From a virus: a stretch of 64,000 nt of DNA. This document shows, one piece after another, positions 1 through 64,000 of this stretch. The notes beneath the pieces were generated by a model. The model worked only from the letters and a program-made list of their open reading frames with translations. It was not told the origin of the DNA and searched no databases. Both the position numbers and the translations under genes were made by a program. The first letter of the stretch is position 1; each line of letters opens with the position of its first letter. The DNA lies in IMG/VR virus record IMGVR_UViG_3300037557_000128, positions 1-64,000 of that record; one strand, 5' to 3'.

Positions 1-848
1 TTTCCATATTCAGAATAGTCAATCTTTTGTTTATTTAATTCAATATGTGAAATGTGGTCAAGAGAATAAGATTCCTGATTAACAAATGTTCTTTGTTTGT
101 ATAGTGCCATGTAATCGATTACATTGATTCCGTACAGATTGAACACCATGACTTTATTACCATAATTGTTTGTGTAATCTCTTACGTCTGACATATTCCA
201 AGGCGAAAACTTTTTATGTGAACCCTCTCCAAATAACTTATCAACACGATTACAAAGATAAGTCATATCGAATGCATCAACATTCCAACCAGTGATTACG
301 TCAAAACTTTCTTTACGCCAGTATTTGATAAATGCTTCAAGTAGGAATGCCTCGTTCTGACATTCATGGTAGATAACATCTGCAGGACAATCATGCCATG
401 GGCCGATACCAAAGGTATGTGCGTTATGTCTAAATGGTTTGATTGTGATTGCGTTGACTTTCTCTTCTGCGAGAGTTGGTTCGGGGAATCCGTTTTCTGA
501 CTCACACTCAATGTCGAGTGTTGCGATTTTGATTTGATTATAGTTCCATTCAATATCACCTTGAAACTTTTCTGCGATATAGGTGTAGATATACTTGTCG
601 TATCCATGTATTTCAAATCCATCGACTTGGTTATATTGTTCACGGAATTTTCTTGCACCACCCATAGTGTCAAGATTAACTGGTTCTAGAGGTCTTCCGT
701 CAAGAGAACGGAATGCTGTGTCACCCTTTTTGGAAAGAACATAATGATTAGGTCTGTATGCGACCTTCATCATATGTTGTTTTTTACCTTGATAACCCTT
801 TACGAGTATTTTGTCACGAGTACGACATACATTAGTATAGAAATCCAT
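1..848 (-). CDS. 43: DNA polymerase gp43 (family B), N-terminal part
   Basis: Replicative family-B DNA polymerase of T4 type, cut off by the left window edge after about 282 codons. I translated the minus strand from the ATG at 848 and it stays open to base 1. The N-terminal domain is followed by the 3'-5' exonuclease domain: Exo I motif DIECE near residue 112 and Exo II-like TGWNVDAFDMTYL near residue 200 are both present. The palm and fingers lie outside the window. It is the last gene of the run from the peroxiredoxin through lysozyme. The clamp and clamp-loader genes are at 14.2-17.1 kb; in T4 they adjoin gene 43, so here an accessory block separates them. Confidence 0.95.
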   Translation of the reverse strand, partial: MDFYTNVCRTRDKILVKGYQGKKQHMMKVAYRPNHYVLSKKGDTAFRSLDGRPLEPVNLDTMGGARKFREQYNQVDGFEIHGYDKYIYTYIAEKFQGDIEWNYNQIKIATLDIECESENGFPEPTLAEEKVNAITIKPFRHNAHTFGIGPWHDCPADVIYHECQNEAFLLEAFIKYWRKESFDVITGWNVDAFDMTYLCNRVDKLFGEGSHKKFSPWNMSDVRDYTNNYGNKVMVFNLYGINVIDYMALYKQRTFVNQESYSLDHISHIELNKQKIDYSEYG

Positions 849-871
849 AATATAATTATATCAAATGAAGT

Positions 872-1093
872 CTATTCTGTCAATGTGCTTCTTGTTGGGT
901 GTAGTAATCCTTTTACTGCGTTCAGTTTGTCTTGTGCATCTGCTAGTTTTGCAACTTCCATATCCATTGCACCAACTACATCAGGGTGTTCCCCTATACC
1001 AGCTGGTTTCTCGTTATAAACTTGAATGTTTGCAGTGTGAACTGCAATATCGCCTTCATATTTTTTTTGTAATGCTCTTAGTAAATCTGCCAT
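872..1093 (-). CDS. Small conserved-type phage protein, unknown function
   Basis: A 73-residue protein of unknown function between the Sm-like protein and DNA polymerase. The start at 1093 is chosen because AGGAAA precedes that ATG by 6 nt and the upstream gene stops at 1095; a longer frame opening at 1129 would overlap that gene. The sequence is soluble, with no signal peptide or membrane segment, and the second half (MDMEVAKLADAQDKLNAVKG) looks helical and amphipathic. Position next to gp43 suggests an early or middle gene, but nothing in it identifies a role. Confidence 0.75.
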   Translation of the reverse strand: MADLLRALQKKYEGDIAVHTANIQVYNEKPAGIGEHPDVVGAMDMEVAKLADAQDKLNAVKGLLHPTRSTLTE

Positions 1094-1094
1094 A

Positions 1095-1370
1095 TTAATT
1101 TCCTGTTGCGACTTTATAATTAGTTTCAAGATTTGGTCTGACCTTGAAAATGGTCACTATTTGTTTTTTTGGTATCTTGTAGTTATATTCTCTTGCGAAC
1201 GGTAACCAAGGCGCAAGATTAATTTCCATTCTATCTTCAATTACTTGTTGCACACATAATTGTGCATCTTGTATTAGAACGGTATTACTAAAAAGGGTTT
1301 CAGTTACATATCCCATGATAACTTCACCACCTAAAAGTTTTATTGCCTTTATGTCTGTAGTACTAAACAC
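1095..1370 (-). CDS. Sm-like small beta-barrel protein, unknown function
   Basis: A 91-residue protein. Its opening pattern (IKLLGGEVIMGYV, then alternating hydrophobic strands and IPKKQIVTIFKV near the end) resembles the Sm1/Sm2 strands of LSm/Hfq-like barrels. The protein at 29137-29586 shares the layout IKLxxGxExxGxV, a central Pro-Phe/Tyr-Ala element and a closing beta pair, so the two look like distant paralogues. RNA binding is a fold-based guess only. It overlaps the lysozyme 3' end by 8 nt, implying translational coupling. Confidence 0.6.
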   Translation of the reverse strand: MFSTTDIKAIKLLGGEVIMGYVTETLFSNTVLIQDAQLCVQQVIEDRMEINLAPWLPFAREYNYKIPKKQIVTIFKVRPNLETNYKVATGN

Positions 1371-1818
1371 TTAATACTGATTCTTGTAATTCGATAGAAC
1401 GTCTACCAACTTGTTTAAACCAACGTGAGTCTTCCATTTCAACTGCCATTCTTTTCCAATCACCTTCAACAACTGCACTCCACATATTGTTGAATTTTCC
1501 GAAACGAGTTCCACCTAGATTGAATGTCATATTGACTAAACAATGTTGAATTTCTTCGGGTAGGTCATAAAAGTCTGAACCACCTTTTGATTCAAACACA
1601 TGAATTGTTTCTTCAACGTGTTTGTCAAAATCATATTCATAGACAGCGTCTACTCTTTCTTGTGAGACTGGTGTACCTACTGGTAATCCATGTTCGTCAT
1701 CACTATCTTTAATTAGATGTCCAACTCCAAAGGTTAAATATCCTAGTGAGTCTTCGTAGACCTCAAGGACTTCTCCTTCATGTCTCTTTATCTGTTCCTT
1801 TAATATCTCTTTGTTCAT
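1363..1818 (-). CDS. e: T4-type lysozyme (endolysin)
   Basis: A 151-residue muramidase of the T4 lysozyme family (T4 gpe is 164 residues). It would cleave the MurNAc-GlcNAc bond of peptidoglycan at lysis. The catalytic residues align as E14, D23 and T29, in RHEGEVLEVYEDSLGYLTFG, matching T4 E11, D20 and T26; the GVGH motif follows. The C-terminal helical lobe ends in SRWFKQVGRRS, as in the family. There is no signal peptide, so access to the cell wall needs a holin, and candidate small membrane proteins occur elsewhere in the window. It overlaps the upstream gene by 41 nt. Confidence 0.92.
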   Translation of the reverse strand: MNKEILKEQIKRHEGEVLEVYEDSLGYLTFGVGHLIKDSDDEHGLPVGTPVSQERVDAVYEYDFDKHVEETIHVFESKGGSDFYDLPEEIQHCLVNMTFNLGGTRFGKFNNMWSAVVEGDWKRMAVEMEDSRWFKQVGRRSIELQESVLSV

Positions 1819-2116
1819 TTTTTTCCTTTTCCACTTGATGTTCGATGAGTTCGACCAAAATGTCTCCCATCAGTTTGTTTAATTCCTCATTATTTAGTAA
1901 TTCTTCTAGGTATTCTTCACTAGGTTCTACTCCATTAGGAACTCTTCTAATTGTTCTTTGGAAGTTAAGATGAGGTTTGTCGTCTTCCATTTGCACTTCG
2001 CCGTACTGATACACTAGACCATCCCATTCACCACCCTGCAATTCTATACCTGCAGTTTTATCATCGGGGTTCTCTACTACTCTGTAGACCCCGTCATTAA
2101 ATAGTTCATCCGTCAT
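1778..2116 (-). CDS. Acidic hypothetical protein upstream of lysozyme
   Basis: A 112-residue acidic protein with no recognised domain. The N-terminal half is rich in predicted strands (GVYRVVENPDDKTAGIELQGG, WDGLVYQYGEVQM); the C-terminal third is a charged helix. It overlaps the methyltransferase-fold gene by 11 nt and lysozyme by 41 nt, so it belongs to the same translational unit. The function is unknown. Confidence 0.7.
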   Translation of the reverse strand: MTDELFNDGVYRVVENPDDKTAGIELQGGEWDGLVYQYGEVQMEDDKPHLNFQRTIRRVPNGVEPSEEYLEELLNNEELNKLMGDILVELIEHQVEKEKNEQRDIKGTDKET

Positions 2117-2756
2117 GGCAAAATGCGATATGGTTTTTACTATATCGTCCTAATCTCTTATATTGTTCAAATACATTACTGAATGAATGTTTTAATCCTT
2201 TAATGTAATGTTCATAATTTCTTTGGGTTACAAATGCATTGAAGGCAATATGACCCTTGTTAATCTTATTTAGGTTATCATAAAATTCTGTTGACCTGAA
2301 CTGTTCAGGTGTTCCACTTGGCCCAAATATATCAACAAAAATGTAATCGTACTGCGTGGTGCAGGTTTCTACGAACTCAAATGCATCACCAACAACACAA
2401 GTAATTCTATCGTCATTAGGCATATGGAAATAAGTTTCACCTATATGTCTCAGGTCAAATATATCAACACTAGTGATATTCATTTGTGTATTTCTATGTA
2501 AGTAAGACGGGATAACTCCACCACCAGTTCCTAAAACTAATGCACGTTGCGAAACTGTAGGTGTACTAGGAAGGTCATTGTAATTTAACACTTGAACTAT
2601 TTCTTTAGCGTAAGTCTTTTGTAGTTCATGAGGATATTTCTTCTTCAGTGAAGTTTGATTCAACTCACCGTTGAACTCTAAAATTACACACTGTTGAGTT
2701 TCTCTAACTGCAATCTCAACACCATTTACTATTTCTTTATATATTACTTCACTCAT
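2106..2756 (-). CDS. Spermidine-synthase-like (class I methyltransferase fold) protein
   Basis: About 216 residues from the ATG at 2756, which overlaps the previous stop in ATGAGTGA; a start at 2771 is possible but less likely. The core is a Rossmann methyltransferase fold of the SpeE type: a glycine-rich loop VLGTGGGVIPSYL, an acidic end of strand 2 in VDIFD, and GDAFEF followed by VDIFGPSGTPEQF and EFYDNL. SpeE proteins have D-S-x-D-P-x-G-P at the aminopropyl-transfer site; here the corresponding stretch is DIFGPSG, so polyamine synthesis is not assured. It could be a SAM-dependent enzyme acting with the two upstream coupled genes, possibly on DNA. Confidence 0.7.
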   Translation of the reverse strand: MSEVIYKEIVNGVEIAVRETQQCVILEFNGELNQTSLKKKYPHELQKTYAKEIVQVLNYNDLPSTPTVSQRALVLGTGGGVIPSYLHRNTQMNITSVDIFDLRHIGETYFHMPNDDRITCVVGDAFEFVETCTTQYDYIFVDIFGPSGTPEQFRSTEFYDNLNKINKGHIAFNAFVTQRNYEHYIKGLKHSFSNVFEQYKRLGRYSKNHIAFCHDG

Positions 2757-3795
2757 AAATTCTAACTCCAAATGAACTATCGTTCATAATTGCTTTGTGG
2801 ATTCCTAAAGACGCTTTTCTAGTCCCCATAGCTCCACCTGCAAATGTATCCACGACTTCTCGTTCCTGTAAATCTTTCATTGTTACATAGTGCATATACG
2901 CACCAATTCTTTTTCTAACCTCTTCAGGTACATCAACTTCTTCTTCATATACCATATGGTCAATAGACTTGTTTACTAATTGATACCCAATTTTCTCATT
3001 TACTAAAAGGTACACAATCAATCCTACAGGTACAGAACCATATTCAAACAAATAGTATTCAACTGAAGGGTCATTCCAATATTCATATTTGGTAATTGCA
3101 TCTGCCATTCCTTTGGATAACCACTTAGTTTTTTCAACGTCCCTCTTCCATTTTAAGAATGCATTGTTTATTTGTTCTACTGCAATATCAGGTTTGTTTA
3201 ATTTTCTATAAGCGACTTCAGGATTTTTTAGTAATCTATTAACACCCTTTTTGGTTCTCCACCTGTTATTCATTTTTTCCATGTTAGTATCAACATGAGA
3301 ATAATAGTTATAGGTTTCAAATTCAGTATCTAATTCTAATCCTTTCTTTTCTAACCATAATGATTCTTCTTCATTACCCAAGAATTTTTTACATACATTC
3401 TCTCTCAATGCATCGAATACTAATTCTTCATTTGCTAATGAACCACTTGCACTAATTGGTAATCCTTCAAGTCGTTTGTAAATGTGTTGGAACATTTGAA
3501 CGTGTTTCAATACTATGACGACTAAGTCTTCTCCAACACTTACTGTTGCAACTTTCCTTTGCCATTCATTTTTAATCTTGTGGTATTCATGAACGTATTC
3601 GGAAGGAAGTAATCCTTCGTGTCCATATCTCATACACCTTGTCTCTTGATAGAAGTCTATAAACTTTTTACTGGAAGGTTGTTTGAGATAGAAACACATA
3701 TCATTAAAGAATAATGAAGGGTCTACTGTTTTTAATGCCTCTATATCGATGCAGGGAATTGCCTCGAAAGGACTCAACTCATTCAAAAAATCCAT
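2749..3795 (-). CDS. Unknown protein coupled to the DNA methyltransferase
   Basis: A 348-residue protein that I do not recognise. It is mixed helical and basic in the middle (RTKKGVNRLLKNPEVAYRKL), with a hydrophobic strand region YYLFEYGSVPVGLIVYLLV and a C-terminal AGGAMGTRKASLG segment that faintly recalls acyl-transferase nucleotide loops. Its start overlaps the methyltransferase stop by 17 nt and its stop overlaps the spermidine-synthase-like gene by 8 nt, so the three are almost certainly co-translated. The most economical inference is a partner in DNA base modification; this is inferred from context, not seen. Confidence 0.6.
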   Translation of the reverse strand: MDFLNELSPFEAIPCIDIEALKTVDPSLFFNDMCFYLKQPSSKKFIDFYQETRCMRYGHEGLLPSEYVHEYHKIKNEWQRKVATVSVGEDLVVIVLKHVQMFQHIYKRLEGLPISASGSLANEELVFDALRENVCKKFLGNEEESLWLEKKGLELDTEFETYNYYSHVDTNMEKMNNRWRTKKGVNRLLKNPEVAYRKLNKPDIAVEQINNAFLKWKRDVEKTKWLSKGMADAITKYEYWNDPSVEYYLFEYGSVPVGLIVYLLVNEKIGYQLVNKSIDHMVYEEEVDVPEEVRKRIGAYMHYVTMKDLQEREVVDTFAGGAMGTRKASLGIHKAIMNDSSFGVRIYE

Positions 3796-5143
3796 CTAGT
3801 GTACTCACTCTTGCATCTTTAAAAAAATCACGAGCAACACCTTTTGAGAAACACCAAATATTTTCAATATAGTATTTCTTCATGAACTCGTCCATTGCAG
3901 CTTTATCAAAGTCTCCATTCTCATCTTTGAATACAGATTTACCTTGAGGTCTTTGCATGATTCTCATTCCTATTTGACCGTCAAAGTATTCTTCACCAAC
4001 GTGTCTGATAACTTCGTCTCCCGACCTGTATCTAACTCCATGTATTTTTGGGTCAAGAATGTTAATGTACAAGACTCCACTATTTGCAAGTGATTCAAAT
4101 GATTTCTTTGCTACTGGTAAATAGAACTCGTCTCTCCACGCATTATACTCGTTAAACTTTGCCCAAGATTGGTCTTGTTCATGTTCACCACCTTCGTTGT
4201 ATCTCTCTGTTGAAAAATAAGGTGGAGAAGTGAATGCACAATCGATTGGTGGAAGTTGATGGTATTTCATATCCTCTGCACCACAACGATGTATCTCAAC
4301 TTTCTTTGACCCAATACATGAGAAGTAATCTTCCTGTTCAATTATGTCGGGTTCTTCACCTGTAAGAATTCGTTCATAAAATATACATTGTTTCTTATAA
4401 CGTTCAAATGTTGCAGGGTTTGGGTCACAACCTATGTACTCTTTAGTGTAATTCCCTGCATAAAAACCACATAGTCTGTCACCCCAACCACAAGAAGTAT
4501 CAAGTATTGTTTCACTCCTAGTGTTGTCATAGATAGATTTTGCAACAAGTGGTTTGAACTGCGTTGCAATGTATGTTCCCAATCTGAATGCAGAAATGTA
4601 AGACTTTTCATCCAACTTTCCACCCATGAGTTCTTCCTTTCCTTCAACCTGTACTTTTTGTACACCATTGATTCCTCTCCAAATAGGCCCTAAACATCTC
4701 CAAATTTCTTTAGAGGTTCCTTCTTCCCAAACTTTTACTGGTGGTTGGAAACCATAACTTCCACACGCAAGTCTTAAATCTTGGTGAAAGAAGTTTGATG
4801 CATCAGAATGATTAGATGCACAATCTATTAAACCTAATCCCCAAGAATGAAAGTCAAAAGTATAATCGTCATACTTTTCCATGACTTCTTGTTGTAGGTT
4901 ATCGGTAGGTGTGATACAGTTTGAAGTATCATAATCTTTTAATGCAAGAAACATTTCACGCATTCTTTCATATGATATTTCTTTGAAAGGAAATGGTGGT
5001 CTGGTTTCTGCAATAAAATCTGCTACTGCAAGACGAAATTCTTCCTTACCATATTCTTTGGTAGTCTTATCAAAAAGGTTGCCGTCTAATATAGGTAACC
5101 CATTTGAATTGACATTATCGGATAGAATTTGTTTTAGGGACAT
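3779..5143 (-). CDS. Putative DNA amino-methyltransferase (TSPPY motif)
   Basis: A 454-residue protein. The C-terminal half carries amino-methyltransferase features: a SAM-binding stretch DTSCGWGDR at about 215-223, GCDPNP at 238-243, and the catalytic motif TSPPY at 305-309. TSPPY-type motifs are typical of exocyclic N4-cytosine or N6-adenine DNA methyltransferases. The first 200 residues form an unrecognised extra domain, perhaps for target recognition. No restriction enzyme lies beside it, so protection of phage DNA or hypermodification is likelier than a restriction-modification role. It starts in TAATG overlapping the peroxiredoxin stop and is followed by two coupled genes. Confidence 0.8.
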   Translation of the reverse strand: MSLKQILSDNVNSNGLPILDGNLFDKTTKEYGKEEFRLAVADFIAETRPPFPFKEISYERMREMFLALKDYDTSNCITPTDNLQQEVMEKYDDYTFDFHSWGLGLIDCASNHSDASNFFHQDLRLACGSYGFQPPVKVWEEGTSKEIWRCLGPIWRGINGVQKVQVEGKEELMGGKLDEKSYISAFRLGTYIATQFKPLVAKSIYDNTRSETILDTSCGWGDRLCGFYAGNYTKEYIGCDPNPATFERYKKQCIFYERILTGEEPDIIEQEDYFSCIGSKKVEIHRCGAEDMKYHQLPPIDCAFTSPPYFSTERYNEGGEHEQDQSWAKFNEYNAWRDEFYLPVAKKSFESLANSGVLYINILDPKIHGVRYRSGDEVIRHVGEEYFDGQIGMRIMQRPQGKSVFKDENGDFDKAAMDEFMKKYYIENIWCFSKGVARDFFKDARVSTLDGFFE

Positions 5144-5688
5144 TATTGAGGATTGTTTCCAAGATATTCCATTACAGTTTCTGCGTTAGATACTAAAAAT
5201 GGGTCTGATTCAATGTTGTCTTGAAATCCTTCTTCAATAAACATTTTCTCAACTTTACCATCATTAATTATAGCTGCGTATCTCCAAGACCTCATACCAA
5301 ATCCTAGATTTGATTTTTTGACTTCTGCACCAAACTTATGTGTGAACTCTCCATTTCCATCGGGAAGGAAAGTTATATCTGTTTCTCCAAAAGACTCTTT
5401 CCACTCATTCATAACAAAAGTGTCATTCACTGAAATACAGTAAATTCCGTCAATCTGTAATGATTGGAATTTTTTAAAATTTTCCTGAAAACCAGGCACT
5501 TGTTGGGTACTGCAAGTTGGTGTAAATGCACCAGGCAATCCAAATATGATTACTCTCTTACCTGCAAATTCTTCTGTAGTGTTGATATTACCCCACTCTC
5601 CGTCTACACGAACTGGGAAATCAACATTAGGAACTTCTTGACCTACGTCAATAGGCAGTCCCATAATTGCGTTATTGTCACTCGACAT
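5143..5688 (-). CDS. Peroxiredoxin, Prx5/type II class
   Basis: A 181-residue thiol peroxidase. The active-site motif PGAFTPTCS places the peroxidatic cysteine at C59; a second cysteine at C84 is the only other one and could be the resolving thiol. The length and the late FGMRSWRYAAIINDG segment fit the Prx5-like AhpC/TSA family. It would reduce peroxides in the cytoplasm using host thiols. A GGAG site precedes the ATG at 5688. It is first in the run leading to DNA polymerase and has its own TTACAG-N17-TATAAT promoter. A phage-borne peroxiredoxin would be an auxiliary gene against oxidative damage during infection. Confidence 0.88.
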   Translation of the reverse strand: MSSDNNAIMGLPIDVGQEVPNVDFPVRVDGEWGNINTTEEFAGKRVIIFGLPGAFTPTCSTQQVPGFQENFKKFQSLQIDGIYCISVNDTFVMNEWKESFGETDITFLPDGNGEFTHKFGAEVKKSNLGFGMRSWRYAAIINDGKVEKMFIEEGFQDNIESDPFLVSNAETVMEYLGNNPQ

Positions 5689-5704
5689 ATCTTACTCCAT
5701 AATA

Positions 5705-5744
5705 TAAAAAGATACACCTATTATACAACATAACAGGTGTATCT
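5705..5744 (-). terminator. Rho-independent terminator after hsp20
   Basis: On the minus strand a perfect 10-bp stem (AGATACACCT/AGGTGTATCT), extended by five further pairs around a GTTGT loop, is followed by five T. It lies just past the hsp20 stop at 5757. The peroxiredoxin promoter is embedded in the same stem. Confidence 0.8.
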
Positions 5745-5748
5745 GTAA
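5720..5748 (-). promoter_or_regulatory. Sigma70-type promoter for the peroxiredoxin operon
   Basis: On the minus strand, TTACAG (5743-5748) is separated by 17 nt from a consensus TATAAT (5720-5725). The predicted start near 5712 gives a short leader with GGAG before the ATG at 5688. The same TTACAG-N17-TATAAT arrangement occurs before gp55 at 28609-28637. Confidence 0.75.
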
Positions 5749-5756
5749 GGGGTTTT

Positions 5757-6182
5757 TTAAGAAATTTTGATTTCTTGAGGTTTATCTTCTTCGGGTACAA
5801 TCCTTTCCAAAGACACACTCAAAATCCCATTCTTCATATCTGCACCTTTAACGACTATATCGTCTGCAAGTGTGAATGTTCTTTTGAATGAACGTGATGC
5901 AAGTCCTTTATGGACATACTCAAGTTCCTCTCCATCCTCTTGTTTACCTTCAATTGCAAGAATCTCTTTCTCTTTTGAGATTGAAATATCTTTCTTGGTA
6001 AATCCAGCTACTGCAAGTTCGATTGCAAAGTTTTCTGCATCGTGTTTTACAATATTGTAAGGTGGATAATTTACATTAGAGTGCGTGTCTGCACGTTCTA
6101 ATAGTTTTAGGTGTCGGTCAAAACCGATTGCGAATGGAAAATCCGTTGTGAATCTTCCGAAGACATCATCGAAGTGTGTCAT
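5757..6182 (-). CDS. hsp20: Small heat-shock protein Hsp20
   Basis: A 141-residue alpha-crystallin-domain chaperone of the IbpA type, common in T4-like marine phages. The N-terminus (FDDVFGRF, PFAIGFDR) is followed by the alpha-crystallin domain: PPYNIVKHDAENFAIELAVAGF, then SRSFKRTFTLADDI and the conserved GxLxxxL element as NGILSVSLERI. An IxI-like tail closes as EIKIS. It should hold unfolded proteins, perhaps during virion assembly. The start at 6182 has AGGAG 6 nt upstream; that site can pair with a TTGCT just upstream, suggesting heat-controlled translation. A late promoter lies about 305 nt upstream. Confidence 0.93.
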   Translation of the reverse strand: MTHFDDVFGRFTTDFPFAIGFDRHLKLLERADTHSNVNYPPYNIVKHDAENFAIELAVAGFTKKDISISKEKEILAIEGKQEDGEELEYVHKGLASRSFKRTFTLADDIVVKGADMKNGILSVSLERIVPEEDKPQEIKIS

Positions 6183-6188
6183 AGTTTT

Positions 6189-6205
6189 CTCCTTATTTAA
6201 GCAAG
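6189..6205 (-). promoter_or_regulatory. ROSE-like RNA thermometer hairpin over the hsp20 Shine-Dalgarno
   Basis: In the mRNA, UUGCU (6200-6204) can pair with AGGAG (6189-6193) across a 6-nt AU-rich loop, giving U.G, U-A, G.G, C-G and U-A; the loop-closing U and A bases can extend it by one pair. This UUGCU/AGGA pairing with an internal G.G is the defining feature of ROSE thermometers, which sit in front of small heat-shock genes in proteobacteria. Pairing is weak enough to melt with mild heat. Assignment is by pattern only. Confidence 0.6.
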
Positions 6206-6487
6206 TTAATGTTCTAGTCCTCTTATGAGCAACTAGGCGTATGCCCTCTTTAATCCGAGTTATCAGTCCAGTCTCTTATTCAGATTCTTTCCCGAAGCTC
6301 TTTTGAAGATTAAAGAGTTCATACTAAAGTGGAAACTCAGCACGACCTGTTAGTCTCCTAGTTTGACCTGCCCTAACTCAAACATGGAAAGGGGTTGGGT
6401 CAAGTTGTGGGTTTCTTTTCCGTACGGTAAATTAATACTAGTACTTCTTATCTACCCTTGCGAATCAAATAAATGATTCGCAAATAG
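6206..6487 (-). other. Long structured 5' leader of hsp20, non-coding
   Basis: About 280 bases without a plausible gene. In the transcript the first bases fold into a perfect 10-bp hairpin (6458-6483, TTGCGAATCA/TGATTCGCAA, loop TTTATT). Downstream there is a GC-richer imperfect hairpin around 6360-6400 (GACCT.../...GGGTC). No tRNA signature is present. It looks like a regulatory leader or the source of a small RNA. Confidence 0.5.
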
Positions 6488-6495
6488 TATTTATA
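6488..6495 (-). promoter_or_regulatory. Late promoter (TATAAATACTATT) for hsp20
   Basis: Minus-strand TATAAATA followed by CTATT, a full match to the T4 late -10 consensus recognised by gp55. The start site would fall at the base of the 5' hairpin of the hsp20 leader. Confidence 0.8.
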
Positions 6496-6533
6496 CCATT
6501 TATAAGCCTATTATAAGGTTTTTTTTAAATATT

Positions 6534-8420
6534 TCAAGGGGTTTTCTTTAATTTTCTTAATTCTTTATTAATTAGTGGTGCATATATCTTAACTGGAATC
6601 TCTTTTCCTTTAACATTTATCTCGTCAAGATACTGCCATTCACAATCAACCTGTTTCTTTGTGAACTCTGACATTAGAATAGGTGTATCATATGTTCTAG
6701 TTTGCACTTCAAGTCGAGCTGCAAGGTTAACTGCATCTCCGACAACTGAATAATCGAATCGTTCTTCTGACCCCATATTGCCCACGATACACTGACCAGT
6801 GTTAATTCCAGTGCCTATGACTACTGGTGGTAAATCTAATCCTTCTCTTTCTAACTCTACATTCATTTGTTCTGTTAACAGTTCTATTTCTATTGCAGAA
6901 TCTAAAGCCCTTTGTGCGTGGTCAGGACAATCTAAAGGAGCTCCCCACCATGCCATCAAACAGTCGCCCATATACTTATCAATGGTTCCACCATTTGCGA
7001 GTACTATTTTTGACATACCGTCTAGGAATCTATTGATTAATAACACTAGACCTTCAGGGTCGTCATTCTTCATATAAGCTTCGCTTATAGGGGTGAACCC
7101 AACTATATCTGCAAATAAGAATGAAAGTTCCTTTCTATCTCCACCTAATTTCAATTTTTCGGGGTGTTTTTGCAGTTCTTCAATCATGTCAGGCGATAAA
7201 TATTTTTGGAACTGCTTCTTTATTTGTTGCTTTTCTTGAAAGGTAACATAGTATTTGTTGAAAGATGCATGACCAAACACAATCAAGGAGGCCAAAGATG
7301 AAAAGAAGGTATCGAAAAGAACGAGACTTGAAGACCAAATATAGAAACTCCCACCCACCTGAAGTACTACGAGTCCTAGAGAAAATGTCCCCGAAAGAGC
7401 TGTGGGAAGCTTATAAACCATTACCAACACAATTAATAGAACTGACAGAAGAAGAACAATTTCTACGAATTCAAGAAAGTAGGATTGCTTTATTTGAATT
7501 CCTGTCAAGGCGGTTTGTATCAGATTCGCTTGTACTTCGTGAGGATACATTGTACCCATTGGGGTTGAAACTGGATTGTTCCATCCTTCAGCGGTTACCC
7601 CAAACACAAGAATAGCGTTTTCAGGTAATTCATCAGTGAAGGAATAACGTTTAAACTTGTTCCAATAACTTATCATTAAATCACCTTGAGGTGTTGTGGA
7701 TATGGGTTGTTGTCTTCCGACTCTGACCCATTCTACTCCAACCTCTTCAGTGACTTTCATTTGGTAAGATTTTTCGTCATTAAAAGCACGTAACACTTCA
7801 ATTGCAAGTGAGGGATATATTTGTCCGTTCGCTTGCATGAGTAATGGTGCAGAACGTATGGTTCCATCGAAGTTTGGAGTACCCGAAATACTAGGAGTTG
7901 CAGTAGTTACCCCTACTCCATAGGTGTTTCCCTCTAGTACAGGAATGGGGCTGAGCACCCCTGGCGTCCCCCACACTGCGTTTTTAGCGTCTCCTGACCC
8001 CAAAGTACTAGTTCCGACAAAGGGAGATGACCCTTTTTGGGTCTGAATTGTGGGTGCTGACGATAAAATGGACAATCTATTGACCAAAGCAGTCGCAAAT
8101 TCCTCGTCTCCACCGAATCTATCGACCTCTGAGAACACTTGCGTGAACACATAAGTGTTAGACCAGTGTGATTCCAGTAGTTTATCTGCGTATATTTTGC
8201 GTGGGAATGGTAATTGTCCGAACTCTTCTACTGACTTTTCGTCAATATCGACCAAAACAATTTCGGGAAGTCCTGATTCGGAATCGTACTCTTGAACACT
8301 ATGTGTGCTATGTAAGTAGTCAAACCACGACCATGAGATGTTCTCTATGAAGTATGGGTTCCAAATTTTAAGTCCAAATAATAACCCTATCGTGACTAAT
8401 ACGGTTTTCCAAGAGTACAT
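6534..8420 (-). CDS. CHASE2-domain class III adenylate/guanylate cyclase, membrane-bound
   Basis: A 628-residue membrane receptor cyclase. Order: N-terminal membrane anchor (residues ~5-22); a periplasmic CHASE2 sensor (~40-305, with EIVLVDIDEKSVEEFGQLPFPR and DGTIRSAPLL); three membrane helices (~315-395); a short linker; and a class III cyclase domain (~430-610). The cyclase keeps the metal aspartates in FADIVGFTP and YMGDCLMAW, and the transition-state Asn/Arg in YSVVGDAVNLAARLE, so it should be active, making cAMP (or cGMP). CHASE2 cyclases often sit beside FecR proteins in bacteria, and a FecR gene lies three genes upstream here. It starts in a TAATG overlap at the end of the curli-like operon. 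I know of few phage receptor cyclases. Confidence 0.92.
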   Translation of the reverse strand: MYSWKTVLVTIGLLFGLKIWNPYFIENISWSWFDYLHSTHSVQEYDSESGLPEIVLVDIDEKSVEEFGQLPFPRKIYADKLLESHWSNTYVFTQVFSEVDRFGGDEEFATALVNRLSILSSAPTIQTQKGSSPFVGTSTLGSGDAKNAVWGTPGVLSPIPVLEGNTYGVGVTTATPSISGTPNFDGTIRSAPLLMQANGQIYPSLAIEVLRAFNDEKSYQMKVTEEVGVEWVRVGRQQPISTTPQGDLMISYWNKFKRYSFTDELPENAILVFGVTAEGWNNPVSTPMGTMYPHEVQANLIQTALTGIQIKQSYFLEFVEIVLLLSVLLIVLVMVYKLPTALSGTFSLGLVVLQVGGSFYIWSSSLVLFDTFFSSLASLIVFGHASFNKYYVTFQEKQQIKKQFQKYLSPDMIEELQKHPEKLKLGGDRKELSFLFADIVGFTPISEAYMKNDDPEGLVLLINRFLDGMSKIVLANGGTIDKYMGDCLMAWWGAPLDCPDHAQRALDSAIEIELLTEQMNVELEREGLDLPPVVIGTGINTGQCIVGNMGSEERFDYSVVGDAVNLAARLEVQTRTYDTPILMSEFTKKQVDCEWQYLDEINVKGKEIPVKIYAPLINKELRKLKKTP

Positions 8421-8575
8421 TATTCAATAGTTGGCCATGCAAAGAAAAATATGTATAAACATATTCCTATCAATGCAAGTGCTAGCAATCCTGAAGTTAC
8501 CCCTGACCAAAACTTTTTCTTTTCTGACTTACGGTAATCTTGGATAAAATCGTCTATCCTTTCTTTACTACTCAT
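8420..8575 (-). CDS. Small single-span membrane protein
   Basis: 51 residues from the ATG at 8575: a charged N-terminal helix (KERIDDFIQDYRKSEKKKFW), then one transmembrane segment (TSGLLALALIGICLYIFFF). It overlaps the upstream gene by 4 nt (ATGA) and the cyclase by 1 nt, so it is an integral part of the operon. It could be an accessory subunit of the cyclase or secretion complex; its function is unknown. Confidence 0.7.
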   Translation of the reverse strand: MSSKERIDDFIQDYRKSEKKKFWSGVTSGLLALALIGICLYIFFFAWPTIE

Positions 8576-8841
8576 GAAAATTTCTTCTGTATTTTTTTGT
8601 ACATATAGTATATAGATAGTCCATAGAATGCAAGTACGGACATTGAGATTCCGATATAGAACAATTCTACTGGGGATAAGAAAAGGACATTCCAAACAAA
8701 GTTAGCTGCAGCTTCACCGTCACCTAATGGTGCAAGTGATTCAGGCATTTCTAATTCATTATCTTCTAGAAGTGTGACCCACTCTTCATATTCGGTTTCA
8801 CTGAGACAATGATAATACTCTTCGGGACAGTCTACTTCCAT
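8572..8841 (-). CDS. Small acidic membrane protein
   Basis: 89 residues. The N-terminal 45 residues are strongly acidic (ETEYEEWVTLLEDNELEMPE); one or two membrane segments follow (NVLFLSPVELFYIGI, MSVLAFYGLSIYYMY), then a basic tail KKIQKKFS. The positive-inside rule puts the acidic head outside and the tail in the cytoplasm. It lies between the second curlin-like gene and the cyclase, with a 4-nt overlap to the next gene. No family is recognised. Confidence 0.7.
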   Translation of the reverse strand: MEVDCPEEYYHCLSETEYEEWVTLLEDNELEMPESLAPLGDGEAAANFVWNVLFLSPVELFYIGISMSVLAFYGLSIYYMYKKIQKKFS

Positions 8842-8899
8842 TTGATTACCCTACCTAGACACCATTCTAAGAATCGTATTGCTTTCGCTTTTATGCTCA

Positions 8900-9736
8900 T
8901 TAGTTTTGCGTGACACTTACTGTACAGCCACCTGATGTTTGACAATTTTGAGACAACGTATAATTTTGAGTTGTATTGGAATGTTGTGAAATATTAAGTG
9001 TGGTTGGATAATTTCCGTTTATGGTAATGTTTGAGTTGTGTTCACCATTTCCGTCTTGTAAGTAATCAACGGTATTACCATCGTTATTAATGGTTAAATA
9101 AAATTCTTTTGTACCATCTGCTTTTTGTTTACCGAAAACAGAATTGTTATCACCATAAAGATAGATTTTTGCTTTATGACCATCACAAGCACCAGTTGCA
9201 CAATTTCTTTGTTGTCCTACAACTGTATTATTATTACCGTGAATATCTACAGTAACCCAATGACCACCACCTTCAGTGTTATCCTTTGCCCAAGATGTAT
9301 CAGTTCTACTTGAAATTTCAAATCCTTGAGCCCACCAAAGCTTATTATTTGTTCCATATGAAATATGAAACTGAATATCATTAGTGTTACAATCATCACC
9401 TTTTGTACAGTTCTGCCAAAGTTTTACATCTTGGTCATCGTGGTCTATATCACCACCCCAACCTGCACCTGATCCCCATGTAACAATATCATCTGCCCAA
9501 CCTATTTCTTGATTGTTTCCAACTTGATATATATCTATTGAAGAATCATCAATATCACCTATAGAAAAGAATACACGATTATCATAACCTTCCTGCGTGA
9601 TACTGAGGTCAAGATTAGTTGAGGCTGTGACTTGATTTATGGCAATAGTGTTATCATCACCACCAAATGCCTTAAATGATAATCCTAGACAAAGGAGTGC
9701 CACTGCACCTGTTAATAACTTCGCACCTAAATCCAT
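8900..9736 (-). CDS. Secreted curlin-like repeat protein (second copy)
   Basis: About 278 residues from the ATG at 9736; an upstream TTG at 9757 is less likely. A signal peptide (LLTGAVALLCLGLSFKAFG) is followed by strand-turn repeats rich in N, D, G and Q, such as NTIAINQVTAST, LDLSITQEGYDNRV, SIDIYQVGNNQ and HGNNNTVVGQQ, which resemble curlin Nx5QxGxxN units. Cysteine pairs (CTKGDDC, CATGAC, CQTSGGC) recur at loops and suggest disulfides after export. It probably is a CsgG/CsgF-exported beta-solenoid or amyloid-like subunit. It differs from E. coli CsgA in length and spacing, so the curlin label rests on pattern and neighbours. Confidence 0.7.
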   Translation of the reverse strand: MDLGAKLLTGAVALLCLGLSFKAFGGDDNTIAINQVTASTNLDLSITQEGYDNRVFFSIGDIDDSSIDIYQVGNNQEIGWADDIVTWGSGAGWGGDIDHDDQDVKLWQNCTKGDDCNTNDIQFHISYGTNNKLWWAQGFEISSRTDTSWAKDNTEGGGHWVTVDIHGNNNTVVGQQRNCATGACDGHKAKIYLYGDNNSVFGKQKADGTKEFYLTINNDGNTVDYLQDGNGEHNSNITINGNYPTTLNISQHSNTTQNYTLSQNCQTSGGCTVSVTQN

Positions 9737-9737
9737 A

Positions 9738-9887
9738 TTAACCACACAACCATACAAATAATAGAGTAAGGACTACTCCTTCTGCGAATGAAATCCACAT
9801 CATCCAATAATCGTCTAGTCTCAGAGCTTTTTGAAATCCAAAGATTTGAGTTTCATGCCATGAGCGGAACTTTTCTAGTATATTCAT
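9738..9887 (-). CDS. 49-residue single-span membrane protein
   Basis: A short gene found by translating between the FecR gene and the second curlin-like gene. AGGAG precedes the ATG at 9887 by 6 nt and the TAA ends 2 nt before the next ATG. The N-terminus is amphipathic (NILEKFRSWHETQIFGFQKAL), then a transmembrane helix (MWISFAEGVVLTLLFVWL). It fits the operon without a gap, which supports it being real. Function unknown. Confidence 0.65.
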   Translation of the reverse strand: MNILEKFRSWHETQIFGFQKALRLDDYWMMWISFAEGVVLTLLFVWLCG

Positions 9888-9895
9888 ATATTCTC

Positions 9896-11029
9896 CTAGT
9901 TTGTTTGTGTAATGGTAATATTTATAGACGAACCATCACCCACCACGATATGTGACTCTTTTTCGTCTGTTATAGTTCTAATATCTGCTTGTGCAAACAT
10001 GGGAATCCTGATTGAAATAATTCCATTCACTTCCCTGTATAACCATATTTGACCAAGACCCTTATCTATAATTGTATTATATTGAGAGTCTTTGTCGAAA
10101 CCTGCAGAAGTACCCGATAATCGAACACTTCCGAATTTTGCACGTTCTCTATCTATACCCACTTTTTTGTCAATGTCTAATACAATATCGAGTAAATCTT
10201 GTAAAAAATCAATGTCGAGTAAATCTCTATCTAGCTCTGTATATTCCAGCTCATCATCTTCAAAGTAGTCCGTTTCCAAATCATTGAACTCTAAGAAGTC
10301 TACATCTAGAATATTATTCGCATCATTTTCTCCACCACCTGATTCTTCTGAAACTTGGTCAGAAACCTCATCAGGTGGACTGACAATGAACATATTATCA
10401 ATCATTCCAATGTTTACACCATTAACCGTTACTGGTTTTGTTGGTGAATCATCATAAGTCGACACCATAGTTGCTTGGTATGCTTCATTCATAGTTACTG
10501 AACCACCTGCATTTGATACTATAATGATTCCTGAAGGTGAACCCCATTTATCTGGCAAAAGCATAACAAGTGAGCGTCCTAATTCATCAATACTTGTGGT
10601 GAAATCTGTGCCTCTGACTGCAATTGTGGCAGTAGGTGTCCTAATTTCAATATTTGCTTTTTTAATTTTTCCACCAAATCCCGAAGCAAATCGAGCGGTG
10701 CCTTGTGCCATTCTTAATGACATTTTTGATAGACTTGGGTCGGGGTCATAATAAACCTCGTCTATCCAAACTTTAGAATGTTCTGTTAATGAAAGTTCTT
10801 CTTCGCCTTCGAACTTTATTTTCATTCTCCCATTCTGAGTTTGTGCAGTATCGTACATTAATACATCAGGATTTTCTGATGCCAATAGGACGGTGTTATC
10901 ACCGTCTCTTGTAAGACCTGCGTAACCTTTTTCCTCAATGATTTCACCAATCGAGTCAGCATTAACCAACCCGACTGATAAAATACTAAGAATCGTTATC
11001 GTCTTTTTGAACGATGTCAATATTTCCAT
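9896..11029 (-). CDS. FecR-domain secreted protein
   Basis: 377 residues. A signal peptide (ITILSILSVGLVNA) is followed by a FecR-type beta domain at ~25-170: ENPDVLMYD, LTEHSKVWIDEVYYD, the hallmark MAQGTARFASG, and TPTATIAVRGTDF. A very acidic linker (~225-285, rich in DLLDIDFL) follows, and then a C-terminal beta region ending SINITITQTN, which resembles a curlin-type strand. FecR proteins are periplasmic regulators or surface-associated modules and are often encoded next to CHASE2 cyclases. It may link the secreted fibre to the cyclase sensor. It overlaps the preceding curlin-like gene by 44 nt. Confidence 0.82.
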   Translation of the reverse strand: MEILTSFKKTITILSILSVGLVNADSIGEIIEEKGYAGLTRDGDNTVLLASENPDVLMYDTAQTQNGRMKIKFEGEEELSLTEHSKVWIDEVYYDPDPSLSKMSLRMAQGTARFASGFGGKIKKANIEIRTPTATIAVRGTDFTTSIDELGRSLVMLLPDKWGSPSGIIIVSNAGGSVTMNEAYQATMVSTYDDSPTKPVTVNGVNIGMIDNMFIVSPPDEVSDQVSEESGGGENDANNILDVDFLEFNDLETDYFEDDELEYTELDRDLLDIDFLQDLLDIVLDIDKKVGIDRERAKFGSVRLSGTSAGFDKDSQYNTIIDKGLGQIWLYREVNGIISIRIPMFAQADIRTITDEKESHIVVGDGSSINITITQTN

Positions 11030-11720
11030 TAGTAGTCACGAAAGTTACGTCAATAATACCACTACAAGATTGACCACTTGGACAACCTGTATCTGAACCT
11101 GATTTCTGAATGATGTCTATATCATTTCCTGAACCAGTTAAGACTGCAGTAATACTATTATCGGTTGCATCTAATTGATTGGTGTTAATGTCGTTTGTTG
11201 AACCTGTAACAGTCCAGTTCCAAACAGCATTATCTGAGTTAACTTTAGTTGTAAATATATTACTTGAACCACCAACTACTAAATCGTAGTTTAAGTATTC
11301 AGCTGAAGCTGCGTCACCAATATCAATATTCCATGTATTAGAATCACCAGTAACAGCACTTAACATATTTAAACTGTCAGCACTATTTTGACCAATGTTC
11401 CAGTCCATTGAGTTTGAATTTCCAGTGAAGGTAAGGTTTATCGTTGCTGAGTCAGCAATCATAGGCCCAAATAATTTGTTAGTGTCTCCATATTGGATAA
11501 GTGTAAAATTATTCGATGCACCAGTCAAAACCATGTCTATGGAAGTGCCTGCGAAGTTATCGCCGCCAACTTTGTTTCCATAACCTTTCTGCGTGAAATT
11601 CAATACAAGTGCTGTACCTGATTGATTTAACCAAATTTCGTTATCGTCTGCTCCTGCGAATACTGTGGCAGGTAGTAGACCTAATGTTAACATAATGAGT
11701 GAAATAAATTTATTCTTCAT
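10986..11720 (-). CDS. Secreted curlin-like protein (CsgA/B-like)
   Basis: 244 residues. A clear signal peptide (KFISLIMLTLGLLPATVFA) is followed by imperfect strand-turn repeats: NEIWLNQSGTA, LVLNFTQKGYGNKV, NFTLIQYGDTNKLF, DIDIIQKSGSD and NIDIVQKDDNDS. These N/Q-ladder repeats match the curlin pattern and begin just after the predicted cleavage site. It lies between csgG and the FecR gene, so it is the most likely main export substrate. The middle repeats are degenerate (TGSTNDINTNQLD), so the fibre may differ from bacterial curli. It starts inside the csgG 3' end (11-nt overlap). Confidence 0.75.
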   Translation of the reverse strand: MKNKFISLIMLTLGLLPATVFAGADDNEIWLNQSGTALVLNFTQKGYGNKVGGDNFAGTSIDMVLTGASNNFTLIQYGDTNKLFGPMIADSATINLTFTGNSNSMDWNIGQNSADSLNMLSAVTGDSNTWNIDIGDAASAEYLNYDLVVGGSSNIFTTKVNSDNAVWNWTVTGSTNDINTNQLDATDNSITAVLTGSGNDIDIIQKSGSDTGCPSGQSCSGIIDVTFVTTNGNIDIVQKDDNDS

Positions 11721-12642
11721 TTGTTTTTTCCTCTGTAACTAAGACGATTTCATTTTCATCTAAAAAGTCTGACACTTCCTCTTTTATTTTTGATTCAGTT
11801 ATCGGCCATTTTATTTTCCAAAATCCTCTTTCATCACCTTGATAGATTAATTCTAGGACGGCAAGTTCGATTGCAGAACGAGTCGCTTTCGTAACCCCTT
11901 CATTAGTTGCTACGCCATCCTCAATTTCCACTAATTTTGTGTCCATGTCCACAAAACGGAATACATCGTACCCACCACCAGTCGATAAAATAGTCTTGGT
12001 AGTTTGTACATTAAGTAAAATTTCACCAGTAAGTGTTGATATTCCTCTCAAACTTACCGTGACCACATCTCTTCTATATTGGCTTGAAGCACCGATACCT
12101 AAGTATCTTGCGCCTCGGCCACCCGATTCAATGTTAGTATCATAACCAACAATCCCACCGTCAAGTAGGATTCCTGCGAACAAGAGAGGTTGGATACCCG
12201 TAGGTGAATCCTCATTACCTTCTTGATTCGCAAAATCTTCTCTCGCAGAACGAACAATTTGCCTTTCTCTTACAAGTGCATCTAAACTTGTACGTTCTAC
12301 TACTCTAAACCATTTTCCTTGTCCTGCAGTTTTAAGTGCATCAATAAGAAATGATTCACCACCCTGTGTCACTGCAGTTGAGAAAGATGCAATTCCATCT
12401 TTGCTCTTACGTTGTCCTGTTTTATCTAGGAAACCGTAAACTGCAACAATAGGCATATTTTCTGCAGGTGGTAATTCCAACAATTCCATATGTGTAGGAA
12501 GTTTAACTGATTCTGCAGGTTCGATACAAGTTCCTATCTTGTTCATAATTGCAGTACTGCAAGTGTCATTGACACTTGGTACGCTTGCACACCCAGTCGT
12601 GAGCAAGACCACTATCAGTCCTACAAACCCTAACGTCTTCAT
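11710..12642 (-). CDS. csgG: CsgG-type curli secretion channel lipoprotein
   Basis: 310 residues, homologous across its length to CsgG (277 residues in E. coli), the outer-membrane nonameric channel of type VIII secretion. The lipoprotein signal ends at C18 (VVLLTTGC). Conserved blocks include IVAVYGFLDKTGQ, SFSTAVTQGGESFLIDAL, WFRVVERTSLDALVRERQI, the strand region SGGRGARYLGIGASSQY, LTGEILLNVQTTKTILS and FRFVDMD. At the constriction E. coli Y51/N55/F56 align with D82/S86/F87, so the aromatic ring is kept at F only. About 30 extra residues follow the lipid cysteine. It sits directly after csgF, with no csgE or csgD. Confidence 0.93.
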   Translation of the reverse strand: MKTLGFVGLIVVLLTTGCASVPSVNDTCSTAIMNKIGTCIEPAESVKLPTHMELLELPPAENMPIVAVYGFLDKTGQRKSKDGIASFSTAVTQGGESFLIDALKTAGQGKWFRVVERTSLDALVRERQIVRSAREDFANQEGNEDSPTGIQPLLFAGILLDGGIVGYDTNIESGGRGARYLGIGASSQYRRDVVTVSLRGISTLTGEILLNVQTTKTILSTGGGYDVFRFVDMDTKLVEIEDGVATNEGVTKATRSAIELAVLELIYQGDERGFWKIKWPITESKIKEEVSDFLDENEIVLVTEEKTNEE

Positions 12643-13128
12643 TTAAAAACTACCAGTACCTACAGGTATATCTAATGTTGTTGTTGTTCCATCTGAAGAA
12701 ACTATGGTCAAACGAATAAATTCTACTCCGTCCTCTCCAACTAGTTTTTCATATGTAACCGTATTTCCTTCAATGGTGAACACTCCAAAATCAGAAGCTT
12801 CACCGTTAGAGAACATATTCTCTACTAACTGTTTTGCAATTTGGGCATAAATTCTACTCTCAACATTTCTTAAAAATTTTGCTAGCGTTGTATTCGAAGC
12901 TTCTCTTTCTGCCTTTGAGAGTGCATCTTTTACGTCTTGTTCAATTTTATCACGTCTTGATTTCTGTTGATTCTCGATTGTCAAATAATGCGAACTTTGT
13001 CCAACTCCACTGAAACTTGGACTCTTAAATTTATGCACTATTTCATCTGCTTCGACTTGCGATGCAAAAAATGTAATCAGTATTACCCAACTGACAAATA
13101 ATAATTCTCTATCTTTTTTTAGTTTCAT
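12643..13128 (-). CDS. csgF: CsgF-type curli assembly protein
   Basis: About 161 residues from the ATG at 13128 (GGGCGG upstream); an ATG at 13149 would add seven residues. After a signal peptide (LLFVSWVILITFFASQVEA) comes the family N-terminus HKFKSPSFSG, the part that plugs CsgG, then the LTIENQ segment, a helical middle (NVESRIYAQIAKQLVENMF) and a C-terminal beta sheet ending TLDIPVG. CsgF is secreted, binds the mouth of CsgG and couples the nucleator to the cell surface. It is immediately upstream of csgG with no spacer. Similarity looks closest to alphaproteobacterial-style CsgF. Confidence 0.9.
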   Translation of the reverse strand: MKLKKDRELLFVSWVILITFFASQVEADEIVHKFKSPSFSGVGQSSHYLTIENQQKSRRDKIEQDVKDALSKAEREASNTTLAKFLRNVESRIYAQIAKQLVENMFSNGEASDFGVFTIEGNTVTYEKLVGEDGVEFIRLTIVSSDGTTTTLDIPVGTGSF

Positions 13129-13378
13129 TTCCGCCCTTCTTCTTATCATTCTCTTTCATTTCGAGGACTACGTTTACCTTTTGCTGTAAACGAATTAAAT
13201 CTTGGTCTAACATTCTCACTTGATCGATAAGTTTTATCAGTGCAAAATGTTGTTTCTCCACTTCGGGTTCGAGGTTTTCACCAACAAACCACCAAACATA
13301 ATATACAAAATAACCCAGTCCTACCATCATTACAATAGGGAACCCATAGTCGTTTATAAGTTGTGCCACTCCTTCCAT
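13109..13378 (-). CDS. Small membrane protein with coiled coil
   Basis: 89 residues: one transmembrane segment (GFPIVMMVGLGYFVYYVWWFV) followed by a charged helix with heptads (IKLIDQVRMLDQDLIRLQQKVNVVL) and a basic tail. It ends inside csgF and starts right after the next upstream gene, so it is in the same operon. The topology resembles the gene just upstream and the one at 46894-47154. It could be a holin-like or secretion-accessory protein; no family is certain. Confidence 0.65.
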   Translation of the reverse strand: MEGVAQLINDYGFPIVMMVGLGYFVYYVWWFVGENLEPEVEKQHFALIKLIDQVRMLDQDLIRLQQKVNVVLEMKENDKKKGGNETKKR

Positions 13379-13379
13379 A

Positions 13380-13676
13380 TTAATCTCTTCTTACATCTAG
13401 TGTTCCATCTTCTATGAAATTCTCGGCTCTTGCGACTCTATCGATGTCGGGTCTAAGTTCTAATGCACTAGATACTAGTAAATCTATCTTAATCATTTCG
13501 TTAGACATGGTTCTCGCACGATTTTCTAATGACGTACAGAACATTGTAAGTGTTTTAATGTCACCAACAACACCCTCTAGTATTTGCTTAATTACAGTAA
13601 ATATGAAAAACCCCATTACAAGACTACCTGCAATAGGAGCTCCCACTTCACTTATCAATCCGAATATTTCACTCAT
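13380..13676 (-). CDS. Small membrane protein with coiled coil, first gene of the curli-like operon
   Basis: 98 residues from the ATG at 13676: membrane segment (IAGSLVMGFFIFTVIKQIL) then a helical cytoplasmic or periplasmic region. A late promoter GATAAATA ends exactly 5 nt before this ATG, so the transcript probably starts at the ATG. A longer frame from a TTG at 13712 would begin inside the upstream terminator and is rejected. It opens the csgF-csgG-curlin-FecR-cyclase run. Confidence 0.65.
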   Translation of the reverse strand: MSEIFGLISEVGAPIAGSLVMGFFIFTVIKQILEGVVGDIKTLTMFCTSLENRARTMSNEMIKIDLLVSSALELRPDIDRVARAENFIEDGTLDVRRD

Positions 13677-13681
13677 ACCAC

Positions 13682-13689
13682 TATTTATC
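13682..13689 (-). promoter_or_regulatory. Late promoter of the curli/FecR/cyclase operon
   Basis: Minus-strand GATAAATA followed by GTGGT then ATG. Spacing to the ATG is the usual distance from a T4 late -10 box to the start site, predicting a leaderless message. Confidence 0.65.
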
Positions 13690-13710
13690 GAATTAACCCT
13701 TTCATATGAC

Positions 13711-13736
13711 AAAAAAAAGGGGTCTAAAAGACCCCT
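13711..13736 (-). terminator. Rho-independent terminator after the SAP-like membrane protein
   Basis: Minus strand: AGGGGTC, TTTTA loop, GACCCCT, then a run of eight T. It separates the 13761-14039 gene from the curli-like operon. Confidence 0.9.
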
Positions 13737-13760
13737 CTTAAGATTGTTTCCTCAAATCAA

Positions 13761-14039
13761 CTATTTGTGCGATGCAATAGCCTTAACAACTTCTGCTTTT
13801 GAACCACTTCGTTTTACTTTGATGTTGTTCTTGTCAGCGTGTTCCAGTAATTGAACCTTAGTGAGTTTTTTCAACTCAGTGACACTAGGTGTATTAGCCC
13901 TTTTTGATGGGCCCAACTCTCGTCTACTTTTAACCTTTGAAGGTTTTGTTTTCTTTACTGGTGCAGATTTTTCTTTATTCTCTGAGAATAAAGCATAAAC
14001 AACTGCTAATCCAACTAATGCAATTATAATATATTCCAT
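13761..14039 (-). CDS. Membrane-anchored protein with SAP/Rho-N-like domain
   Basis: 92 residues: an N-terminal transmembrane helix (YIIIALVGLAVVYALF), a lysine-rich linker (KKTKPSKVKSRREL), and a C-terminal helix-extended-helix region (LTKVQLLEHADKNNIKVK then SKAEVVKAIASHK) that looks like a SAP or Rho N-terminal module, folds that bind nucleic acid. Together this predicts a membrane tether for DNA or RNA. A late-type box lies 22 nt upstream and GGAGAA precedes the ATG. A terminator follows it. Confidence 0.6.
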   Translation of the reverse strand: MEYIIIALVGLAVVYALFSENKEKSAPVKKTKPSKVKSRRELGPSKRANTPSVTELKKLTKVQLLEHADKNNIKVKRSGSKAEVVKAIASHK

Positions 14040-14061
14040 AATTTTCTCCGTATTTATTCTT

Positions 14062-14069
14062 TATTTAGT
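14062..14069 (-). promoter_or_regulatory. Late-type box ACTAAATA before the SAP-like gene
   Basis: Minus-strand ACTAAATA 22 nt before the ATG at 14039, overlapping the end of the preceding small gene; an AATAAATA follows directly. Confidence 0.5.
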
Positions 14070-14238
14070 CTTTCGCTTTTAATACATTTAAAGCACACCA
14101 GTCTATGACTTTGTAGCACTTTTTCACTATACCATCATCTATAGGTGTAGGCGTAATAGCTGCAATTAAAGATGCACCCATTACTATAAAAGGAATCACT
14201 TGTACCCATGCTATAACCCATTGTAGAAATTCTAACAT
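14065..14238 (-). CDS. 57-residue hydrophobic membrane protein
   Basis: A short gene: ATG at 14238 with AGGAG upstream. A hydrophobic N-terminus (FLQWVIAWVQVIPFIVMG, LIAAITPTP) is followed by a short polar tail with two cysteines (KCYKVIDWCALNV). One or two membrane passes. It lies between RegA and the SAP-like gene behind a CCTAAATA box, so it is probably late. A holin-like role is possible but only by topology. Confidence 0.6.
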   Translation of the reverse strand: MLEFLQWVIAWVQVIPFIVMGASLIAAITPTPIDDGIVKKCYKVIDWCALNVLKAKD

Positions 14239-14269
14239 AAAATTCTCCTAGTTAAGTTATTTTCAGGAG

Positions 14270-14277
14270 TATTTAGG
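14270..14277 (-). promoter_or_regulatory. Late-type box CCTAAATA
   Basis: Minus-strand CCTAAATACTCCT at the RegA stop codon, 31 nt before the 57-residue membrane protein; matches the phage late -10 pattern. Confidence 0.55.
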
Positions 14278-14683
14278 TTTTATTGGTGCCGATAGTGTAT
14301 TTTGTAGTCAATTTCCACTCGGATTTATCTTTAAATGGAATGATTTTGATTTGCGATAAAGGTGCAACAGGTTCTTCGATTTTACTCTTATCGAGTACTG
14401 ATAGAAGCTTCCATTGTTCTAGAAGTGTCACGATAGTGTTTCTGCGACCTATGTCTCCTTCGTCTATGGATGTTGGTTTACCGTCTAGTTTGAATAATTC
14501 TTTGAAGTGTACGATATAGTACTTCCCACGTTTGTGTAGGATATGACATGACTGGAACAGTTCATTGTCTTTACGAGACGCTACACCAATTCTAGATAGT
14601 GTTTCTCTTATCTTTAGGAAATCGTCTTTTTCGGGGAAGGTAATTTCTACCAATTCCGATACTAAAGCCTCATTGTCAATCAT
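14273..14683 (-). CDS. regA: RegA translational repressor
   Basis: 136 residues from the ATG at 14683, which overlaps the gp62 stop (ATGATTGA); a GTG at 14695 is the alternative. It is homologous to T4 RegA (122 residues), which binds ribosome-binding sites of early mRNAs and represses translation. Family blocks are intact: FLKIRETLSRIGVASRKD, LFQSCHILHKRGKYYIVHF, GDIGRRNTIVTLLEQWKL and the closing FKDKSEWKLTTKYTIG. The order gp44-(x)-gp62-regA matches T4. Confidence 0.95.
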   Translation of the reverse strand: MIDNEALVSELVEITFPEKDDFLKIRETLSRIGVASRKDNELFQSCHILHKRGKYYIVHFKELFKLDGKPTSIDEGDIGRRNTIVTLLEQWKLLSVLDKSKIEEPVAPLSQIKIIPFKDKSEWKLTTKYTIGTNKT

Positions 14684-15068
14684 TACTTTGTCCACCAGTT
14701 TTCATTCTGTTTTTCAGTTCACGATACTGCTTATCTGTTAACACTTCCATATACTCTTTTGCTTTCAGTGTTGATATTTGATAATACTTTTTTATTGTAT
14801 CGAGTTTTTTACTAACATATGGTTTTTCCCATTTGGAAAACCTTTGTCTTCTTCTAAGTGTATTTAGTAAAAAGACGTATTGAAGACGGTTATCAAGGTG
14901 ATGCCGATTATTCAATTCGTTAATAAAGAAAACAGAATCTTGGTGGTAAGACAAAGATTTGTTTGCGAGGAATGGTTGATATGCTTTTTCTTCGACCTCA
15001 TCAACCATGAGGTCTTTTTTATCATAGGATACGGACTTGACAAAGTCAAATGGACTACGTTTAGTCAT
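14676..15068 (-). CDS. 62: Clamp loader small subunit gp62
   Basis: 130 residues, shorter than T4 gp62 (187). It would join gp44 subunits in the ATPase that opens and loads the gp45 clamp. Support: the N-terminus RSPFDFVKSVSYDKKDLM, the basic segment LNTLRRRQRFSKWEKP, and location between gp44 and regA. Overlaps regA and touches the upstream small gene (shared ATG/stop base at 15068). Confidence 0.85.
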   Translation of the reverse strand: MTKRSPFDFVKSVSYDKKDLMVDEVEEKAYQPFLANKSLSYHQDSVFFINELNNRHHLDNRLQYVFLLNTLRRRQRFSKWEKPYVSKKLDTIKKYYQISTLKAKEYMEVLTDKQYRELKNRMKTGGQSND

Positions 15069-15343
15069 TATGATTGGTGGCGTATAAATGAACGTACTAG
15101 TTCTTCACCAGTAAGTCGTTCACCAAAGGTGTGTATGTGTTTACCCTTTCGTGTTCTAACAACGAGACCACTATTGTATATAGTATCAGTCACAGCGCCC
15201 TTGCCCTTCTTGGTGTCTTGGGGTCTATTGTCATACCACATTGTATCAGTTGAATGAACATGGATTGAGGCAGAAGTTTTTGCCCACTCTTCTGCTTTTA
15301 ATAAGTCTCTTTGATATTGTACTCTATCGTCATATTGTGTCAT
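15068..15343 (-). CDS. Hypothetical protein between gp44 and gp62
   Basis: 91 residues with no recognised domain. Basic, histidine-containing segments (SIHVHSTDTMWYDNRP, TRKGKHIHTFGERL) and predicted strands (GLVVRTR). It overlaps gp44 by 4 nt and gp62 by 1 nt, so it is translated in the clamp-loader unit. T4 has no gene here; it may be a lineage-specific insert acting with the loader. Confidence 0.65.
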   Translation of the reverse strand: MTQYDDRVQYQRDLLKAEEWAKTSASIHVHSTDTMWYDNRPQDTKKGKGAVTDTIYNSGLVVRTRKGKHIHTFGERLTGEELVRSFIRHQS

Positions 15344-16281
15344 TTGAATTTACACTCCGACATTATTTCAGTCAAACAGGCGACAAAGTTAATTTCATCG
15401 TCCATAGAAAATGCAGCTTTATATTGATAGTCTGCAATAATCAAAACACACGCAGGAACTGAAGATGGTTCTAGTTCTGTTTCAAGTGCATTGAATAATT
15501 TTCTGAATAGTGTAGTAAAATCGTTATCAGAATTCTGACCGACCCACTTTCTCATACCTTTCCAGTTCTTTTCTCTAATCATATTTATGAGAGGTCTAAG
15601 TTTCTCTTCATTCAAAGAAGAAAGTAACCCCGAATCAATAACACCACTGACCCCATACCTTTGCATTTCATTTAGAACACGTCTAAAGTCGGGGAAGAAT
15701 CTCATAATCAATTCTGCAAGGACTGGTTCGTCTGCAGTTATGTTTTCTAGTTCACATATGTTTCTAGTTCTTGCCAACATTTGTTGTGCGAGAACAGGTT
15801 TCTCTGAGGGGTTGATTTTGAAATCAATTACAGTTGTTCTAGAGTGTAATGCAGGAATGATTCTATTCTTATAGTTACAAGTGAATATGAATCTACAATT
15901 AGAAGAGAACTCTTCTATGAATCCTCTCAATGCAGGTTGAACACTCTCTGCATTAATATAATCTGCCTCGTCAAGGATAACCACTTTCGGGCCACCACCC
16001 AACGACATAGTACTAGCAAAGTTTTTGATTTTGGTTCTGAGTGTATCAATCAATCGTCCTTCATCAGAACCGTTAATAATAATATAATCTGCACCAAGTT
16101 CATTACACAATGCTCTTGCGATTGTAGTTTTACCACAACCTGCTGACCCACTTAAAAGTAAATTAGGGATTTCACCCTGTTTTACAAATTCTTTAAATTG
16201 GTCTTTGAAACTTTTAGGTAATATAGTATCGTCAATTGTTTGTGGTCGATACTTTTCCACATATAAAAATTCTTCAGTCAT
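15340..16281 (-). CDS. 44: Clamp loader large subunit gp44
   Basis: 313-residue AAA+ ATPase, close to T4 gp44 (319). Walker A SGSAGCGKTT near 45-54, Walker B VILDEADYI near 105, sensor 1 region FIFTCNY, SRTTVIDF (arginine finger SRC-like position altered to SRT), and the sensor 2 helix FFPDFRRVLNEMQRYG. It loads the gp45 clamp at primer junctions with gp62. A TATAAATA box lies 127 nt upstream at the gp45 stop. Confidence 0.95.
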   Translation of the reverse strand: MTEEFLYVEKYRPQTIDDTILPKSFKDQFKEFVKQGEIPNLLLSGSAGCGKTTIARALCNELGADYIIINGSDEGRLIDTLRTKIKNFASTMSLGGGPKVVILDEADYINAESVQPALRGFIEEFSSNCRFIFTCNYKNRIIPALHSRTTVIDFKINPSEKPVLAQQMLARTRNICELENITADEPVLAELIMRFFPDFRRVLNEMQRYGVSGVIDSGLLSSLNEEKLRPLINMIREKNWKGMRKWVGQNSDNDFTTLFRKLFNALETELEPSSVPACVLIIADYQYKAAFSMDDEINFVACLTEIMSECKFK

Positions 16282-16303
16282 TCATTCCGTCCATAATAAA
16301 AAG

Positions 16304-16399
16304 TCAAAAATCCCCACCTATTTTTGTGTGTGTATCGCCTGTGTAGAATGATGAGAAGGATACACTCCCATGACAAAGTCGAGATAGAACAATTGCCAT
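16304..16399 (-). CDS. Possible 31-residue leader peptide
   Basis: A short frame between gp45 and gp44, MAIVLSRLCHGSVSFSS then FYTGDTHTKIGGDF, ending 22 nt before the gp44 start. A TATAAATA box ends 9 nt before the ATG, so this would be the first codon of a nearly leaderless transcript. There is no Shine-Dalgarno site. It could be a real micropeptide or a chance frame within the gp44 leader. Confidence 0.3.
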   Translation of the reverse strand: MAIVLSRLCHGSVSFSSFYTGDTHTKIGGDF

Positions 16400-16407
16400 T
16401 TCATTAT

Positions 16408-16415
16408 TATTTATA
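16408..16415 (-). promoter_or_regulatory. Late-type promoter box TATAAATA before gp44
   Basis: Minus-strand TATAAATAATAATG immediately after the gp45 stop codon; a late start into the gp44 region would begin here. Confidence 0.55.
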
Positions 16416-17081
16416 CTAGGAACCGTATTTTGAATCGGGTTCTAGTGCAATAAAATACTCTAAATCTATATCTGCATTTTTGAAGTGCGAGATACCTTTA
16501 GAGGATACTGATACATCATAATTACCAGTTAGTATTTTAAGATTTTCAATCTTAAAGTTCATAGAATACTTAGTTCCATCACCTTCACCCACTACTCGTG
16601 AGAAGGTATTAGAAGCTGCATTCTTTTTATCACTTACAGTTAGAGATACGGTTGTGCCGTCTGACTCTAACACTAGGTCATTCACACCTAGAACACTTGA
16701 CGCTTTTTGCAGGTCTCCCAACAATGTTGAGGTAACCTTAAAACTAATCTCTGCATCAGGCATTGTTATCATTTTATCGGGTGCAACAACCATTCCTTCA
16801 GATGCATAATAGTATGCAAGTTTAGAATTGTTATCTGCAATCGACAACGAGGATTCACCAAAGTCAAAATCGGGGTCTTCCATTAAGGAAGTTGCACCCA
16901 AGAATTCAGGCAAATTGTATATAGAAAAATTAGTTGGGAACGATTCACTTACAGTTGCTACTGCAAGAATATTTTTCATATTGGAAATCGTCTCTAACTT
17001 ATTTCCTTCTTTAACTCGGATTCCCGAATTAATTGTTGAGAAGTTCTTTAGAACATCTTTTGTATTATCACTTATTTTCAT
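16416..17081 (-). CDS. 45: Sliding clamp gp45
   Basis: 221 residues from the ATG at 17081 (T4 gp45 is 228). The trimeric DNA clamp tethers gp43 and links late transcription by gp55/gp33 to replication. Family features: N-terminal MKISDNTKDVLKNFSTINSGI, FSIYNLPEFLGATSLM, KMITMPDAEISFKV, YSMNFKIENLKIL and the end IDLEYFIALEPD. A longer reading from 17126 would run into the DUF3310 gene and lacks a ribosome site. Confidence 0.95.
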   Translation of the reverse strand: MKISDNTKDVLKNFSTINSGIRVKEGNKLETISNMKNILAVATVSESFPTNFSIYNLPEFLGATSLMEDPDFDFGESSLSIADNNSKLAYYYASEGMVVAPDKMITMPDAEISFKVTSTLLGDLQKASSVLGVNDLVLESDGTTVSLTVSDKKNAASNTFSRVVGEGDGTKYSMNFKIENLKILTGNYDVSVSSKGISHFKNADIDLEYFIALEPDSKYGS

Positions 17082-17085
17082 CACG

Positions 17086-17358
17086 TTAATTCTCCAAATC
17101 ATGAATATATAATTGTATGATAGCATAGTGTAAGACTTTCAATAAATCTTTTCTATTCTTACCACCCTTTTTTCCATATCGTTGTGCATATTTCAATACA
17201 TTTCCGAGACAGAATCCTTCACCATGACCAGCGTCGATGATAAATTCAGTTGCTTGATACTGGTTCAAACTATAATGTTGGTCATAGGTTGAGTCAATAT
17301 ACGATTGGAGCTCCTTAATTAGAGCTCCTTCGTTATATTTGTATTCAGTTTCAGACAT
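17086..17358 (-). CDS. DUF3310 family protein (SaV-like)
   Basis: About 90 residues from the ATG at 17358, right after the CobS-like stop; in-frame ATGs at 17367 and 17394 are alternatives. The core YDQHYSLNQYQATEFI, GFCLGNVLKYAQRYGKKGG and KDLLKVLHYAIIQL matches the DUF3310 pattern found in many phages, sometimes labelled nucleotide kinase without good proof. Location between the CobS-like ATPase and the clamp suggests a role in nucleotide supply or replication. Confidence 0.75.
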   Translation of the reverse strand: MSETEYKYNEGALIKELQSYIDSTYDQHYSLNQYQATEFIIDAGHGEGFCLGNVLKYAQRYGKKGGKNRKDLLKVLHYAIIQLYIHDLEN

Positions 17359-17359
17359 A

Positions 17360-18628
17360 CTATCCATTATACTCTTCAGACTCTGATTCGTCAATAGGGT
17401 TTTCAGTCACAGTATTTTCCTCAAGGTCTATACCGTCATCAACCTTAGTGTAGAGGTCAAGAATGGACGCTCTAGTCTCAGAATCGAATCTTGAAATGCA
17501 CATTTCAATGGACTTCATTTTATCACCAAACATTCTGAATGCATTCACAATGTGAACCAATCTTCTAGTGGTAACAACATCATCAATCGCACCTTCATAG
17601 TAGGATTTTCTGATTATATCTGCCCAGTCCACTAACTTCTCAACGAAGTCTGAGTCAACCGAACCAGTCAATTCCATTTCTTTCGAAAGAATTGATTTCT
17701 CAGTTTTCACTGGTGGATATTCTTGTTGCATTGTAATCGCAAATCTTTCCAACATGGCTTCGTTCATGATTTGAGTTCCTATGAACTTTCCATCGTCTGA
17801 ACCTTGACCTTTGGTATTTGCAGTCGCAAGGATTGTAAACCCAGCAGTAGGTGAAACCCACTCACCAGTTTTCTTGATTAAGTATCCTTTACCCTCAAGA
17901 ACTGATTGTAAACACATCAATTTGTTTGAACCCAAGTCAACCTCATCAAGAAGAAGGACAGCGCCTTTCCTCATTGCTTTGATAACTGGGCCTTCTCTAA
18001 ACATGATGTCGCCACCTTGTAAAGTGTGTCCACCCATTAAATCATCTTCATCAGTCTCAATGGTAATGTTCACTCTGAACAATTCTCTTTTTAATTGAGC
18101 ACAAACTTGTTCAACCATTAGGGTTTTACCGTTACCACTCAAACCAGTTACGAAAACTGGGAAAAAGATTTTGGATTTAATGATTCCTTTAACGTCTTTG
18201 AAATGTCCAAAAGGAACATAGTTTGACATTTTTTCAGGAATGATTTTCACATTATCCAGTATGTTAAAACTTGAAGTCTTAGCTGCGACTGGCATTTGTG
18301 CAGGATTATTCACTGCAGGAACAGGTGCAGGTGCAACTGGCGTTACAGGAACAATCGGAGTTACGTTTTGTGGTTCATAACCACCGTTGTAACCACTGAT
18401 TACTGCTTCAAGATTGAAGGTATTCGCACCAACTTTGAAATCATATCTAGATGATTTACACCAGTAAGGCATTCCACCAATTTTGTCAAAATCTTCCTTA
18501 GTGAAGGAAGTTTGATTGGGGAAAGCACCAGTAAGCGCCCCTAGAAATTCTTTTCTATCGGGCGTGAAATTGAAATCCTTGTCGCAAATGACAACGGACT
18601 CAGACCTATCATAACTTCTATCAGTCAT
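17360..18628 (-). CDS. cobS: CobS/MoxR-type AAA+ ATPase
   Basis: 422 residues. An N-terminal domain (1-85), a Pro/Ala/Val linker (PVTPVAPAPVPAVNNPAQ, ~90-115), then a MoxR/CobS AAA+ core: Walker A TGLSGNGKT, Walker B AVLLLDEVDLG, sensor 1 ILATANTKGQG and LERFAITM. CobS is the label used in cyanophages because of similarity to the cobaltochelatase subunit; no cobalamin genes occur here. MoxR ATPases normally act with VWA-domain partners, and one lies close by at 19453-21891, so the pair probably forms a remodelling machine. Confidence 0.88.
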   Translation of the reverse strand: MTDRSYDRSESVVICDKDFNFTPDRKEFLGALTGAFPNQTSFTKEDFDKIGGMPYWCKSSRYDFKVGANTFNLEAVISGYNGGYEPQNVTPIVPVTPVAPAPVPAVNNPAQMPVAAKTSSFNILDNVKIIPEKMSNYVPFGHFKDVKGIIKSKIFFPVFVTGLSGNGKTLMVEQVCAQLKRELFRVNITIETDEDDLMGGHTLQGGDIMFREGPVIKAMRKGAVLLLDEVDLGSNKLMCLQSVLEGKGYLIKKTGEWVSPTAGFTILATANTKGQGSDDGKFIGTQIMNEAMLERFAITMQQEYPPVKTEKSILSKEMELTGSVDSDFVEKLVDWADIIRKSYYEGAIDDVVTTRRLVHIVNAFRMFGDKMKSIEMCISRFDSETRASILDLYTKVDDGIDLEENTVTENPIDESESEEYNG

Positions 18629-18882
18629 TACGCTGCCTCCAACATTCCAAGAGGAACCGAATATCTTCCATTCGGAAGTTCGACAGTCGCCCTTTTGATT
18701 TTCACTTTGATAACAGTACCAAGTGTTTTCTTGGTTTTCTGTACCACATAAACCTTAGAACCAGCAACTATGGTAGATTTACCAAGTTCGGTTTTAAGGG
18801 AATTTACCAAAGAACTAACGGCATTCAATTCCGCTAGAGAACTGAGGGATTTCAGTTCTTTTGTCAATTTTGCATTTATCAT
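18628..18882 (-). CDS. Small protein with KOW-like beta region
   Basis: 84 residues from the ATG at 18882, preceded by AGGAGATAAT. A promoter-proximal ATG at 18915 would add 11 residues and would be leaderless. The N-terminal helix (TKELKSLSSLAELNAVSSL) is followed by a small beta segment (GSKVYVVQKTKKTLGTVIKV) like a KOW/SH3 barrel. It ends by 1-nt overlap with the CobS-like gene. Function unknown. Confidence 0.65.
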   Translation of the reverse strand: MINAKLTKELKSLSSLAELNAVSSLVNSLKTELGKSTIVAGSKVYVVQKTKKTLGTVIKVKIKRATVELPNGRYSVPLGMLEAA

Positions 18883-18922
18883 ATTATCTCCTAATTGCAA
18901 TTTATTTCTCATCATGTTTATA

Positions 18923-18951
18923 GCTTAACAAAAAAGTGTAGTCATTGTCAA
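18923..18951 (-). promoter_or_regulatory. Early-type promoter TTGACA-N17-TTAAGC
   Basis: Minus strand: TTGACA (18946-18951), 17 nt, TTAAGC (18923-18928), TATAAAC, then ATG at 18915. One of four copies of this arrangement in the window. It would serve the 18628 gene, the CobS-like ATPase, DUF3310 and gp45. Confidence 0.75.
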
Positions 18952-18954
18952 GCT

Positions 18955-19245
18955 TTATTTTATCGGTTGTAGTAAAATTTTGGTGGATTCAATAATAGGT
19001 TTGGGATAATTACCCTTCCTATTCTGAAACTTATGTCTTCCATAAACGTCTTCACCTTCATTAGTCCAAACTCTAAATGCCTTACATTCTACCATTTGTT
19101 CAGCACATATTTTCCTATTACTACATTCGAACTTTTCGCATGGTGACGGCCCAACGTCCGTGATTGCATCAGCAAATGCACTATAGTTTGGGTCATGGTT
19201 CTCGTAATACGCTTGGTCTACTCTTAATGGGTCTCTCGTTCTCAT
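18955..19245 (-). CDS. Cysteine-containing hypothetical protein
   Basis: 96 residues, unknown. A four-cysteine cluster (PSPCEKFECSNRKICAEQ then VECKAF) could bind zinc or an iron-sulfur centre, followed by RVWTNEGEDVYGRHKF. It is the last gene of the operon headed by the VWA protein, overlapping the gene upstream by 4 nt, and ends just before the next early promoter. Confidence 0.65.
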   Translation of the reverse strand: MRTRDPLRVDQAYYENHDPNYSAFADAITDVGPSPCEKFECSNRKICAEQMVECKAFRVWTNEGEDVYGRHKFQNRKGNYPKPIIESTKILLQPIK

Positions 19246-19451
19246 GATGTTATCCTATCTAATTCGTCCATAGTTTTAGTTTTATCCAGTAGTGTTACTT
19301 CGAAGGTATCCAATACTGTATCATATTCTACTAGGTGTGGAATTTCTACACCTTTAGAAGATGCAATATCCACCTTTTGAGTAAATGTCCTGTAGTCTTC
19401 ACTGGACAATACTGCAGTTATATTTGTCATATTATTATATTCAATTTCCAT
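19242..19451 (-). CDS. Small hypothetical protein
   Basis: 69 residues starting just past the VWA stop (GCGTAAAATG), unknown function. It has alternating strand segments (NITAVLSSEDYRTFTQKVDI, TFEVTLLDKT). An ATG at 19430 is an alternative start. It is coupled to both neighbours. Confidence 0.55.
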   Translation of the reverse strand: MEIEYNNMTNITAVLSSEDYRTFTQKVDIASSKGVEIPHLVEYDTVLDTFEVTLLDKTKTMDELDRITS

Positions 19452-19452
19452 T

Positions 19453-21891
19453 TTACGCTATCTCCTTTATAAATTCGTTAGTCAAGAACCTTGAAGTGGT
19501 TTTTGACTTTTGGTTTCTTTTGAACGCACCCAAAAGTTTTCTTTTGCTTGCACCTACTAAGTCATCGTCTAACTCTGAATCACCTGCAACACTAAGTGCA
19601 GTAGATGAAGTTAGGAACAACTTGTTATATCCTAGACAATTTACTGCAACACCTTCTTTTCTGATTGCTCTCCAAGTGGAGTCAATGTCCATTGTAGGTA
19701 AGTTGTATTTCATGTCCCAAAGGTCTTGTTTTCTACCCAAGACAAAGTATCCAGTAACAATACAATTAGTCTCTGCAGAAATCCACTCTAGGATATTCTG
19801 AGTTTGATTAAATGAACTATTACCACTACAGTCTGAATCGTAGTAAATGTAAGACTTGTTATGATATGGGTCAATCAAGTATCTTTTCTTTCTGCTTCTC
19901 CAATAACCATCATCACCATCTTGTTGTTCTCTAATTTCTTCATACTCTGTATCTGATTCTCTAAAACATTGAGACCTATGTGAATACCCGTCCGTGATTA
20001 CAGTCAAGATTGATTTCTCGATACCGTACTCTGCTGTAAATTCGGGGATTAAAACTCTCATTGCAGCTAGTGTATGGTCAAGAGGTGTACCGCCTAAGTG
20101 GTATCCTCTAGGTTCCCAGTATCTAGGCATATCATACCAATGACCAGTATCGGGGTCGTATTCTAAGTGGTCTATATCACCATACCATTCGTTATGTGCC
20201 TCAACTACCTTTTCAAAACTTCTGTACCTTCTACTTTCCCAGTAGTGGTGACTCCACAAGTGTGAAAAGTTAACGTGTGCTTTTATAAAATCTTTTGAAG
20301 ACTGTTTATCACTAAACATTTCGACCAATCTAGTTTCACCACTTTTCCATTCATCGGGGTCTTCATTGCCAGTCTGATATGCATCAGTAAACAAGTAAAC
20401 TCTATGTGGTATTTGAACCTTCCTGCAGAAGTCAACAAGAATCATGCATTGTTCGATAAGGTCTGAAGCCTCTCTGCAGATTGAACCACTCCAATCCAAC
20501 ATGATTTGTATCCCATGATTTTTACCATCAGGAATCATTGTAACTTTTCTGAAAATGTCATCAACGATTTGGTATTTTGCAAGTTTGTTCATATCTAACT
20601 TACCAGTTTTACCTTCAAACGCTTTAACACTTCTCATTGCAGTTTGTTTCATTTCAAATTCTTTTGCCATGTGAGCGACAACTTTTTTATTTTTATCTCT
20701 TAATTTTCTAGAAGTATGTTGTGCTTTTGCTAACATTGTATCATATTCTTCTTGGTTTCTATAAGAGTTTTCTAAATTAGGATTCCAATGTAAATCCCAG
20801 TCTTTATTAACACTTTTGTAACCAACGACTATGCCTTTAAAATGGTTTTCTTTTTCAAATTGTTCTTTTAAAAGAAGTGTTGAAGAGTAAATGTTGTCTT
20901 CTGAAAGGAATTGTTCTTCGTTGTTATGTGCATGATGTTCAGTGATTGATTCTCTCGCACCCTCTTCATCATCATAAGAACCTTCCCATTCCTGAGAATT
21001 TCCACCCTCTCTTCCAGTAGTTTTCCTATTTTTATTTGAAGAGTCTTCACCTTCTCCACCTTCTGAATCAGCGTCTGATTCTGCTTCATCTTCTGCATTA
21101 TCATCTTCTGCAGGGTCTCCAGCAGAAGAATCGGTAGGTGGAGTATCGGGAAGACTATCGTCCTCATCATCATCTTCTATAGGATTATCACCTTCACCAA
21201 AATCATCATTATCAGAAGAATCCTCTCCGAAGTCTCCATCATCAGAATCCATTTCTTCACCATCTTCATCTTCCATGTCAGGCATATCTAAAGTCTGAGG
21301 AATAATTGACTTGTCCATTTCGTCTCTAGTCTCATTTTCTTTAGACCATTCGTAAATCGCATTTGCACACTCTTCAACCTCGTCCCAAGTTTTACAGTCT
21401 TCTGCCATTTGAAGAAAACTTGCCTCTTCTGAGTTAAGTGTGATTTTTACTCTTGAACCAACTTTAGTAATCAAGTTGATTTTATCAATAAGTGATAGAC
21501 CGTTAACGTCTTTAGATTTAATTCCAAAGAAGTCCAGTCCCATTAATTCGTTATATGCCTTGAAGAATGACTTCCTAAGGCCAGGATATTTGTTTTTAAT
21601 TGCTTTCTCAATCCTTACGTCTTCAACAACGTTAAGGTATCCTTTAAGTGTTCTATTTTTAGTCAATGCAGAATGAACACCTTCATATGGCGTATTCAAT
21701 GCATGACCAACCTCATGACCCATAAACAAGTCATAAAGTTCATCTGATAAATCGTCCTTAAATATAGGGCAACAAAGAATCCTATTTTTCATATCAAAAT
21801 ATGCAGTAGGAACCTTCTTATGAACTATAGTAAGGTTTTCGGTTGCCATTAACTTGGCAAGTTGGTCTTTTTGAGTCTTTTTATTTGTCAT
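19453..21891 (-). CDS. HExxH peptidase-like protein with VWA domain (CobT-like)
   Basis: 812 residues. The N-terminus holds a zinc-peptidase-type motif HEVGH (59-63) followed about 30 residues on by VVEDVRIEKAI, where the glutamate may be the third ligand. A very acidic low-complexity region (about 210-320) separates this from a C-terminal VWA domain with MIDAS motif LDWSGSI and later GGTPLDHTL and ITDGYSH. VWA proteins of the CobT type pair with MoxR/CobS ATPases such as that at 17360. The peptidase motif makes it more than a chaperone adaptor. Its ATG sits 7 nt from the TTAAGC box with no ribosome site, so it is probably leaderless. Confidence 0.82.
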   Translation of the reverse strand: MTNKKTQKDQLAKLMATENLTIVHKKVPTAYFDMKNRILCCPIFKDDLSDELYDLFMGHEVGHALNTPYEGVHSALTKNRTLKGYLNVVEDVRIEKAIKNKYPGLRKSFFKAYNELMGLDFFGIKSKDVNGLSLIDKINLITKVGSRVKITLNSEEASFLQMAEDCKTWDEVEECANAIYEWSKENETRDEMDKSIIPQTLDMPDMEDEDGEEMDSDDGDFGEDSSDNDDFGEGDNPIEDDDEDDSLPDTPPTDSSAGDPAEDDNAEDEAESDADSEGGEGEDSSNKNRKTTGREGGNSQEWEGSYDDEEGARESITEHHAHNNEEQFLSEDNIYSSTLLLKEQFEKENHFKGIVVGYKSVNKDWDLHWNPNLENSYRNQEEYDTMLAKAQHTSRKLRDKNKKVVAHMAKEFEMKQTAMRSVKAFEGKTGKLDMNKLAKYQIVDDIFRKVTMIPDGKNHGIQIMLDWSGSICREASDLIEQCMILVDFCRKVQIPHRVYLFTDAYQTGNEDPDEWKSGETRLVEMFSDKQSSKDFIKAHVNFSHLWSHHYWESRRYRSFEKVVEAHNEWYGDIDHLEYDPDTGHWYDMPRYWEPRGYHLGGTPLDHTLAAMRVLIPEFTAEYGIEKSILTVITDGYSHRSQCFRESDTEYEEIREQQDGDDGYWRSRKKRYLIDPYHNKSYIYYDSDCSGNSSFNQTQNILEWISAETNCIVTGYFVLGRKQDLWDMKYNLPTMDIDSTWRAIRKEGVAVNCLGYNKLFLTSSTALSVAGDSELDDDLVGASKRKLLGAFKRNQKSKTTSRFLTNEFIKEIA

Positions 21892-21898
21892 GGTTATA

Positions 21899-21927
21899 GC
21901 TTAACAAAAAAGCGTATGCATTGTCAA
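21899..21927 (-). promoter_or_regulatory. Early-type promoter TTGACA-N17-TTAAGC for the VWA operon
   Basis: Minus strand: TTGACA (21922-21927), 17 nt, TTAAGC (21899-21904), TATAACC, ATG at 21891. The predicted start falls on the ATG. Confidence 0.78.
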
Positions 21928-21930
21928 GCA

Positions 21931-22119
21931 TCACCTTTTTAATGTTATGAATTTTCTCCTTGATTTTGAGAATAGTGTGGACGGTTTGGAATAGAATATC
22001 TCTTCCTTAGTCCCTGTTTTGATATATCCAATATTCTGTTTTTTCTCATTGAATATGTAAGTGTGATTGGGTACTTTGTGTTCACCCCAATCCGTGATTT
22101 CTTTAAGATAACTATACAT
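21931..22119 (-). CDS. Small basic hypothetical protein
   Basis: 62 residues from the ATG at 22119 in a TAATG overlap; a TTG at 22134 is less likely. Lysine-rich, with strands (NHTYIFNEKKQNIGYIKTG) and a basic end SKSRRKFITLKR. Unknown function; second and last gene of a short early operon. Confidence 0.55.
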   Translation of the reverse strand: MYSYLKEITDWGEHKVPNHTYIFNEKKQNIGYIKTGTKEEIFYSKPSTLFSKSRRKFITLKR

Positions 22120-22337
22120 TAAATTGCGAACCAATCGTCAAAATTGTTGTAGATTTGGTCGGTTAGAATCGTTCTTGCATAATCCACGATGTTTGCACCG
22201 TGAGCTGAATCACCAGTGAATTTTGACACTTTGGTCAAGTTTGCTGGATTTAGTTTGGATACTACGTCCACATCGGACATAGCTGCGACATCATCAATGA
22301 TTCCATCTATTATCGCATCGTTTATTGGGTTTGACAT
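22119..22337 (-). CDS. Small acidic hypothetical protein
   Basis: 72 residues, acidic and mostly helical (INDAIIDGIIDDVAAMSD, VDYARTILTDQIYNNFDDW). AGGAGAAAAT precedes the ATG at 22337. It is the first gene behind an early TTGACA-N17-TTAAGC promoter, typical of small host-takeover proteins, but no family is recognised. Confidence 0.65.
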   Translation of the reverse strand: MSNPINDAIIDGIIDDVAAMSDVDVVSKLNPANLTKVSKFTGDSAHGANIVDYARTILTDQIYNNFDDWFAI

Positions 22338-22369
22338 ATTTTCTCCTATTTCTTTACTTTATGTTAATA

Positions 22370-22398
22370 GCTTAACATAAAACAGGAGTCGTTGTCAA
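22370..22398 (-). promoter_or_regulatory. Early-type promoter TTGACA-N17-TTAAGC
   Basis: Minus strand: TTGACA (22393-22398), 17 nt, TTAAGC (22370-22375), then TATTAAC. Unlike the other copies there is no ATG at the predicted start; a normal Shine-Dalgarno leader follows to 22337. Confidence 0.75.
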
Positions 22399-22401
22399 GC
22401 T

Positions 22402-23004
22402 TTAATTTTCGTTGCGAATTGAGATTTTGTCTATTTCTAGGTTGTTGGTGCGTTGATCTGAAGAAATCATATCAGGGTTTTCAGTGAACCACATTGCGAT
22501 TGTGTGTCTGGCACATCTTCGAACTGGATATACTCCATGAGAATGATATAATCCTTGAAATAGGATTCCTTCACACGCAGTAGGTTTGTGTATATAATCT
22601 TGGTCGGGAAAATAGGTCTCTCCACTACCATAATTAGAATTAAGTGTTAATATAAGTGTCCATTCACGACTTGGTTTCTCTTCTTTTTGGTCGTGGTTTA
22701 TTTCTGCATTTGAGTAAGTGTCTAAGTGTGGCTCTTGAAGACCACCAATATCCCACTCATTGAGTGCTGACATTTCGGGATATACTACTTGGTCTGTTTC
22801 TTTATAAATTTCTGCGACACTTCGATATGCAATTCTATTGAATATATCTCTAACCCATTGGGTTTGAATGTGTATTAGGTCTATTGCACGGTAATCTGAA
22901 CCGTCTCCAATACTACGCTTGTGCTTGTGTGTCTGATGATAATACATCAGATTGTTCGCTTCCTGACTCGACACTAAGTTCTGAATCGGAATTAGATTGA
23001 ACAT
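22402..23004 (-). CDS. 2OG-Fe(II) oxygenase (prolyl-4-hydroxylase-like)
   Basis: About 200 residues from the ATG at 23004; an ATG at 23040 is also open. The double-stranded beta-helix ligands are visible: HLD at 93-95, a distal histidine in GLYHSHG (154 or 156), and an arginine for 2-oxoglutarate in RHTIAMWF (166). It would hydroxylate a protein or small molecule using Fe(II), O2 and 2-oxoglutarate. The 5' end overlaps peptide deformylase by about 90 nt, a large overlap. One of about six such proteins in the window. Confidence 0.8.
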   Translation of the reverse strand: MFNLIPIQNLVSSQEANNLMYYHQTHKHKRSIGDGSDYRAIDLIHIQTQWVRDIFNRIAYRSVAEIYKETDQVVYPEMSALNEWDIGGLQEPHLDTYSNAEINHDQKEEKPSREWTLILTLNSNYGSGETYFPDQDYIHKPTACEGILFQGLYHSHGVYPVRRCARHTIAMWFTENPDMISSDQRTNNLEIDKISIRNEN

Positions 23005-23539
23005 TTTGGATGTATTTTGCAAGTGCTTGTCTTTTTTCATACTCTATTCGTTTCCGTCTTTCTTTTGGACGTGATTTCAATGCACGTTCTAATTTCATTT
23101 TTGATGCACGTTGGAGAAATACTATTCCATTCAAATGGTCTATTTCATGTTGAACACATCTTGCACCTAATCCGTCAAGTGAAGTTATGTGTTCTTTTCC
23201 GTCTGCATCGAAGTATTTCATTTCTACTACTTTACTTCTCTTTATCATAAGGTATATATCGGGGAATGATAAACACCCTTCTTTGAGTAGGTCTGTTTCT
23301 TGTGAAATTCTAGTGAGTTCAGGATTGAAAAATCCTTGTATGCCGTCTTGGGTTCTCATTACAAACATTCTGACATCTACCCCAACTTGATTTGCACTTA
23401 GTCCAAGACCACCAAATTTTTTCATCGCTTCTGAGAGGTCTTTTTCTACTTCTTTTGGGTCGTGAGTTGGGTTTTCAAAATCAAACTCCAACGGTGGGGT
23501 TCTTAAAACCTTAGCGGCTTCTTTTACTAATTGATACAT
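22913..23539 (-). CDS. def: Peptide deformylase
   Basis: 208 residues. Removes the N-formyl group from nascent proteins. All three motifs are present: GLGLSANQVG (I), EGCLSFP (II) and QHEIDHLNG (III, the metal-binding HExxH). A charged C-terminal extension (RPKERRKRIEYEKRQALAKY plus a Ser-rich tail) is beyond the usual ~170 residues and overlaps the following oxygenase. Peptide deformylases are known from marine T4-like phages. Confidence 0.95.
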   Translation of the reverse strand: MYQLVKEAAKVLRTPPLEFDFENPTHDPKEVEKDLSEAMKKFGGLGLSANQVGVDVRMFVMRTQDGIQGFFNPELTRISQETDLLKEGCLSFPDIYLMIKRSKVVEMKYFDADGKEHITSLDGLGARCVQHEIDHLNGIVFLQRASKMKLERALKSRPKERRKRIEYEKRQALAKYIQNVQSNSDSELSVESGSEQSDVLSSDTQAQA

Positions 23540-23541
23540 TA

Positions 23542-24684
23542 TTATCTATTTACTACTCCACTATATTGTAATTTTAACATACTAAACTGTGCTAATCTTC
23601 CTAGTTTTGCGAGTGCTTTTCCTTCTCTAACTCCTGCATCACTTCTGATTGTCATTTTTAATTTTTTCATTTCATCAGGCGTATCTAAATCTATAAACCA
23701 TTCTTGAACAGAACTTTTATTTAGATATGCTTTAAAACTTGTTACTAGTGGTAATAGTGATGCAAGGTCATCACCTTTTTGTTCTGCAGTTGACCCAACT
23801 GCTTTTACTAATATTAGTGGAACTTTTGCAGGTTTTTGTAGATTAAAGTTTTCATAAACCCACTTTTTAAACTCTTCTAACTTTAAACTGTTTATTGCTT
23901 TACAAACGTGTTCTCTCTGTATTCTTACCATAGCCGCATACAAATTATTTGCTTCTGTTTCATTTTGAATATGCAAATCTAAATATAATTGTCTAACATT
24001 TGCAGTTATTTTTCGGTCTCCTGATGCATAATTACCTTTGTTTGCAACAGTTTCTATGTTTGGTATTTTAGAATAAACTCCGTCCCACAAATCATTCATC
24101 ATTCCTTTTAGTGCATCTCCCTTTCCCATGTTATTAAGTTGAGTTCTAACATAAGAGTTCAATAAAGGTTCTTTAGATGATTTTGTTCCTGCTTTTAATG
24201 AGATACCTAATATCTCATTGCCTTTAAAGAATACAAAAATATCTCCTGCATGACCACTAGGAACTCCACTTGGTTTTGCACGATAACCCCACACAACTTT
24301 TGATATTGGTTTTGTTGAACTTAGGTCATAAAGATAGTTTGTAATTCCTATTGCATTTTCTAGTTTTGTTTTTACAAACCTTTGTTCCATACTAGGAAGT
24401 CTTTCTATGAGAGATTCAGCCGCAGGTACATCTGCTGGAGCACAAGCTTTAGAATACGAACCCTTTTTCAGTTTATAAATGAATTTTTTAAAATCCTCTA
24501 CACTACTGGGTCTAAATCCTTTGTTAAATGCTATTGCAGGAAATAACTCTGTTATAGATGCGTTATCTGTAGTCGCACCCATACCCTCAACAAGTTCATT
24601 AATTACTTCTTTAGTAGATGTTGTAACATACTCCAACTTGGGTTTGTTAATTAGGTTGTCTCTGTGTTCTAAAAATGATTTCAT
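23542..24684 (-). CDS. Uncharacterised protein with nuclease-like motif
   Basis: 380 residues, not a family I can name with certainty. The central block GHAGDIFVFFKGNEILGISL, ending in KAG, has the D-x(n)-SxK layout of PD-(D/E)XK nucleases, followed by KEPLLNSYVRTQLN. The rest is helical and basic. The gene is coupled to an oxygenase upstream (1-nt overlap) and followed by deformylase. A DNA-processing role next to gp46/gp47 is possible; active-site identity is unproven. Confidence 0.55.
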   Translation of the reverse strand: MKSFLEHRDNLINKPKLEYVTTSTKEVINELVEGMGATTDNASITELFPAIAFNKGFRPSSVEDFKKFIYKLKKGSYSKACAPADVPAAESLIERLPSMEQRFVKTKLENAIGITNYLYDLSSTKPISKVVWGYRAKPSGVPSGHAGDIFVFFKGNEILGISLKAGTKSSKEPLLNSYVRTQLNNMGKGDALKGMMNDLWDGVYSKIPNIETVANKGNYASGDRKITANVRQLYLDLHIQNETEANNLYAAMVRIQREHVCKAINSLKLEEFKKWVYENFNLQKPAKVPLILVKAVGSTAEQKGDDLASLLPLVTSFKAYLNKSSVQEWFIDLDTPDEMKKLKMTIRSDAGVREGKALAKLGRLAQFSMLKLQYSGVVNR

Positions 24685-25226
24685 TAGTTCATAAAGACTG
24701 CTAGCATTAATCCGCTATCATTTTTGTCTGTTCCAAATGTTGCTGGTTTTACTCTGTGTGCGTGAACATGGTCAAATAGAACTAAATCGTTTTGAGATAA
24801 AGTAACCTCTTCGATTATTGATGCTCCATCTAGGTCATCATCATAAAATTCTAATATATTATTTGTTGGACACAACCATAAAATAGCTACATGAGTTGGT
24901 TTAAAGTCTGGCTCAAATCCTGTATGAATATCATAATGAACTGCTGGTTCAGTGGTACTTTTTAGATAGAATTGACAATATGCCACATGATTAGTTACTG
25001 TATGACCTTGACCTTCTGTAATAGAAATTACTTCATCTATTGCATCTTTTATTTCTCCTGAAGAAGGAGTTAAATTTGTTGTTCCAAGATATGTATTAGG
25101 AGCTGCCCACTCTAAATCTTCCTTTGTTTCAGGGTGTCCAGTTCTCTCGTTATAGTCTAAAGCCAACGCTTCAGTTCTTAATGCTGTTGGATTTGAATGT
25201 GTATTTGATTTGGTATGTAGTTTCAT
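24684..25226 (-). CDS. Probable 2OG-Fe(II) oxygenase-fold protein
   Basis: 180 residues. HYD (97-99) and HAH (155-157) lie at the spacing of the iron ligands of a double-stranded beta helix, with strands THVAILWLCP and NDLVLFDHVH between them. No clear 2OG-binding arginine is seen, so it may be a cupin. Late box GATAAATA lies 5 nt before the ATG, predicting a leaderless late message. Confidence 0.55.
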   Translation of the reverse strand: MKLHTKSNTHSNPTALRTEALALDYNERTGHPETKEDLEWAAPNTYLGTTNLTPSSGEIKDAIDEVISITEGQGHTVTNHVAYCQFYLKSTTEPAVHYDIHTGFEPDFKPTHVAILWLCPTNNILEFYDDDLDGASIIEEVTLSQNDLVLFDHVHAHRVKPATFGTDKNDSGLMLAVFMN

Positions 25227-25231
25227 AATAC

Positions 25232-25239
25232 TATTTATC
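25232..25239 (-). promoter_or_regulatory. Late promoter GATAAATA, 5 nt from ATG
   Basis: Minus-strand GATAAATA, GTATT, ATG at 25226. It lies at the stop codon of gp46. Confidence 0.65.
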
Positions 25240-26954
25240 TATTCTGCGAGCCTTGAGAAGTTTTTATATTTCTCGAATCGTAATACATTGTTAAATTTGT
25301 CATAGAGTGCTTCTCCTTTATGGCTTATAATAAATGCATTAGTCCTTTCCGTCAAGGTGTTAAGTAATTTTAAGAAATCGTCTGTTCCTGCAACGTCCAG
25401 TGAAGAATCGAACACTTCGTCCAGTATCAGTAGGTTAGTGTTAACTGAGTTCTTCATTCTTGCGATTGCTCTCCATGTAAACAATAGTGATAAATCAATT
25501 CTCATTTTCTCACCTTGCGAGAAGTTATCGTATTTAAATACGTCTCTGAATCTTGACTTGATTGTTTCTTCGAATGATTCATTCAATTCAAATCCGACAT
25601 AAAACTCTAATTGTGCGAGATACTTGTTAATCATGTTATTCATGACTGGAACGTATTGTTTAATAATCTTTTGCTTCACGCCTTGGTCTCGTAGGAGTGT
25701 ACCTGCAATGTCAAAGTAATGTGCTTGGTCTATCAACGATTCCTTTTTAGATAATAAAATATTTAACTTCTCTTCATTATCAATCATTTTCTCTGAAGTA
25801 TCACCGTTATCCGTACCTTCTATTTGAAGGTCTTCAATCTCACTCTGAAGTTTAGTAATATATTTTTGGTTGGATACAACCTCTGTTTGGATTACTCCGA
25901 TTTGTTTTTGGAGACTTTCGATTGCAGTGGAGACCTCATTGATTCTGGCAATGCGTTCCTCAGATTTTCCGATTGTGGTAAGTAGTTGTTCGAGTCCTGC
26001 AACCAGTTCACCCTTCTTCGCCTGCTTCTCTGCAACATGATTCTTTTTGTGTGCTTCATCTATACCCTGCTTACAAGTTGGACAATTGTCATGATTTTCG
26101 TAGAATTTTATTTCTTCTAAAACTGTTTTCTTTTTACTTTCTAACTGTTTGTATAAATCTTTTGCTTCTTTGAAACGATTCTCAATCGTGTCTTGGTCTG
26201 ATATAGTAGACCGTCTTTCTTCTATATCATTGGTCTTTTCATCGACCTTTCCTATCAATTCTTCTATGTTTGTCTGAGTTTCTTGTATAGATTCTTCGAA
26301 TTTCTTAATCTTCTTTTCACGGTTTTCTTGAAGTGCAACCATCTGATTAGACAATCCACTGATTCTCTCTTCCATAATATTTATCTCATGGTTGGTCTCA
26401 CGGACTTGTTCTTGATGTGTCGATACTCTCTGTCTTAATATATCCTGCATGGTGGAAAAGATACTAATATCCAATAAGTCTTCAACCAGTTTCCTTCTGT
26501 CTGTAGCTTTTAACTGCATGAATGGAGTAAAGTTTGCACTTCCTAAAATCGCAACCTGCGTGAATGAACGATAGTTCATTTTAAGAATATGTTTCTCTAG
26601 GTTTTCTTGGTAGTCTCTGACCGTTGCATTCTGATTAAGTAAATCACCGTCAAGATAGATTTCAAAAATGTTTGGTTTTGCACCACGAATAACTTTGTAG
26701 TTTTTTTGACCAACAGAAAATTCTATTTCTACTAATAATGCTTTCTCGTTTACACTATTAATAAGTAAATCTTTTTTTAGATTCCTAAATCCACGTCCAT
26801 ACAATCCGAAACATAATGCATCGAGTAGTGTGGATTTACCTGCACCATTCTCTCCTAGAATCAATGTGGTTTGGTGCGAGTTTAGTTCTATTTCGGTAAA
26901 ATTATTTCCCGATGATAGTAAGTTTTTCCATCTAATCTTTTCAAAATTTATCAT
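25239..26954 (-). CDS. 46: Recombination endonuclease subunit gp46 (Rad50-like)
   Basis: 571 residues (T4 gp46 is 560). ABC/SMC-type ATPase that with gp47 resects DNA ends for recombination-dependent replication. Walker A LGENGAGKST near 34-43; long coiled coils either side of the zinc hook NCPTCKQG near 290; signature FSQGEKMRIDLS; Walker B LLILDEVFDSSLD. It overlaps gp47 by 4 nt. Confidence 0.96.
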   Translation of the reverse strand: MINFEKIRWKNLLSSGNNFTEIELNSHQTTLILGENGAGKSTLLDALCFGLYGRGFRNLKKDLLINSVNEKALLVEIEFSVGQKNYKVIRGAKPNIFEIYLDGDLLNQNATVRDYQENLEKHILKMNYRSFTQVAILGSANFTPFMQLKATDRRKLVEDLLDISIFSTMQDILRQRVSTHQEQVRETNHEINIMEERISGLSNQMVALQENREKKIKKFEESIQETQTNIEELIGKVDEKTNDIEERRSTISDQDTIENRFKEAKDLYKQLESKKKTVLEEIKFYENHDNCPTCKQGIDEAHKKNHVAEKQAKKGELVAGLEQLLTTIGKSEERIARINEVSTAIESLQKQIGVIQTEVVSNQKYITKLQSEIEDLQIEGTDNGDTSEKMIDNEEKLNILLSKKESLIDQAHYFDIAGTLLRDQGVKQKIIKQYVPVMNNMINKYLAQLEFYVGFELNESFEETIKSRFRDVFKYDNFSQGEKMRIDLSLLFTWRAIARMKNSVNTNLLILDEVFDSSLDVAGTDDFLKLLNTLTERTNAFIISHKGEALYDKFNNVLRFEKYKNFSRLAE

Positions 26955-28018
26955 AAAAAGGAATGTTCTTCTAATGCTTCATGATATAACGAAGTCATTA
27001 AATCGTCTAGGGGCTTTTTCTTACCCTGTATTTCTAATCCCTCAACGTATTTGGATAGAATAGTTAACGTGTCTTCAATGTCCTCAATATCATCGTCTCC
27101 AAAGAAGTCCATATGTTTGTTGTCGTCTACTACTTGTAAATGTAATGGATTTTGTGCGTGTACCTTGTCTAGGTATGCATCAAACCAATAAGGGTTGTCC
27201 TTATTAATAACAATAACTTTTACAAATTTACCTGCAATTGCAGAATAGTCTGCCTTCTGTATTTCTTCAAAAGAAGACTCTGTATCGTCATAAAATGCTT
27301 TATGAAACATTGTAATTGGATTATGTACTGGTGTAAGTTCTCTTGTCTCTGTATCAAAGATATGGAAGTATTTGTTGTCTCCAAAATCACCCCAAGTAAA
27401 TTCCATTTGACTTCCTAAGTATCTAATGTTTCCTAGTTCTGATTTATGGTGGAAGTGTCCACTTAGAACTTGCTCAAATCGTTTTACATAAGTGTAATCT
27501 AATCCATGTGGACAATTAAATCCAGGCATCATCATTGCACCTTCAAATTCAAAATGGCCCCAACATTGAGTAGCTTTAGAATTTAGAATAAATTCAACTG
27601 AGTCTGCGTAGTTTTCGGGATTAATCCAAGGCACTAGTGTAATTTCACAACCGTCATATTCCTTAGTAATAGGTTCTCCAATCACGTTAATATTGTTATC
27701 ACCAAATAAAAGAAGTTCGGGTGAGTTAACGTCATTTGTATTCTTATAATAAGTATCGTGATTACCCAAGATTAAATCCATTTCAATTCCTCTTTCAATC
27801 ATAGGGTCAATGAAATGTCTCTTGTTTGCTTGTAGTGATGCAAAATTAATAAACTTACGTCTATCAAAATAATCACCTAAGTGAACAATTTGTTTTATGT
27901 TGTGTTCGTCAAGATATGGAAAAAATACTTCTTCATAAAAACGTCCCATGTAATTAGACATTTCCACCATATCGGCACGGACTCCACAATGTGTGTCGTT
28001 TAGTATCGCAATCTTCAA
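26951..28018 (-). CDS. 47: Recombination endonuclease subunit gp47 (Mre11-like)
   Basis: 355 residues (T4 gp47 is 339). Metallophosphoesterase nuclease partner of gp46. Metal-binding motifs in order: NDTHCG (8-13), LGDYFDRR, LGNHDTYY, and SGHFHHKS. Lies between gp55 and gp46, as a 47-46 pair. Confidence 0.96.
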   Translation of the reverse strand: MKIAILNDTHCGVRADMVEMSNYMGRFYEEVFFPYLDEHNIKQIVHLGDYFDRRKFINFASLQANKRHFIDPMIERGIEMDLILGNHDTYYKNTNDVNSPELLLFGDNNINVIGEPITKEYDGCEITLVPWINPENYADSVEFILNSKATQCWGHFEFEGAMMMPGFNCPHGLDYTYVKRFEQVLSGHFHHKSELGNIRYLGSQMEFTWGDFGDNKYFHIFDTETRELTPVHNPITMFHKAFYDDTESSFEEIQKADYSAIAGKFVKVIVINKDNPYWFDAYLDKVHAQNPLHLQVVDDNKHMDFFGDDDIEDIEDTLTILSKYVEGLEIQGKKKPLDDLMTSLYHEALEEHSFL

Positions 28019-28020
28019 AA

Positions 28021-28602
28021 TTAAGTTTCTTTTGTTGGTTTAGAAGTCATTTGAGCTTCTAAAGTTCCAGTTTTTTTCTTAGTTGTTTTGGGTTTCTTTT
28101 TGGTTTTACGGGGTTCGTAATTGACGTGGTTCATATTCTCCTTTAACCATTCTACATTAGTATTGGTTAATGCAGGGTCATATTGACCATCAATGGTTTG
28201 GAACGATTCTAAGGAAACGTCCGATTCCATTATTGACTTTTGTTTAATGAAAACTTGTTTCTTTTCTTTCTGTATCCTTCTTAAGAAAGCATAGTAACAT
28301 ATCTGAGTCACATATGCGAATGCATTTGATGACTTTTCGATATTGAAGTTTCCAAGATACTGAATGCAGTTTTCAATTGCATCACAAATCATTTCATCTC
28401 TATAAGTGTAGTTGATGAAGTTGGGTCTTGTAGATAATCGAGTCGCAATTTTATATACGCACTCTCCTATGTACTCTGACATTCTAGGTGGAGAGTTATC
28501 TGCTTCTTTTGCCGCTTTAATTTTGTCTACATACTCGGCAACTGCAGCTGTGAATTCCTTATTATTAACGTAATGTTCAGGTTTCTTCTTTTCTATTTTC
28601 AT
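28021..28602 (-). CDS. 55: Late sigma factor gp55
   Basis: 193 residues (T4 gp55 is 185). Directs host RNA polymerase to TATAAATA late promoters with the gp45 clamp. Conserved: YVNNKEF near the start, RDEMICDAIENCIQYLGNF and the core-binding/-10 helices NAFAYVTQICYYAFLRRIQKEKKQ. The C-terminus is lysine/threonine-rich (KTKKKPKTTKKKTG), unlike T4. A consensus TATAAT ends 6 nt before the ATG with no ribosome site, implying a leaderless early or middle mRNA. Its target boxes are abundant in this window. Confidence 0.93.
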   Translation of the reverse strand: MKIEKKKPEHYVNNKEFTAAVAEYVDKIKAAKEADNSPPRMSEYIGECVYKIATRLSTRPNFINYTYRDEMICDAIENCIQYLGNFNIEKSSNAFAYVTQICYYAFLRRIQKEKKQVFIKQKSIMESDVSLESFQTIDGQYDPALTNTNVEWLKENMNHVNYEPRKTKKKPKTTKKKTGTLEAQMTSKPTKET

Positions 28603-28608
28603 GTCTCT

Positions 28609-28637
28609 ATTATACAGGGAATAGGTTGATTCTGTAA
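28609..28637 (-). promoter_or_regulatory. Sigma70-type promoter of gp55
   Basis: Minus strand: TTACAG (28632-28637), 17 nt, TATAAT (28609-28614), AGAGAC, ATG at 28602. The start site should coincide with the ATG. Identical hexamers and spacing to the peroxiredoxin promoter. Confidence 0.8.
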
Positions 28638-28874
28638 GGTGTTTTATAAATAAAAATAAATTTAATTATTTTCAAAAAACCCCTTTTAAAAATTAAAAAA
28701 GTATGAGATAATGCTTATGTCCCAAAGGGATAGAGCTTATAAAGGGATTGATACTACAATATTAGAATCAACATCTCTTCCCCTCGACAACTTGTCTATC
28801 ATACCAAATAAGAGCAACCCCATACTAATTGTAAGGGTTACTCCTATTATATAGTGTTGCTTTTTTAGGGGCAC
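28638..28874. other. AT-rich intergenic region without a convincing gene
   Basis: About 240 bases. It holds A/T runs and CCCCTTTT stretches near 28660-28700, a weak 28-residue hydrophobic frame (28737-28823, minus), and a loose inverted repeat GCAAC/GTTGC (about 28813-28863) followed by six T on the plus strand. Nothing firm. Confidence 0.4.
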
Positions 28875-29054
28875 CTAGAATCCTTGATAGGACAGGTACA
28901 TCACTAAGAATGGTAAGGCAAAAGGAAGAGTCAAGAGTACTAGAAATTCGATAATGTCGCATATCTTACAAAGGGAATCTTTCTTTGCAATTGAGTCTAC
29001 GACTTCTCTAGTTTTTCGCACCATGCTCTTCGCAACTAAGATTGCTGTGGTCAT
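28875..29054 (-). CDS. 59-residue membrane protein
   Basis: A short gene with AGGAAA 6 nt before the ATG at 29054. A basic amphipathic N-terminus (VAKSMVRKTREVVDSIAKKD), a CKIC pair, then a hydrophobic helix (FLVLLTLPFALPFLVMYL). A TCTAAATA late-type box lies 63 nt upstream. A Cys-x-x-Cys next to a membrane helix is unusual; function unknown. Confidence 0.6.
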   Translation of the reverse strand: MTTAILVAKSMVRKTREVVDSIAKKDSLCKICDIIEFLVLLTLPFALPFLVMYLSYQGF

Positions 29055-29116
29055 GGTTTTCCTATAAACGTAATTTATGTTATATCATTCACAATATCAA
29101 TGAATGATTTCGCATT

Positions 29117-29124
29117 TATTTAGA
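29117..29124 (-). promoter_or_regulatory. Late-type box TCTAAATA
   Basis: Minus-strand TCTAAATAAATG, upstream of the 59-residue membrane protein and just before the stop of the 29137 gene. Confidence 0.5.
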
Positions 29125-29136
29125 CAAGTATAAAGT

Positions 29137-29586
29137 CTAGTGAATTATTTTTTTCTCGTCATCTTCGACTGAGAGATAGTCAGGGCCAAGACTGTCTTCT
29201 TCTAACATTTCAAATTCCTCTTGACTGAGATTGTCCATCATATCATTGATTCGTTCTCTAAGAAACTCTTTTGTACCAGGCAGGGTATTGGTAAGAGGAA
29301 TGTTTCCTTGTTCAACCATACTCAACCACTTTGAAGAAGCCTCATCATAAAAAGGGATAAACTGCTCATTCATATTACTGGTGTGCATAACACTTTCCAT
29401 TCCAATAGTAAGAATGGGGTCTAGTGAGAGTGGCGCATAAGGAATGAACGTTGCAAGGGTATTTGTCGCAGTTACTTTAGTTAACTGACATATCATAGGT
29501 AAAGTTATTTCAACAGTGTCATTTGAGTATGATACCATTCCACAAAGTTCTTGACCTGTTTTAAGTTTAATTACTTCGTATTTCAT
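29137..29586 (-). CDS. Sm-like protein with acidic tail, unknown function
   Basis: 149 residues. The N-terminus (VIKLKTGQELCGMVSYSND, VEITLPMICQLTKV) has the LSm/Hfq Sm1 look; TFIPYAPLS and EQFIPFYDEAS follow, then an acidic helical tail (SQEEFEMLEEDSLGPDYLS). Layout resembles the 1095-1370 protein. Overlaps uvsW by 4 nt and has a TATAAATA box inside the uvsW end. RNA binding is a guess from the fold pattern. Confidence 0.6.
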   Translation of the reverse strand: MKYEVIKLKTGQELCGMVSYSNDTVEITLPMICQLTKVTATNTLATFIPYAPLSLDPILTIGMESVMHTSNMNEQFIPFYDEASSKWLSMVEQGNIPLTNTLPGTKEFLRERINDMMDNLSQEEFEMLEEDSLGPDYLSVEDDEKKIIH

Positions 29587-30995
29587 TTTAGTTCGAATTG
29601 CTTAATTTCATATGTAAAACCTTCTTCGTTGTATATATTTATACGGTCTTTACAGTGGTTGAGAGTATAATTCTTACCCCCTATGTCATCAGCAATATCG
29701 AACAGTCTCATACTGTCTTTATCTTTCCCCTTTCTAAGTCCTCTACCAATAGATTGTAGATTTCTTATTCTAGATTTGGAAGGAGATGCGAAAATAATGT
29801 TATCTATTTTCTTAATGTTTACTCCTGTAGAAAAAGTTCCGTATGACGCTAGTATGACATTATCATTACTCTTTTCTACAATTGTTCTTACATCTTCTCT
29901 GTCGGTCACATCAGTACCACCGAAAACGTAGTGTAGTTTGTCTCCTAGTCTTTTAAACATTTTACCATGCAATACTTCACCATGTTTCTGAACATACTGG
30001 AATAGTACAAGTGTGTTTCCTTTTAGACTATACACTAGGTTACATATAAACTCATTTCTTGCTTCATTACCTACAAGGTAATCCATTTCCTCTTGGTAAG
30101 TAGGTAGTTTAATTTTGGGGTGTTTAAGTATTACTATGTCGATATTCAAGTTTGCAATGGTTCCCTCTTCCATTAACTCTGCAGTTGTGGTAACTTTCTT
30201 AACTGGGCCAAACAATCCTTCTAATTGTAATCTATGAACCTCTGTTCCGTCCAGTGTACCAGTCGTTCCAAATCGCAATGCAGTGTTCTTCATTTTTTCT
30301 AGAATACCTTTCAATACATTTGCTTTAAATAAATGTGCTTCATCACCCACAACCATGTCGAATGACTCTAATGTTTTCTTAGGTGCTTTTGCAAATGACT
30401 GCCATGTTGTAATTGTAATGGGTGCATCGAATACTGGTTGACCATGATAGATTTTACAGATAGGTTCTTTGTATCCATAGTCCACAAAATCTTTACTCAA
30501 CTGTTCTACCAGTGAAGTTGTCGGAACAATGATTACAGTTTTTTTGTTGTAGTATCTTGCGAGTAGGTATATGATTAATGATTTGCCACTTGCAGTTGGT
30601 GAGAGTAATAGTTGTCTCCCATATTGAATCGCAGTATTAAATGCATCTATCTGATATTCTCTAGGTTCAAAGGGAAGGTTCAAATCTGCCAACCATGATT
30701 GACTGACCTTCTCTCTTTGTTTAGTTCCAAGAATATCTTCGACACCCTCAAATTCATAACCCCTCTCCCTGCAGAACTCGTCAACATATGGAAGTAATCC
30801 AATATAGATTTTGTGTGTTTTAATAGAGAATAGGTATACCTTACCGTCCCACATTCTATTCTTATAGGAAGGCATAAATTTTGCGTTGGGTACTTTAAAG
30901 GAAAAAAACTCAAACAGTTCTTTTGCGAGTCCATCGTCACAATCAACTTTAAGAAATACTTCGTTTACCTTAGAAACCTTAACAACATCAGACAT
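29583..30995 (-). CDS. uvsW: DNA/RNA helicase UvsW
   Basis: 470 residues (T4 UvsW is 503). SF2 helicase that unwinds R-loops and branch-migrates recombination intermediates, shifting replication from origin- to recombination-dependent. N-terminal substrate domain (MPSYKNRMWDGKVYLF), Walker A LLSPTASGKS, DEAH box VVGDEAHLF, motif III GTTGT, and motif VI SIGRGLRKG. It overlaps its neighbours by 4-8 nt. Confidence 0.95.
   Translation of the reverse strand: MSDVVKVSKVNEVFLKVDCDDGLAKELFEFFSFKVPNAKFMPSYKNRMWDGKVYLFSIKTHKIYIGLLPYVDEFCRERGYEFEGVEDILGTKQREKVSQSWLADLNLPFEPREYQIDAFNTAIQYGRQLLLSPTASGKSLIIYLLARYYNKKTVIIVPTTSLVEQLSKDFVDYGYKEPICKIYHGQPVFDAPITITTWQSFAKAPKKTLESFDMVVGDEAHLFKANVLKGILEKMKNTALRFGTTGTLDGTEVHRLQLEGLFGPVKKVTTTAELMEEGTIANLNIDIVILKHPKIKLPTYQEEMDYLVGNEARNEFICNLVYSLKGNTLVLFQYVQKHGEVLHGKMFKRLGDKLHYVFGGTDVTDREDVRTIVEKSNDNVILASYGTFSTGVNIKKIDNIIFASPSKSRIRNLQSIGRGLRKGKDKDSMRLFDIADDIGGKNYTLNHCKDRINIYNEEGFTYEIKQFELK
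29636..29643 (-). promoter_or_regulatory. Late promoter TATAAATA inside uvsW
   Basis: Minus-strand TATAAATATATAC about 50 nt before the Sm-like gene, within the uvsW 3' coding end. Confidence 0.55.
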
Positions 30996-31665
30996 AAGGT
31001 TTTCCAGTGAACCAGCATACTAAAGATTTTCTTTGTCCTTTCAATACTGGTGTAACTTGGTGATATAGAAATGAAGGGAATACCACAACACTTCCGATAC
31101 TTTTTGAAGAAAAGGATAATGTCTGAATTGCATCTTGCATACTAACTTGTGGATTTGTTCCATGCATTCTATCAAATTGTTGGTTGGGTTCTAACCACTG
31201 AAAGTGTCCACCCTCGTAATCGTCTTGGTCTGATAATTGAACCGTCATACTTAATTTTCTATGCATTCCGTTTCCATAAGGAATTGGCCCTGCATCAGTA
31301 TGCCATGTATAGAAATCTCCTTTCCTATCAGGTTGTTCATTGTAAACAGTATATTGAGGATTCTCCATATATTCCCATGTATGATTCCACCTACAATCTT
31401 GATTTGCCATGTTTATCGCATCATGTAGTTTATTAGTAAGGTGTGCAGGCATATCTGAGTCAGTAAACCATTTTATTTTAGAAGAACGAATCGACCAATC
31501 TTCCGTACCTTCCTCGTTAGGATTAGGACGGTCTGCATCTTGATTATTGGGAGCTCCAATCTGCCCAGGCATTTCTTGAATTTTATCAGCTGCGTGTATT
31601 AAATCGCCTATTTCTTTAACTGAAAAGAAGTTTGGAGCTTGCCAAACGTAGTTCTCTAATATCAT
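30988..31665 (-). CDS. 2OG-Fe(II) oxygenase, PiuC/PKHD-like
   Basis: 225 residues. Iron ligands H122 and D124 in TWHTDAGP and H202 in FLYHQVTPV; R212 in GQRKSLVCWF binds 2-oxoglutarate. EGGHFQW lies between, as in PKHD-type hydroxylases. All catalytic residues are intact. It sits between uvsW and uvsY, separating two recombination genes, and has no obvious substrate nearby. Confidence 0.88.
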   Translation of the reverse strand: MILENYVWQAPNFFSVKEIGDLIHAADKIQEMPGQIGAPNNQDADRPNPNEEGTEDWSIRSSKIKWFTDSDMPAHLTNKLHDAINMANQDCRWNHTWEYMENPQYTVYNEQPDRKGDFYTWHTDAGPIPYGNGMHRKLSMTVQLSDQDDYEGGHFQWLEPNQQFDRMHGTNPQVSMQDAIQTLSFSSKSIGSVVVFPSFLYHQVTPVLKGQRKSLVCWFTGKPYV

Positions 31666-31666
31666 T

Positions 31667-32110
31667 TTAGTTACCCGCCATGAACTTTCTCCAATCGATT
31701 GTGTTTCTAATCGTTTGGTGTCTCCATGTAATATTTTGCATACATTCCTTAAGGAAGTCTACTGTTATCTTCAAGTATTCCATTTTTGCGTTTAATTCCT
31801 GAAGGTCTTCATCTGCATTAAAGAAATGGTGCATTTCATTCTTCATAACCCTTACACCGTCCAGTGCATCAGGTTTCCAACCATATTCTTTTATAGTGTC
31901 ATCGTCCATTTTACCATTATACCATAACCACTTATCTCTAAGTAGAGTATCGTATTTGAGTTGGTATTGTTTTTGAACCATTAACTTACTGGTTAGTAAG
32001 TCTAGGTATTTTGCGTGGAGTTTGGGGACTTCAAGTGATGCAGAATCTAACTCAATATCATCTATTTCACAATCTTTTGCCCATTCAATTTTCAATTCAT
32101 CTAAGTTCAT
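31667..32110 (-). CDS. uvsY: Recombination mediator UvsY
   Basis: 147 residues (T4 UvsY is 137). It loads UvsX on gp32-coated ssDNA. N-terminal MNLDELKIEWAKDCEIDD matches T4 MRLEDLQEELKKD; then PKLHAKYLDLLTSK, a central WLWYNGKMDDD (WxYYxG-like) and the C-terminal helices ending DWRKFMAGN. Both a TATAAATA late box and a TATAAT lie upstream. Confidence 0.92.
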   Translation of the reverse strand: MNLDELKIEWAKDCEIDDIELDSASLEVPKLHAKYLDLLTSKLMVQKQYQLKYDTLLRDKWLWYNGKMDDDTIKEYGWKPDALDGVRVMKNEMHHFFNADEDLQELNAKMEYLKITVDFLKECMQNITWRHQTIRNTIDWRKFMAGN

Positions 32111-32138
32111 AATATACCATTATACCACAATATAGTAG

Positions 32139-32146
32139 TATTTATA
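32139..32146 (-). promoter_or_regulatory. Late promoter TATAAATACTACTA before uvsY
   Basis: Minus-strand TATAAATACTACTA 28 nt before the uvsY ATG; a TATAAT at about 32117 is also present, so middle and late starts may both occur. Confidence 0.65.
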
Positions 32147-32153
32147 AGGGGTT

Positions 32154-32690
32154 TTAGGACTTGGTTTGTATCTCGTAGAAGTTGAATCTGAACTGAACTT
32201 CGCAAGTTACAGGTGCAGTTTCTGCCCCTGATTGCAACTCTAAGGAACCAAGTGAAATTGGAAATGCATCATAGAATCTGAAGTATCTATTGGGTATATT
32301 CTTGTTAGTATTGGTAACAAGTGTAATCTGAGACGTAGTTTTTAGGTCATCTCCGTCCATTGCTGACACACCTAGTGTATTCTTTTTACCGCCAGTTAGT
32401 CTTTCATAATCAGATGGACTTGCAACTGGAACAATCTGAGTTATCCAATCATACATTTCTTGATAGTTTTTTAAGTCTTCGTCCACTAAAAATGATACAT
32501 TTAGTGTTTCAAACTCTACTTTATCACCATGAAAATATGCATCAACCCCAATTCCTGCAGGTTGAACCAGTTCCTGAAACGATAAGCCTGGAATGGATAC
32601 CGTTTGAACGTAGTATTCAACTGTAGGAACCTTGTCTACTAAAAGACGAAAATTGTTCTTATTGAGTATTGATTTGTTTATTTCAGCCAT
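32154..32690 (-). CDS. Tail-tube-fold structural protein
   Basis: 178 residues. NNFRLLVDKVPTVEYYVQTVSIPGLSF opens like gp19-family tube proteins (strand, then substrate-wrap loop with ...PG), and GDKVEFETLNVSFLVDEDLKNYQEMYDWI matches the family's central helix. It is distinct from the gp19 at 39307, so this phage has two tube-fold proteins; this one could be a baseplate-tube initiator or a tail-completion protein. Start overlaps the upstream gene by 8 nt. Confidence 0.65.
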   Translation of the reverse strand: MAEINKSILNKNNFRLLVDKVPTVEYYVQTVSIPGLSFQELVQPAGIGVDAYFHGDKVEFETLNVSFLVDEDLKNYQEMYDWITQIVPVASPSDYERLTGGKKNTLGVSAMDGDDLKTTSQITLVTNTNKNIPNRYFRFYDAFPISLGSLELQSGAETAPVTCEVQFRFNFYEIQTKS

Positions 32691-32892
32691 TTAGTTTAAC
32701 AATCCTTTTAGAAGAAGAGGTATCGAAGTAATCATCACCTCGATACTCTCTCGTAGATGTTTTTTCACAAAGATAACCGTCCATTTCGTATACAGTAATA
32801 GTTGTTCTACTAATTACATTAGTTGTTTCTTCACCATTAGGAAAAGTATTCTTTTCCCAAGGCCCCTCTAATACTCTAACATTTTTTTCCAT
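32683..32892 (-). CDS. Small hypothetical protein
   Basis: 69 residues of alternating polar and hydrophobic residues (EETTNVISRTTITVYEMDG), probably all beta. GAGGATATC precedes the ATG. Coupled to the tube-fold gene and behind a CCTAAATA late box, so it is probably virion-related; unknown. Confidence 0.55.
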   Translation of the reverse strand: MEKNVRVLEGPWEKNTFPNGEETTNVISRTTITVYEMDGYLCEKTSTREYRGDDYFDTSSSKRIVKLNG

Positions 32893-32910
32893 GATATCCT
32901 CGTGTACTAC

Positions 32911-32918
32911 TATTTAGG
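32911..32918 (-). promoter_or_regulatory. Late-type box CCTAAATA
   Basis: Minus-strand CCTAAATAGTAGT 18 nt before the 32892 ATG. Confidence 0.6.
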
Positions 32919-33134
32919 TTACTTCTCTGTTACAAACTCATTTAACTGTCTTGCAGTTCTGATAACCTCTTCACCAGTAATTTCTCTTAGTGGTAAAGCT
33001 TTCTTATCATTAGGGAAGGTATCGTTGTGTGCGAAGATAGCATCAACTTCTCTTTGGAAGTTTCCTTCAATTATTCCTTGTGCTTGTGAAAGTAAGTCGG
33101 CTCTGATTTCGAACCCTGATTTATTATTTGACAT
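32919..33134 (-). CDS. Small hypothetical protein
   Basis: 71 residues, soluble and helical (FEIRADLLSQAQGIIEGNF, EEVIRTARQLNEFV). A strong AGGAG precedes the ATG at 33134. Behind an ACTAAATA late box. The form is common near capsid genes of marine T4-like phages, but I cannot assign a function. Confidence 0.65.
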   Translation of the reverse strand: MSNNKSGFEIRADLLSQAQGIIEGNFQREVDAIFAHNDTFPNDKKALPLREITGEEVIRTARQLNEFVTEK

Positions 33135-33178
33135 ATTTTTCTCCTGTGTGTATGTGTCATGTACTGTATTGTACCTTG

Positions 33179-33186
33179 TATTTAGT
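33179..33186 (-). promoter_or_regulatory. Late-type box ACTAAATA
   Basis: Minus-strand ACTAAATACAAGG 44 nt before the 33134 ATG; it lies back to back with the plus-strand promoter at 33210. Confidence 0.55.
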
Positions 33187-33209
33187 GCAAAAAAAAGTTG
33201 AAAAACCGC

Positions 33210-33238
33210 TTGACAGTGGGGTACGTTTTATGTTAAGC
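33210..33238 (+). promoter_or_regulatory. Early-type promoter TTGACA-N17-TTAAGC for the plus-strand gene
   Basis: TTGACA (33210-33215), 17 nt, TTAAGC (33233-33238), TATAAAC, ATG at 33246. The only plus-strand copy of this promoter. Confidence 0.78.
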
Positions 33239-33245
33239 TATAAAC

Positions 33246-33692
33246 ATGGAAAAACAAACAATAATCTTTGACGTTGATGGAACTATCGCAGATTGCGAAC
33301 ATAGGAGACATTTCGTTGAAACTCAACCAGCAGACTGGAAGTCATTTAAAGAACATACTGATATGGATACCCCTGTTCAGTGGGTTTGTGACATTGCAAA
33401 AAGACACATTGCCATTGGGGATGATGTTGCATTCTTCTCTGCGAGAAACGAATCTCAAAGAGAGATTACCGAATCTCAGATTTCTGCGTGGATTGGTGAT
33501 GGTCACAAAGGTCTTTTTCTTAGACCCGATGGTGATTTCAGACCTGATGAAGAGTTTAAATCCGACCTTGCAGAAAAATTCGAAGAGTTCGGTGGAAAAA
33601 TCGACATTGTCTTTGACGATAGAAACAAGGTTGTTGATATGTGGAGAGCGAGAGGAACTACTGTTGTTCAAGTCGCTGATGGAGATTTTTAA
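33246..33692 (+). CDS. HAD-family phosphatase (polynucleotide 3'-phosphatase-like)
   Basis: 148 residues, the only convincing plus-strand gene. HAD motif I FDVDGTIAD (8-16), motif II FFSARNES, a late acidic motif IVFDDRNKVVDMWRARG and the ending VVQVADGDF resemble the phosphatase domain of T4 polynucleotide kinase (PseT), without the kinase half. It may repair 3'-phosphate RNA or DNA ends, or act on nucleotides. The start has no ribosome site and lies 7 nt from the -10-like box, so it is probably leaderless and early. Confidence 0.85.
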   Translation: MEKQTIIFDVDGTIADCEHRRHFVETQPADWKSFKEHTDMDTPVQWVCDIAKRHIAIGDDVAFFSARNESQREITESQISAWIGDGHKGLFLRPDGDFRPDEEFKSDLAEKFEEFGGKIDIVFDDRNKVVDMWRARGTTVVQVADGDF

Positions 33693-33785
33693 AGTTACGT
33701 TGAGAGAAACCGAGGCTCGTTACCTTGCCTGAAAAATGGAGTCAAAAACAAATAACGATTGTGAGATAGAAGACCTCAACTAGAG

Positions 33786-33829
33786 ACCCCAGTTAACCTG
33801 CTGAAGAGTGAGAAGTGACTGGGGTTTCG
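33786..33829 (+). terminator. Probable terminator of the HAD gene
   Basis: ACCCCAGT and ACTGGGGT form an 8-bp stem (33786-33793 with 33818-33825) with a 24-nt loop, followed by TT CG C TT; weak U-run. It faces the gp23 terminator. The loop size is large, so an attenuator or small RNA is also possible. Confidence 0.5.
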
Positions 33830-33841
33830 CTTATCTGAGAC

Positions 33842-33866
33842 AAAAAAAAAGGTCTCCGAAGAGACC
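33842..33866 (-). terminator. Strong terminator after major capsid gene
   Basis: Minus strand: GGTCTC, TTCG tetraloop, GAGACC, then nine T. A UUCG-capped stem just after the gp23 stop; a textbook intrinsic terminator. Confidence 0.95.
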
Positions 33867-33893
33867 CTTTTAAAGTTAGTTAAAACTTTTGAT

Positions 33894-35189
33894 TTACAGA
33901 ATGTTAGAAACTGCAAATTTTCTGTAGTATTGGTTTGTTGCCGCTGTAGCAAGTCCATCAGCTGGTGTAGTACCAACGAAAGGATTTGAAACCATTCCAT
34001 ATCTAGTTTTGAAACCGATTTTTGGTTGGAATGTGTTTTCGCCAACTGCACGAACCATTTGTAATGGAACGTATGGGCAATAAAACATACCTGCATCATA
34101 AGGATTTGTTCCTCTGTAACCAACAGTTAAGTAATCAACACCAGCATATGGGTCGATGTATACTTTAACTCTTCCGTTAAGAACACCAGCAAATGTATTG
34201 CCTGTGTCATCAACGTTTAGGTTAGTAGAAAGAGCAGGAGCGTAATCTAATACACCTGCCATTGACAATGCAGAAGCTACGTCTGAAGAACATAGGATAA
34301 AGTTACCTTTTCCTCGTCTTGTTTCTTTAGCGATTGCGTTGCTTTCTCTTTCGATTTGGAATAACAAACCTTTGAATTTCTCAACTGACCAACGTCCGTT
34401 AGCGTCAACGTCTAAATTGAACGTACCTGCAACTGCTGCTGCTGATGCACCAACTTTTGCTTGTATGTTAACGTTTCTGACAACTTCTCTGTTGATTTCA
34501 GCAAGAATTTCTGATGAAAGAATATTTGCTAATTCTGATTCTGCATCAAGGCCGTGAATTGCTTTAAGGTCTTGTGCAAGTTCGAGTGTGTACTCTGCTT
34601 TTAATGCTCTTGACTTAGCAGTAACTGTAGCTTTCTCTATTGAGAAACCCATTTGAGCAAAACCGTTGGATGCTTCTACATCACCAAGTGCTTCTGCACT
34701 TGCTGTAGACATACCGTCCCCAGTGTCAGATGCATAAGAACCGTTAAACGGGTCTTGGTTCTGAGCAGCTAAAGGGCCTGCAGCTGTAGGGTTAACTCCG
34801 CCAGAGTAATCACTCTGTACTTCGTCTATTCCCATAGCTTCGGATTTTGTCAATCTAGTTCCTGATGGATAATCGTTATATCTTGCTTTCATAGCAAAGA
34901 TTAATCCAGTAGGGCCAGTCATTGGTTGAACTCCACAAATGTCGTATGCAACGAGATTTGGCATAGCACGTCTTACTAGGGAGATTAAAATCGGATCCCA
35001 GTTAGATATGCCTGTTCCAGTAGCATTTAAAGGTGCTGCTTCTTGCAAGTTCTGCTCTTGTAGAGCTTTCTCTTGGTTTTCTAAGATTACAGCAGTAACA
35101 GCTCTCTTGTAGTTATCCTCGATTTTTGGTAAATCGGAATGTTCTAGAATAGGTTGCCACTTTTCTTGTAAGTTTTCTGATAAAAACAT
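33894..35189 (-). CDS. 23: Major capsid protein gp23
   Basis: 431 residues, shorter than T4 gp23 (521). It forms the hexamers of the prolate head after cleavage of its N-terminus by gp21; a cleavage-type site with E near residue 50 (LQEAAPLNATG) is present. Conserved: WDPILISLVRRAMPNLVAYDICGVQPM, TGLIFAMKARY, SRALKAEYTLELAQDLKAIHG, and the end TRYGMVSNPF with YYRKFAV. Preceded by gp22 and followed by a strong terminator. Confidence 0.97.
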   Translation of the reverse strand: MFLSENLQEKWQPILEHSDLPKIEDNYKRAVTAVILENQEKALQEQNLQEAAPLNATGTGISNWDPILISLVRRAMPNLVAYDICGVQPMTGPTGLIFAMKARYNDYPSGTRLTKSEAMGIDEVQSDYSGGVNPTAAGPLAAQNQDPFNGSYASDTGDGMSTASAEALGDVEASNGFAQMGFSIEKATVTAKSRALKAEYTLELAQDLKAIHGLDAESELANILSSEILAEINREVVRNVNIQAKVGASAAAVAGTFNLDVDANGRWSVEKFKGLLFQIERESNAIAKETRRGKGNFILCSSDVASALSMAGVLDYAPALSTNLNVDDTGNTFAGVLNGRVKVYIDPYAGVDYLTVGYRGTNPYDAGMFYCPYVPLQMVRAVGENTFQPKIGFKTRYGMVSNPFVGTTPADGLATAATNQYYRKFAVSNIL

Positions 35190-35218
35190 TTTATTTTCCT
35201 TTAAATTAAAACCTAACC

Positions 35219-36538
35219 TTATAAGGGGTTAAGTTTGGTTATTGCAGACGAATACTTATTCATAGTAGGGTCTAATTTCTTCTCAGTTTCTTCAACTTGA
35301 AATTCATTTTCACCTTCTTGAACATTAGTTTCCGCCTCAACTTTCTCTCCGTCTACTTTGAAGTATGCTTCTTTGATTTCAGAAATCTTCTCAGCGAAGT
35401 CTTCACCATCTTTGAAATCTACTCCTTCAGCAAGTGAAGAAAGTTTCTCTTTTTGTGTATCTGTTAAATCTTTCGATGCTTCTGATACAACATTTTGTCT
35501 CTTGAGTTGGTCTAACTCTTCAGTGATTGCCATGTTATTAGACACTTCACCGTCAAGTTTAGCTTCCATCTCTTCAAGACGATTTGCGAGTTCATCGATA
35601 ACATCGTACTTATCTTCAGGAACATCAACGTAGTGTTCTACGAATAATGTTTTTAAACCTTCGATAAAGTTCTCAGTCATTTCTGACCTCAAACCACGTT
35701 CTATTGCTAGTTCGTTTTCTTTCGTCCACTCTTCTGCACAATATGTTAAGTACTTGTCAACTGCTTCCGAAAGGTCGCCTTTAACTGACTCAACTGTGGT
35801 TTTTAACTCTTCTTGATATTTACTATCAAGTTGTTCTTTAACTTCCTGTACTTTTGATTGTACAGCAGCTTTAAAGATTGTCTTTGCCTTTTCTGAATTT
35901 TCTTCAGAAAGGTCTAATGCTTCGGAAATTGCTGATAGGTCGTCATCTATCTCAATTTCAACTAGTGAGGATTCAACATCTGCAGAAACTTCTTCTGCAA
36001 CTGCATCTTCTTCTGCATTTTCTGTAATTTCTTCAGACATAGACTCAAGGATTTCTCCTACTTTGTCTTCGTCCATAGTCTTCAAAGATTCAACAACTGC
36101 TCTCGCAACTTCTGCTTTAGTCAAACTCTCGTCCTCTTCAGATTCAGATATTGTAGACAATACTGTTTGAAGTTCTTCCTTAGTCATTTCCTTCATGTTG
36201 TTGACGATAGCTTTTATTGATTCCATCTTCGAAGGTTTTGTCTCTTCTTTGACTTTCTCTTGCTTTTCAGCTTTACCAGCACCTTTCTTCTGAGGGTCGC
36301 CTTCATTTGAAGGGACTTTCTTCTCAGCGTCTTTTACTGCTTTAACTGCTTTGTCAACAGGATTGGTTTCAACTGGGACGACTTCCGCTTTGCCTGCTTC
36401 TATTGATTCAGCATCGGATGAACCTTGTTTGACTGGTTTTTTATCACCTTTCTCAGACTTAGCGTCAGGTTGAGTACCTTCCTCTACAGTCTCAACTACT
36501 TCCTCAGTAGTCTCTAGGTTATTTTCTAACTCTGCCAT
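35219..36538 (-). CDS. 22: Prohead core scaffold gp22
   Basis: 439 residues, longer than T4 gp22 (269). Strongly acidic, Glu/Lys-rich and helical throughout, as expected for a scaffold core later degraded by gp21. The first 120 residues are low-complexity (charged and Pro-poor); residues ~150-420 are predicted coiled coil (SKYQEELKTTVESVKGDL; ELANRLEEMEAKLDGEVS). Location between gp21 and gp23 supports the call. AGGAG precedes the ATG and a TATAAATA box lies about 42 nt upstream. Confidence 0.88.
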   Translation of the reverse strand: MAELENNLETTEEVVETVEEGTQPDAKSEKGDKKPVKQGSSDAESIEAGKAEVVPVETNPVDKAVKAVKDAEKKVPSNEGDPQKKGAGKAEKQEKVKEETKPSKMESIKAIVNNMKEMTKEELQTVLSTISESEEDESLTKAEVARAVVESLKTMDEDKVGEILESMSEEITENAEEDAVAEEVSADVESSLVEIEIDDDLSAISEALDLSEENSEKAKTIFKAAVQSKVQEVKEQLDSKYQEELKTTVESVKGDLSEAVDKYLTYCAEEWTKENELAIERGLRSEMTENFIEGLKTLFVEHYVDVPEDKYDVIDELANRLEEMEAKLDGEVSNNMAITEELDQLKRQNVVSEASKDLTDTQKEKLSSLAEGVDFKDGEDFAEKISEIKEAYFKVDGEKVEAETNVQEGENEFQVEETEKKLDPTMNKYSSAITKLNPL

Positions 36539-36579
36539 TTTTTTCTCCTGTTTTAATACTAATTTGTATTACTTTATTT

Positions 36580-36587
36580 TATTTATA
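36580..36587 (-). promoter_or_regulatory. Late promoter TATAAATA before gp22/gp23
   Basis: Minus-strand TATAAATAAAATAAAG between the gp21 stop and the gp22 ATG; gives separate late expression of scaffold and capsid. Confidence 0.7.
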
Positions 36588-36589
36588 TG

Positions 36590-37237
36590 TTATAGACTCT
36601 CAACGAACCTTTTCCATAGATTTAACTTAGTTTCTTCAAGTTGATTTTTCTTAGCAGAACGTAATTCTTGCCTCATAGTCTCAACTTGAACTCTTGTAAG
36701 AATACCATTTTCCATTACCCACTCAACACCTTCCATAATTCCTTCGACAAATGCCTCAGGGGCAGAAGGGTCTGCGACTATATCACCTGCAGTTGCAAGT
36801 TGAAAATCATTCTTAACATATTGTGCATCTCCCTTTTGTTCTAGTGAACCAAGTCCCCTAGAAGATACTCCGAGTTTTGCACCATCGTTTATGAGAGCTT
36901 TTACAATCTCTCCGTTTGGAGTACTTAAAACCTTTGCTTTACCCAAATAGTTTTTACCTTCCAATTCTAATGATTGGATTAAGTGGGATACTTTATCGAG
37001 GTTAATAGTTGGGCCATCAGGGTGTCCGAGCTCACCGAATGCACGGTCTTTTTCTACGAACTCCTTCTTATATCGGTTAACTTCCTTCTCCATAATTGCT
37101 TTAGGATAGACTCTACCGTTACGATTTTTAATATCGGCCTGCATAAAGACGCCTTCTATGAAGTAATCTTTTTTACCATTCGCACCCTCTGTAATGATGG
37201 GCGATATAGTTTCGTTAAACTCTGCTATTAATTTCAT
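36590..37237 (-). CDS. 21: Prohead core protease gp21
   Basis: 215 residues, as in T4 (212). Serine protease of the herpesvirus-assemblin-like phage family that matures the prohead. Catalytic histidine in GELGHPDGPTI and serine in GVSSRGLGS are both present. NRNGRVYPKAIMEKEV is a family signature. The start lies inside the upstream gene (23-nt overlap). Confidence 0.95.
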   Translation of the reverse strand: MKLIAEFNETISPIITEGANGKKDYFIEGVFMQADIKNRNGRVYPKAIMEKEVNRYKKEFVEKDRAFGELGHPDGPTINLDKVSHLIQSLELEGKNYLGKAKVLSTPNGEIVKALINDGAKLGVSSRGLGSLEQKGDAQYVKNDFQLATAGDIVADPSAPEAFVEGIMEGVEWVMENGILTRVQVETMRQELRSAKKNQLEETKLNLWKRFVESL

Positions 37238-37523
37238 TTACTATTTCCTCTATATTTACACCAAATTCTTCACCCATATTTTTCATAATTTGTTTGATGT
37301 CTTTAAACTCTTTCTTCGCAGTCTTTAGGTCTTTATACGGAGCATCTCCTGTAAAGTTTTCCCCATTAACAAATGCGTGTACTTTTCCTTCGTACATTGC
37401 GTATACTATGTCGACATTCTTACCACTTACATTGACACTGTCTCTATTGACCTCTTTATGTCCTGTAGGAAGTTTAAACTTTGCCTCGTTTAATTCCTTT
37501 ACCATAGTGGTAAAACTCTTCAT
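37215..37523 (-). CDS. Prohead core protein in the gp68 position
   Basis: 102 residues between the gp67-position gene and gp21, the place of gene 68 in T4 (order 20-67-68-21). The sequence has a short beta unit (KNVDIVYAMYEGKVHAFVNG) and a basic helical C-terminus (KDLKTAKKEFKDIKQIMK). Direct similarity to T4 gp68 is not evident, so the assignment is positional. Confidence 0.55.
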   Translation of the reverse strand: MKSFTTMVKELNEAKFKLPTGHKEVNRDSVNVSGKNVDIVYAMYEGKVHAFVNGENFTGDAPYKDLKTAKKEFKDIKQIMKNMGEEFGVNIEEIVNEINSRV

Positions 37524-37524
37524 A

Positions 37525-37701
37525 TTAACCTTCTGCTACTTCTTCTTTCTCAACGGTTGACCATGTAGTCGAAGTTTCAACTCTTTTGAAGTCTACTGCT
37601 TGTGCAGCCTTTTCCTTGACACCTTGACCGATTAGGTCTTTTGCACTCTGCAATTCACCCTTCTCTATCGTATCAACTATTTCTCTCGCAATTTTACTCA
37701 T
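37525..37701 (-). CDS. Short prohead core protein in the gp67 position
   Basis: 58 residues starting in TAATG at the gp20 stop with GGAG upstream. Charged and helical (KIAREIVDTIEKGELQSAK; KEKAAQAVDFKRVE), ending in a Glu/Lys-rich tail. T4 gene 67 (80 residues, acidic core protein) has this position. Function by position only. Confidence 0.6.
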   Translation of the reverse strand: MSKIAREIVDTIEKGELQSAKDLIGQGVKEKAAQAVDFKRVETSTTWSTVEKEEVAEG

Positions 37702-39254
37702 TATTTGTCTCCAATTTCGTTTGAGTCGTAAAACCCGTCTCCGCCACCAGTGTCTGCACCGTCAGCCTTTTCTTGTTCGATTTGGGAATCAATTTCCTTG
37801 ATTTCCTCTTCTGTTTGTCGCAAAATATACTTTCTAACGTACTCTTGACTGAAGTATTTTCCAACATATTCACTAGCAGTTTGAAGTGCATCTAATCTTT
37901 CTCTAAGAATCTCTTGTTCTTTCAATTCTGTAAAGTGGTTGTCTGCAGTATAGTCATATTGTAAAAAGTCTTTAAACTTGTCAAACTCTTCTGCACTTAC
38001 AACCTCTTTAAGAACTAACTGAGTTCTTAATAAATCTGTAAAACACCTCGCAAACTTCTTCTGAAGTCTGTTAGTGAACTTATTAAACTTAAGTTCGTCT
38101 CTAGAAATCTCCGAAGAACGACCCATATTGAATCCGTTATCCGACTCCATTCTAGAACTTGGAACATTTAATGACTGATATAACTTCTTCTTGAAGTATT
38201 CTACATCGTCAATTTCTGCGAGGTTTTGTCCACCAGGCAAGGTTGTAATTTCCGTTCCTCTACCACCTTCTCTTCTTGGCAACCAAAAATCTTCCAACAT
38301 ACTCATATGTTTTCTATCATCTTTGATTTCACCAGTATCTGCATTGTAAACAAGTTTATTTCTATACTTGTTCATTACATCTGCAAGATATTGTTCTGCT
38401 TTTGCCTTTGGAAGGTTACCTACGTCAATGTAGAAAATCCTTCTTTCAGGTGCTCTAGACAATCTATAGATTACTAGTGCATCTTCCATCATTGATAACT
38501 GATTTGCAGTCTTCAATGCTTTGTGCAAATACCCAATAACTGCATTCTTGTTAAAATCTAACAATCCTGAAGTAGTATAAGTCACTGCCTCAGGTGCAAT
38601 TCTGACTGTTGTACCTTCATTAGTACCAGTCTTGTCGAAACCTTTATCGTTGAAAATGTAAAATTCTTCCGTCTTCGTGACAATGTCTACACCTTCTTTC
38701 TTATCTTTCTTAGTCTCAACATTTCTGACCTTCTTAATCTTAAGAGGGTCAACCTGTCTGATGTCAACAATACCAGCTTTGGTTCTGTTGCTATCAACTA
38801 CCTTATGGAAGTAAATCCTTCCATCGATGTACCATTTTCGGAATATTTCATGAGAGTTCTGATTGAACTTCATCATTGCTAGGATGCTGTAAAACTCGTC
38901 TTGCATCTTATTTTTGATGCTATCAGAGAGCTTCACATCTCTGAGGTCGAGTGTTACTATCCTATCGGCACTATCCGAAGTGATACACTCATTCACTATA
39001 TCTTCAATAGCCGCATCGCATTCGGGTACTAGGGAAGTTTCTCTGTATCTTCGAATAAGTTCAACCTCATTCTTGATACCACCTTCCATATCTACATAGG
39101 CACCATAAGCACCACCTGCAATATACCCTGCTTGTTGTGCGACAATGGGTGTACCATCATCGTCAACTTGAGGAACAAAACTCTTCTGAGAACTGACCTC
39201 TGAGGCTCTTAACTCGTCTTTTTTACGAGTGATTTCAAATCCAAATATATCCAT
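37701..39254 (-). CDS. 20: Portal protein gp20
   Basis: 517 residues (T4 gp20 is 524). Forms the dodecameric head-tail connector that starts prohead assembly and passes DNA. Typical blocks: VELIRRYRETSLVPECDAAI, MMKFNQNSHEIFRKWYIDGR, VIYRLSRAPERRIFYIDVGN, WLPRREGGRGTEI, and FNMGRSSEISRDELKF. A TATAAATA box ends 5 nt before the ATG, so the mRNA is probably leaderless. Confidence 0.96.
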   Translation of the reverse strand: MDIFGFEITRKKDELRASEVSSQKSFVPQVDDDGTPIVAQQAGYIAGGAYGAYVDMEGGIKNEVELIRRYRETSLVPECDAAIEDIVNECITSDSADRIVTLDLRDVKLSDSIKNKMQDEFYSILAMMKFNQNSHEIFRKWYIDGRIYFHKVVDSNRTKAGIVDIRQVDPLKIKKVRNVETKKDKKEGVDIVTKTEEFYIFNDKGFDKTGTNEGTTVRIAPEAVTYTTSGLLDFNKNAVIGYLHKALKTANQLSMMEDALVIYRLSRAPERRIFYIDVGNLPKAKAEQYLADVMNKYRNKLVYNADTGEIKDDRKHMSMLEDFWLPRREGGRGTEITTLPGGQNLAEIDDVEYFKKKLYQSLNVPSSRMESDNGFNMGRSSEISRDELKFNKFTNRLQKKFARCFTDLLRTQLVLKEVVSAEEFDKFKDFLQYDYTADNHFTELKEQEILRERLDALQTASEYVGKYFSQEYVRKYILRQTEEEIKEIDSQIEQEKADGADTGGGDGFYDSNEIGDK

Positions 39255-39259
39255 ACTAT

Positions 39260-39267
39260 TATTTATA
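39260..39267 (-). promoter_or_regulatory. Late promoter TATAAATA, 5 nt from gp20 ATG
   Basis: Minus-strand TATAAATA, ATAGT, ATG at 39254; no Shine-Dalgarno site fits in between. Confidence 0.75.
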
Positions 39268-39306
39268 CCACCTAAACATAGTGATATTCACTGTACTGTA
39301 TCGTAC

Positions 39307-39804
39307 TTAAATTACTCTTTCCCAGTGAGAATATGTAAATGTAACTGCAAATTCTTCTAAAGCGTTTTCGGTTTCGTAACTTAATGCGATTGAACCGATT
39401 TCTTTAGGGAAGCAGTTAAAAAATTCATATCTCGCAAGGACTGAGTCGTCTTTACCTAACTGTTCGACAAAGGCTCTACTTAATAAGTAGTCTGTTGTCG
39501 CCAAACCTGTTGATGTTCCGTGACCTTGTATTTCTTGTTGCCACTGTTCTAATGCAGTTCTAGCGGAGAATTCATTATCATTGATAATTGTCACTTCCCA
39601 ATCTGCATAAGTTCTGTCACCAGCAAGTTTAAGTGTAGTTCCTTTAAACGGTACTAACACTTCACCGAGTGTAGCAGCAGGTATTGTTGCACCTTTTGCT
39701 AGAAACTCGATTTTGTTTCCTGCACGAGGAAGAAAGACTCGGAATCTGTTTGCCCTTGGGCCACCACCGATTAATTGTGCTTTAAATTGGTCTATTGTTG
39801 ACAT
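39307..39804 (-). CDS. 19: Tail tube protein gp19
   Basis: 165 residues (T4 gp19 is 163). Stacks as hexamers to form the inner tail tube. STIDQFKAQLIGGGPRANRF matches the family start; then KGATIPAATLGEVLVPFKG, DWEVTIINDNEFSARTALEQW and the end VTFTYSHWERV. It is followed by gp20 and preceded by gp18. Confidence 0.96.
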   Translation of the reverse strand: MSTIDQFKAQLIGGGPRANRFRVFLPRAGNKIEFLAKGATIPAATLGEVLVPFKGTTLKLAGDRTYADWEVTIINDNEFSARTALEQWQQEIQGHGTSTGLATTDYLLSRAFVEQLGKDDSVLARYEFFNCFPKEIGSIALSYETENALEEFAVTFTYSHWERVI

Positions 39805-39818
39805 TTATCTTACTCCTG

Positions 39819-41810
39819 TTAAACTGCTGAATAGATTTCTTCAAACTGAACACCACTTCTAGCAGCGACAAAGTTCAAAGTTATATAGTTGATTGAACGA
39901 GCAGGTTTAACGAAGATAGAACATACAAATTCGTTTCTATCCATAACTGAATCAGTGTTGTTTGTTTCATCACAAACTACTGAGAAGTCAATCAAACCTC
40001 TTCTGTTCTTCACATCTCTTAAGAAAGGTTCTATCGCAGCTCTGAACTGTGCTCTTGTGAATGCATCGTTGTATTCAAAGAGTTGTGCTTGTGCAGCTGT
40101 TGATATTGCTTTCTCTAGGACTATGAATAACCTTCTTACATTAATTCTATCAAATGCAGAAGGACTTGTTAATGCAGTCTTATCCCCAAATAGGACTGTG
40201 CCTTGGCCTGGGAATGTTGTGACTGGGTTAATTCTTGCACGATAAAGGTCATCTCTTGAACCCTGTTTAGGGTTGTATGCAACCTTAGTGATTCCAAGAT
40301 ATTGTCCTCTTGAGAAACCTGCAGGGGAAACCCACGCATCTCTCATAAGGTCAGCTCTTGCCATAATACCTGCTGTGTGTCCGTTTGCAGGAATCCAACA
40401 GTACCTATCGTTAAATCTATCGTATTGGTAGACCCAAGTTGAGTCTAGTACTGCAAATGAACTTGAAGTTGCAGTGTTGCAGTCTGCTAATACGTTTGTT
40501 GTTTGTGTTGATTCATTAGAAACATTAACCACTGATGCACGTCTTGGACTTGCGATTACCATACAATCTTTTCTCTTTTCTGCAATTAAGATTGCTTGGT
40601 TAACTTGTGTTGTCCAATCTGCAAGAATATCTTGGTCTGTTCCTGAACCGTTATCAGTTCTTGTTGAACCAACGATTAGGAAACTTATATCGACTGAATT
40701 TGCATCTTCGAAATGGTCTGCCCATGCAGTTTGTTTTTCTCCTGCAGTAGCACTTCTTCCGTCAACTCCACCACTTAGTGTTGAATTTTCAGGGCCTGAA
40801 GGTCTACCGAAGGCTGCTCCTGCAGAACCAGCGTGTGTTTTCTCACCAGTTGCACTTGCGTGTGTTCCTGTTGAGTGACTTGCCCAGTATACATAGTCTG
40901 ATTTTACTTCTAATACGTCTTTGTAGTAGTTTGAAGCACCGTGAGCGTCTTTACCGTCTGAAGCACATGATAAGAAACCAAATGTTTCTAATACAGTGTT
41001 TGCAGTACCTGTAAATGTTCCGTCTTCGTCTATAACTACAACGTGAATTTCGTCATCGGAACCACCAGCAGCTGTTGATGTTCCTGATTTGCCTGGAGCT
41101 TTACTGAATAAACCGTAGTGTTCCCAATATCTATCGATATTAGCACCGTTTGCAACTGCAGTTGTTAATCCAACTCCAGCAGGTTGATCCAATGCTTCGA
41201 TAGTGATTGTTGTTGCTGAAGGAAGAGCTAACACTCTATATTGAGTGGTGTGCGTTTGTGGAAACGTGATTATATCTCTTAATGTGAATACGTTCGAGGC
41301 TGTAACTGTAATTAAAGTTTGTCCAACTGCTTCTGCACCACCTGTAGTGGTTACTGTATTGTTGAAGTATGCATCACTAGATGCACAAGTCGAAACTTTT
41401 AATGAATTACCTTTAGTCCCTGCGTATTTTGAAATGAATTTTCCAACAGTTCCTGCCTGTCCACCTGCTTTATATGTGTTAACATAGTCATCATGATGTT
41501 TAAGTAAAGATGCCCCACCACTTGCGTTAGCAGATTTTAAACCATTTGAGTTTATTCTTACTACTCTGAGTGATGAACCGTACTTTAGGAAAGATTCCGC
41601 TGTGTAAAAATTCTCTGCACCTGCATCTGTATTTACAGGTTGACCAAATGTGTCTACTAAGCCCTTTGAATCTGAAACTGTTATTACTTCATCAACAGGG
41701 CCCCATTGAAATGAACCAGCGAATGCACCCGTAGTTGTAGAAACTGCTGGTACAACATTCGTTAAGTCAATCTCGTTGACCTGTACGCCTGGTGATACTT
41801 GAAATGCCAT
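39819..41810 (-). CDS. 18: Tail sheath protein gp18
   Basis: 663 residues (T4 gp18 is 659). Contractile sheath. N-terminal FQVSPGVQVNEIDLTNVVP and the conserved C-terminal assembly domain (WVSPAGFSRGQYLG, LYRARINPVTTFPGQGTVLFG, FDRINVRRLFIVLEKAIS) are intact; the middle (about 110-330) is the variable surface domain. AGGAG precedes the ATG. Confidence 0.97.
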   Translation of the reverse strand: MAFQVSPGVQVNEIDLTNVVPAVSTTTGAFAGSFQWGPVDEVITVSDSKGLVDTFGQPVNTDAGAENFYTAESFLKYGSSLRVVRINSNGLKSANASGGASLLKHHDDYVNTYKAGGQAGTVGKFISKYAGTKGNSLKVSTCASSDAYFNNTVTTTGGAEAVGQTLITVTASNVFTLRDIITFPQTHTTQYRVLALPSATTITIEALDQPAGVGLTTAVANGANIDRYWEHYGLFSKAPGKSGTSTAAGGSDDEIHVVVIDEDGTFTGTANTVLETFGFLSCASDGKDAHGASNYYKDVLEVKSDYVYWASHSTGTHASATGEKTHAGSAGAAFGRPSGPENSTLSGGVDGRSATAGEKQTAWADHFEDANSVDISFLIVGSTRTDNGSGTDQDILADWTTQVNQAILIAEKRKDCMVIASPRRASVVNVSNESTQTTNVLADCNTATSSSFAVLDSTWVYQYDRFNDRYCWIPANGHTAGIMARADLMRDAWVSPAGFSRGQYLGITKVAYNPKQGSRDDLYRARINPVTTFPGQGTVLFGDKTALTSPSAFDRINVRRLFIVLEKAISTAAQAQLFEYNDAFTRAQFRAAIEPFLRDVKNRRGLIDFSVVCDETNNTDSVMDRNEFVCSIFVKPARSINYITLNFVAARSGVQFEEIYSAV

Positions 41811-41851
41811 ACTTTTCTCCTGTTAATGTAAAAAGTTATTGTTTACTGTTT

Positions 41852-41859
41852 TATTTATA
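41852..41859 (-). promoter_or_regulatory. Late promoter TATAAATA before gp18
   Basis: Minus-strand TATAAATAAAACAG about 41 nt before the gp18 ATG, with a normal AGGAG leader. Confidence 0.75.
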
Positions 41860-41900
41860 ACAATACAGTATCTAACACACCGATTTACATTCTCTATTAT

Positions 41901-43493
41901 TTATGTTCCTTTAACATACCACCTATCTCCTTCGTCATCAACGAATGATGTGGCTTCGGGTGTCTGATTTCCAGCTCCAAAGATACCTGCAGGTAGTAGG
42001 TCGTTTTCTATTAATTTTTGCTGTTCTGCGTACAAAAGGTCTTTAATTTGATGGTTGGTTAGGTGGTGAAAATATTCAGTGGTAACAAACCAACTGAATA
42101 GTACACAATTCATTACTAAATCATCATGATACCCTTTTGCCGCTTCAAACGACATACCTTTATTTATGAATGTCATAAGTTCAGTAATGGTGTTTCTATC
42201 GCATAATGAGAGTCTATTTTCTTCTAACAACTCTTTTAACGTAGAACACCCTATTCTTTTAATTTTCTTGTTCATGGTTACACCAATATCTTCAGTTTTG
42301 GTCATACCTTGAACAAAAACATTATCATATTCTATATCGAAGTGTAGTTGTGTTGCCACCATACCACCTTCTGCATTGTTCTCAATAATTACTAATGCAT
42401 TGTTATACGCACTTGCATACTTATTTATAATATCAGGTAACAGCATGGGACTTATCATACTGTTTCTATACGTTGCAACCTGTTCAAAAGGTTGTGTTGA
42501 AATGTCAAATATTGTAAAGGTAGAATAGTCCATACCCCTTCCCTTTGCAACGTCAACCGTACAGACGTATGTGTGGTCTTCTGCAGGTTGTTTATACATG
42601 GAGAAGTCTTCCTTACCCCATTCTGCATCTAATGCTCTCATACCCAACAAACAATTAGAACTAATAAGTGTATTACCCGTTCCTAAGAATGAGTTCCCAT
42701 ACTCTTGTTCGAACTGAGTTTCCGAAGTGTTTGCAATAGTTTGTTTCTTCCACTTTGCATCTCGGCCTGGAACATCGTCCCAATTAATTGTAAATTGTTT
42801 ATATTCTGATTGTTCATGGACGGCACTTTCGTATATCTTATAGAACATATTACCCACACCATTCGCAGTAGAAGTAATAATAACCTTTGATTCTTTACCT
42901 GATGTTACCACTGGATATGTCGCAGTATAGAATTCCTCTGCATTTTCTACGAATGCAAACTCATCGAGGTATAGTAAGTTAATTGAAAGACCACGAATCG
43001 AACTTGAAGACGTGGCGGCTGCAACCAGTTTACTATCATTCGCAAACTCTATGTTACCTTTGTTTAGAATCTTAACCCCAGGCTGTAAAAAGAATGGAAC
43101 AGACTCTAACATCGTTACGATACGAGCAACCATTTCTCTTGCGATTGCACCTTTGTTCGCAAGGATAGCAACAGTAACTTCAGGGTGAAACAGTAAGTAC
43201 CATATTAGATATGCACAAGAAGTGATTGATTTACCCGACTGTCTACTCGCAAGAACTACATTGAATCTATTATCATTAAAGTGTTGTATTAGTTTATCTT
43301 GATACCCACGAAGTTTAAAAGGAATCATACCTTCGTCAAGAGATATGATTTGGGTGTAGTTCTCAATAAAGTGTACTGGGTCTTTGGAACACTTAATGTA
43401 TTCACTCAACTCTTCTTCTGTATACTGAATATCTACTCCAGCCTTTTTAATTAAGGTATTACCAAGATACCCCTCATTTTTCGCATCAGTCAT
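41901..43493 (-). CDS. 17: Terminase large subunit gp17
   Basis: 530 residues (T4 gp17 is 610). Packaging motor ATPase and headful nuclease. Walker A VLASRQSGKS, Walker B LLYLDEFAF, coupling motif STANG; nuclease aspartates in TVDVAKGRGMDYS, VIENNAEGG and GYHDDLVM. Overlaps gp16 by 1 nt. Confidence 0.97.
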   Translation of the reverse strand: MTDAKNEGYLGNTLIKKAGVDIQYTEEELSEYIKCSKDPVHFIENYTQIISLDEGMIPFKLRGYQDKLIQHFNDNRFNVVLASRQSGKSITSCAYLIWYLLFHPEVTVAILANKGAIAREMVARIVTMLESVPFFLQPGVKILNKGNIEFANDSKLVAAATSSSSIRGLSINLLYLDEFAFVENAEEFYTATYPVVTSGKESKVIITSTANGVGNMFYKIYESAVHEQSEYKQFTINWDDVPGRDAKWKKQTIANTSETQFEQEYGNSFLGTGNTLISSNCLLGMRALDAEWGKEDFSMYKQPAEDHTYVCTVDVAKGRGMDYSTFTIFDISTQPFEQVATYRNSMISPMLLPDIINKYASAYNNALVIIENNAEGGMVATQLHFDIEYDNVFVQGMTKTEDIGVTMNKKIKRIGCSTLKELLEENRLSLCDRNTITELMTFINKGMSFEAAKGYHDDLVMNCVLFSWFVTTEYFHHLTNHQIKDLLYAEQQKLIENDLLPAGIFGAGNQTPEATSFVDDEGDRWYVKGT

Positions 43494-43894
43494 TATTCTT
43501 TATTTTTCTTCAAGTATTTTTGCAAGTCCGAAGTACTTCCCACATATAGGTGATTGTGTTGTGTTTTTAGATTTGGGTTTTCGTTTTCTAGTTCTTTTAC
43601 TTTCTTTTGTAAGTCTAGAAGTTTCTCTGCAGTATCACCAACTGTCTTTATAAGTTGTCCTGCGACCTCATATGCACGAGGGTGTTCTGTTTCCTTACAT
43701 AGGTCTAATATACCGTCTATTGCATCTTGTCCCCGTTCTACGAGGTTATAGAGGGTCTCACGACCATATTTGTAGTCGTTATCAACCGACTCTGCACGTT
43801 GAAGTGCAGGTAGTTTAACTACTTTAGCTTCTTTTTGTATATCGGTAGAAATATCTAGGATTTCATCCAATTTAGAATCAATATCTTTTGCCAT
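43493..43894 (-). CDS. 16: Terminase small subunit gp16
   Basis: 133 residues (T4 gp16 is 164). Recognises DNA and stimulates gp17. Helical with a coiled coil (EKLLDLQKKVKELENENPN) and the family segment YKYGRETLYNLVERGQDAI. Position between gp15 and gp17 as in T4. Confidence 0.9.
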   Translation of the reverse strand: MAKDIDSKLDEILDISTDIQKEAKVVKLPALQRAESVDNDYKYGRETLYNLVERGQDAIDGILDLCKETEHPRAYEVAGQLIKTVGDTAEKLLDLQKKVKELENENPNLKTQHNHLYVGSTSDLQKYLKKNKE

Positions 43895-43897
43895 AAT

Positions 43898-44947
43898 TTA
43901 ACTCGCATCTTCTGTCTGATTGTCTGAGTATGTTTTACCCGTTCCGTCATCATAGAAATTCACTGTTTCTGCAACTACGAAAGTATCTTCAGGGTCAACA
44001 GACCCAACAAACTTAAGTGTAGTTGGTCTTGTAAGTGTTATTGCACTTGACAATACAATTGTCAATTTATTATTTGCAATACTACTAACTGTAGGATTCG
44101 TTGCATTACCTGTATCGAACACTTCGTCTCCAACACTTATAGAACTATTTATTGCACTAGCAAAAGTAACTGTTGTACTTGAACTTTGTGCGCTTGCAAC
44201 TTCTCCGAATGCAGGTTCATAGTGTTTAACTTCTTTCACTAGTCCTGATTCTGTTATCTGCGTGGTTGAGAAACCTTTAGTTACATCAGGATTAATGTAT
44301 GTTCTTTCGATAACGTTCTTAATAATCTTACCGTTGTAGATTGGCCCGAAGAAGTATAGTTTCATATCAAAGGTAAGTGTATGTTCTATAACCCTTCTTT
44401 CTGTAAAGTCTCCCTCATAGGTATCTGTCATTTCTACACCTGTAAGTGTAATTGGTACATCTCTAACCTCACTCATGTCGTCTATTATCTTCATAGACAC
44501 TGTATATTCAGGCTGGAAATAAGGAAGTATCTGTTCTACAATTTGAAGTCCGTCATTAGCTTGTTTTGCAAGAACACTAAGTGTAAAACTTATTGTATAA
44601 GGCGCTGGTGCGTATTGAAATCCCCGATTAGATTTATCTGCGTTTAGTCCACCTTTTTCTGTTCGGATTAGTTTATTTTGTTGTCTATCTGCATCATACT
44701 GGAATCCAGTGATTTCAAATGCAAGTCTAGGTAGACTGATTGCACTTCTATTGTTATCACTTAGATTTGCTTCTTCATTAAGTCTCGCTAACCATTTTGC
44801 TTTTGGCCCATATGATATAGGAACTATCTGTTGTGCAAGAACCGTACCGTCTGCTTTAGTCTTTTTAATCGTAATATTATTAAAGAGTGTACCAAAAATA
44901 GATACACTTCTCTTAATAGTTTCATGATAGAAATGCGTTCCAAACAT
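43898..44947 (-). CDS. 15: Tail sheath stabiliser/completion protein gp15
   Basis: 349 residues, about 75 more than T4 gp15 (272). It caps the tail and joins it to the head. N-terminal MFGTHFYHETIKRSVSIFG and the block VPISYGPKAKWLARLN are typical. The excess is a C-terminal beta-rich region from about 245 (SSTTVTFASAINSSISVGDE onward), probably an added surface domain. It shares its ATG base with the ACP stop. Confidence 0.92.
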   Translation of the reverse strand: MFGTHFYHETIKRSVSIFGTLFNNITIKKTKADGTVLAQQIVPISYGPKAKWLARLNEEANLSDNNRSAISLPRLAFEITGFQYDADRQQNKLIRTEKGGLNADKSNRGFQYAPAPYTISFTLSVLAKQANDGLQIVEQILPYFQPEYTVSMKIIDDMSEVRDVPITLTGVEMTDTYEGDFTERRVIEHTLTFDMKLYFFGPIYNGKIIKNVIERTYINPDVTKGFSTTQITESGLVKEVKHYEPAFGEVASAQSSSTTVTFASAINSSISVGDEVFDTGNATNPTVSSIANNKLTIVLSSAITLTRPTTLKFVGSVDPEDTFVVAETVNFYDDGTGKTYSDNQTEDAS

Positions 44948-45162
44948 TATGCATTCGCCTCTATGTAATCTTTTACTTGTTTAACTGTATGAAGTTGTTC
45001 TGCATCTTCGTCATAGATTTCTATACCATACTCCTCTTCTAATTGCATAACAATTTCAACAATGTTAAGTGAGTCTGCACCCAAGTCTTTAACCAAGTTT
45101 GAATTGTCTTGAACTAAGCCTTGGTCGCAACCAAGTACTTCTGAAATTATTTTTTCTACCAT
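44947..45162 (-). CDS. acpP: Acyl carrier protein
   Basis: 71 residues, acidic, with the phosphopantetheine attachment motif GADSLNIVE (serine 31) and the expected four-helix pattern (VEKIISEVLGCD, NLVKDLG, VEIVMQLEEEYGIEI, VKQVKDYIEANA). Needs host AcpS to become holo. It overlaps gp14 and gp15 by 1 nt each, locked inside the virion neck genes, so it is expressed late. It might redirect host fatty acid or LPS synthesis, or carry an acyl group for modifying virion parts. No phage fatty-acid enzyme is in the window. Confidence 0.92.
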   Translation of the reverse strand: MVEKIISEVLGCDQGLVQDNSNLVKDLGADSLNIVEIVMQLEEEYGIEIYDEDAEQLHTVKQVKDYIEANA

Positions 45163-46019
45163 TATGTTACCTCACCGAATGGGTTTGTCTCTGAGAAATC
45201 TAAATAATTGTCTGCCTTAGTCTCAAAGTCTAAGTTATCTGCAGCTCCGTCATTACTCATAGTCATTACATCTACAATACTTGAGATTGTATGTGATGCA
45301 CTTCCGTCTGCACCGACAAGTACATCTCCGACAACAAGTGTCTTAGTGTTATCTCTAATTTTAAGTTGTCTAGTTGTTGGGTTCCAAGAAATAACTTCTC
45401 CTACTACAACTGAACTCAATTTAACATTCTCGTTTGCGACATAGTTACCTGAACCACCACCAGCCATTGTCATATCAATATGATATGCTTGTTCGTCTTC
45501 GATAAGGTCAATATCTGTAACATTAGTATCAAAGTCTTCTCCACTGTACTCAAACAATTCGCATTGTAATTTAAATACAAATAGTTTACCGACTTGATAG
45601 AATGGATTCTCGTGTTCTACAAATTTAATTTCAAACATTGAACCTGACATAGGGAAGTGTATTAAATCCCCTTCGTTTGGTCTTAATGATGTTGCGAGGT
45701 TAGAATCCAAAGATATAAACCTTTCCCAACTTCTTAATGAGATTACAAAGGTTGCAGTATCCCTAACTGAGACACCAAACTTAGACATTAAGTCTCCTTC
45801 ACCTTCAAACCCCTCAGAATTTTCAATATACATTTCAACCGAATATGCATCACCAAATTTTGACTGAACGTCTTCATTTAATATGGTGTCTTCTTCTATT
45901 ATTTGTCTAGGTAGATAATGTGTTTCATGTCCATACATTCGTAAAGACTCGACAACCAAATCTTCATAAAGATGTTGTTCGGTGTTAACTGCATGGTTGA
46001 AAAATACGTTAGTCGGCAT
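45162..46019 (-). CDS. 14: Neck protein gp14
   Basis: 285 residues (T4 gp14 is 256). With gp13 forms the neck gate of filled heads. PTNVFFNHAVNTEQHLYEDLVVESLRMYG (in two parts: N-terminal 20 and next) is family-like, as are HYLPRQII and FGDAYSVEMYIEN. A C-terminal beta extension (SSVVVGEVISWNPTTRQLKI) not obvious in T4 resembles the extension in gp15. Confidence 0.92.
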   Translation of the reverse strand: MPTNVFFNHAVNTEQHLYEDLVVESLRMYGHETHYLPRQIIEEDTILNEDVQSKFGDAYSVEMYIENSEGFEGEGDLMSKFGVSVRDTATFVISLRSWERFISLDSNLATSLRPNEGDLIHFPMSGSMFEIKFVEHENPFYQVGKLFVFKLQCELFEYSGEDFDTNVTDIDLIEDEQAYHIDMTMAGGGSGNYVANENVKLSSVVVGEVISWNPTTRQLKIRDNTKTLVVGDVLVGADGSASHTISSIVDVMTMSNDGAADNLDFETKADNYLDFSETNPFGEVT

Positions 46020-46023
46020 GACT

Positions 46024-46839
46024 CTATCCCATCATGTCCATAACAGGCATTTCGTAATTTAACCTTGACTCTTCCTCTAGTTTTGTGATTTCTTCTTGTG
46101 CTTCAGTCATCATACGTTCTGCATCTAGAGTTACACCGCCTGGTAGTGCAATACCACCAAACTTAGAAAGGTTTTGACCCCATTGATATTTAACTTTTTG
46201 GGTTGCATATTTCTTTAACCACATATCGTTATAGACATCAGTCATATCATTTGGGTCTATCTTTCTGTAACATTCTATGATAATCCACTCATCTGCAGTC
46301 AATTTTGATGCATTATAGTCAATATACAATCTATTAGAATGCATATTATATCTTATTGGTATTTGACCTACCAACATTTGATTTAATAATGCAAGGTGTG
46401 ATTGTACTTGTGAGTAGTACATTACACTTGTAGAAGTTAAATCCCACAAGTCATTTAGTCTAAGTTGATACTGAATATCAAACATATTAGATTGTGTTCC
46501 CGAACTAAATGGGAATAGGTTAATTACTGAAAGAACGTGTTCGGGTAGTGTTAAATAGTTCTTACCTTCTCCGTAAGTTTGGTTTGCGATTGCTTGAGTT
46601 CCAGTTGTTGCAGCTGCGTGTGATTCATTAGTTTTAAATGAATCAATTTCTGCTTGAGTAATTTGGTGTTTTAGATAGGTTTTGATACTCCCATCGTAAT
46701 GAAATTCACGAAAATACTGCAGTGCTTCATCGACTCTATCGTCTAATTGGTCGTCATCGATGTTAATTTCAACAACAGGAGCTCCTAATGCTCTCTTGAT
46801 GTAATCTTTAAATGTTGCCTTTGAATTAGGTGCTGCCAT
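46024..46839 (-). CDS. 13: Neck protein gp13
   Basis: 271 residues (T4 gp13 is 309). Head-completion protein binding the portal after packaging. FKDYIKRALGAPVVEINIDDD, VDEALQYFREFHYDG, RLYIDYNASKL and WIIIECYRKIDP are typical. A TATAAATA box lies about 35 nt upstream; the start has only a weak GGAAAC site. Confidence 0.93.
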   Translation of the reverse strand: MAAPNSKATFKDYIKRALGAPVVEINIDDDQLDDRVDEALQYFREFHYDGSIKTYLKHQITQAEIDSFKTNESHAAATTGTQAIANQTYGEGKNYLTLPEHVLSVINLFPFSSGTQSNMFDIQYQLRLNDLWDLTSTSVMYYSQVQSHLALLNQMLVGQIPIRYNMHSNRLYIDYNASKLTADEWIIIECYRKIDPNDMTDVYNDMWLKKYATQKVKYQWGQNLSKFGGIALPGGVTLDAERMMTEAQEEITKLEEESRLNYEMPVMDMMG

Positions 46840-46873
46840 AATAGTTTCCAGTAGTAATAATCTTAACTATTAC

Positions 46874-46881
46874 TATTTATA
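46874..46881 (-). promoter_or_regulatory. Late promoter TATAAATA before gp13
   Basis: Minus-strand TATAAATAGTAATAG 35 nt before the gp13 ATG, heading the neck-packaging-tail run. Confidence 0.72.
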
Positions 46882-46893
46882 ACGTTTGGGAAC

Positions 46894-47154
46894 CTATTCT
46901 TGGAAGTATGTCTTAGATTGTAGTCTATCTATCTTTTCGTCTATTCTTTCCATAGAATCAATTAAACGTTGGAAGTCTTTCTCAATTTGGTCTCTAGTAA
47001 CATAATCTTTGGCAACTTCTTCTCTTGTCCTATTGATTAATATAGATATTCTTTGTTGTTCAGCTACAATATTCCTCACCAAAAAACCGATGGGGGCTAG
47101 AATAAGCGTTAAGATTACATTCCAAATAATGTGAGCGTCTATGATGATTTCCAT
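46894..47154 (-). CDS. Membrane protein with coiled-coil tail, holin-like topology
   Basis: 86 residues: one hydrophobic segment (HIIWNVILTLILAPIGFLV) then a long charged helix (DQIEKDFQRLIDSMERIDEK). This N-terminal anchor plus coiled coil resembles phage holin-like or i-spanin-like proteins and also the 13109 and 13380 proteins. TCTAAATA lies 5 nt before the ATG, so a leaderless late mRNA is predicted. Confidence 0.6.
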   Translation of the reverse strand: MEIIIDAHIIWNVILTLILAPIGFLVRNIVAEQQRISILINRTREEVAKDYVTRDQIEKDFQRLIDSMERIDEKIDRLQSKTYFQE

Positions 47155-47159
47155 AGTAC

Positions 47160-47167
47160 TATTTAGA
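47160..47167 (-). promoter_or_regulatory. Late promoter TCTAAATA, 5 nt from ATG
   Basis: Minus-strand TCTAAATA, GTACT, ATG at 47154; identical 5-nt spacer GTACT to the site at 58396. Confidence 0.7.
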
Positions 47168-47175
47168 TAATCAAA

Positions 47176-47889
47176 CTATCTAATTGCGTTCCCTTTATCA
47201 TCTATATCAAATAAAAACTCATCGGGGTTATAGTTATCAGCTTCAAGACCTTTACAAAATATTGCATCATCGTTTAGATATTTTAAGGTACAATTAAAAG
47301 ATATACTATATCTCTCTTTGTTTGTTGGGTTGGGTTCTACCATGTGCATGAGACCACTTGGGAATAATATACACTCACCAGTATAGGGTTCAAAATATGA
47401 AGAAGTTGGTGTTCTAAGACTATGTGGAAAATCTGCAGCCACCTTTTGATGCGTATCAATCATTGATATACGACCCTCGTCACCGTCTCCATGAATATAG
47501 AATACACCACTATACCAACAACCATTATGTAAATGTGGTGCGTTCCAAGCACCATTATTGTTAATGTTTGCCCATGAATTGTTTATATCTAACTTACACT
47601 CTGAAGGTTTAAGTCCATGAAAAGGCATTACTTCGTCAATAAAAAATTGTTCTATTCTATTCATGCATTTCTGAAAAGTTGGGCTTCTTTCGCACCCATC
47701 TTTTGATTGCCAACCTGTATATTGATTAGAGAGTTGTCTTCCTTTTGGGTCTCTTCTTCTCATGGCGTCCATTTCGTTTCGCAACATTAGACAATATTCT
47801 TTTGAAAATCCCTTATCTTCAGGTAAGCCTTCTTGCGTGAAGTTCCTATGGAATACATAAGTTGGGAATAGTAATCTAACTGCCATTTG
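47176..47889 (-). CDS. 2OG-Fe(II) oxygenase (TIGR02466-like)
   Basis: About 237 residues from the ATG at 47889; 47925 is an alternative that would overlap the ATP-grasp gene by 50 nt. NAPHLHNGCWYSGVFYIHGD supplies the first iron ligand region (H118/H120), LMHMVEP the distal histidine (H181) and ERYSISFNC the arginine (R192). Such proteins are frequent in marine phages. First downstream of an ATP-grasp ligase with which it overlaps by 14 nt. Confidence 0.82.
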   Translation of the reverse strand, partial: QMAVRLLFPTYVFHRNFTQEGLPEDKGFSKEYCLMLRNEMDAMRRRDPKGRQLSNQYTGWQSKDGCERSPTFQKCMNRIEQFFIDEVMPFHGLKPSECKLDINNSWANINNNGAWNAPHLHNGCWYSGVFYIHGDGDEGRISMIDTHQKVAADFPHSLRTPTSSYFEPYTGECILFPSGLMHMVEPNPTNKERYSISFNCTLKYLNDDAIFCKGLEADNYNPDEFLFDIDDKGNAIR

Positions 47890-49168
47890 GGTCTCTGTTG
47901 AACTTCCATACAGTTGTTTCTTCAACTTCTTTTAGAAATTCTATTGGAATATTGTGGTCTGATATAACCGTTCCTCTATCACTGATGTTTCCTACACCAT
48001 ACTCACTAATATAATATTTGTTGTCTTTTATAGACAAATTATTAGGATAAGCAACATTATACTTATCATGCAGATATATAGGGTACTCATTTTTATCACT
48101 ATCACTTGTAATTAAATACTTTCTACAATCTTTGTTTTCCCAAGCCTTTTCAAACAGTGATACATCTTCAAACATACCTTTTAGATATTCATCACCAGTC
48201 ATAAATGTAGGTGTACTATTAAATATATCAGGTCTTACATTCAGTTCTAAGAAATACCATTCTCCTTTAGAAGTGTAGGCACCACAAAAACTTCCTTCCC
48301 AACTTCCACCCATTTTAGCGATATGTTCTAAATATTTTTCAGACTCTTTTCTGACTATCTTATCTACGGAAGGACTTAATGGTTTCACATATGTGTCGAA
48401 ATACCATACTTGTGGGATTACACCTTTATTCAACCCCTCACCTATTATCTCTTGGGTATGAGTTATAGAATATTCTCCATTTGAAACTACAAAGAATACA
48501 TTTGTTTCTATCATATCATGCAAATATTCTTCTATGAAATAATCTGCATTTATACATCTCGGCCATTCAGGGTTGGTATTCAAATCTTTAAGGGGTTTTA
48601 TGTCTTCCTCACTATTAATCACTATTGCAGGATACCAAATATGAGAGGCTTTCTCTACACATGGAAAGGAAAGTCCCTCACAATAATCTTCATCTAAATA
48701 TTTTCCGTGTTTAACAATATTAGGAACCCTTACCCCAAGTTGCTTAGCTGTATCTTTTGCAAATAACTTGTCTGTTTCTAGACGACCTGATTTTTCTGTT
48801 GGGCCTATGTACTTAACTTTATCTTTAAAATAGGTATGTAAAAAAGATATATCAGGAATACAGACTTGAAGAATATCAATGTTGTACTTATCAATAAGTC
48901 CTTCTATAAATGCACATGATTCTATCTTTCTTTTTTCACTTATTTGAATGGGTATATCTTCCACTCTTTCTGGCGAATACTTACCAAGACCAGTTACCCT
49001 ACGATTTTCTTCTTCAGTTAAAGGGGTTATACCAAGAGAAGATTCGTATTCATTTACATACGTCCAATTACTGTAAACTGTATGGCCAGAATTTACTAAT
49101 TCTATCAAAGTATGAAAATGACAACGAGGAAGATTTAAATTTAGTATATTCACTCTTGTCCGTCCCAA
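47876..49168 (-). CDS. ATP-grasp ligase, PurD (GAR synthetase)-like
   Basis: 430 residues. The pattern YIGPTEKSGRLETDKLFAKD with LGVRVPNIVKHG matches the ATP-grasp entry of PurD-type carboxylate-amine ligases; the metal/ATP end of the fold is WEGSFCGAYTSKGEWYFLEL then NVRPD, with E-x-N-x-R as required. The N-terminal domain (HFHTLIELVNSGHTVY) is a pre-ATP-grasp Rossmann unit. No other purine genes are near, so it may ligate an amino acid or amine to another carboxylate, for example on a protein or glycan. Confidence 0.75.
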   Translation of the reverse strand: MGRTRVNILNLNLPRCHFHTLIELVNSGHTVYSNWTYVNEYESSLGITPLTEEENRRVTGLGKYSPERVEDIPIQISEKRKIESCAFIEGLIDKYNIDILQVCIPDISFLHTYFKDKVKYIGPTEKSGRLETDKLFAKDTAKQLGVRVPNIVKHGKYLDEDYCEGLSFPCVEKASHIWYPAIVINSEEDIKPLKDLNTNPEWPRCINADYFIEEYLHDMIETNVFFVVSNGEYSITHTQEIIGEGLNKGVIPQVWYFDTYVKPLSPSVDKIVRKESEKYLEHIAKMGGSWEGSFCGAYTSKGEWYFLELNVRPDIFNSTPTFMTGDEYLKGMFEDVSLFEKAWENKDCRKYLITSDSDKNEYPIYLHDKYNVAYPNNLSIKDNKYYISEYGVGNISDRGTVISDHNIPIEFLKEVEETTVWKFNRDPNGS

Positions 49169-50061
49169 TTTAAATCCGTTCTTTTTAGTTGTTCTTCTTT
49201 AAAGTCTTTCTTCATTTCACCAGTATTAGGGTCAAAAGGACATTCTGTTAAATCTTCTTTGAAATCCTTATGTTTTGGTTCCCAAACTTTCCCTCTTTTA
49301 TAAGGGCCTGCCATATGAGTGGATTCATCTCCAAAACCTATCCTAGATAACTCAGTCACCGTCATACGTTTATCAGGGTGTTCTGTAGTGTATTTTGATT
49401 GATTAGTTACATAAGACTCATGGTCTTTAACAGTATATGTCGCAACCCATTCTTCTCTTTTGTATGGAATGATTTGACAAATAGGTGTACCCTTTGTTAT
49501 AACAAATGAATGGTCTACTTTGGGGTATAGAATAATTTGTGAATTGTCTTTATTTGTATTAAACTTATCAGTATCAATAATACCTTGCCATGTCGCAAAG
49601 TAATCATTCTGAAATAAGAAAGGGTCTAAGTAGAAACAAGAATAGCCTGGTGGTGTAGTTATACACCATGCATTAGACATTTTGAATGCATCTTTGACTG
49701 GTGCATCCATAGTAGACATATAGTTAAATGCATCATGCATTTGTATACTAGGGTGTGTTGCAGATGAATATTTCTCCATTTCAACATGGACTGTATCTTC
49801 AGTGTGATAAGATTTAGAATCAGAATCTTCATTTGTTACACCGTTTCTTATTAATATATCTCTATTTGCAAGAATAAGATACCCTGAAGATAACCAATCT
49901 TGCATTGCAGGACAAGACCTTATAGTCTTATTAACTACACCGTTTACAACTTCTGCGACCTTTCCTTTTTTCCACCAATCAGGTGTAACAGACTTTGCAA
50001 GAACTGGTTTAAAATTCTTTAAAGTTTCTTTATCGTATGTATGAAAGTCTATCATCGGCAT
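49150..50061 (-). CDS. DUF6065-like protein
   Basis: 303 residues. Segments SGYLILANRDILIR, ITTPPGYSCFYLDPFLF, GIIDTDKF, ILYPKVDHSFVITKGTPIC and QIIPYKREEW match a pattern I associate with DUF6065, found in marine phages and some bacteria near oxygenases. Probably a double-stranded beta-helix domain. Overlaps the oxygenase upstream by 32 nt and the ATP-grasp gene by 19 nt. Function unknown. Confidence 0.6.
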   Translation of the reverse strand: MPMIDFHTYDKETLKNFKPVLAKSVTPDWWKKGKVAEVVNGVVNKTIRSCPAMQDWLSSGYLILANRDILIRNGVTNEDSDSKSYHTEDTVHVEMEKYSSATHPSIQMHDAFNYMSTMDAPVKDAFKMSNAWCITTPPGYSCFYLDPFLFQNDYFATWQGIIDTDKFNTNKDNSQIILYPKVDHSFVITKGTPICQIIPYKREEWVATYTVKDHESYVTNQSKYTTEHPDKRMTVTELSRIGFGDESTHMAGPYKRGKVWEPKHKDFKEDLTECPFDPNTGEMKKDFKEEQLKRTDLNWDGQE

Positions 50062-50740
50062 GATAATTTTCCCCCTCTTCTTCTAATCTGACCTCGTCTC
50101 CACGAACCACTAATGAACGTCTATCCATGTACCTCGAACTTGGGTCGGGTGCATCTGCACCATGTGGTATTCTTCCGTCAAACATAATAAGTCTATTTGG
50201 TTTAAAATCAATCTCACCTATTTGGTGATTCTTAATATGTTCATCTCTACCGTCTAAACCCTGTTGAGGTTTATCATATAATCTTAATGTTCCACCCCAC
50301 GCAGGATTCCAATATCTATTTGGGTAATATAGAAATGAAAGATTCCAACTGTCTTCTTCTGCACAATCTTGATGTGTAGTTCCCTGTAATCCTTGAGTCT
50401 GACTATTTAGGCCTGCGTATTGAAACCTTACCCATTTAAAACCAAACTCAGTTTGAAGTCTTCTATCTAAGTAATTTGTAAACCAAGTGTCTTCGATTCT
50501 GACATCTTTATCGATTTTATGAAAGTTTCTAAAAAATGTTGCACCCCAAAAACTATGGTGTGGTAAACCAGTTGAAGAACCACTACTGACTTGATTTGTC
50601 TTACTCCATATGTTATCAAGAGAGATTCTTTCATCATAATGATGATGTAATGGTTGAGCCAACCAATCATCTAATACATAAACTTTTGTTAAGGGTAAAG
50701 TCTGTATTTTGAAAGGTTCATCTAAATGAACAATCTCCAT
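50030..50740 (-). CDS. 2OG-Fe(II) oxygenase (prolyl hydroxylase-like)
   Basis: 236 residues. Iron ligands HQD (123-125) in GTTHQDCAEED and H193 in GRIPHGADAP; arginines near 203-208 (SSRYMDRRSLV) for 2-oxoglutarate; AWGGTLRLYDKP between is typical of prolyl-4-hydroxylase-type enzymes. Intact. Part of the accessory cluster with GT8-like transferase and fibre genes. Confidence 0.85.
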   Translation of the reverse strand: MEIVHLDEPFKIQTLPLTKVYVLDDWLAQPLHHHYDERISLDNIWSKTNQVSSGSSTGLPHHSFWGATFFRNFHKIDKDVRIEDTWFTNYLDRRLQTEFGFKWVRFQYAGLNSQTQGLQGTTHQDCAEEDSWNLSFLYYPNRYWNPAWGGTLRLYDKPQQGLDGRDEHIKNHQIGEIDFKPNRLIMFDGRIPHGADAPDPSSRYMDRRSLVVRGDEVRLEEEGENYHADDRLSYIR

Positions 50741-50741
50741 A

Positions 50742-51311
50742 CTAACTCTGTTGGTGGTCTGGCAGTTTAGTTGGTGCTGGTATATGCATTGAATACTCGT
50801 CCAATTCCTTTAAAGTATCTTCACGAGTTGCTTTAATTTCTGCACATATTTGGTCTAATACACTGTATAGTGCATCACCATATTCCATAACCCTTCTTGC
50901 ATTAGACCTAAATGGGTGGTTAGAACCCTCTCTACCTGCAAAAGTAACCTCACCTAAATCACTAAAACCATGCATATCAATAGTTTCTTTTAGATAATCT
51001 CCAACCTGTTCATTTAACCTTGACATAAGTTGATTGTTTAAATTAGTTCCCAAAGGTGGTTCTGAATTTGCAATATACTGTTCAACCATTTCTTTTTCTG
51101 CATCAGATAGGTCTAGTTTTTCTTGCATATCAAAATTTTGTTCTCTGTCCCACTTCATGATTTTGATTTCTATATCATCATACACCAACATATCATATTC
51201 AAACCCTAATTCAGGTTTGTCGACATTTTGAAATTCGTATTCCAATCCGTTAGGTTTTCTGACAAAGAGGTTGCTATCTTCCGTGAATATTAAAGCGTTT
51301 TTTACATTCAT
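50742..51311 (-). CDS. Hypothetical protein, possible fibre-assembly factor
   Basis: 189 residues, acidic. The early part is beta (NALIFTEDSNLFVRKPNG), the rest helical, with NHPFRSNARRVMEYGDALYS and ETLKELDEY near the end. The layout recalls tail-fibre assembly chaperones, and it lies close to the fibre genes, but no family motif is decisive. Confidence 0.5.
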   Translation of the reverse strand: MNVKNALIFTEDSNLFVRKPNGLEYEFQNVDKPELGFEYDMLVYDDIEIKIMKWDREQNFDMQEKLDLSDAEKEMVEQYIANSEPPLGTNLNNQLMSRLNEQVGDYLKETIDMHGFSDLGEVTFAGREGSNHPFRSNARRVMEYGDALYSVLDQICAEIKATREDTLKELDEYSMHIPAPTKLPDHQQS

Positions 51312-51345
51312 AATAATTTTCCTATAATCTCTCTATTATACCATA

Positions 51346-52866
51346 TTATTGCGTGGAGTCATAGAGGTTTTTGTACTTGTTGTATACTTCAAGATTATTT
51401 ATAGAGTCAAAATTCATATCATTTATCCAAGGCCCGCCCCTAGTGTAATGAATCCCAGTGTAATCCCACTTCTCTTCAGGGTTGTCATAACCTTCGACAA
51501 ATATATATTTTTGAGGTATTTCAGATATTGCATTAGTCCATTCGAACTGATGTAGTTGTTTTCCTGTCCAAGTGTTCACAACTTCAGGTGTTAACTTCTT
51601 ACAGTCCTCATGACTGTTGTTGAAAAACATCATTGAAGACCACAATTTACATGGATAATCTATGTTTACTTCTCCATTGAACTTAGACTCGTCATGTTTA
51701 TATTGTGGGTATTTGATACACGCAACTGCATCATCAGGATTTAGATAATAGAACATAGGTAGTAATGACTTCTTAAATATAAAATCGTTATCCACAAATA
51801 GACTAAACCCTTCATAGTTCTCTAAGTGTGGTATAAGAAATCTACTGTATGTAAATTCAGTACTTTGATTTGCGTACTCCCTATTATAATCGGGAAGTTT
51901 AGAAATGTCAAGCAATTTAATGGTTGGACTAAATCTAGTGTACTCTTGAAACTCACCCAGTGAATGTGCATCTGAGATTGTTTGTGTGATTGACTTTTCA
52001 CACACTTTCTCTAAATCATTCATTGTACTATCATAACCGATATAAACGGTTAGTGGTTTACCTGCAGAAAGTTTATGAACCTTTTTATTAAACTTAAAGA
52101 CATCATCTCTAAATCCAAGTTCTGCTAAATCTGTTTGCCATTCTATCACACCCCGACATAGTTGGAATGCAATATTTTTATGTCTTCCTCTTTTGTCTAG
52201 TTTATCGCCCCAATACTCTAATACTTCATCAAGTGTTGTACTTGGAAAATCTGAGAGTTGTCCAGTCTTATCCCATATCATACACTCCATATCGTCATTT
52301 TCCATTTCTTCAAATACGCAAGAACGAACAGAGCCTGGGTGGATTGTTAATTGAATTAGGTCATCAACTGGATTTGTTGTATAACCTTGAATTGGTGCCC
52401 AAAGTCCTTCTTCTTGAATACTTTGAGTTAACCAGTGTGCTTTTGCACTATGGTAATAACAAGAACCTACTACTTCTTTTACTCTTGGGTCTTCTTTATG
52501 AGACGGTCTAACATTTACAACAGTATCTAAAATGTTAACTTCTTCATCTTCTTTTTGGAATCCGAATCCTGCGTGATTTCCCACCATGTTTAAACTAGAA
52601 TAACCATGAGGAAGATACCTATGATAATAATTAGACTTATCTAATAGACCATTAAAACTCATGAATCTTTTTTCTTTTCTTAATTGAAGTGTATCACCCC
52701 ATTTAAAGATTTTAAGTGGTGGAAGAATTTCTTCAAACAACCACTGTATGATTTTATATGATTCTTTATCTGTTTCACCAATATTAAGGGAACCTAAATG
52801 TAAGGCGTCCATAGTTTCTTTGGTGATAAGAGATTGAGCTTGCTCTAGTGTAGTAATTTTTTCCAT
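51346..52866 (-). CDS. GT8-like glycosyltransferase with extra N-terminal domain
   Basis: 506 residues. The C-terminal half (about 265-500) is a GT-A transferase of GT8 style: LTVYIGYDSTM start, metal motif FSLFVDNDF, and the closing IHYTRGGPW, like the GT8 HxxxGxxKPW. The N-terminal 260 residues are unrecognised (SFNGLLDKSNYYHRYLPHG; IHPGSVRSCVFEEM). It may glycosylate virion fibres or host surface glycans. Behind an ACTAAATA box with an AGGATTAT leader, so late. Directly downstream of the repeat fibre genes. Confidence 0.75.
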   Translation of the reverse strand: MEKITTLEQAQSLITKETMDALHLGSLNIGETDKESYKIIQWLFEEILPPLKIFKWGDTLQLRKEKRFMSFNGLLDKSNYYHRYLPHGYSSLNMVGNHAGFGFQKEDEEVNILDTVVNVRPSHKEDPRVKEVVGSCYYHSAKAHWLTQSIQEEGLWAPIQGYTTNPVDDLIQLTIHPGSVRSCVFEEMENDDMECMIWDKTGQLSDFPSTTLDEVLEYWGDKLDKRGRHKNIAFQLCRGVIEWQTDLAELGFRDDVFKFNKKVHKLSAGKPLTVYIGYDSTMNDLEKVCEKSITQTISDAHSLGEFQEYTRFSPTIKLLDISKLPDYNREYANQSTEFTYSRFLIPHLENYEGFSLFVDNDFIFKKSLLPMFYYLNPDDAVACIKYPQYKHDESKFNGEVNIDYPCKLWSSMMFFNNSHEDCKKLTPEVVNTWTGKQLHQFEWTNAISEIPQKYIFVEGYDNPEEKWDYTGIHYTRGGPWINDMNFDSINNLEVYNKYKNLYDSTQ

Positions 52867-52883
52867 AATATAATCCTTTTCAA

Positions 52884-52891
52884 TATTTAGT
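52884..52891 (-). promoter_or_regulatory. Late-type box ACTAAATA before the glycosyltransferase
   Basis: Minus-strand ACTAAATATTG 17 nt before the 52866 ATG, between it and the repeat-protein stop. Confidence 0.55.
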
Positions 52892-52899
52892 TACAAGAA

Positions 52900-53760
52900 T
52901 TAACTTGTAACTGGTGTAGCAGGCCATTGTTGAGATAGTGTACTATCCCACCTAATGACTGGTGTTCTACCTTGTCGGGCATAAGTTCCAGGCGTCCTAT
53001 GTTGATATGTGAACGGTGTCTGACCTTGTCTTGCATATGTGCCAGGCGTTCTATGTTGATAAGTCGTTGGTGTTTGACCTTGTCTAGCATATGTACTTGG
53101 TGTTCTATGTTGATAGGTAAATGGTGTTTGACCTTGTCTCGCATATGTGCCAGGCGTTCTATGTTGATATGTAGTAGGTGTTTGACCTTGTCTAGCATAT
53201 GTGCCAGGCTGTCTGTTTTGATATGTAGTAGGTGTCTGACCTTGTCTAGCATACGTTCCTGGCTGCCTATTACTATATGTAAATGGAGTCTGTCCTTGTC
53301 TCGCATATGTTGTAGGTTGACTAGCAATATATGGATATGGATTTTGTCTATTCGCAATATAAGGTTGTTGTCCAGCTACAGGATTCCTATAGGTAAATGG
53401 ACTCCTATTATTATATGTGAACGGACTCTGACTATTACTAGGTTGTCTTGCGTTCGCAGGATACCTTGCGTTATATGTGAATGGACTCTGACTATTACTA
53501 GGAGACTGTCCATTAGCAGGATACCTTGCGTTATATGTGAACGGTTGTCTCGCATTACTAGGAGACTGAGCATTCGCAGGATACCTTGCGTTATAGGTAT
53601 ACGGAGTCCTTGCGTTATAGGTAAATGGACTCTGACTATTACTAGGAGACTGTCCATTAGCAGGATACCTTGCGTTATAAGTTCCAGGCTGCCTAGCTGA
53701 AGCAATGGCAGGTTGCTGGGTATTAGCGATTACTGGTTGTTGTGCTTGTCCGATTGCCAT
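52900..53760 (-). CDS. Pro/Tyr/Gln-rich repeat fibre-like protein
   Basis: 286 residues built almost wholly of short repeats. The first half uses units such as QSPFTYNARYPANA; the second half is an 18-residue double unit RQPGTYARQGQTPTTYQH repeated about six times. Every unit has a Pro about two or three residues before a Tyr, and Arg/Gln between. No signal peptide, no hydrophobic core; an extended fibre or adhesive is likely. It starts exactly at the stop of the Hint-domain fibre gene (1-nt overlap) with the same repeat type. The short C-terminal end (IRWDSTLSQQWPATP) may be a tip. Confidence 0.7.
   Translation of the reverse strand: MAIGQAQQPVIANTQQPAIASARQPGTYNARYPANGQSPSNSQSPFTYNARTPYTYNARYPANAQSPSNARQPFTYNARYPANGQSPSNSQSPFTYNARYPANARQPSNSQSPFTYNNRSPFTYRNPVAGQQPYIANRQNPYPYIASQPTTYARQGQTPFTYSNRQPGTYARQGQTPTTYQNRQPGTYARQGQTPTTYQHRTPGTYARQGQTPFTYQHRTPSTYARQGQTPTTYQHRTPGTYARQGQTPFTYQHRTPGTYARQGRTPVIRWDSTLSQQWPATPVTS
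52970..53700 (-). repeat. Coding tandem repeats in the repeat fibre gene
   Basis: DNA-level repeats of about 54 bp (two 27-bp half-units, e.g. CAAACACC and CATATG(C/T) spaced regularly) from 52970 to about 53330, and a looser 45-63 bp repeat from 53400 to 53700. Synonymous differences between copies show they are old or actively shuffled by recombination. Confidence 0.75.
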
Positions 53761-55211
53761 TATCTTTTATTCCCCCCGCCGTTATGAACTAACACACCTT
53801 CTGTAAAGTATGTTTTAGTGTGTTCAACGGAAGTTAAATGATAGACTGTAGCAGTTCCATTTTCTGTTATGGAGTTAACTGTTACCCCTGATTGACCAAC
53901 TGTAAAGACTTCGTCTCCTACTGCGAGTTCTCCACTTAGTTCTATTCCCCAATCAACGTCTTTTAACTCAATATCACACTCTTCCTGATTCGCATATTTC
54001 CAACCTGAATCAGTGTGTATTGGGTGTCCACCTGTTACACCTAGTGTTTTTCCATTTGATAATTCTACGTTCCAAACTTTTATGTTTTCTCTTGGAACCA
54101 TGACCTCAGTAACATTCTGAGGCATAAGTTTACCATGACTAAAGTCAAATGTCATTACTGCATCTCCAACATTAACGTTTTCTATGTTCATATGATTGTT
54201 ATCAGCCATCAAAATTTGTGTTCCAGCAATGAAACACCCACCACCACCGCCACCATACGGATAAGTGTATGGATTACGATATGCATACGAAACTGGTGTC
54301 CTCTGTTGAAAGGTAAATGGATTCTGACTGTTTGCTATATAAGGAACTCTGTATGTAAATGGGTTTCTATATGTTCCAGGCTGTCTTGCATTAGCAATGT
54401 ATGGTTGTCTTGCGTTTGCGATATAAGGAACCCTGTATGTAAATGGGTTTCTATATGTGAATGGATTTCTTGCATTAGCAATATAAGGAACCCTATATGT
54501 AAATGGGTTTCTGTATGTTCCAGGCTGTCTTGCGTTTGCGATATAAGGAACTCTGTATGTAAATGGGTGTCTGTATGTTCCAGGCTGTCTTGCGTTTGCG
54601 ATATAAGGTTGCTGTGCGCTTACAGGACTTCTATAGGTAAATGGATTCCTGTTTTGATATGTACTAGGTGTCTGACCTTGTCTTGCATATGTTGTAGGTT
54701 GACTAGCAATATACGGATAAGGTTGTTGTGCATTAGCAATATATGGTGTTTGATTGCTCGCAATATACGGATAAGGATTTTGTCTATTCGCAATATATGG
54801 AGTCTGATTACTTGCTATATACGGGTAAGGGTTTTGTCTATTCGCAATACTTGGGGTCTGATTGCTTGCTATATACGGGTAAGGTTGTTGAGCGTTCGCA
54901 ATACTTGGAGCTTGAGCATTTGCTATATAAGGGTACGGATTTTGTCTATTCGCAATACTTGGGGTCTGACTATTAGCAATGTATGGATAAGGTTGTTGTG
55001 CGTTCGCAATACTTGGAGTCTGACTATTAGCAATGTATGGATAAGGTTGTTGAACTGAAGTCTGACCCGAAGCGTTATTCCAAGTGGAAGGCCCAGTCTT
55101 TACATAAACCTGTTCTGCAGCTTTCCAAGTCGTTCCACCCGTCTTTACCCACGCACCTTGTGTGGCATTCCAACCTGTAGGTGTTTTGACGTGTTGTTTT
55201 CCTGTTGCCAT
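53760..55211 (-). CDS. Repeat fibre protein with C-terminal Hint (intein-like) domain
   Basis: 483 residues. Residues 1-50 form a fibre-base domain with two WKAAEQVYVKTG-like units. Residues 55-315 are Pro/Tyr repeats (YPYIANSQTPSIANAQQ; ARQPGTYRNPFTYRV). A poly-Gly stretch leads to a Hint domain from C326: CFIAGTQILMADNNHMNIEN (block A), TGGHPIHT (block B, 393-400) and a final VLVHNGG (HN at 476-477). Only six residues follow HN and the next residue is Gly, not Cys/Ser/Thr, so self-cleavage rather than splicing is expected, as in bacterial intein-like domains. Behind a TATAAATA box: late structural gene. Confidence 0.85.
   Translation of the reverse strand: MATGKQHVKTPTGWNATQGAWVKTGGTTWKAAEQVYVKTGPSTWNNASGQTSVQQPYPYIANSQTPSIANAQQPYPYIANSQTPSIANRQNPYPYIANAQAPSIANAQQPYPYIASNQTPSIANRQNPYPYIASNQTPYIANRQNPYPYIASNQTPYIANAQQPYPYIASQPTTYARQGQTPSTYQNRNPFTYRSPVSAQQPYIANARQPGTYRHPFTYRVPYIANARQPGTYRNPFTYRVPYIANARNPFTYRNPFTYRVPYIANARQPYIANARQPGTYRNPFTYRVPYIANSQNPFTFQQRTPVSYAYRNPYTYPYGGGGGGCFIAGTQILMADNNHMNIENVNVGDAVMTFDFSHGKLMPQNVTEVMVPRENIKVWNVELSNGKTLGVTGGHPIHTDSGWKYANQEECDIELKDVDWGIELSGELAVGDEVFTVGQSGVTVNSITENGTATVYHLTSVEHTKTYFTEGVLVHNGGGNKR
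54262..55060 (-). repeat. Coding tandem repeats in the Hint fibre gene
   Basis: Units of about 54 bp encoding alternating 8- and 10-residue motifs (SQTPSIAN / AQQPYPYIAN), then units encoding ARQPGTYRNPFTYRVPYIAN. The same motif type recurs at 52970-53700 and 62700-63250, so the three genes probably exchange repeats. Confidence 0.75.
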
Positions 55212-55248
55212 CTATACTGCCTTATAAGTTTTTAAATTATTAATATGG

Positions 55249-55256
55249 TATTTATA
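55249..55256 (-). promoter_or_regulatory. Late promoter TATAAATA before the Hint fibre gene
   Basis: Minus-strand TATAAATACCATATT 38 nt before the ATG at 55211, just downstream of the 55265 stop. Confidence 0.7.
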
Positions 55257-55264
55257 CCCCACTA

Positions 55265-57223
55265 TTAGGAGTATAATACCCACAAATCACCAACTGCACC
55301 TGCACCACCTGTAGGAGCAGAAGTAGATTGATGAATATTTCTTGCAGTTCCACCAGCATTTGTTGCGTTAGTGATTGTAATCGCACCTGAAGCGATTGTA
55401 CCTACTGAAATATTTGGAGAACCACTTAATCCAGCAGCTGTTCCTGAAGTATTCTGAGTACCTGATGCATTAACACCTGGCAAGTTGATATTTGCACTAC
55501 CATTAAATGATACACCACCAATTGTTCTTGCACTAGCAAGAATAGTCGCTGTAGCAGCATTACCTGTTGTTGAACCTGAACTACCTGAAGTATTTCCTGT
55601 TACGTTACCAGTTACATTACCAACGAGGTTTCCTTCAAATGTTCCTGCAACTATTTTTTCTGAACCAACTGACCATTCGTCTTCTGATTCATCCCATATA
55701 AAGGATTTAGTTGCACTTCCACCTCTTAATACTGAGAAACCAGTATCTTCTGAAGGTGAACCTGAAGTGAAGTTTGAGTTAAGAACAATAATGTTATCTG
55801 CAAGGTTAATTGTTTCTGAATTAACTGTAGTTGTTGTTCCTGAAACTGTTAGCGTTCCTGCAATTGTTACATTATCGTTAAGTGCAACAACACCAGTTCC
55901 GTTTGCAGTCAAAGTTAAGTTAGTATTTGCACTTCTTGATTCGATTGCATCTACGTCAATTGAGTTTGAGAATGCAATTGCGTTTCCGTCTGAAGATGAA
56001 ATGTTAGAACCTGCAGTAACTTGTACTGGGCCTTTCAATTCAATCTGACCAGTTCCTGTTGGGTCTAATTCAACATCACCTGAACCTGAAGTTGATACTT
56101 TTACGTTTTGGTTAGAGTCTGCAGAAATTGTAATTGTTCCTGAATCGTCTTCAACCACTTTCTGACCGTTAACATATAATGAACCTGGCCCAACAAAGAC
56201 ATCTCTCCACTGTTTACTTGCAGAACCTAAATCGTAAGTATCGTCTGTGGTCGGTAGGATATGACCACCGATTGTAGAAGCCGCAGTTGTTGTAACACCT
56301 GCGAATGAGGGTTTAGCTGAAGTTGCAATGTCCTGACCAATGGATAGTGAATGTGTTGTACCTTCTCCACTTGTTGCAGCTGATGAAGTAACACCAGTTC
56401 CACCAGTTATTGTTCCTACATAATTTCCTGTTGTGTCTGTTCCTAATGCAACACTATTGGCTGCTATAGTTAATGCAGTTGATAAGTTAGCAGAACCATC
56501 AAAACTACCTGTACCTGTTACATCTCCTGTAAATGCTAAAGTTCTTGCAGTTGTTAAAGTAGCTGCAGAACCTGTAGTACTTTGGTTAAGTGTTCCGACT
56601 GTAAAATCAAGCGTTCCGTCTCCGTCCTGATATGCAACTGTAACTCCGCTCTCTGTATTTGACGATACCATTGCACCGACAATGTCTTGAACTCTCTCTG
56701 CGTTTACTGTGACATCACCACTTGAGACTGTAAAGTCTGTTCCGTCAAATGTTGCGATACCAGCATTAGTTTCTGTCGCAAGTTCTCCTGCGATTGTTAG
56801 TGTAGTTCCAGTTGCAGAAGTGTCAATACCTGCACCACCAGCAATAGTAAACGATTCAGTATCTAAATCAACATCAATACTTCCACTATCTGATGCAATA
56901 TCTAAATCTTGTGCGTTAAGTGATGTTGTAACTGCATCTACATATGCTTTAATTGATTGTTGAGAGGCGAGTGCCGTTGCACTGTTTGACGCCATATTGT
57001 CTTCATCGGTAATTGGTACATCAATAACGATTGTATCTGCACCGTCATTGTATGTTGCAGTTGCACCACCTGTTGCACTGATTATTCCACCAATCTTATC
57101 TGCGATTGCTTCGTTTACTGCAGTTCCAACTCCACCAGCGACCAAGTCACCTGATGAGTTAATTACCTCTACACCACCAACGGATAGACCGTTCTTTACG
57201 TTAAAATTCTTTTCTCCTGCCAT
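55265..57223 (-). CDS. Large tail-fibre/virion protein
   Basis: 652 residues, Thr/Ser/Gly/Asn-rich beta repeats without cysteines. N-terminal KNFNVKNGLSVGGVEVINSS is shared with neighbouring fibre genes; middle units such as VTIAGTLTVSGTTTTVNSET, then NIIVLNSNF and NLVGNVTGNVTGNTSG. The end APTGGAGAVGDLWVLYS looks like a short tip. Such long trimeric beta fibres are typical virion proteins of marine T4-like phages. Coupled to a 77-residue gene upstream with the same N-terminus. Confidence 0.8.
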   Translation of the reverse strand: MAGEKNFNVKNGLSVGGVEVINSSGDLVAGGVGTAVNEAIADKIGGIISATGGATATYNDGADTIVIDVPITDEDNMASNSATALASQQSIKAYVDAVTTSLNAQDLDIASDSGSIDVDLDTESFTIAGGAGIDTSATGTTLTIAGELATETNAGIATFDGTDFTVSSGDVTVNAERVQDIVGAMVSSNTESGVTVAYQDGDGTLDFTVGTLNQSTTGSAATLTTARTLAFTGDVTGTGSFDGSANLSTALTIAANSVALGTDTTGNYVGTITGGTGVTSSAATSGEGTTHSLSIGQDIATSAKPSFAGVTTTAASTIGGHILPTTDDTYDLGSASKQWRDVFVGPGSLYVNGQKVVEDDSGTITISADSNQNVKVSTSGSGDVELDPTGTGQIELKGPVQVTAGSNISSSDGNAIAFSNSIDVDAIESRSANTNLTLTANGTGVVALNDNVTIAGTLTVSGTTTTVNSETINLADNIIVLNSNFTSGSPSEDTGFSVLRGGSATKSFIWDESEDEWSVGSEKIVAGTFEGNLVGNVTGNVTGNTSGSSGSTTGNAATATILASARTIGGVSFNGSANINLPGVNASGTQNTSGTAAGLSGSPNISVGTIASGAITITNATNAGGTARNIHQSTSAPTGGAGAVGDLWVLYS

Positions 57224-57456
57224 TAGATTGTGCCTCCGTCAATTGCCACATTATTGATAGTCTTTGCGGCCGAAGCATTTGCTAAATGGGTATCGACTTT
57301 TCCAGTCGTGAAGTATAAATTTGTGGAACCTTCTGATAAGTCATCTGAGTCTAGTGTTGATAAAGCGGCAGCTGCTAACTTACCTGAACTATCAATTACA
57401 TCAGCTGTTCCTACTTTTAGCCCGTATTCTATAACGAATTTGTTTTGAGTTGCCAT
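57223..57456 (-). CDS. Small fibre-like virion protein
   Basis: 77 residues, beginning TQNKFVIEYGLKVGTADVID, the same fibre-attachment start as the 55265 and 57557 proteins, then LYFTTGKVDTHLANA and ending AIDGGTI. Similar DGGTF-type ends occur in 59739 and 61940. Probably a short adaptor or a truncated fibre module. Confidence 0.65.
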   Translation of the reverse strand: MATQNKFVIEYGLKVGTADVIDSSGKLAAAALSTLDSDDLSEGSTNLYFTTGKVDTHLANASAAKTINNVAIDGGTI

Positions 57457-57500
57457 GAAATTTTCCTATTATATGTGGGTTTATTATAAAACTATACCAT

Positions 57501-57508
57501 TATTTAGT
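57501..57508 (-). promoter_or_regulatory. Late-type box ACTAAATA
   Basis: Minus-strand ACTAAATAATGG 44 nt before the 57456 ATG; AGGAAAATTTC precedes that ATG. Confidence 0.55.
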
Positions 57509-57556
57509 TAAATATTGTCTTGCCAAACCATGATTAATAAAACTTTCTTAATTATT

Positions 57557-58390
57557 TTATACTGCAATCTCTATTTTCTTAAATTTGAACACTGTAGAAT
57601 TAGTACTTGCAGGTGTTACCCTGAGTCTAAGTGTCCCAATGTTAATATCTACAGTAAATGTTGCAAGAGGAGAAGAACCTGTATGCATTTCTCCGTATTG
57701 AACATGGTATCCTGTAGTTCCATTATGTAAAGTTTGTATTTCGATAACGTGGTATTCACCCGAAGTCGAATCACTTGCTTGAATTTGGTATTTTGTGCTT
57801 CTGTAACTTGCGATTGCCCATGAATCCAAAGTTGCTTGAGACGTTGATGTTGTTGTTAGTGTTCCTTCTGTAAGACCACCTGCATCTCCAAATGATAATG
57901 CACCACTACCATTTGTTTTTATAAATTGTCCATTTGTTCCATCACTGGTTGGAAAGGTTATGGAATTACCTGTAAGACCATTTGTTGCAGTTATTGTTGT
58001 TGCAGTTAAATCACCAACAAGTAAATCTGCAAGAGCATAATTACTTCCACTTAAATCAACTGTAGTTGTGGGTTCTACTTCTAACCCGTCAAATAACTTC
58101 CATGTTGAATCTGTTGCATCTCTGAATAAACCCGTGTATTCAGAAACACCACTTTCACCACTTAAGCCGTCATTATAGTTTCCATAAAAACCAATATCAA
58201 TTAAATCTGCAGAAGTGTTTCCACTCGCAAGTTCCATCATGGAATCCACAACTGAACTTGTTGTAGAATCGATTATTGTTTGTGTACCTTGTACCGTTAG
58301 ATTCCCACCAATTGTAAGATTACCATCAATCTCAGTGTGGGTTAACGATTTAATACCTAAGTCTGCGTAAAATTTGGATTGAGTAGCCAT
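57557..58390 (-). CDS. Fibre protein with paralogous C-terminal domain
   Basis: 277 residues. N-terminal TQSKFYADLGIKSLTHTEID and LTIGGNLTVQGTQTIIDSTT fibre repeats; then a C-terminal ~95-residue domain (YRSTKYQIQASDS, HVIEIQTLHNGTTGYHVQYG, GTLRLRVTPASTNSTVFKF) shared with the next two genes. TATAAATA ends 5 nt before the ATG. Confidence 0.75.
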   Translation of the reverse strand: MATQSKFYADLGIKSLTHTEIDGNLTIGGNLTVQGTQTIIDSTTSSVVDSMMELASGNTSADLIDIGFYGNYNDGLSGESGVSEYTGLFRDATDSTWKLFDGLEVEPTTTVDLSGSNYALADLLVGDLTATTITATNGLTGNSITFPTSDGTNGQFIKTNGSGALSFGDAGGLTEGTLTTTSTSQATLDSWAIASYRSTKYQIQASDSTSGEYHVIEIQTLHNGTTGYHVQYGEMHTGSSPLATFTVDINIGTLRLRVTPASTNSTVFKFKKIEIAV

Positions 58391-58395
58391 AGTAC

Positions 58396-58403
58396 TATTT
58401 ATA
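58396..58403 (-). promoter_or_regulatory. Late promoter TATAAATA, 5 nt from ATG
   Basis: Minus-strand TATAAATA, GTACT, ATG at 58390, predicting a leaderless fibre mRNA. Confidence 0.75.
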
Positions 58404-58421
58404 CTTTAAAAGTATGCAGAA

Positions 58422-58446
58422 AAGAAAAGGGACTCCGAAGAGCCCC
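58422..58446 (-). terminator. Terminator after the 58470 gene
   Basis: Minus strand: GGGGCTC, TTCG loop, GAGTCCC (one G.U pair), TTTTCTTTT. UUCG-capped like the gp23 terminator. Confidence 0.9.
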
Positions 58447-58469
58447 TTTAAATCATGATTTATTGAAGA

Positions 58470-58880
58470 TTAAGCATCTACCAATGTTCTATCAAATTTG
58501 ATGACCGTTGAGGTATTACTCGCAGGCGTGACCAATAAACGAACATTTGAACCACTAATATCAGCATCAATTGTTGCAAGGTTGGTATCTTTTAAAGTAC
58601 CATATGCAGTTAATGTGACTACTGAACCGTCTTGCACCAACATTATTTCAGTTGAGTGAAAGTTTGTACCTTGACTCATTGCAATAATGTATCTTGCAGC
58701 TCGATAATCTGTTTTCGAAAATGTATCTAAACTGAATTGTGCTGTTGACGTTTTAGTTTGGTTACCAACCTTCTTACTTTTAGAGTTAATATGTTTAGTA
58801 GTAGTTATAACATCTGTTGCGACATCAAACTGAATACCACGAATTAACTCAGCGATTTTAAAACTATTTGTCTTAGCCAT
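58470..58880 (-). CDS. Short fibre/tip protein, C-terminal-domain paralogue
   Basis: 136 residues, essentially the shared C-terminal domain alone: YRAARYIIAMSQGTNFHSTE, IMLVQDGSVVTLTAYGTL and SNVRLLVTPASNTSTVIKF, with a short lead. Located between two larger proteins that have the same domain, and followed by its own terminator. Confidence 0.7.
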   Translation of the reverse strand: MAKTNSFKIAELIRGIQFDVATDVITTTKHINSKSKKVGNQTKTSTAQFSLDTFSKTDYRAARYIIAMSQGTNFHSTEIMLVQDGSVVTLTAYGTLKDTNLATIDADISGSNVRLLVTPASNTSTVIKFDRTLVDA

Positions 58881-58892
58881 TTGTTAATTCTC

Positions 58893-59714
58893 CTATGTTA
58901 ATCTAATTTGGAAGGTTTTGAATGTTGTATTTGTATTCGCAGGTGTTGTTAGCAATCTCATGTTTCCACTATTGATATCCGAAGATAAAGTAAATAGTGA
59001 AGACGCTGAGTATGCATCACCGTATTGAGTGAAATACGCATTCGTACCGTTGTTTATTAATAATACTTCAGCAGCGTGTGTTCCTGTTGAATGGGTTGCA
59101 GATATGACATATTTAATTGACTTATTTGCTACTCCGTTCGAACTTAACACTTGATTTGCAGTTGTCGCTGTTAGAGCAGAAGTAGTATAATACCCCTGAA
59201 CTAAGTTTGAAACTGAAGTCTGCGCTACAACCTGTACGATGTCTCCTGACACAGCATTTGCTTGTAGTGTAATTACACTAGTTGAAGTTGTGACATAGTC
59301 ACTTCCTGCTACTAGTTTTACACCATTTAAGTAAACTCCTTCCAGTCCAACAGTGTATGCTAAAGTAGCACTGTTGTCATCGGCACCTGAGAACACTGTT
59401 TGTGTCCCAGTACAAGTATAGATAAAGGTTGTTAATCCTGATGAAGCTGCATCAGTAAAACCTATAGTACCTGAACCGTTTGTTGAAAGGATTTGTCCAC
59501 TTGTTCCATCTGCTGTCGGAAACGTTAAGGCATCATTGATAGTAAAAGTTTTAGGATTACTCCCAACTTCCACAATGGCTGCTGAACCGTCATTTTTTTC
59601 AGTGTAAAACCTACCGTGATAGGTATTTACTGCTAACTCACCAAGTGATAAATCACTCGTAGTTGGCAGGGCGTTCTGTGTAGAACTCCTTTTGAATTGA
59701 ATAACTGTTGCCAT
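58893..59714 (-). CDS. Fibre protein with paralogous C-terminal domain
   Basis: 273 residues. N-terminal VIQFKRSSTQNALPTTSDLS and LGELAVNTYHGRFYTEK is a virion-attachment module shared with 59739. The middle (VYLNGVKLVAGSDYV) is a common beta unit. The C-terminal domain (IKYVISATHSTGTHAAEVLL; INNGTNAYFTQYG; NMRLLTTPANTNTTFKTF) matches 57557 and 58470. Confidence 0.75.
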   Translation of the reverse strand: MATVIQFKRSSTQNALPTTSDLSLGELAVNTYHGRFYTEKNDGSAAIVEVGSNPKTFTINDALTFPTADGTSGQILSTNGSGTIGFTDAASSGLTTFIYTCTGTQTVFSGADDNSATLAYTVGLEGVYLNGVKLVAGSDYVTTSTSVITLQANAVSGDIVQVVAQTSVSNLVQGYYTTSALTATTANQVLSSNGVANKSIKYVISATHSTGTHAAEVLLINNGTNAYFTQYGDAYSASSLFTLSSDINSGNMRLLTTPANTNTTFKTFQIRLT

Positions 59715-59738
59715 TTTTGACTCCTATTAATGAGTACC

Positions 59739-61379
59739 TTAGAAAGTACCGCCGTCTAAAGCTGTTATTGCGACTGCACCTGAAGTTACCGTGAAGTTTG
59801 CAGAAGCAAAACTTGCGATACCTTTATTAGCAGTAGTTGCATCCTCTCCTGAAAGAGTAGCAGTACCACCTGAGTACGCAACGTCCATACCTTCTCCAAC
59901 TGCGATAATTACAGAACCTAGATTTGAAGCACTGGATACTTCAGTTGCAATTGTAATTGCACCTGCACCGTTAGTGATGTCGATTCCGTCACCAGCAGTA
60001 AGTGTTGCTTTATCAAAAACTCCACCCGATGTATCACCAATTAGTACCTGTCCGTCTGTAGGAGCTCCACCTGCATAAGATGAGATAGAACCCGTGATTG
60101 CAGCTGAACTGATTTCTAATGCACCAAATACAGCAGGCATCGCTGTTCCTGAGAACACTGATGAAGTATCTGTTGCACTTGTAAGAGCGACAAATTTACC
60201 TGTTGAATCGTCCATACCAAAGAAACCAATTTTAGCACCACTAGAGTTGTACTTAAATTTGATACCTCTGTCTAAGTTATCATCACTTGAATCAGAACCG
60301 ATTTCGAATACTGGGTCTGCGATATTAACTGTAGTAGAGTTAACTGTTGTTGTAGTTCCATTAACTGCCAAGTTACCTGTAACTGTTAAGTTTCCTGAAG
60401 TAGTCAACGTTGCCGTTGTAATATCATCAGTTACCATGTTTCCACTTACTGTTAAGTTTCCACCAACTGTTACGTTGTTAGGTAGACCTACTGTAATAGT
60501 TTGTCCACTTGCACTTGTTTCAATTTCGTTCGCTGTACCAGCGATTGTTAATGATTGAGAGTCTAAATCTACTGCACCTGTTCCTGAATCACCAGCGACA
60601 TCTAAGTCTTCTAGTGTTGCAGTTGCTTGGATTTTGTCCAAGATAGCTGCAGAAGTCATAACGGTTGTATCGTTATCTGCGAATGCTTCACCTGAAGTCT
60701 GAACTAAAGCGCCTGCTAAAGAACCGAATACAACTGCAGAAGCTGCTAATTCGTCAGCACCGACAGCGTCGTCTGCTAACATAGCATTCTCTACTGCACC
60801 AGCAGCGATTGTTAGAACACCAGTGTCTGCCATAGTAGCATCACCTGACATTATATTATCTATCCATTTAGACGTTCCTGTATCGTATAACATCATTGAA
60901 CCGTCAGCTGGTGTTGTTAGATTAGTATCTGTTGCACCTGCGACTGTTGATGTTGTTGATAGGAATGAAAGGGTTCCTGAGCCGTTGGTTCCGATAACTT
61001 GGTTAGCTGAACCATCAGCAGAAGGCAATGTCCAAGTTACACTTGAACCTAAAGTATCAGCAGCTTTTAACGCAACAAAATTTGTTCCGTTATCTGAATC
61101 TTCTAAAAGTTGAAGACTCGCACCTGCAGTTGCACTATTACCAACTTTAAAGTTGGCAGGAGTTGCACTTGAACCAGCAAGCATATCTGTATAATACTTA
61201 CCACCAATCGCTTGGATTAATGGAGTAGAGTTATCAGAATCTACTGACTCAATGTATAGTTTTGCCCCAGCACCACTATTCGACCTATCCTGTACATATG
61301 CTAATTCGCCTTCTGCTAGATTACTCGTAGCTGGCGCACTAGAACCTGTACTTCGTTTGATTTGAATTACTGTTGCCAT
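59739..61379 (-). CDS. Large tail-fibre/virion protein
   Basis: 546 residues. N-terminal VIQIKRSTGSSAPATSNLAE and GELAYVQD attachment module; then long beta repeats (VTVGGNLTVSGN, LTVTGNLAVNGTTTTVNSTT, DRGIKFKYNSSGAKIGFFGM). Ends ALDGGTF like the short fibre genes. Typical marine-myovirus structural fibre. A TCTAAATA box lies about 135 nt upstream, with a leader containing small hairpins. Confidence 0.8.
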   Translation of the reverse strand: MATVIQIKRSTGSSAPATSNLAEGELAYVQDRSNSGAGAKLYIESVDSDNSTPLIQAIGGKYYTDMLAGSSATPANFKVGNSATAGASLQLLEDSDNGTNFVALKAADTLGSSVTWTLPSADGSANQVIGTNGSGTLSFLSTTSTVAGATDTNLTTPADGSMMLYDTGTSKWIDNIMSGDATMADTGVLTIAAGAVENAMLADDAVGADELAASAVVFGSLAGALVQTSGEAFADNDTTVMTSAAILDKIQATATLEDLDVAGDSGTGAVDLDSQSLTIAGTANEIETSASGQTITVGLPNNVTVGGNLTVSGNMVTDDITTATLTTSGNLTVTGNLAVNGTTTTVNSTTVNIADPVFEIGSDSSDDNLDRGIKFKYNSSGAKIGFFGMDDSTGKFVALTSATDTSSVFSGTAMPAVFGALEISSAAITGSISSYAGGAPTDGQVLIGDTSGGVFDKATLTAGDGIDITNGAGAITIATEVSSASNLGSVIIAVGEGMDVAYSGGTATLSGEDATTANKGIASFASANFTVTSGAVAITALDGGTF

Positions 61380-61514
61380 TTTTATATTTCCTATAAAATT
61401 AAATTATTGTTGTGACCTTGCACTATTCAGGTCGTGATTACATTATAAATTTAACAGTCCACTCACTATGTGGGTCGATACCTCACTGGTTGGTATCCTT
61501 GATGTTTGTACTAG

Positions 61515-61522
61515 TATTTAGA
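61515..61522 (-). promoter_or_regulatory. Late-type box TCTAAATA before the 59739 fibre gene
   Basis: Minus-strand TCTAAATACTAGT in the 160-nt gap between 61379 and 61540; the leader contains GATACC/GGTATC and GACCT/AGGTC inverted repeats. Confidence 0.6.
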
Positions 61523-61539
61523 CAATTGAAATGCCTACA

Positions 61540-61923
61540 TTAGAATCTTTTGTACCATGCGAAGCCATTATGTGTTACCACAAATGCCTGAGTACCATTC
61601 AACCACTTGAGAGCTTTCTCTCTATCAACATCATCTCTATCTAACAGATTGTAGATAATTGCATTGCCCACGAGTTTAAGAGCAATTAGATCATGCTTCT
61701 CAGGTCTTTTACCTAATATTGGATTCTTTTCTACGAGTGGACAGTGTGGTCGTTTCTGACAATCTATCATTCTTATTGTCTGAATTGTGTCGATTGTAGA
61801 TAAGGCTATATAAGAATGCCAAAGCTTTCTTTCTTTTTCAGTCCAGTCTTTTGATTTTGCGTTTAAAGGTTCGCAGCTACCAGCTGCAGACACAAGAAGC
61901 AATATTGTAAATATCCATTTCAC
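61540..61923 (-). CDS. Secreted protein with signal peptide, possible lipoprotein
   Basis: 127 residues. Signal MKWIFTILLLVSAAGSC with cysteine 17 as a possible lipid site (AAGSC is an imperfect lipobox). The mature part has a conserved-looking helix pair WHSYIALSTIDTIQTIRMID and LIALKLVGNAIIYNLLDR, plus CQKRPHCPLVEKNPILG. The pattern recalls DUF5658-type proteins. It could be an o-spanin-like or superinfection-exclusion protein; embedded among fibre genes. Confidence 0.55.
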   Translation of the reverse strand: MKWIFTILLLVSAAGSCEPLNAKSKDWTEKERKLWHSYIALSTIDTIQTIRMIDCQKRPHCPLVEKNPILGKRPEKHDLIALKLVGNAIIYNLLDRDDVDREKALKWLNGTQAFVVTHNGFAWYKRF

Positions 61924-61939
61924 TCATTTTCTTCCTATC

Positions 61940-62182
61940 TTAAAAAGTACCGCCGTCAAGGTTAGTAGTGGTTTCCCACTTATCAGTTGTTGCATTATAT
62001 GTCAAAAGTCCGTCATCTGTTTCAGAAGCGTTTACATCTGCTAACTCCTGAATAGATTTCGCAGCTAAACTAACAGTCGTATTTGCGTTACCAATTGCGA
62101 CTTGTTTTGCACGAACATTTCCTGCCCCAACAACGTTTCCGCCTATAGTTGCGACTCTACTTAATGTTCCTTTAATTGCCAT
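61940..62182 (-). CDS. Small fibre-like virion protein
   Basis: 80 residues: KGTLSRVATIGGNVVGAGNV, then SLAAKSIQELADVNASETDD and the common end TTNLDGGTF. The ELADV segment and DGGTF end are shared fibre elements. Probably a short structural adaptor. Coupled closely to 62187. Confidence 0.65.
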   Translation of the reverse strand: MAIKGTLSRVATIGGNVVGAGNVRAKQVAIGNANTTVSLAAKSIQELADVNASETDDGLLTYNATTDKWETTTNLDGGTF

Positions 62183-62186
62183 AATA

Positions 62187-62525
62187 TTACCTCGTTACGC
62201 CTGGTGTTACAATTGCTTGTCCCTCTACTACTCTAGTAGATATACTTGAAGCGTCTGTTACTATCAAGTCATATACATATCTGCCTGGCGATAATGCCTT
62301 AGTTATTGTATCTGTTAAGGACAAAGTTACCTGACCATCTGTTGTTGGATTTGATATAGCTGTGGTGAAAGTTGCACTAAGTGTTGAAGACTCATAGGTC
62401 TTTCTTATTTGTGCAGCCGCAGTATATCCCGCTAAATTTAACTGATTACCATTTACATCAGATACATCTACAGTTATTGAGAAATCTGCGCCTTGGTCTA
62501 TAAAAATATTTGCAATAATGGCCAT
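62187..62525 (-). CDS. Ig-like baseplate/fibre protein (BppU N-domain-like)
   Basis: 112 residues. IFIDQGADFSITVDVSDVNG and PGRYVYDLIVTD fit the BppU_N-type beta sandwich found at the base of receptor-binding assemblies. All-beta, no cysteines. ACTAAATA lies 5 nt before the ATG. Confidence 0.7.
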   Translation of the reverse strand: MAIIANIFIDQGADFSITVDVSDVNGNQLNLAGYTAAAQIRKTYESSTLSATFTTAISNPTTDGQVTLSLTDTITKALSPGRYVYDLIVTDASSISTRVVEGQAIVTPGVTR

Positions 62526-62530
62526 ATTAC

Positions 62531-62538
62531 TATTTAGT
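62531..62538 (-). promoter_or_regulatory. Late promoter ACTAAATA, 5 nt from ATG
   Basis: Minus-strand ACTAAATA, GTAAT, ATG at 62525; lies just past the stop of the repeat protein. Confidence 0.65.
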
Positions 62539-62543
62539 CCAAA

Positions 62544-63260
62544 TTATGTTTGATACTGTGCCGAAGGAACAGATTGGTGAATTTGTTTTACAGTAGGTGT
62601 TCCATCGTTCACATAAACTTTATCCAACTTCCTTAAAGTTCCACCATCATTCACGAATACCCCTTTAACTTTTGCAAGAGGCCCAATAGTTCTAGTTGTT
62701 GGATAAGTTACCTGATATGCATACGGTTGTTGGAATGTGTACTGTGTCGTATAGGGAACCTGATAAATGTTTGGTTGTCTTGCTTGTGCGATATAAGGTT
62801 GTTGTCCACTTACAGGACTTCTATAAGTTGCAGGCTGTCTGTTTTGATATGTAAACGGAGTCTGACTATTTACAGGACTTCTATAAGTTCCAGGCTGTCT
62901 TGACTGATATGTTCCAGGCTGTCTTGCCTGTGCAATATATGGATACGTTACTTGCCCTTGTCTAGAATATGTAAATGGTAATCGTCCCTGTCTTACATAT
63001 ATGCCTGGCTGTCTCGCTTGACCAATAGACGGTTGTTGTCCAGCTACAGGACTTCTATAAGTTCCAGGCTGCCTTGCTTGTGCGATATAAGGTGTCTGAC
63101 TATTTACAGGACTTCTATAAGTTCCAGGCTGTCTCGCATTACCAATAGACGGTTGTTGACCACTTACAGGGTTTCTGTAAGTGTTAGGTTGTCTCGCATT
63201 ACCAATAGAAGGTTGCTGTCCAATTGCAGGGTATGGATATGGTTGTTGTCCTATAGGCAT
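62544..63260 (-). CDS. Third Pro/Tyr/Gln-rich repeat fibre-like protein
   Basis: 238 residues. Residues 1-180 are repeats such as GNARQPGTYRSPVSGQQPSI and QARQPGTYRSPVNSQTPYIA; residues 185-238 form a non-repetitive end with KVKGVFVNDGGTLRKLDKVY, resembling the N-terminal domain of the Hint fibre (WVKTGGTTWKAAEQVYVKTG), so the two genes have the same parts in opposite order. Starts 1 nt before the stop of the oxygenase gene. Confidence 0.7.
   Translation of the reverse strand: MPIGQQPYPYPAIGQQPSIGNARQPNTYRNPVSGQQPSIGNARQPGTYRSPVNSQTPYIAQARQPGTYRSPVAGQQPSIGQARQPGIYVRQGRLPFTYSRQGQVTYPYIAQARQPGTYQSRQPGTYRSPVNSQTPFTYQNRQPATYRSPVSGQQPYIAQARQPNIYQVPYTTQYTFQQPYAYQVTYPTTRTIGPLAKVKGVFVNDGGTLRKLDKVYVNDGTPTVKQIHQSVPSAQYQT
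62700..63250 (-). repeat. Coding tandem repeats in the third repeat fibre gene
   Basis: Repeating units of about 54-60 bp with the core AGGACTTCTATAAGTTCCAG(G) on the plus strand, encoding QARQPGTYRSPV. Same family as the repeats at 52970-55060. Confidence 0.75.
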
Positions 63261-64000
63261 TACGCTACCCCCAAATAGTCTACTTGTTTTGCTTGTTTGA
63301 CTTCATATTTATAGTTATTACTCCAATTATTTGGGTGCGACTCTTTTAAACTCTTAATATGATTTTTCGGGAATACATAACATACGTCCATGTTCCAAGC
63401 TATAATACTTTTACGTTCATTCGTTTCCATTTTAGGGGCACGGTGTAATAACCAAGAAGGGAATATAAGCATATCTCCTTCCTCAGCTTTAGGTTGTATA
63501 ATTTCTTGCGTTTCAGGATTCAAAAATTCTGTAATATACTTTTGATTTGGTACTTCTATAAAATATACTGCTGACCATTGACACCATTGATGATTATCCC
63601 AACTGATATAATCTGATTGAAACATTTGGTGATACCACATATGCATAATATTAAATTTATATTCTAAACCAGTAATTTCTGGCTGTATATGAAACCTTGC
63701 GTGGTCATGAAATTTATTCTCTACAGCATCTAAGAACATTTTCTTATATTCTATATGAGGATACCCCTTTACATTCATATCCCATTCATCAATATCTCCA
63801 CTACCACCAGTATAATCATTAATTGAGTCTTGGTATTGCCAACCTGTTGGTAAGATAGGGGAAGAAGGGTGGTTATGCCCATCAAATTTAGTAATTCCTA
63901 AATTATAATCTTGATTACCAATTTGAGTAGGTAAAGCGTCAAAGAAATCTAAAAGACTCTTATTAAGTTCTTTATGATTATCAATCGTATATTTGTATAT
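63260..64000 (-). CDS. 2OG-Fe(II) oxygenase-like protein, 5' end outside the window
   Basis: At least 247 residues; the frame stays open to the right edge, so the start lies beyond 64000 and an internal ATG at 63778 is not the start. DNHQWCQWSAVYFIEVPNQ aligns with the H-x-H/SGVFYI region of the 47176 oxygenase; EEGDMLIFPSWLLHRAP carries the distal histidine and NERKSIIAWN the arginine. It overlaps the repeat fibre gene by 1 nt, directly coupling an oxygenase to a proline-rich fibre. Confidence 0.75.
   Translation of the reverse strand: MYKYTIDNHKELNKSLLDFFDALPTQIGNQDYNLGITKFDGHNHPSSPILPTGWQYQDSINDYTGGSGDIDEWDMNVKGYPHIEYKKMFLDAVENKFHDHARFHIQPEITGLEYKFNIMHMWYHQMFQSDYISWDNHQWCQWSAVYFIEVPNQKYITEFLNPETQEIIQPKAEEGDMLIFPSWLLHRAPKMETNERKSIIAWNMDVCYVFPKNHIKSLKESHPNNWSNNYKYEVKQAKQVDYLGVA

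Follow-up and report, generated by a model that had tools for sequence, protein, structure and literature searches.

Positions 2106–5143 of the window encode, on the minus strand, a DNA methyltransferase (MT), a 348-amino-acid protein with a predicted tandem GNAT fold and a SpeE-like SAM-dependent enzyme. The window is the whole stretch of 64 000 nucleotides analysed here; it is part of a linear virus record of 79 348 bases, which is possibly a fragment. Our preferred explanation, to which we give a little less than an even chance, is that these genes form, in marine T4-like phages, a modification locus centred on the MT, with an exchangeable tailoring module placed behind this constant enzyme. 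The MT, encoded beside replication genes, would recognize or pre-modify a base in the phage DNA. Most likely, the tandem GNAT would add an acyl or aminoacyl group to that base and the SpeE-like enzyme would methylate the group so added. In this scheme we infer DNA as the substrate, the order of the steps and the nature of the added group.

The three open reading frames are present as described in the sequence-only reading of this DNA, and they are genuine, conserved and under purifying selection. In all five pairs formed with close relatives, dN/dS is 0.11–0.19 for the MT and the 348-amino-acid gene, and 0.12–0.43 for the SpeE-like gene. The MT gene (3779..5143) overlaps the gene for the 348-amino-acid protein (2749..3795) by 17 nt. 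The latter overlaps the SpeE-like gene by 8 nt if translation of the SpeE-like protein begins at a conserved internal ATG (2106–2756, the probable start), or by 23 nt if it begins at a TTG (2106..2771). Overlap as such was dropped as a sign of coupling, as it is ordinary in the window, where 30 of the 67 pairs of neighbouring genes on one strand overlap, and the overlapping run extends into the neighbour genes on either side of the cassette. The three genes do form a conserved unit.

A comparison of the 348-amino-acid protein with IMG/VR gave 17 loci. Wherever the flanks are sufficient, the MT gene lies upstream and the SpeE-like gene downstream. Two extra loci (L051 and L056) were found by a pattern search with the conserved C-terminal block of the protein; they are 58% identical to the window for the 348-amino-acid protein, 43% for the MT and 37% for the SpeE-like protein. 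The SpeE-like frame is broken in the L051 contig and intact in L056. In these two loci the trio is flanked by the clamp-loader gene gp44 on one side and gp62/regA on the other, instead of peroxiredoxin and lysozyme. The full trio, in the order MT, 348-amino-acid gene, SpeE-like gene, is thus found in all 15 sufficiently long contigs and at two unrelated genomic sites, hsp20-prx-(MT..)-u112-lysozyme and gp44-(MT..)-gp62-regA. At the first site, the upstream border in the window is a peroxiredoxin gene (5143..5688, minus strand; PF08534, 98.5 bits), and related loci have the same border. Downstream, the borders are a 112-amino-acid open reading frame (1778..2116, minus strand) matching phrog_3998, which stands directly behind the MT in loci lacking a module, and a lysozyme-like endolysin (1363..1818, minus strand; PF00959, 39 bits).

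The position directly behind the MT is variable among loci. Module A, the tandem GNAT with the SpeE-like enzyme, is present in 13 loci at the peroxiredoxin/lysozyme site (site 1) and in two at the gp44/gp62-regA site (site 2). Module B consists of an Asp/Asn beta-hydroxylase (PF05118, 55.7 bits) and a single GNAT; it occupies seven loci at site 1 (L086–L092) and two at site 2 (L113 and L129, the contig of L129 ending inside the hydroxylase). Module C is a PLP fold-II enzyme (PF00291) found in one locus at site 1 (L108) and two at site 2 (L137 and L150). Other contents are a 133-amino-acid gene of unknown function (three loci) and a DUF6445 protein (one locus). There are 52 loci with no recognized gene in the slot and three in which the contig ends there. 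Several contigs are near-copies of each other, so the informative count is six module-by-site combinations.

Each of the modules A, B and C occurs at both sites, behind MTs of different clades, and the first gene of each overlaps or abuts the MT stop codon. In the MT trees the grouping follows the site and not the module. A single MT clade is rejected for module B (p-AU 1e-102) and module C (p-AU 6.6e-5), and weakly rejected for module A (p-AU 0.03, with a long branch). The modules have therefore swapped MT partners while keeping the same place behind the MT. Exchangeable enzymes for acyl transfer, hydroxylation, PLP amino-acid chemistry and methylation behind a constant DNA MT fit a DNA-decorating locus. 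Base modification had been proposed on the basis of two SAM-fold enzymes and a coupled unknown with no restriction enzyme, an absence that carries little weight in a record of this kind; the conserved unit and the slot with alternative tailoring-type enzymes give the proposal better support than could be known at that time, and it is plausible.

The MT has 454 amino acids, with a conserved N-terminal region of about 190 residues, a SAM motif LDTSCGWGDRL (214–224) and the catalytic motif TSPPY (305–309). Its match to PF01555 (28.7 bits for a cut-off of 26.7), together with SAM and [DNS]PPY-type motifs, places it among the DNA N6/N4 amino-methyltransferases, as had been read from the TSPPY motif. 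The homologue in L051 scores below this cut-off (20.2 bits). Models of C5 MTs do not match the protein of the window; N6_N4_Mtase matches instead. In our preferred explanation, its target in the phage DNA would be an exocyclic amine, on either A or C.

A scan of IMG/VR to which the divergent MT was added gave at least 558 related stretches, and the family was analysed through the best 80 of these. The 80 relatives align over nearly their full length, and the N-terminal domain therefore belongs to the family: the large N-terminal domain noted previously is present, and it belongs to the regular make-up of a large family of marine phage MTs. Similarity of this domain to the distant MTs of the phages DAC16 and Alsa or of huge phages was not significant. 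The recurrent sites of the family are hsp20-prx-(MT)-u112-lysozyme, gp44-(MT)-gp62/regA and DNA polymerase-(MT)-UvsX.

The co-occurrence of the three families is asymmetric. No 348-amino-acid gene was seen apart from the MT, and the MT without partners is the usual arrangement: both the 348-amino-acid and the SpeE-like genes are absent from all 71 nearest non-cassette MT loci among the best 80 of at least 558, in a search by HMMER and blastp that very divergent GNATs could escape. As the MT mostly stands alone, plain 4mC or 6mA is a possible product. This distribution also favours another explanation, less probable than ours and still a serious possibility, in which the enzyme is a plain DNA MT and the GNAT and SpeE-like genes make up a module of their own that acylates or aminoacylates, then N-methylates, a protein, a lipid or a small molecule. 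A recombination hot spot at the 3' ends of MT genes, in a variable region, would have placed the pair there, and these ends, being conserved, could be a recombination seam that gathers cargo. The substrates of GNATs of the FemX/MprF/Sba18 type are lipids, small molecules and the precursors of peptidoglycan (PMC12945691, PMC2922099), and SpeE-like genes stand without the MT in phage HTVC008M and in L034. Against a separate module, every 348-amino-acid gene seen adjoins an MT of one family, at both sites and down to 43% MT identity, and three different modules occupy the same slot at the two sites.

Under the explanation that we prefer, phages that differ in the module alone should differ in one nucleoside. 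The phage DNA hypermodifications known so far derive mostly from 5-hydroxymethyl pyrimidines and, newly, from carboxymethylcytosine. A constant amino-MT followed by interchangeable partners (a GNAT, a hydroxylase, a PLP enzyme or a SAM enzyme) would be a different hypermodification architecture, if confirmed.

The 348-amino-acid protein had been called unknown, and at the sequence level this description stands: the protein has no match in Pfam, PHROG, NCBIfam or PDB, no relative was found by tblastn in 50 697 phage records, and pattern scans, which reach close relatives only, found none in bacterial genomes. For its structure there is a prediction. The AlphaFold2 model, built from 12 sequences, consists of two consecutive GNAT-type folds (pLDDT 67, pTM 0.57); the pLDDT of a first model was 56 and rose to 67 when the L051 sequence was added. 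Foldseek ranks FemX at the top (E 1.8e-6), followed by a double-GNAT structure of B. theta, MprF, Sba18/Sbb17 and further tandem GNATs. The VIA-align Z-scores are 11.4 for Sba18 and 10.9 for 2hqy, with a range of 9.9–11.4 for FemABX-type proteins and 9.5–10.7 for many generic GNATs. A GNAT fold is thus likely on the evidence of the model.

The predicted double-GNAT architecture would be shared with the aminoacyl-tRNA-dependent transferases of the FemABX/MprF/Sba18 group, which Foldseek and VIA both place closest to the model. Unlike these, the phage protein has no sequence-level family match, and the scores of VipF and MshD, which are generic tandem GNATs, are nearly as high. The link to aminoacyl-tRNA suggested by the model is a lead only. 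The lysine K334 is invariant and lies in the last predicted helix, where model confidence is below 50; it could match Lys305, the catalytic lysine of FemX (PMC12945691).

A more specific version of our explanation can be proposed, and we consider it improbable: the tandem GNAT would transfer an amino acid from aminoacyl-tRNA to the amine of a DNA base, the SpeE-like enzyme would methylate the product, and this would be one of several end groups made at the same MT-defined site. If true, marine phages would carry a tRNA-dependent aminoacylated DNA base. Mom of phage Mu is a GNAT-like protein proposed to act on DNA, and in this respect it resembles the 348-amino-acid protein with its predicted fold. 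The latter is the longer protein, is predicted to have two GNAT folds and does not belong to the Mom family (PF25680): there is no Pfam match at E ≤ 1, and hhalign against Mu Mom gives a probability of 0.3%, while Mu Mom itself, used as a control, scores 253 bits with the model.

The closest published parallel is the CmoX/CmoY system of Synechococcus phage S-B43, in which a DNA MT homologue adds a carboxymethyl handle and a neighbour enzyme ligates glycine to it (PMC12783734). There too, a marine phage combines a DNA MT homologue with adjoining tailoring enzymes, and the partners vary between phages. CmoX, however, is a C5-cytosine enzyme that uses Cx-SAM supplied by CmoA, whereas the MT studied here is of the amino type; the tailoring enzyme is an ATP-dependent ligase there and a GNAT here. 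Membership of the CmoA/CmoX system was rejected: the MT is not of the C5-cytosine type. The CmoA model (TIGR00740) matched nothing in the 79-kb record. Since this record is possibly a fragment, absences from it are weak evidence.

The phage is T4-like: its terminase is 56% identical to that of phage C48C1, followed by those of cyanophages (approx. 46%). The host is probably SAR11, which is among the most abundant ocean bacteria. The record encodes a curli operon and 2OG oxygenases, and a peptide deformylase-like open reading frame is seen by inspection at 22913–23539. All three features are reported for SAR11 pelagimyophages (PMC7029224). A restriction–modification system is found in only one of more than 100 SAR11 genomes (PMC7029224), and a simple anti-restriction role of the cassette is therefore doubtful. 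This is still compatible with other defences or with effects on transcription. The same rarity leaves room for an unlikely explanation in which the cassette acts against host defence or changes the host translation or envelope, the MT acting as a decoy or a regulator without covalent hypermodification of DNA. Phages do direct GNATs at host proteins, Rac being one example (PMC7552054). Modules that swap behind a DNA MT beside replication genes are, however, better explained by DNA chemistry, and PADLOC gives no match for the 348-amino-acid gene. Its match of the SpeE-like gene to mad2 of the MADS defence system was rejected, as it covers only positions 293–385 of the 492 in the profile; the model also fires in all 14 control genomes, so that the match is unspecific.

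The sequence-only reading had proposed a transfer of aminopropyl groups by the SpeE-like enzyme, which would use decarboxylated SAM (dcSAM). We now consider this very improbable. The protein does match the Spermine_synth domain (33.6 bits for a cut-off of 22.9) and the catalytic Asp after strand 4 (D158 in Escherichia coli SpeE) is kept in all aligned homologues. The best curated model is PRK04457, of the ‘fused MFS/spermidine synthase’ branch, and all equivalog scores are far below their cut-offs: 69 of 304 bits for PRK04457, 41.6 of 260 for PRK00811 and 36.9 of 249.6 for speE. In spermidine synthases, an Asp of the Gly-rich loop blocks SAM and selects dcSAM (PMC1282579). Three Asp residues of these enzymes serve in catalysis or in substrate binding (PMC10146546). 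All 10 phage homologues have Gly in place of the loop Asp (E. coli D88), which also holds the aminopropyl group, and five relatives (HTVC008M gp040 and four bacterial proteins) have Gly or Ala. The second gate Asp, which anchors the amine, is Gly or Asn in nine of the 10; it is Gly in the window, and only L015 has Asp. No SpeD (AdoMet_dc) match was found in the 79-kb record, itself possibly a fragment, and for SAR11 a polyamine route with a homospermidine synthase has been described (PMC9992855).

The altered gate DIFGPSG had been taken as the sign of a new acceptor. Since the loop Asp is missing in the relatives too, it is a mark of this SpeE-like branch. The protein belongs to a SpeE-like family of bacteria that lacks the SAM-excluding Asp, and it is better read as a SAM-dependent enzyme, probably a methyltransferase of the ordinary kind. 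Annotations as ‘spermidine synthase’ in such phages are accordingly unlikely to indicate polyamine synthesis. The fold is compatible with a protein substrate, one of those envisaged for a separate GNAT/SpeE-like module: the C-domain of METTL13, a distant SpdS relative, methylates protein N termini (PMC6109062).

SpeE-like domains are also present elsewhere in pelagimyophages. The product of gp040 in the cultured SAR11 myophage HTVC008M, annotated as a ‘spermidine synthase-like protein’, is related to that of the window and, unlike it, stands without an MT or GNAT partner. In the relative L034, the domain is fused to a 2OG oxygenase. The 336-amino-acid neighbour in L051 has no match to ParB_N; HTVC008M gp041 matches this domain weakly (E 0.0066).

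The DNA amino-methyltransferase (MT) of the cassette is 95 per cent identical between the window (compared region 2749–5143) and the related virus contig L006, whereas the DNA polymerase (window 1–862) is 70 per cent identical between the two. Because of this difference, the sequences suggest that recombination is spreading the MT end of the cassette.

The genes that follow the MT vary. A PLP fold-II enzyme lies immediately after it at two different sites, in the related loci L108 (5343–6176), L137 (9326–10162) and L150 (3836–4717). Relatives of this enzyme (phrog_3650) are spread over 344 phage records; phages of Salmonella, Klebsiella, Dickeya and Serratia account for many of these. One phage carrying such a relative, CRW-SP2, belongs to the Ackermannviridae; hypermodified thymidine is a trait of this family (PMC11721090). 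In L086 (2670–3663) and L113 (3417–4317), the MT is followed by an Asp/Asn beta-hydroxylase and a single-domain GNAT. A search of 50 697 phage records showed no relative of this GNAT.

A SpeE-like methyltransferase domain also occurs in a 443-aa fusion with a 2OG-Fe(II) oxygenase-like N-terminus (1351–2682, minus strand) in L034, a 55 kb contig of a related pelagimyophage.

A CHASE2 and adenylate/guanylate cyclase protein (PF05226, 102 bits; PF00211, 64 bits) is encoded in the window region 6534–13149 (minus strand), adjoining a curli-type cluster of FecR, CsgG, CsgF and weak curlin repeats. The curli operon is already known from pelagimyophages (PMC7029224). By inspection, another CHASE2/cyclase-like ORF lies near the MT site of the related locus L089.

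Further along the window, a protein of 506 aa (51346–52866, minus strand), GT8-like towards its C-terminus and without an assigned family in its N-terminal half, belongs to a series of genes at 47–52 kb that includes 2OG oxygenases and, by inspection, an ATP-grasp-like ORF. A repeat-rich protein (53760–55211, minus strand) carries a C-terminal Hint/intein-like domain, with several Hint-type Pfam matches (best E approx. 1e-7). Its PY/IANxQ repeats recur in proteins at 52887–53760 and 62544–63260, and again immediately outside the window.

Follow-up and report, generated by a model that had tools for sequence, protein, structure and literature searches.

Introduction

The leaders of the Pseudomonas ibpA genes are 61–62 nt long and form two hairpins, with the residues C36, U37, U38, a bulged G39, C40 and U41 (PMC3669281). 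They are repressive at 25 °C and become open at 42 °C, with hairpin 1 remaining closed, removal of G39 locks them, and their function as thermometers has been demonstrated by reporter, toeprint and probing experiments (PMC3669281). The RNA thermometers described in phages can be counted on one hand (PMC11182007). Those found in the accessible literature are lambda cIII, SPbeta blyA and Caudoviricetes sigma70 (PMC4166951, PMC10586365, PMC11182007); the first switches between two folds and the other two are of the fourU type, none being a ROSE element and none residing on a chaperone gene. The cyanobacterial hsp17 thermometer (PMC4477652) resembles the phage element described below in belonging to a small heat-shock gene and in hiding the Shine–Dalgarno (SD) sequence in a hairpin. 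It is, however, a single hairpin, whereas cyanophages carry the proteobacterial two-hairpin ROSE form.

The small heat-shock gene hsp20 belongs to the core genes of T4-like cyanophages (PMC3037559), and we found it in about 500 phage records. A search of the literature accessible without subscription returned no previous description of a phage ROSE element, and two papers on phage Hsp20 make no mention of a thermometer. Here, we analyse the hsp20 leader in a 64,000-nt stretch of viral DNA (the window). We conclude that it contains a real and conserved ROSE-type element, well supported structurally, and consider it likely, from its sequence and by analogy with characterised leaders, that the phage hsp20 5′ UTR houses a short two-hairpin RNA thermometer of this type.

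The hsp20 leader in the window

The window derives from a 79-kb viral record and belongs to a marine myovirus of the T4-like type, whose terminase most resembles that of phage C48C1 (56%) and, after it, those of cyanomyoviruses. The nearest GenBank relative of its Hsp20 is that of the Methylophilales phage Melnitz, at 47% identity. The hsp20 gene begins with an ATG at 6182–6180 on the minus strand and is flanked by genes for a CHASE2-adenylate cyclase and a peroxiredoxin-like protein. The 351 nt upstream of hsp20 hold, in order, a sigma70-like promoter, a T4-type late promoter, a strong hairpin and a long leader, and the last 60 nt of this leader contain the element of interest. The features, all on the minus strand, are as follows.

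6510–6537, minus strand: sigma70-like promoter, TTGAAA-16-TATAAT, assigned from sequence only
6488–6495, minus strand: T4-type late promoter TATAAATA, recognised by its sequence
6240–6483, minus strand: extra leader between the late promoter and the ROSE element, with a strong hairpin and the motif CUUCAAAAGAGCUUCGG near 6303
6236–6189, minus strand: two-hairpin element upstream of hsp20, in the last 60 nt of the leader
6214–6236, minus strand: hairpin 1, CUAGUU-[G6230 bulged]-CUC-AUAA-GAG-GACUAG, supported by leader counts and pair changes
6189–6205, minus strand: hairpin 2, putative thermosensor, CUU-[G6202 bulged]-CUU, loop AAAU, AAG-GAG, from sequence and comparison
6200–6204, minus strand: ROSE motif UUGCU, the anti-SD arm, as read in the sequence
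6177–6238, minus strand: full-length match to ROSE_3 (RF02523), whose end extends across the AUG (21.9 bits, E 0.024)
5757–6182, minus strand: hsp20, small heat-shock protein of 141 aa (Pfam HSP20 PF00011, E 3.4e-18), the gene that the element would control

The late promoter lies some 310 nt upstream of hsp20, and the stretch 6150–6487 folds with a z of −3.96. Immediately after this promoter is a near-perfect hairpin, UUGCGAAUCA/UUGAUUCGCAA, at 6483–6458 (minus strand), which is predicted to sit at or near the 5′ end of the late mRNA. The motif near 6303 (minus strand) is an instance of CUU[ACG]AAAAGAGCU(U)CGG, of which the 500 nt upstream of hsp20 hold 66 sense-strand copies across 36 loci, often in pairs (for example at −116/−81 in L264, −134/−72 in L275 and −106/−76 in L272, relative to hsp20). 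It is confined to hsp20 leaders, with none elsewhere in those 36 loci, and is possibly a second cis RNA domain absent from Rfam.

Other parts of the window also drew our attention. The phage gene directly upstream of hsp20, at 6534–8420, encodes a CHASE2-domain adenylate/guanylate cyclase. The region 8900–12642 holds a CsgG gene together with genes for a protein with a FecR domain and for two secreted repeat proteins rich in Asn/Gln, which resemble curlins and are without a Pfam match; csgA and csgB have been reported absent from the curli loci of Melnitz and pelagimyophages (PMC9004378). At 53760–55211, a repetitive protein with QPYPYIANSQTPSIAN repeats has a C-terminal CFIAGTQILMADN...VHN, which resembles a Hint/intein-type self-processing domain.

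The earlier note, made from the sequence, had placed UUGCU just upstream of AGGAG, and both are found, at 6204–6200 and 6193–6189 (minus strand), immediately ahead of the hsp20 ATG. Pairing of the SD by UUGCU also stands, but comparison favours, over the register put forward (U·G, U-A, G·G, C-G, U-A), one in which G6202 is bulged. In this register, 6205–6199 pairs with 6194–6189 across the loop AAAU (6198–6195), through C6205-G6189, U6204-A6190, U6203·G6191, C6201-G6192, U6200-A6193 and U6199-A6194. It is favoured because, in relatives, C6205/G6189 changes to A-U and G-C, U6203/G6191 to C-G and U6199/A6194 to A-U.

Occurrence in other phages

IMG/VR was scanned with the window Hsp20 and five other phage Hsp20s, giving loci L001–L080 and L095–L330. 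Hairpin 2 was generalised to the pattern NNN-G-CU-loop-AG-N′N′N′, required to be in place, and sought in unique 70-nt leaders. It is present in 171 of 181 unique viral hsp20 leaders, compared with 0.8% of shuffles, and hairpin 1 in 176 of 188 compared with 1.2%. Among SD-bearing leaders of other open reading frames in the same loci, the hairpin 2 pattern occurs in 2 of 308, one of which is the window's own hsp20 (L081); with this removed, the control frequency is about 1 in 307. Several of the leaders without the pattern have a miscalled start or carry a compensated variant. Real exceptions to the ROSE motif are found in L112–L119, deep relatives of pelagimyophages with the arm UGUCU. Here, the anti-SD arm UUAACUGUCU replaces the ROSE motif, yet it is complementary to AGGAGGUUAA.

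The hsp20 genes read in GenBank phages all have the hairpin (28/28), either exactly or as a compensated variant, with an exact U(U/C)GCU in 26. The variants are those of S-TIM5 (ACGCU; CCAC-G-CUU/AAG-GUGG) and the jumbo phage Callisto (UUGCG; UUGC/GGAG). The phages bearing the element include Kyanoviridae on Synechococcus, Prochlorococcus, SAR11 and Methylophilales, the pelagiphages HTVC103P and HTVC115P (54 kb), which are outside the Kyanoviridae, and jumbo phages of Agrobacterium and Pseudomonas. In S-SRM01, S-CAM3 and S-T4 (L093, L413 and L425), the element and SD precede an ATG that differs from the annotated start and, from these sequences, the hsp20 start codons of all three appear to be misannotated.

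Covariation within the element

An initial MAFFT alignment, of 38 leaders, put the arms of hairpin 1 in the wrong place and was excluded from counting. In a gap-poor alignment of 13 phage leaders (A5), 100% of cells are paired and two-sided changes are seen in six of the eight hairpin 1 pairs. The covariance model derived from it, R1, scores 71.9 bits (E 4e-18) in the window, where the next match reaches 14.8 bits. Over 100 loci (427 kb), R1 recovers 97 of 100 phage hsp20 leaders, and its 94 matches at E ≤ 0.014 are all hsp20 leaders. On whole phage genomes, it usually gives a single strong match, the hsp20 leader; an off-target exception in HTVC008M (111728–111770, E 1.4e-4) lacks the GCU motif and was rejected as a ROSE element. 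A weak second match in the window, at 41808–41866 before another gene, is without the ROSE motif and was likewise set aside.

A larger alignment of 96 distinct sequences (A6), which was fitted to the model and hence leans towards it, has 98.1% of cells paired, compared with 78.1% after shuffling, and a covariation score of 0.551, compared with 0.169; neither value was reached in 500 shuffles, and slid controls scored 0.03–0.10. Two-sided changes affect all eight modelled pairs of hairpin 1 and two of the six of hairpin 2, namely the lower pair (C-G to A-U) and the top pair (U-A to A-U), while the inner U·G pair is C-G in 23 sequences. Three of the six hairpin 2 pairs are invariant in A6, partly because the SD is itself constrained. 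RNAalifold recovers the same 14 pairs.

When the changes were mapped onto a tree of 140 Hsp20 protein sequences, the hairpin 2 pairs were seen to have changed repeatedly yet remained paired: the lower pair between C-G and A-U twice and between C-G and U·G five times, the inner pair between U·G and C-G eight times, and the top pair between U-A and A-U five times. S-CAM4 adds a change of the lower pair from C-G to G-C. The bulged G of hairpin 2 is conserved in nearly all leaders while its neighbours covary. The compensatory changes that the earlier note had proposed to look for in relatives are, thus, plentiful in A5, A6 and the tree.

Relationship to ROSE families and bacterial leaders

At the gathering thresholds of Rfam, no family matches anywhere in the window. 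With permissive filters, ROSE_3 (RF02523) is the best of 4227 Rfam families on 6150–6560; with fast filters, a ROSE_3 scan of the entire record overlooked the hsp20 site, which a more permissive scan detected. The covariance-model search suggested in the earlier note thus finds ROSE_3 at the exact place and over its full length, at 21.9 bits, below the curated cut-off of 43 bits (65 bits for ROSE_2). Related phages score higher with ROSE_3, at 34.1 bits for Melnitz, 26.8 for C48C1 and 29.2 for MED4-213, as do related loci (L067 37.6, L050 32.5, L213 38.2, L210 37.4, L228 32.2, L229 28.6 and L252 24.8), and ROSE_2 matches the leader of cyanophage S-N03 at 26.2 bits. All ROSE matches in phages fall on hsp20 leaders, and none of the phage leaders tried reaches the ROSE cut-offs, the best standing at 38.2 bits. 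Formal membership of RF02523 as the family is now drawn is excluded by these scores, although the architecture is the same: the order of the hairpins, a bulged G in both and the distance to the AUG are shared, and the alignment is full length. A fourU thermometer is ruled out by the anti-SD arm, which is CUUGCUU.

The phage element and the Pseudomonas ibpA leaders have in common the two hairpins, the pairing of U(U/C)GCU with the SD, the lower C-G clamp, the bulged G39, the C40-G and U41-A pairs, a free AUG and the type of gene. They differ in that most T4-like phage members have a T4-type late promoter rather than a sigma32 promoter, that the window carries 250 nt of extra leader, and that the upper G-C clamp pair is A-U in most phages.

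Bacterial genomes were scanned with the Melnitz Hsp20 as the query, an alignment of 12 proteins having proved too diverse. In genomes of bacterial species with related Hsp20s, a YYGCY motif is at the right place in 76 of 80 loci. R1 finds 22 of these 80 leaders at E < 1, all before hsp20; the best are from SAR11 (44.2, 37.6 and 33.8 bits), and sphingomonads and Saccharospirillum are also represented. The SAR11 (Pelagibacterales) leaders have the same short two-hairpin form, scoring 30–44 bits with R1, but precede bacterial genes and are without the T4 late promoter. Some of these bacterial records have phage-type hsp20 leaders. L399 (Nonlabens xiamenensis) is nearly identical to cyanophage P-TIM40, and the others are in a Rhodobacteraceae bin (L331–L332) and a Neomarinimicrobiota MAG (L344); L331, L332 and L344 are probably phage contigs, and L399 is probably contamination or a phage contig.

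Judged by sequence, the phage element, that of the cyanophages included, is of the proteobacterial ROSE type. The earlier reading of the hsp20 leader as ROSE-like is borne out by the ROSE model matches and the compensatory changes, and the phage elements constitute a new viral branch of the known ROSE type.

Folding energies

In the window, ViennaRNA gives hairpin 2 a weak energy of −0.3 to −0.5 kcal/mol at 37 °C, which by itself is no better than that of shuffles, and favours a rival register over it. The case for the element, therefore, rests on comparison and not on single-sequence energy. For Melnitz and two SAR11 leaders, the SD is predicted by nearest-neighbour energies to be open. In the window, the calculated probability that the SD is open rises from 0.001 at 4 °C to 0.016 at 25 °C, 0.096 at 37 °C and 0.17 at 42 °C, and removal of the bulged G in silico lowers the energy of hairpin 2 at 37 °C from −0.3 kcal/mol to −3.7 kcal/mol. 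These modelled energies and accessibilities point only weakly to thermal opening. Back-pairing of codons 2–5 to the ROSE arm, as an anti-anti-SD, was considered and discarded, as it is not enriched (10 observed, about 6 expected).

Mechanism and alternative roles

By analogy with the bacterial leaders, the phage ROSE-type element is very probably a working thermometer. Hairpin 1 would serve as a stable scaffold, while in hairpin 2 the U(U/C)GCU arm would pair with the SD around the bulged G, the closed form hindering 30S binding. Warming, or another stress that opens the hairpin, would free the SD, so that Hsp20 could be made, presumably to the benefit of the phage, from mRNA that the infection has already produced; the main source of this mRNA in T4-like phages would be the late promoter just upstream of the element. 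Where T4-like relatives have the motif TATAAATA, it is in most of them located 64–71 nt ahead of the ATG and immediately 5′ of hairpin 1, and the late mRNA should, as a consequence, keep both hairpins, the element itself forming its 5′ UTR. The phage switch may act at a lower temperature than its bacterial counterpart because the upper G-C clamp is mostly U-A. The temperature-tuned chaperone synthesis during infection proposed in the earlier note is, in our judgement, strongly suggested by the likeness to the ROSE family.

A counterpoint to the thermometer reading is that virulent marine phages seldom meet sharp heat shocks within one infection. With the sea temperature constant during infection, aggregation is an attractive cue, and the element might be mainly a site of Hsp20 self-repression that senses aggregation rather than temperature: free Hsp20 oligomers would bind the leader and block translation, and unfolded clients would titrate Hsp20, so that more is made. 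Escherichia coli IbpA represses its own mRNA in this manner through its ROSE 5′ UTR, for which it requires R93, an aromatic residue at position 34 and positive charges at R97/K98, the K98A substitution abolishing repression (PMC10474464). When these residues are mapped by spacing and bacterial alignment columns, phage Hsp20s retain Arg at the R93 position in 194 of 203 cases, an aromatic at the Y34 position in all 203 and Arg or Lys at the R97 position in 168, but Lys at the K98 position in only 41. Moreover, conservation of R93 may reflect chaperone structure, and binding of Hsp20 to phage leaders is putative. As the main role of the element, self-repression seems unlikely to us, though it deserves serious consideration. 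It can coexist with a thermometer, and aggregation might be sensed alone or alongside temperature.

Ribosome-binding-site hairpins are used for timing in T4-like phages, and many relatives have a late promoter upstream of hsp20; the SD might on this precedent be sequestered in the long early transcripts and exposed in late ones whose start lies within the hairpin. The usual position of the late promoter, upstream of hairpin 1, leaves both hairpins in the late transcripts, and the element is also kept by HTVC103P and HTVC115P, with their small genomes outside the Kyanoviridae. Since timing would also leave the bulged G and the likeness to bacterial ROSE elements unexplained, we regard it as very improbable.

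Least credible of all is the idea that the conserved stretch acts as DNA, for instance as a Pho box, or is no more than a ribosome-binding site whose pairing is fortuitous. In a published table, ATTCAAACTCGCTTAAATA, a sequence before S-PM2 hsp20 that includes the 5′ arm of the hairpin, is entered as a putative Pho box, but PhoB binding and a low-phosphate response of that gene were both negative (PMC10976474). Compensatory changes maintain the RNA pairing and control genes are without the hairpin.

Significance

The ROSE-type thermometer is, thus, the reading that we prefer. It replaces the published and unconfirmed Pho-box prediction at S-PM2 hsp20, and the element corrects the hsp20 start codons in three GenBank phages. 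We would also float, with some diffidence, the idea that marine tailed phages, T4-like cyanophages among them, share a viral ROSE branch in which late-phase Hsp20 depends on both temperature and virion-assembly aggregation, the latter acting through Hsp20–leader binding. This phage thermometer type sits on a chaperone gene, and it is probable that these viruses sense temperature or protein damage by RNA. Isolated phage–host pairs are available for testing hsp20 function in phages. If the element is functional, the mRNA of abundant ocean viruses would read the temperature of the sea directly, and warming could alter the outcome of infection through a single hairpin.

Follow-up and report, generated by a model that had tools for sequence, protein, structure and literature searches.

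A marine T4-like virus (IMG/VR record IMGVR_UViG_3300037557_000128, of which positions 1 to 64,000, here called the window, were analyzed) carries an operon that we read, at roughly even confidence, as a late curli-type surface-display system with a variable secreted protein and a FecR/CHASE2 assembly sensor. In this proposal, a phage-encoded type VIII secretion (curli) system would be expressed late in infection, with CsgG and CsgF serving as an outer-membrane pore through which two curlin-like proteins, the constant cur1 and the variable cur2, reach the infected cell's surface. A periplasmic FecR protein would probably touch the curlin subunits via a single C-terminal curlin-like half-repeat and, together with an inner-membrane CHASE2 cyclase, would probably report the state of export or assembly by making cAMP; two small proteins, mem1 and mem2, would be obligatory inner-membrane partners. 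The comparison makes the role that curli genes play in abundant ocean phages experimentally addressable. What is new here is the two obligatory membrane proteins, the swappable cur2 slot, and the finding of no standard cAMP receptor.

Organization and late transcription

All operon genes lie on the minus strand, from 13676 to 6534, to which all coordinates below refer. They are closely spaced and overlapping by ORF check of the window, and run in the order mem1, mem2, CsgF, CsgG, cur1, FecR, sm49, cur2, sm89, sm56, and CHASE2 adenylyl cyclase. The gene content and tight overlaps described in the first-pass annotation agree with the ORFs and Pfam matches, and its assignment of curli-type export genes, two curlin-like substrates, and a FecR/CHASE2 cyclase pair is borne out by Pfam and by relatives. 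Three small interspersed genes encode sm49 (9738-9887), a 49-aa single-TM protein whose position is conserved within the window's clade, and, from comparison of relatives, the small membrane proteins sm89 (8572-8841) and the variable sm56 (8420-8590). Within the window, no tRNA genes were found and the Rfam search returned no match.

The octamer GATAAATA, of the T4 late-promoter type with consensus TATAAATA, occupies 13682-13689, at -13 from the mem1 ATG at 13676; this start corrects an earlier one, the open frame of mem1 extending to TTG 13712. Octamers matching TATAAATA are enriched in the window, the coding strand carrying 14 of 15. Because 73 of the 169 distinct sequences upstream of the operon in relatives have the NATAAATA octamer precisely at -13, the promoter at the operon start is very probably real, and its placement predicts a leaderless late mRNA. 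A terminator-like hairpin with a T-run (13715-13739; 11-bp stem with 5 GC pairs and a T-rich tail) stands between the operon and an upstream 92-aa gene. The earlier reading of the operon as one late unit is supported.

Export genes and curlin-like substrates

CsgF (12643-13125; open frame from ATG 13149) matches Pfam PF10614 at 2.6e-12 over almost the whole profile. The pore protein CsgG (11710-12642), an outer-membrane lipoprotein with a TTGCAS lipobox, matches PF03783 at 1.8e-48 and E. coli CsgG structures in the PDB at 4.9e-45. Among the operon proteins, no Pfam match to CsgE, CsgC, or CsgD was obtained; since phage and alphaproteobacterial systems have been published without these three (PMC9599517, here and below as represented in the accessible part of that paper), their absence is no bar to membership in type VIII secretion.

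The first substrate gene, cur1 (10986-11720), encodes a conserved secreted curlin-like protein with G..N and hxhxQ motifs enriched relative to shuffles. Both curlin-like proteins of the window fall short of the Pfam Curlin_rpt cut-off (cur2, 0.032; cur1, no match). Syntenic cur2 relatives exceed this cut-off, 20.7 bits, in HTVC008M (33.1 bits), Melnitz (21.8 bits), and the related locus L003 (26.6 bits), as does the Melnitz orthologue of cur1 (26.0 bits). An AlphaFold2 model of cur1, computed from an alignment that left out the Melnitz row, displays an all-beta repeat fold (pLDDT 78), and a fold search with this model gave no significant PDB match. Secreted curlin-like genes are nearly universal in the viral curli cluster.

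The second, cur2 (8900-9736; open frame from TTG 9757), occupies an exchangeable slot. Its nucleotide identity drops to 0.58-0.64 between flanks that are mostly 0.84-0.97 identical (L003 and L004), and one cur2 class occurs in divergent backbones, with L039 and L044 sharing 0.90 identity in cur2, 0.75 in FecR, and 0.66 in the cyclase. These patterns indicate that cur2 is swapped between phages by recombination. In HTVC008M and L133, the protein in this slot fuses a PA14 domain with curlin repeats, and in L217, a 168-kb record, an F5/8 type C domain protein resides there; both domains are often sugar-binding. Given a C-terminal cap that is conserved among relatives, an exchangeable body, and PA14 domains in relatives, cur2 probably serves as the subunit that is displayed and exposed to recognition. 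The swapping indicates which product faces selection from outside.

Two obligatory membrane proteins

Upstream of CsgF, mem1 (13380-13676; 98 aa) and mem2 (13109-13378; 89 aa) encode single-TM paralogues that both belong to phrog_18771, mem1 with a coiled/amphipathic helix and mem2 with a DRIRMLDNDLIRL-type helix. In most relatives, mem1 is 87-95% identical. Both genes are present in 191 of the 217 viral CsgG loci with enough flank. When the whole record was examined for 12 loci lacking them, the pair was located elsewhere in 9, and the other 3 were 23-42 kb fragments. Conversely, a scan of 50,697 phage records retrieved mem1 and mem2 in only 6, all with CsgG and cyclase, and a reverse scan starting from mem2 encountered CsgG in every locus with sufficient downstream sequence. 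The pair thus follows CsgG almost strictly, and mem1 and mem2 are obligatory, previously unrecognized membrane proteins of the curli cluster that must be part of any reconstitution.

FecR, the CHASE2 cyclase, and cAMP

The FecR-domain periplasmic protein (9896-11029) begins with a signal-peptide-like sequence and has PF04773 (4.7e-10) as its sole Pfam match; no cytoplasmic anti-sigma N-terminal domain was detected by Pfam, which makes iron regulation a weak candidate function. Its AlphaFold2 model matches the cell-surface signaling domain of PupR (6ovk; E 2.7e-3, prob 1.00). The protein ends in a curlin-like half-repeat (VGDGSSINITITQTN, 9899-9946) with a GxxNxIxIxQ-like pattern. Most viral FecR proteins in the alignment have this pattern at their C-terminus as well (L252 is among the exceptions), and the Hyphomonas homologue lacks it. 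Contact between FecR and the fiber is a prediction from this tail.

The cyclase (6534-8420) matches the CHASE2 (5.1e-29) and Guanylate_cyc (1.4e-17) Pfam families and retains a complete class III active site, comprising two metal Asp, the substrate Lys/Asp, and the transition-state Asn/Arg (D438, K482, D486, D556, N565, R569). In 26 of 108 cyclases from relatives, the substrate Asp and transition-state Asn are substituted. Although the first-pass annotation had the infected cell sensing fiber state through cAMP, no known receptor was identified for such a signal in the phages: cNMP-binding domains were found neither in this 79-kb record nor in 14 related phage records. Few candidates exist in the Pelagibacter family, where a canonical cAMP receptor is encoded in just 9 of 147 genomes; a gp46 comparison of this phage pointed to T4-like phages in general and to no host. 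The cyclase domain is also PycC-like (4.7e-21); because the record pairs it with no cNMP-binding effector gene, Pycsar-type defense was rejected.

Co-occurrence and origin

CsgG was retrieved from 302 viral loci, one cluster member being a 337-kb record. Where enough flank was available, FecR accompanied CsgG in 190 of 190 loci and the cyclase in 119 of 121, so that co-occurrence in order across related phages, a check proposed with the initial reading, proved strict. No FecR, cyclase, or mem1/mem2 was found near alphaproteobacterial curli loci (approximately 65 from a genome scan plus 20 regions). The only cellular cassette found with FecR and cyclase, that of Hyphomonas sp. TMED17 (L250), is devoid of mem1/mem2, and transfer from a cellular operon of this type was set aside, given that single example. 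In the CsgG tree, L250 sits on a long branch next to the clade that includes the window (SH-aLRT 95). Since viral monophyly excluding L250 was not rejected (p-AU 0.27), no direction of transfer is assigned.

Proposed function of the displayed surface

For the surface-display system proposed here, a surface change directed against competitors is a more likely purpose than host clumping. Lysis timing, host aggregation, and superinfection exclusion, put forward in the first-pass annotation, are candidate roles. The comparison shows the gene content and order, the co-occurrence, the late promoter position, the cyclase active site, and the cur2 exchange; export through this pore, fiber formation, and contact between FecR and CHASE2 are predictions. 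Counting against the proposal are the absence of clumping in Melnitz cultures, the missing CsgE and CsgC matches, the scarcity of cAMP receptors, the substituted cyclases of many relatives, and the cur1 model without a significant PDB match. A tentative elaboration would have a fixed chassis, composed of the pore, cur1, the FecR/cyclase fiber sensor, and mem1/mem2, present an exchangeable and sometimes lectin-like cur2 cargo. The resulting lineage-specific surface would exclude or recognize competing phages, the cyclase would signal, in hosts lacking a known cAMP receptor, via some other target, and the arrangement would be shared by T4-like phages.

Unlikely in our reading is the sibling-capture proposal of Zaragoza-Solas et al. 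2020, wherein a fiber sticks the infected cell to its neighbors and progeny thereby find hosts. The curlin-like proteins are there, as are the often sugar-binding domains in the cur2 slot of relatives, but a generic glue would not predict rapid exchange of cur2 alleles, and Melnitz cultures showed no clumping (PMC9004378).

The same Melnitz study advanced a lysis and depolarization hypothesis for CsgG (PMC9004378), in which CsgG, with CsgF, would be a gated hole aiding late depolarization or lysis and mem1/mem2 its holin-like part. The late promoter at the operon start and the strict linkage of mem1/mem2 to CsgG fit this account, and residues 1-20 of mem2 weakly resemble holin phrog_4898 (E 5e-4). 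We nevertheless consider it doubtful: an outer-membrane lipoprotein alone cannot depolarize the inner membrane, and two secreted curlin-like proteins, cur2 exchange, and PA14 fusions are left unexplained. Furthermore, the statement that csgA/csgB are missing from Melnitz (PMC9004378) is contradicted by its own record, which annotates two curlin-repeat proteins, both above the Pfam cut-off. That CsgG serves the phage as an uptake pore for siderophores, cofactors, or large nutrients (PMC7029224 and PMC9599517, as far as their accessible text goes) is very improbable, for although no CsgE gate is seen and the FecR name hints at iron, this FecR is only a periplasmic domain with a signal peptide, and nearly every copy of the cluster has genes for secreted curlin-like proteins.

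Relation to known systems

The gene set itself has been known since 2022, when Wittmers et al. (PMC9599517) described pelagi-podo- and -myophages carrying CsgF-CsgG-CsgA/B-FecR-CsgA/B-adenylate cyclase, in the same gene order as the window; phage curli genes and FecR are documented there as expressed in ocean metatranscriptomes. Because FecR and cyclase were both part of that report, the earlier suggestion that they had not been tied to phage curli genes falls, and with it the novelty claim. The accessible part of the paper contains no mention of cur2 exchange, the curlin-like end of FecR, a late promoter at -13, or the 337-kb member. It gives the small genes that precede CsgF the label "histidine kinase", whereas those of the window encode 89-98-aa single-TM paralogues; none of 31 mem1/mem2 proteins has a Pfam kinase domain or a conserved His, and the label was rejected.

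HTVC008M (KC465899) and Melnitz (MZ577097) exhibit full synteny with the window, including mem1, mem2, FecR, two curlin-like genes, and the cyclase, their cluster proteins being about 28-48% identical to those of the window. The differences are PA14 on HTVC008M cur2 and, in the Melnitz cyclase, serines in place of the substrate Asp and the transition-state Asn, both of which are intact in the window. Alphaproteobacterial curli operons share the CsgF-CsgG-curlin order, but in the loci and regions compared none has FecR, cyclase, or mem1/mem2 close by. The Burkholderia BiofilmReg operon, for which no curli genes are described, likewise places a secreted FecR-domain protein beside a CHASE2 receptor and is linked to biofilm formation; its output is a histidine kinase, whereas that of the window is an adenylyl cyclase (PMC5192318).

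Operon Layout and Probable Late Promoter

The window spans bases 1-64,000 of a 79,348-base IMG/VR virus record, which represents a T4-like phage. Its gp23-type major capsid protein shares 67% identity with that of Methylophilales phage Melnitz and 64% with those of two Pelagibacter phages, Mosig and HTVC008M, and its PHROG matches include a translation repressor and a scaffolding family. All operon genes lie on the minus strand from the ATG at 13676 to 6534, most of them abutting or overlapping. This layout, together with Pfam matches well over cut-off for CsgF, CsgG, FecR, and CHASE2 plus cyclase, bears out the operon described in the first-pass annotation.

A hairpin with a T-run (13739-13715) ends the preceding unit. 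Among 169 distinct upstream sequences of relatives, 73 carry the octamer NATAAATA exactly at -13 from the first-gene ATG; the window's version is GATAAATA (13689-13682). The T4 late-promoter box spans -13 to -6 relative to the start site, and the operon mRNA is therefore predicted to be leaderless. Leaderless late mRNAs are likewise predicted for two genes (37701-39254 and 57557-58390) where TATAAATA, at 39260-39267 and 58396-58403, ends 5 nt before the ATG; several further window genes have TATAAATA 28-45 nt upstream. Hsp20 and peroxiredoxin genes (5143-6182) directly follow the cyclase, a position kept in many related loci, and have their own TATAAATA at 6488-6495.

Co-occurrence and the Paired Membrane Proteins

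Scanning IMG/VR three times with CsgG and once with mem2, and adding HTVC008M and Melnitz, yielded 302 CsgG-bearing viral loci. The expected co-occurrence with csgG in related phages held in all or nearly all loci with sufficient flank: FecR was present in 190/190 loci with at least 2.5 kb of downstream sequence and the cyclase in 119 of the 121 with 6 kb. The cluster also occurs in a 337-kb record that encodes a gp23 capsid protein. Not all pelagimyophages carry it, since the phage record search did not find CsgG in isolate Mosig. A 1,499-bp wastewater "Salmonella phage" record (L083, OR851715.1) with a CsgG relative and no other cluster genes is probably a stray contig.

The first two genes, mem1 (13380..13676) and mem2 (13109..13378), encode paralogues (hhalign probability 98.6, E 7e-16), both assigned to phrog_18771, of ∼90-100 residues with a single transmembrane segment and a conserved helix; mem1 has the highest median identity to the window of all operon genes (0.90). 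Both occur in 191 of the 217 loci with 3.5 kb of upstream sequence. The position of the pair varies: it can precede the other genes, flank CsgF on both sides, follow FecR, or lie downstream on the opposite strand. Records without the pair nearby mostly have it elsewhere (of 20 records tested, 17 carry it and the other three are fragments), and among 50,697 phage records it was found only in those bearing CsgG. Judged by position, mem1/mem2 appear to be the small genes labeled "histidine kinase, sometimes two" by Wittmers et al. 2022 (PMC9599517); the proteins lack both a kinase domain and a conserved histidine.

A Variable Curlin-like Cassette

The curlin-like secreted proteins cur1 and cur2 fall under the Pfam cut-off in the window, and syntenic orthologues exceed it. 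Compared with shuffled sequences, cur1 is enriched in curlin-type motifs (G..N, p = 0.0005; hxhxQ, reached in 0/2000 shuffles), and cur2 partly so. Among locus pairs with 90-99.9% identical FecR, median cur1 identity is 0.93, and cur2 falls below 0.5 in 20 of 126 pairs. Between the window and two related loci (L003/L004), DNA identity is 0.58-0.64 inside cur2 and mostly 0.84-0.97 in the flanks on both sides. Conversely, members of the same cur2 class were found in divergent backbones, and all classes share a C-terminal stretch of 50 residues that includes a Cys pair. The cur2 body contains PA14 in HTVC008M and L133, and the slot in L217 holds an F5/8 type C domain protein. In L116, this slot has a SoxYZ-like protein, a SoxY-SoxZ fusion-like ORF (9707-10447) lying between FecR and cur2. 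The pattern is consistent with a displayed protein that is being exchanged, and no description of such cassette exchange was found in the accessible parts of the phage curli literature.

L113 has an ORF equal in length to the L116 fusion-like gene. Signal-peptide ORFs of ∼500-800 residues precede the cyclase, after FecR or cur2, in L200, L206, L213, L217, L219, L221, L226, and L228; most end like outer-membrane β-barrels (C-terminal F), and an F5/8 type C domain is found in one of them.

FecR, Cyclase, and cAMP

The window FecR has an N-terminal signal peptide and no anti-sigma domain, and its model best matches the periplasmic signaling domain of PupR. Most viral FecR homologues carry a C-terminal GxxNxIxIxQ-like curlin half-repeat, absent from the Hyphomonas homologue. 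All catalytic residues are present in the window cyclase. Across 108 homologues, the metal Asps, the Lys, and the Arg never vary where they are aligned; 26 have Ser/Gly in place of the substrate Asp, and nearly all of these also replace the transition-state Asn with Ser. Neither the 79,348-base record nor 14 other phage records yielded a cNMP-binding domain, and among 147 Pelagibacter-family genomes, a family that may not include this phage's host, nine have one and two have a class III cyclase over cut-off. A cAMP signal, if made, would therefore lack a known receptor there. The first-pass proposal of a late surface fiber or pore sensed through cAMP is supported in part.

Comparison with Cellular and Published Curli Loci

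Bacterial FecR genes are known to adjoin CHASE2 receptors (PMC5192318). FecR, cyclase, and mem genes were not found near ∼65 genuinely bacterial curli loci or in 20 additional regions. Among the best 80 CsgG relatives in GTDB genomes, members bearing mem1/mem2 resemble phage contigs in bins. Cluster-bearing phage-like contigs (L244-L249, L251-L254, L267, L281) occur within MAGs that bear names such as Sphingobacteriales, Saprospirales, Synechococcus, Rhodobacteraceae, and Pelagibacter, which likely reflects binning contamination of GTDB genomes. The only cellular cassette seen in these 80 relatives and 20 further regions is CsgF-CsgG-curlin-FecR-cyclase of Hyphomonas sp. TMED17, carried on a 705-kb contig and surrounded by ordinary bacterial genes. 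It is a counter-example to the statement placing FecR/cyclase genes outside bacterial T8SS operons, and may be either donor or recipient.

Clusters of csgF/csgG were reported in pelagimyophages, with sibling capture proposed (Zaragoza-Solas et al. 2020, PMC7029224), and in Melnitz, with a lysis role proposed (Buchholz et al. 2022, PMC9004378). The latter states that csgA/csgB are missing; contrary to this, the Melnitz record (MZ577097.1) has two genes annotated as curlin-associated repeat proteins, and each product exceeds the Pfam cut-off. The first-pass belief that the cyclase/FecR part had not been tied to phage curli was wrong: Wittmers et al. 2022 (PMC9599517) gave the complete gene order in both podophages and myophages, with FecR and adenylate cyclase included, as well as viral curli at 65/65 GOV2.0 stations and metatranscriptome expression, and annotations for CsgF, CsgG, one curlin protein, and the cyclase were already present in the HTVC008M record. 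The core of the gene set is published, and the parts and constraints added here make it easier to put to the test.
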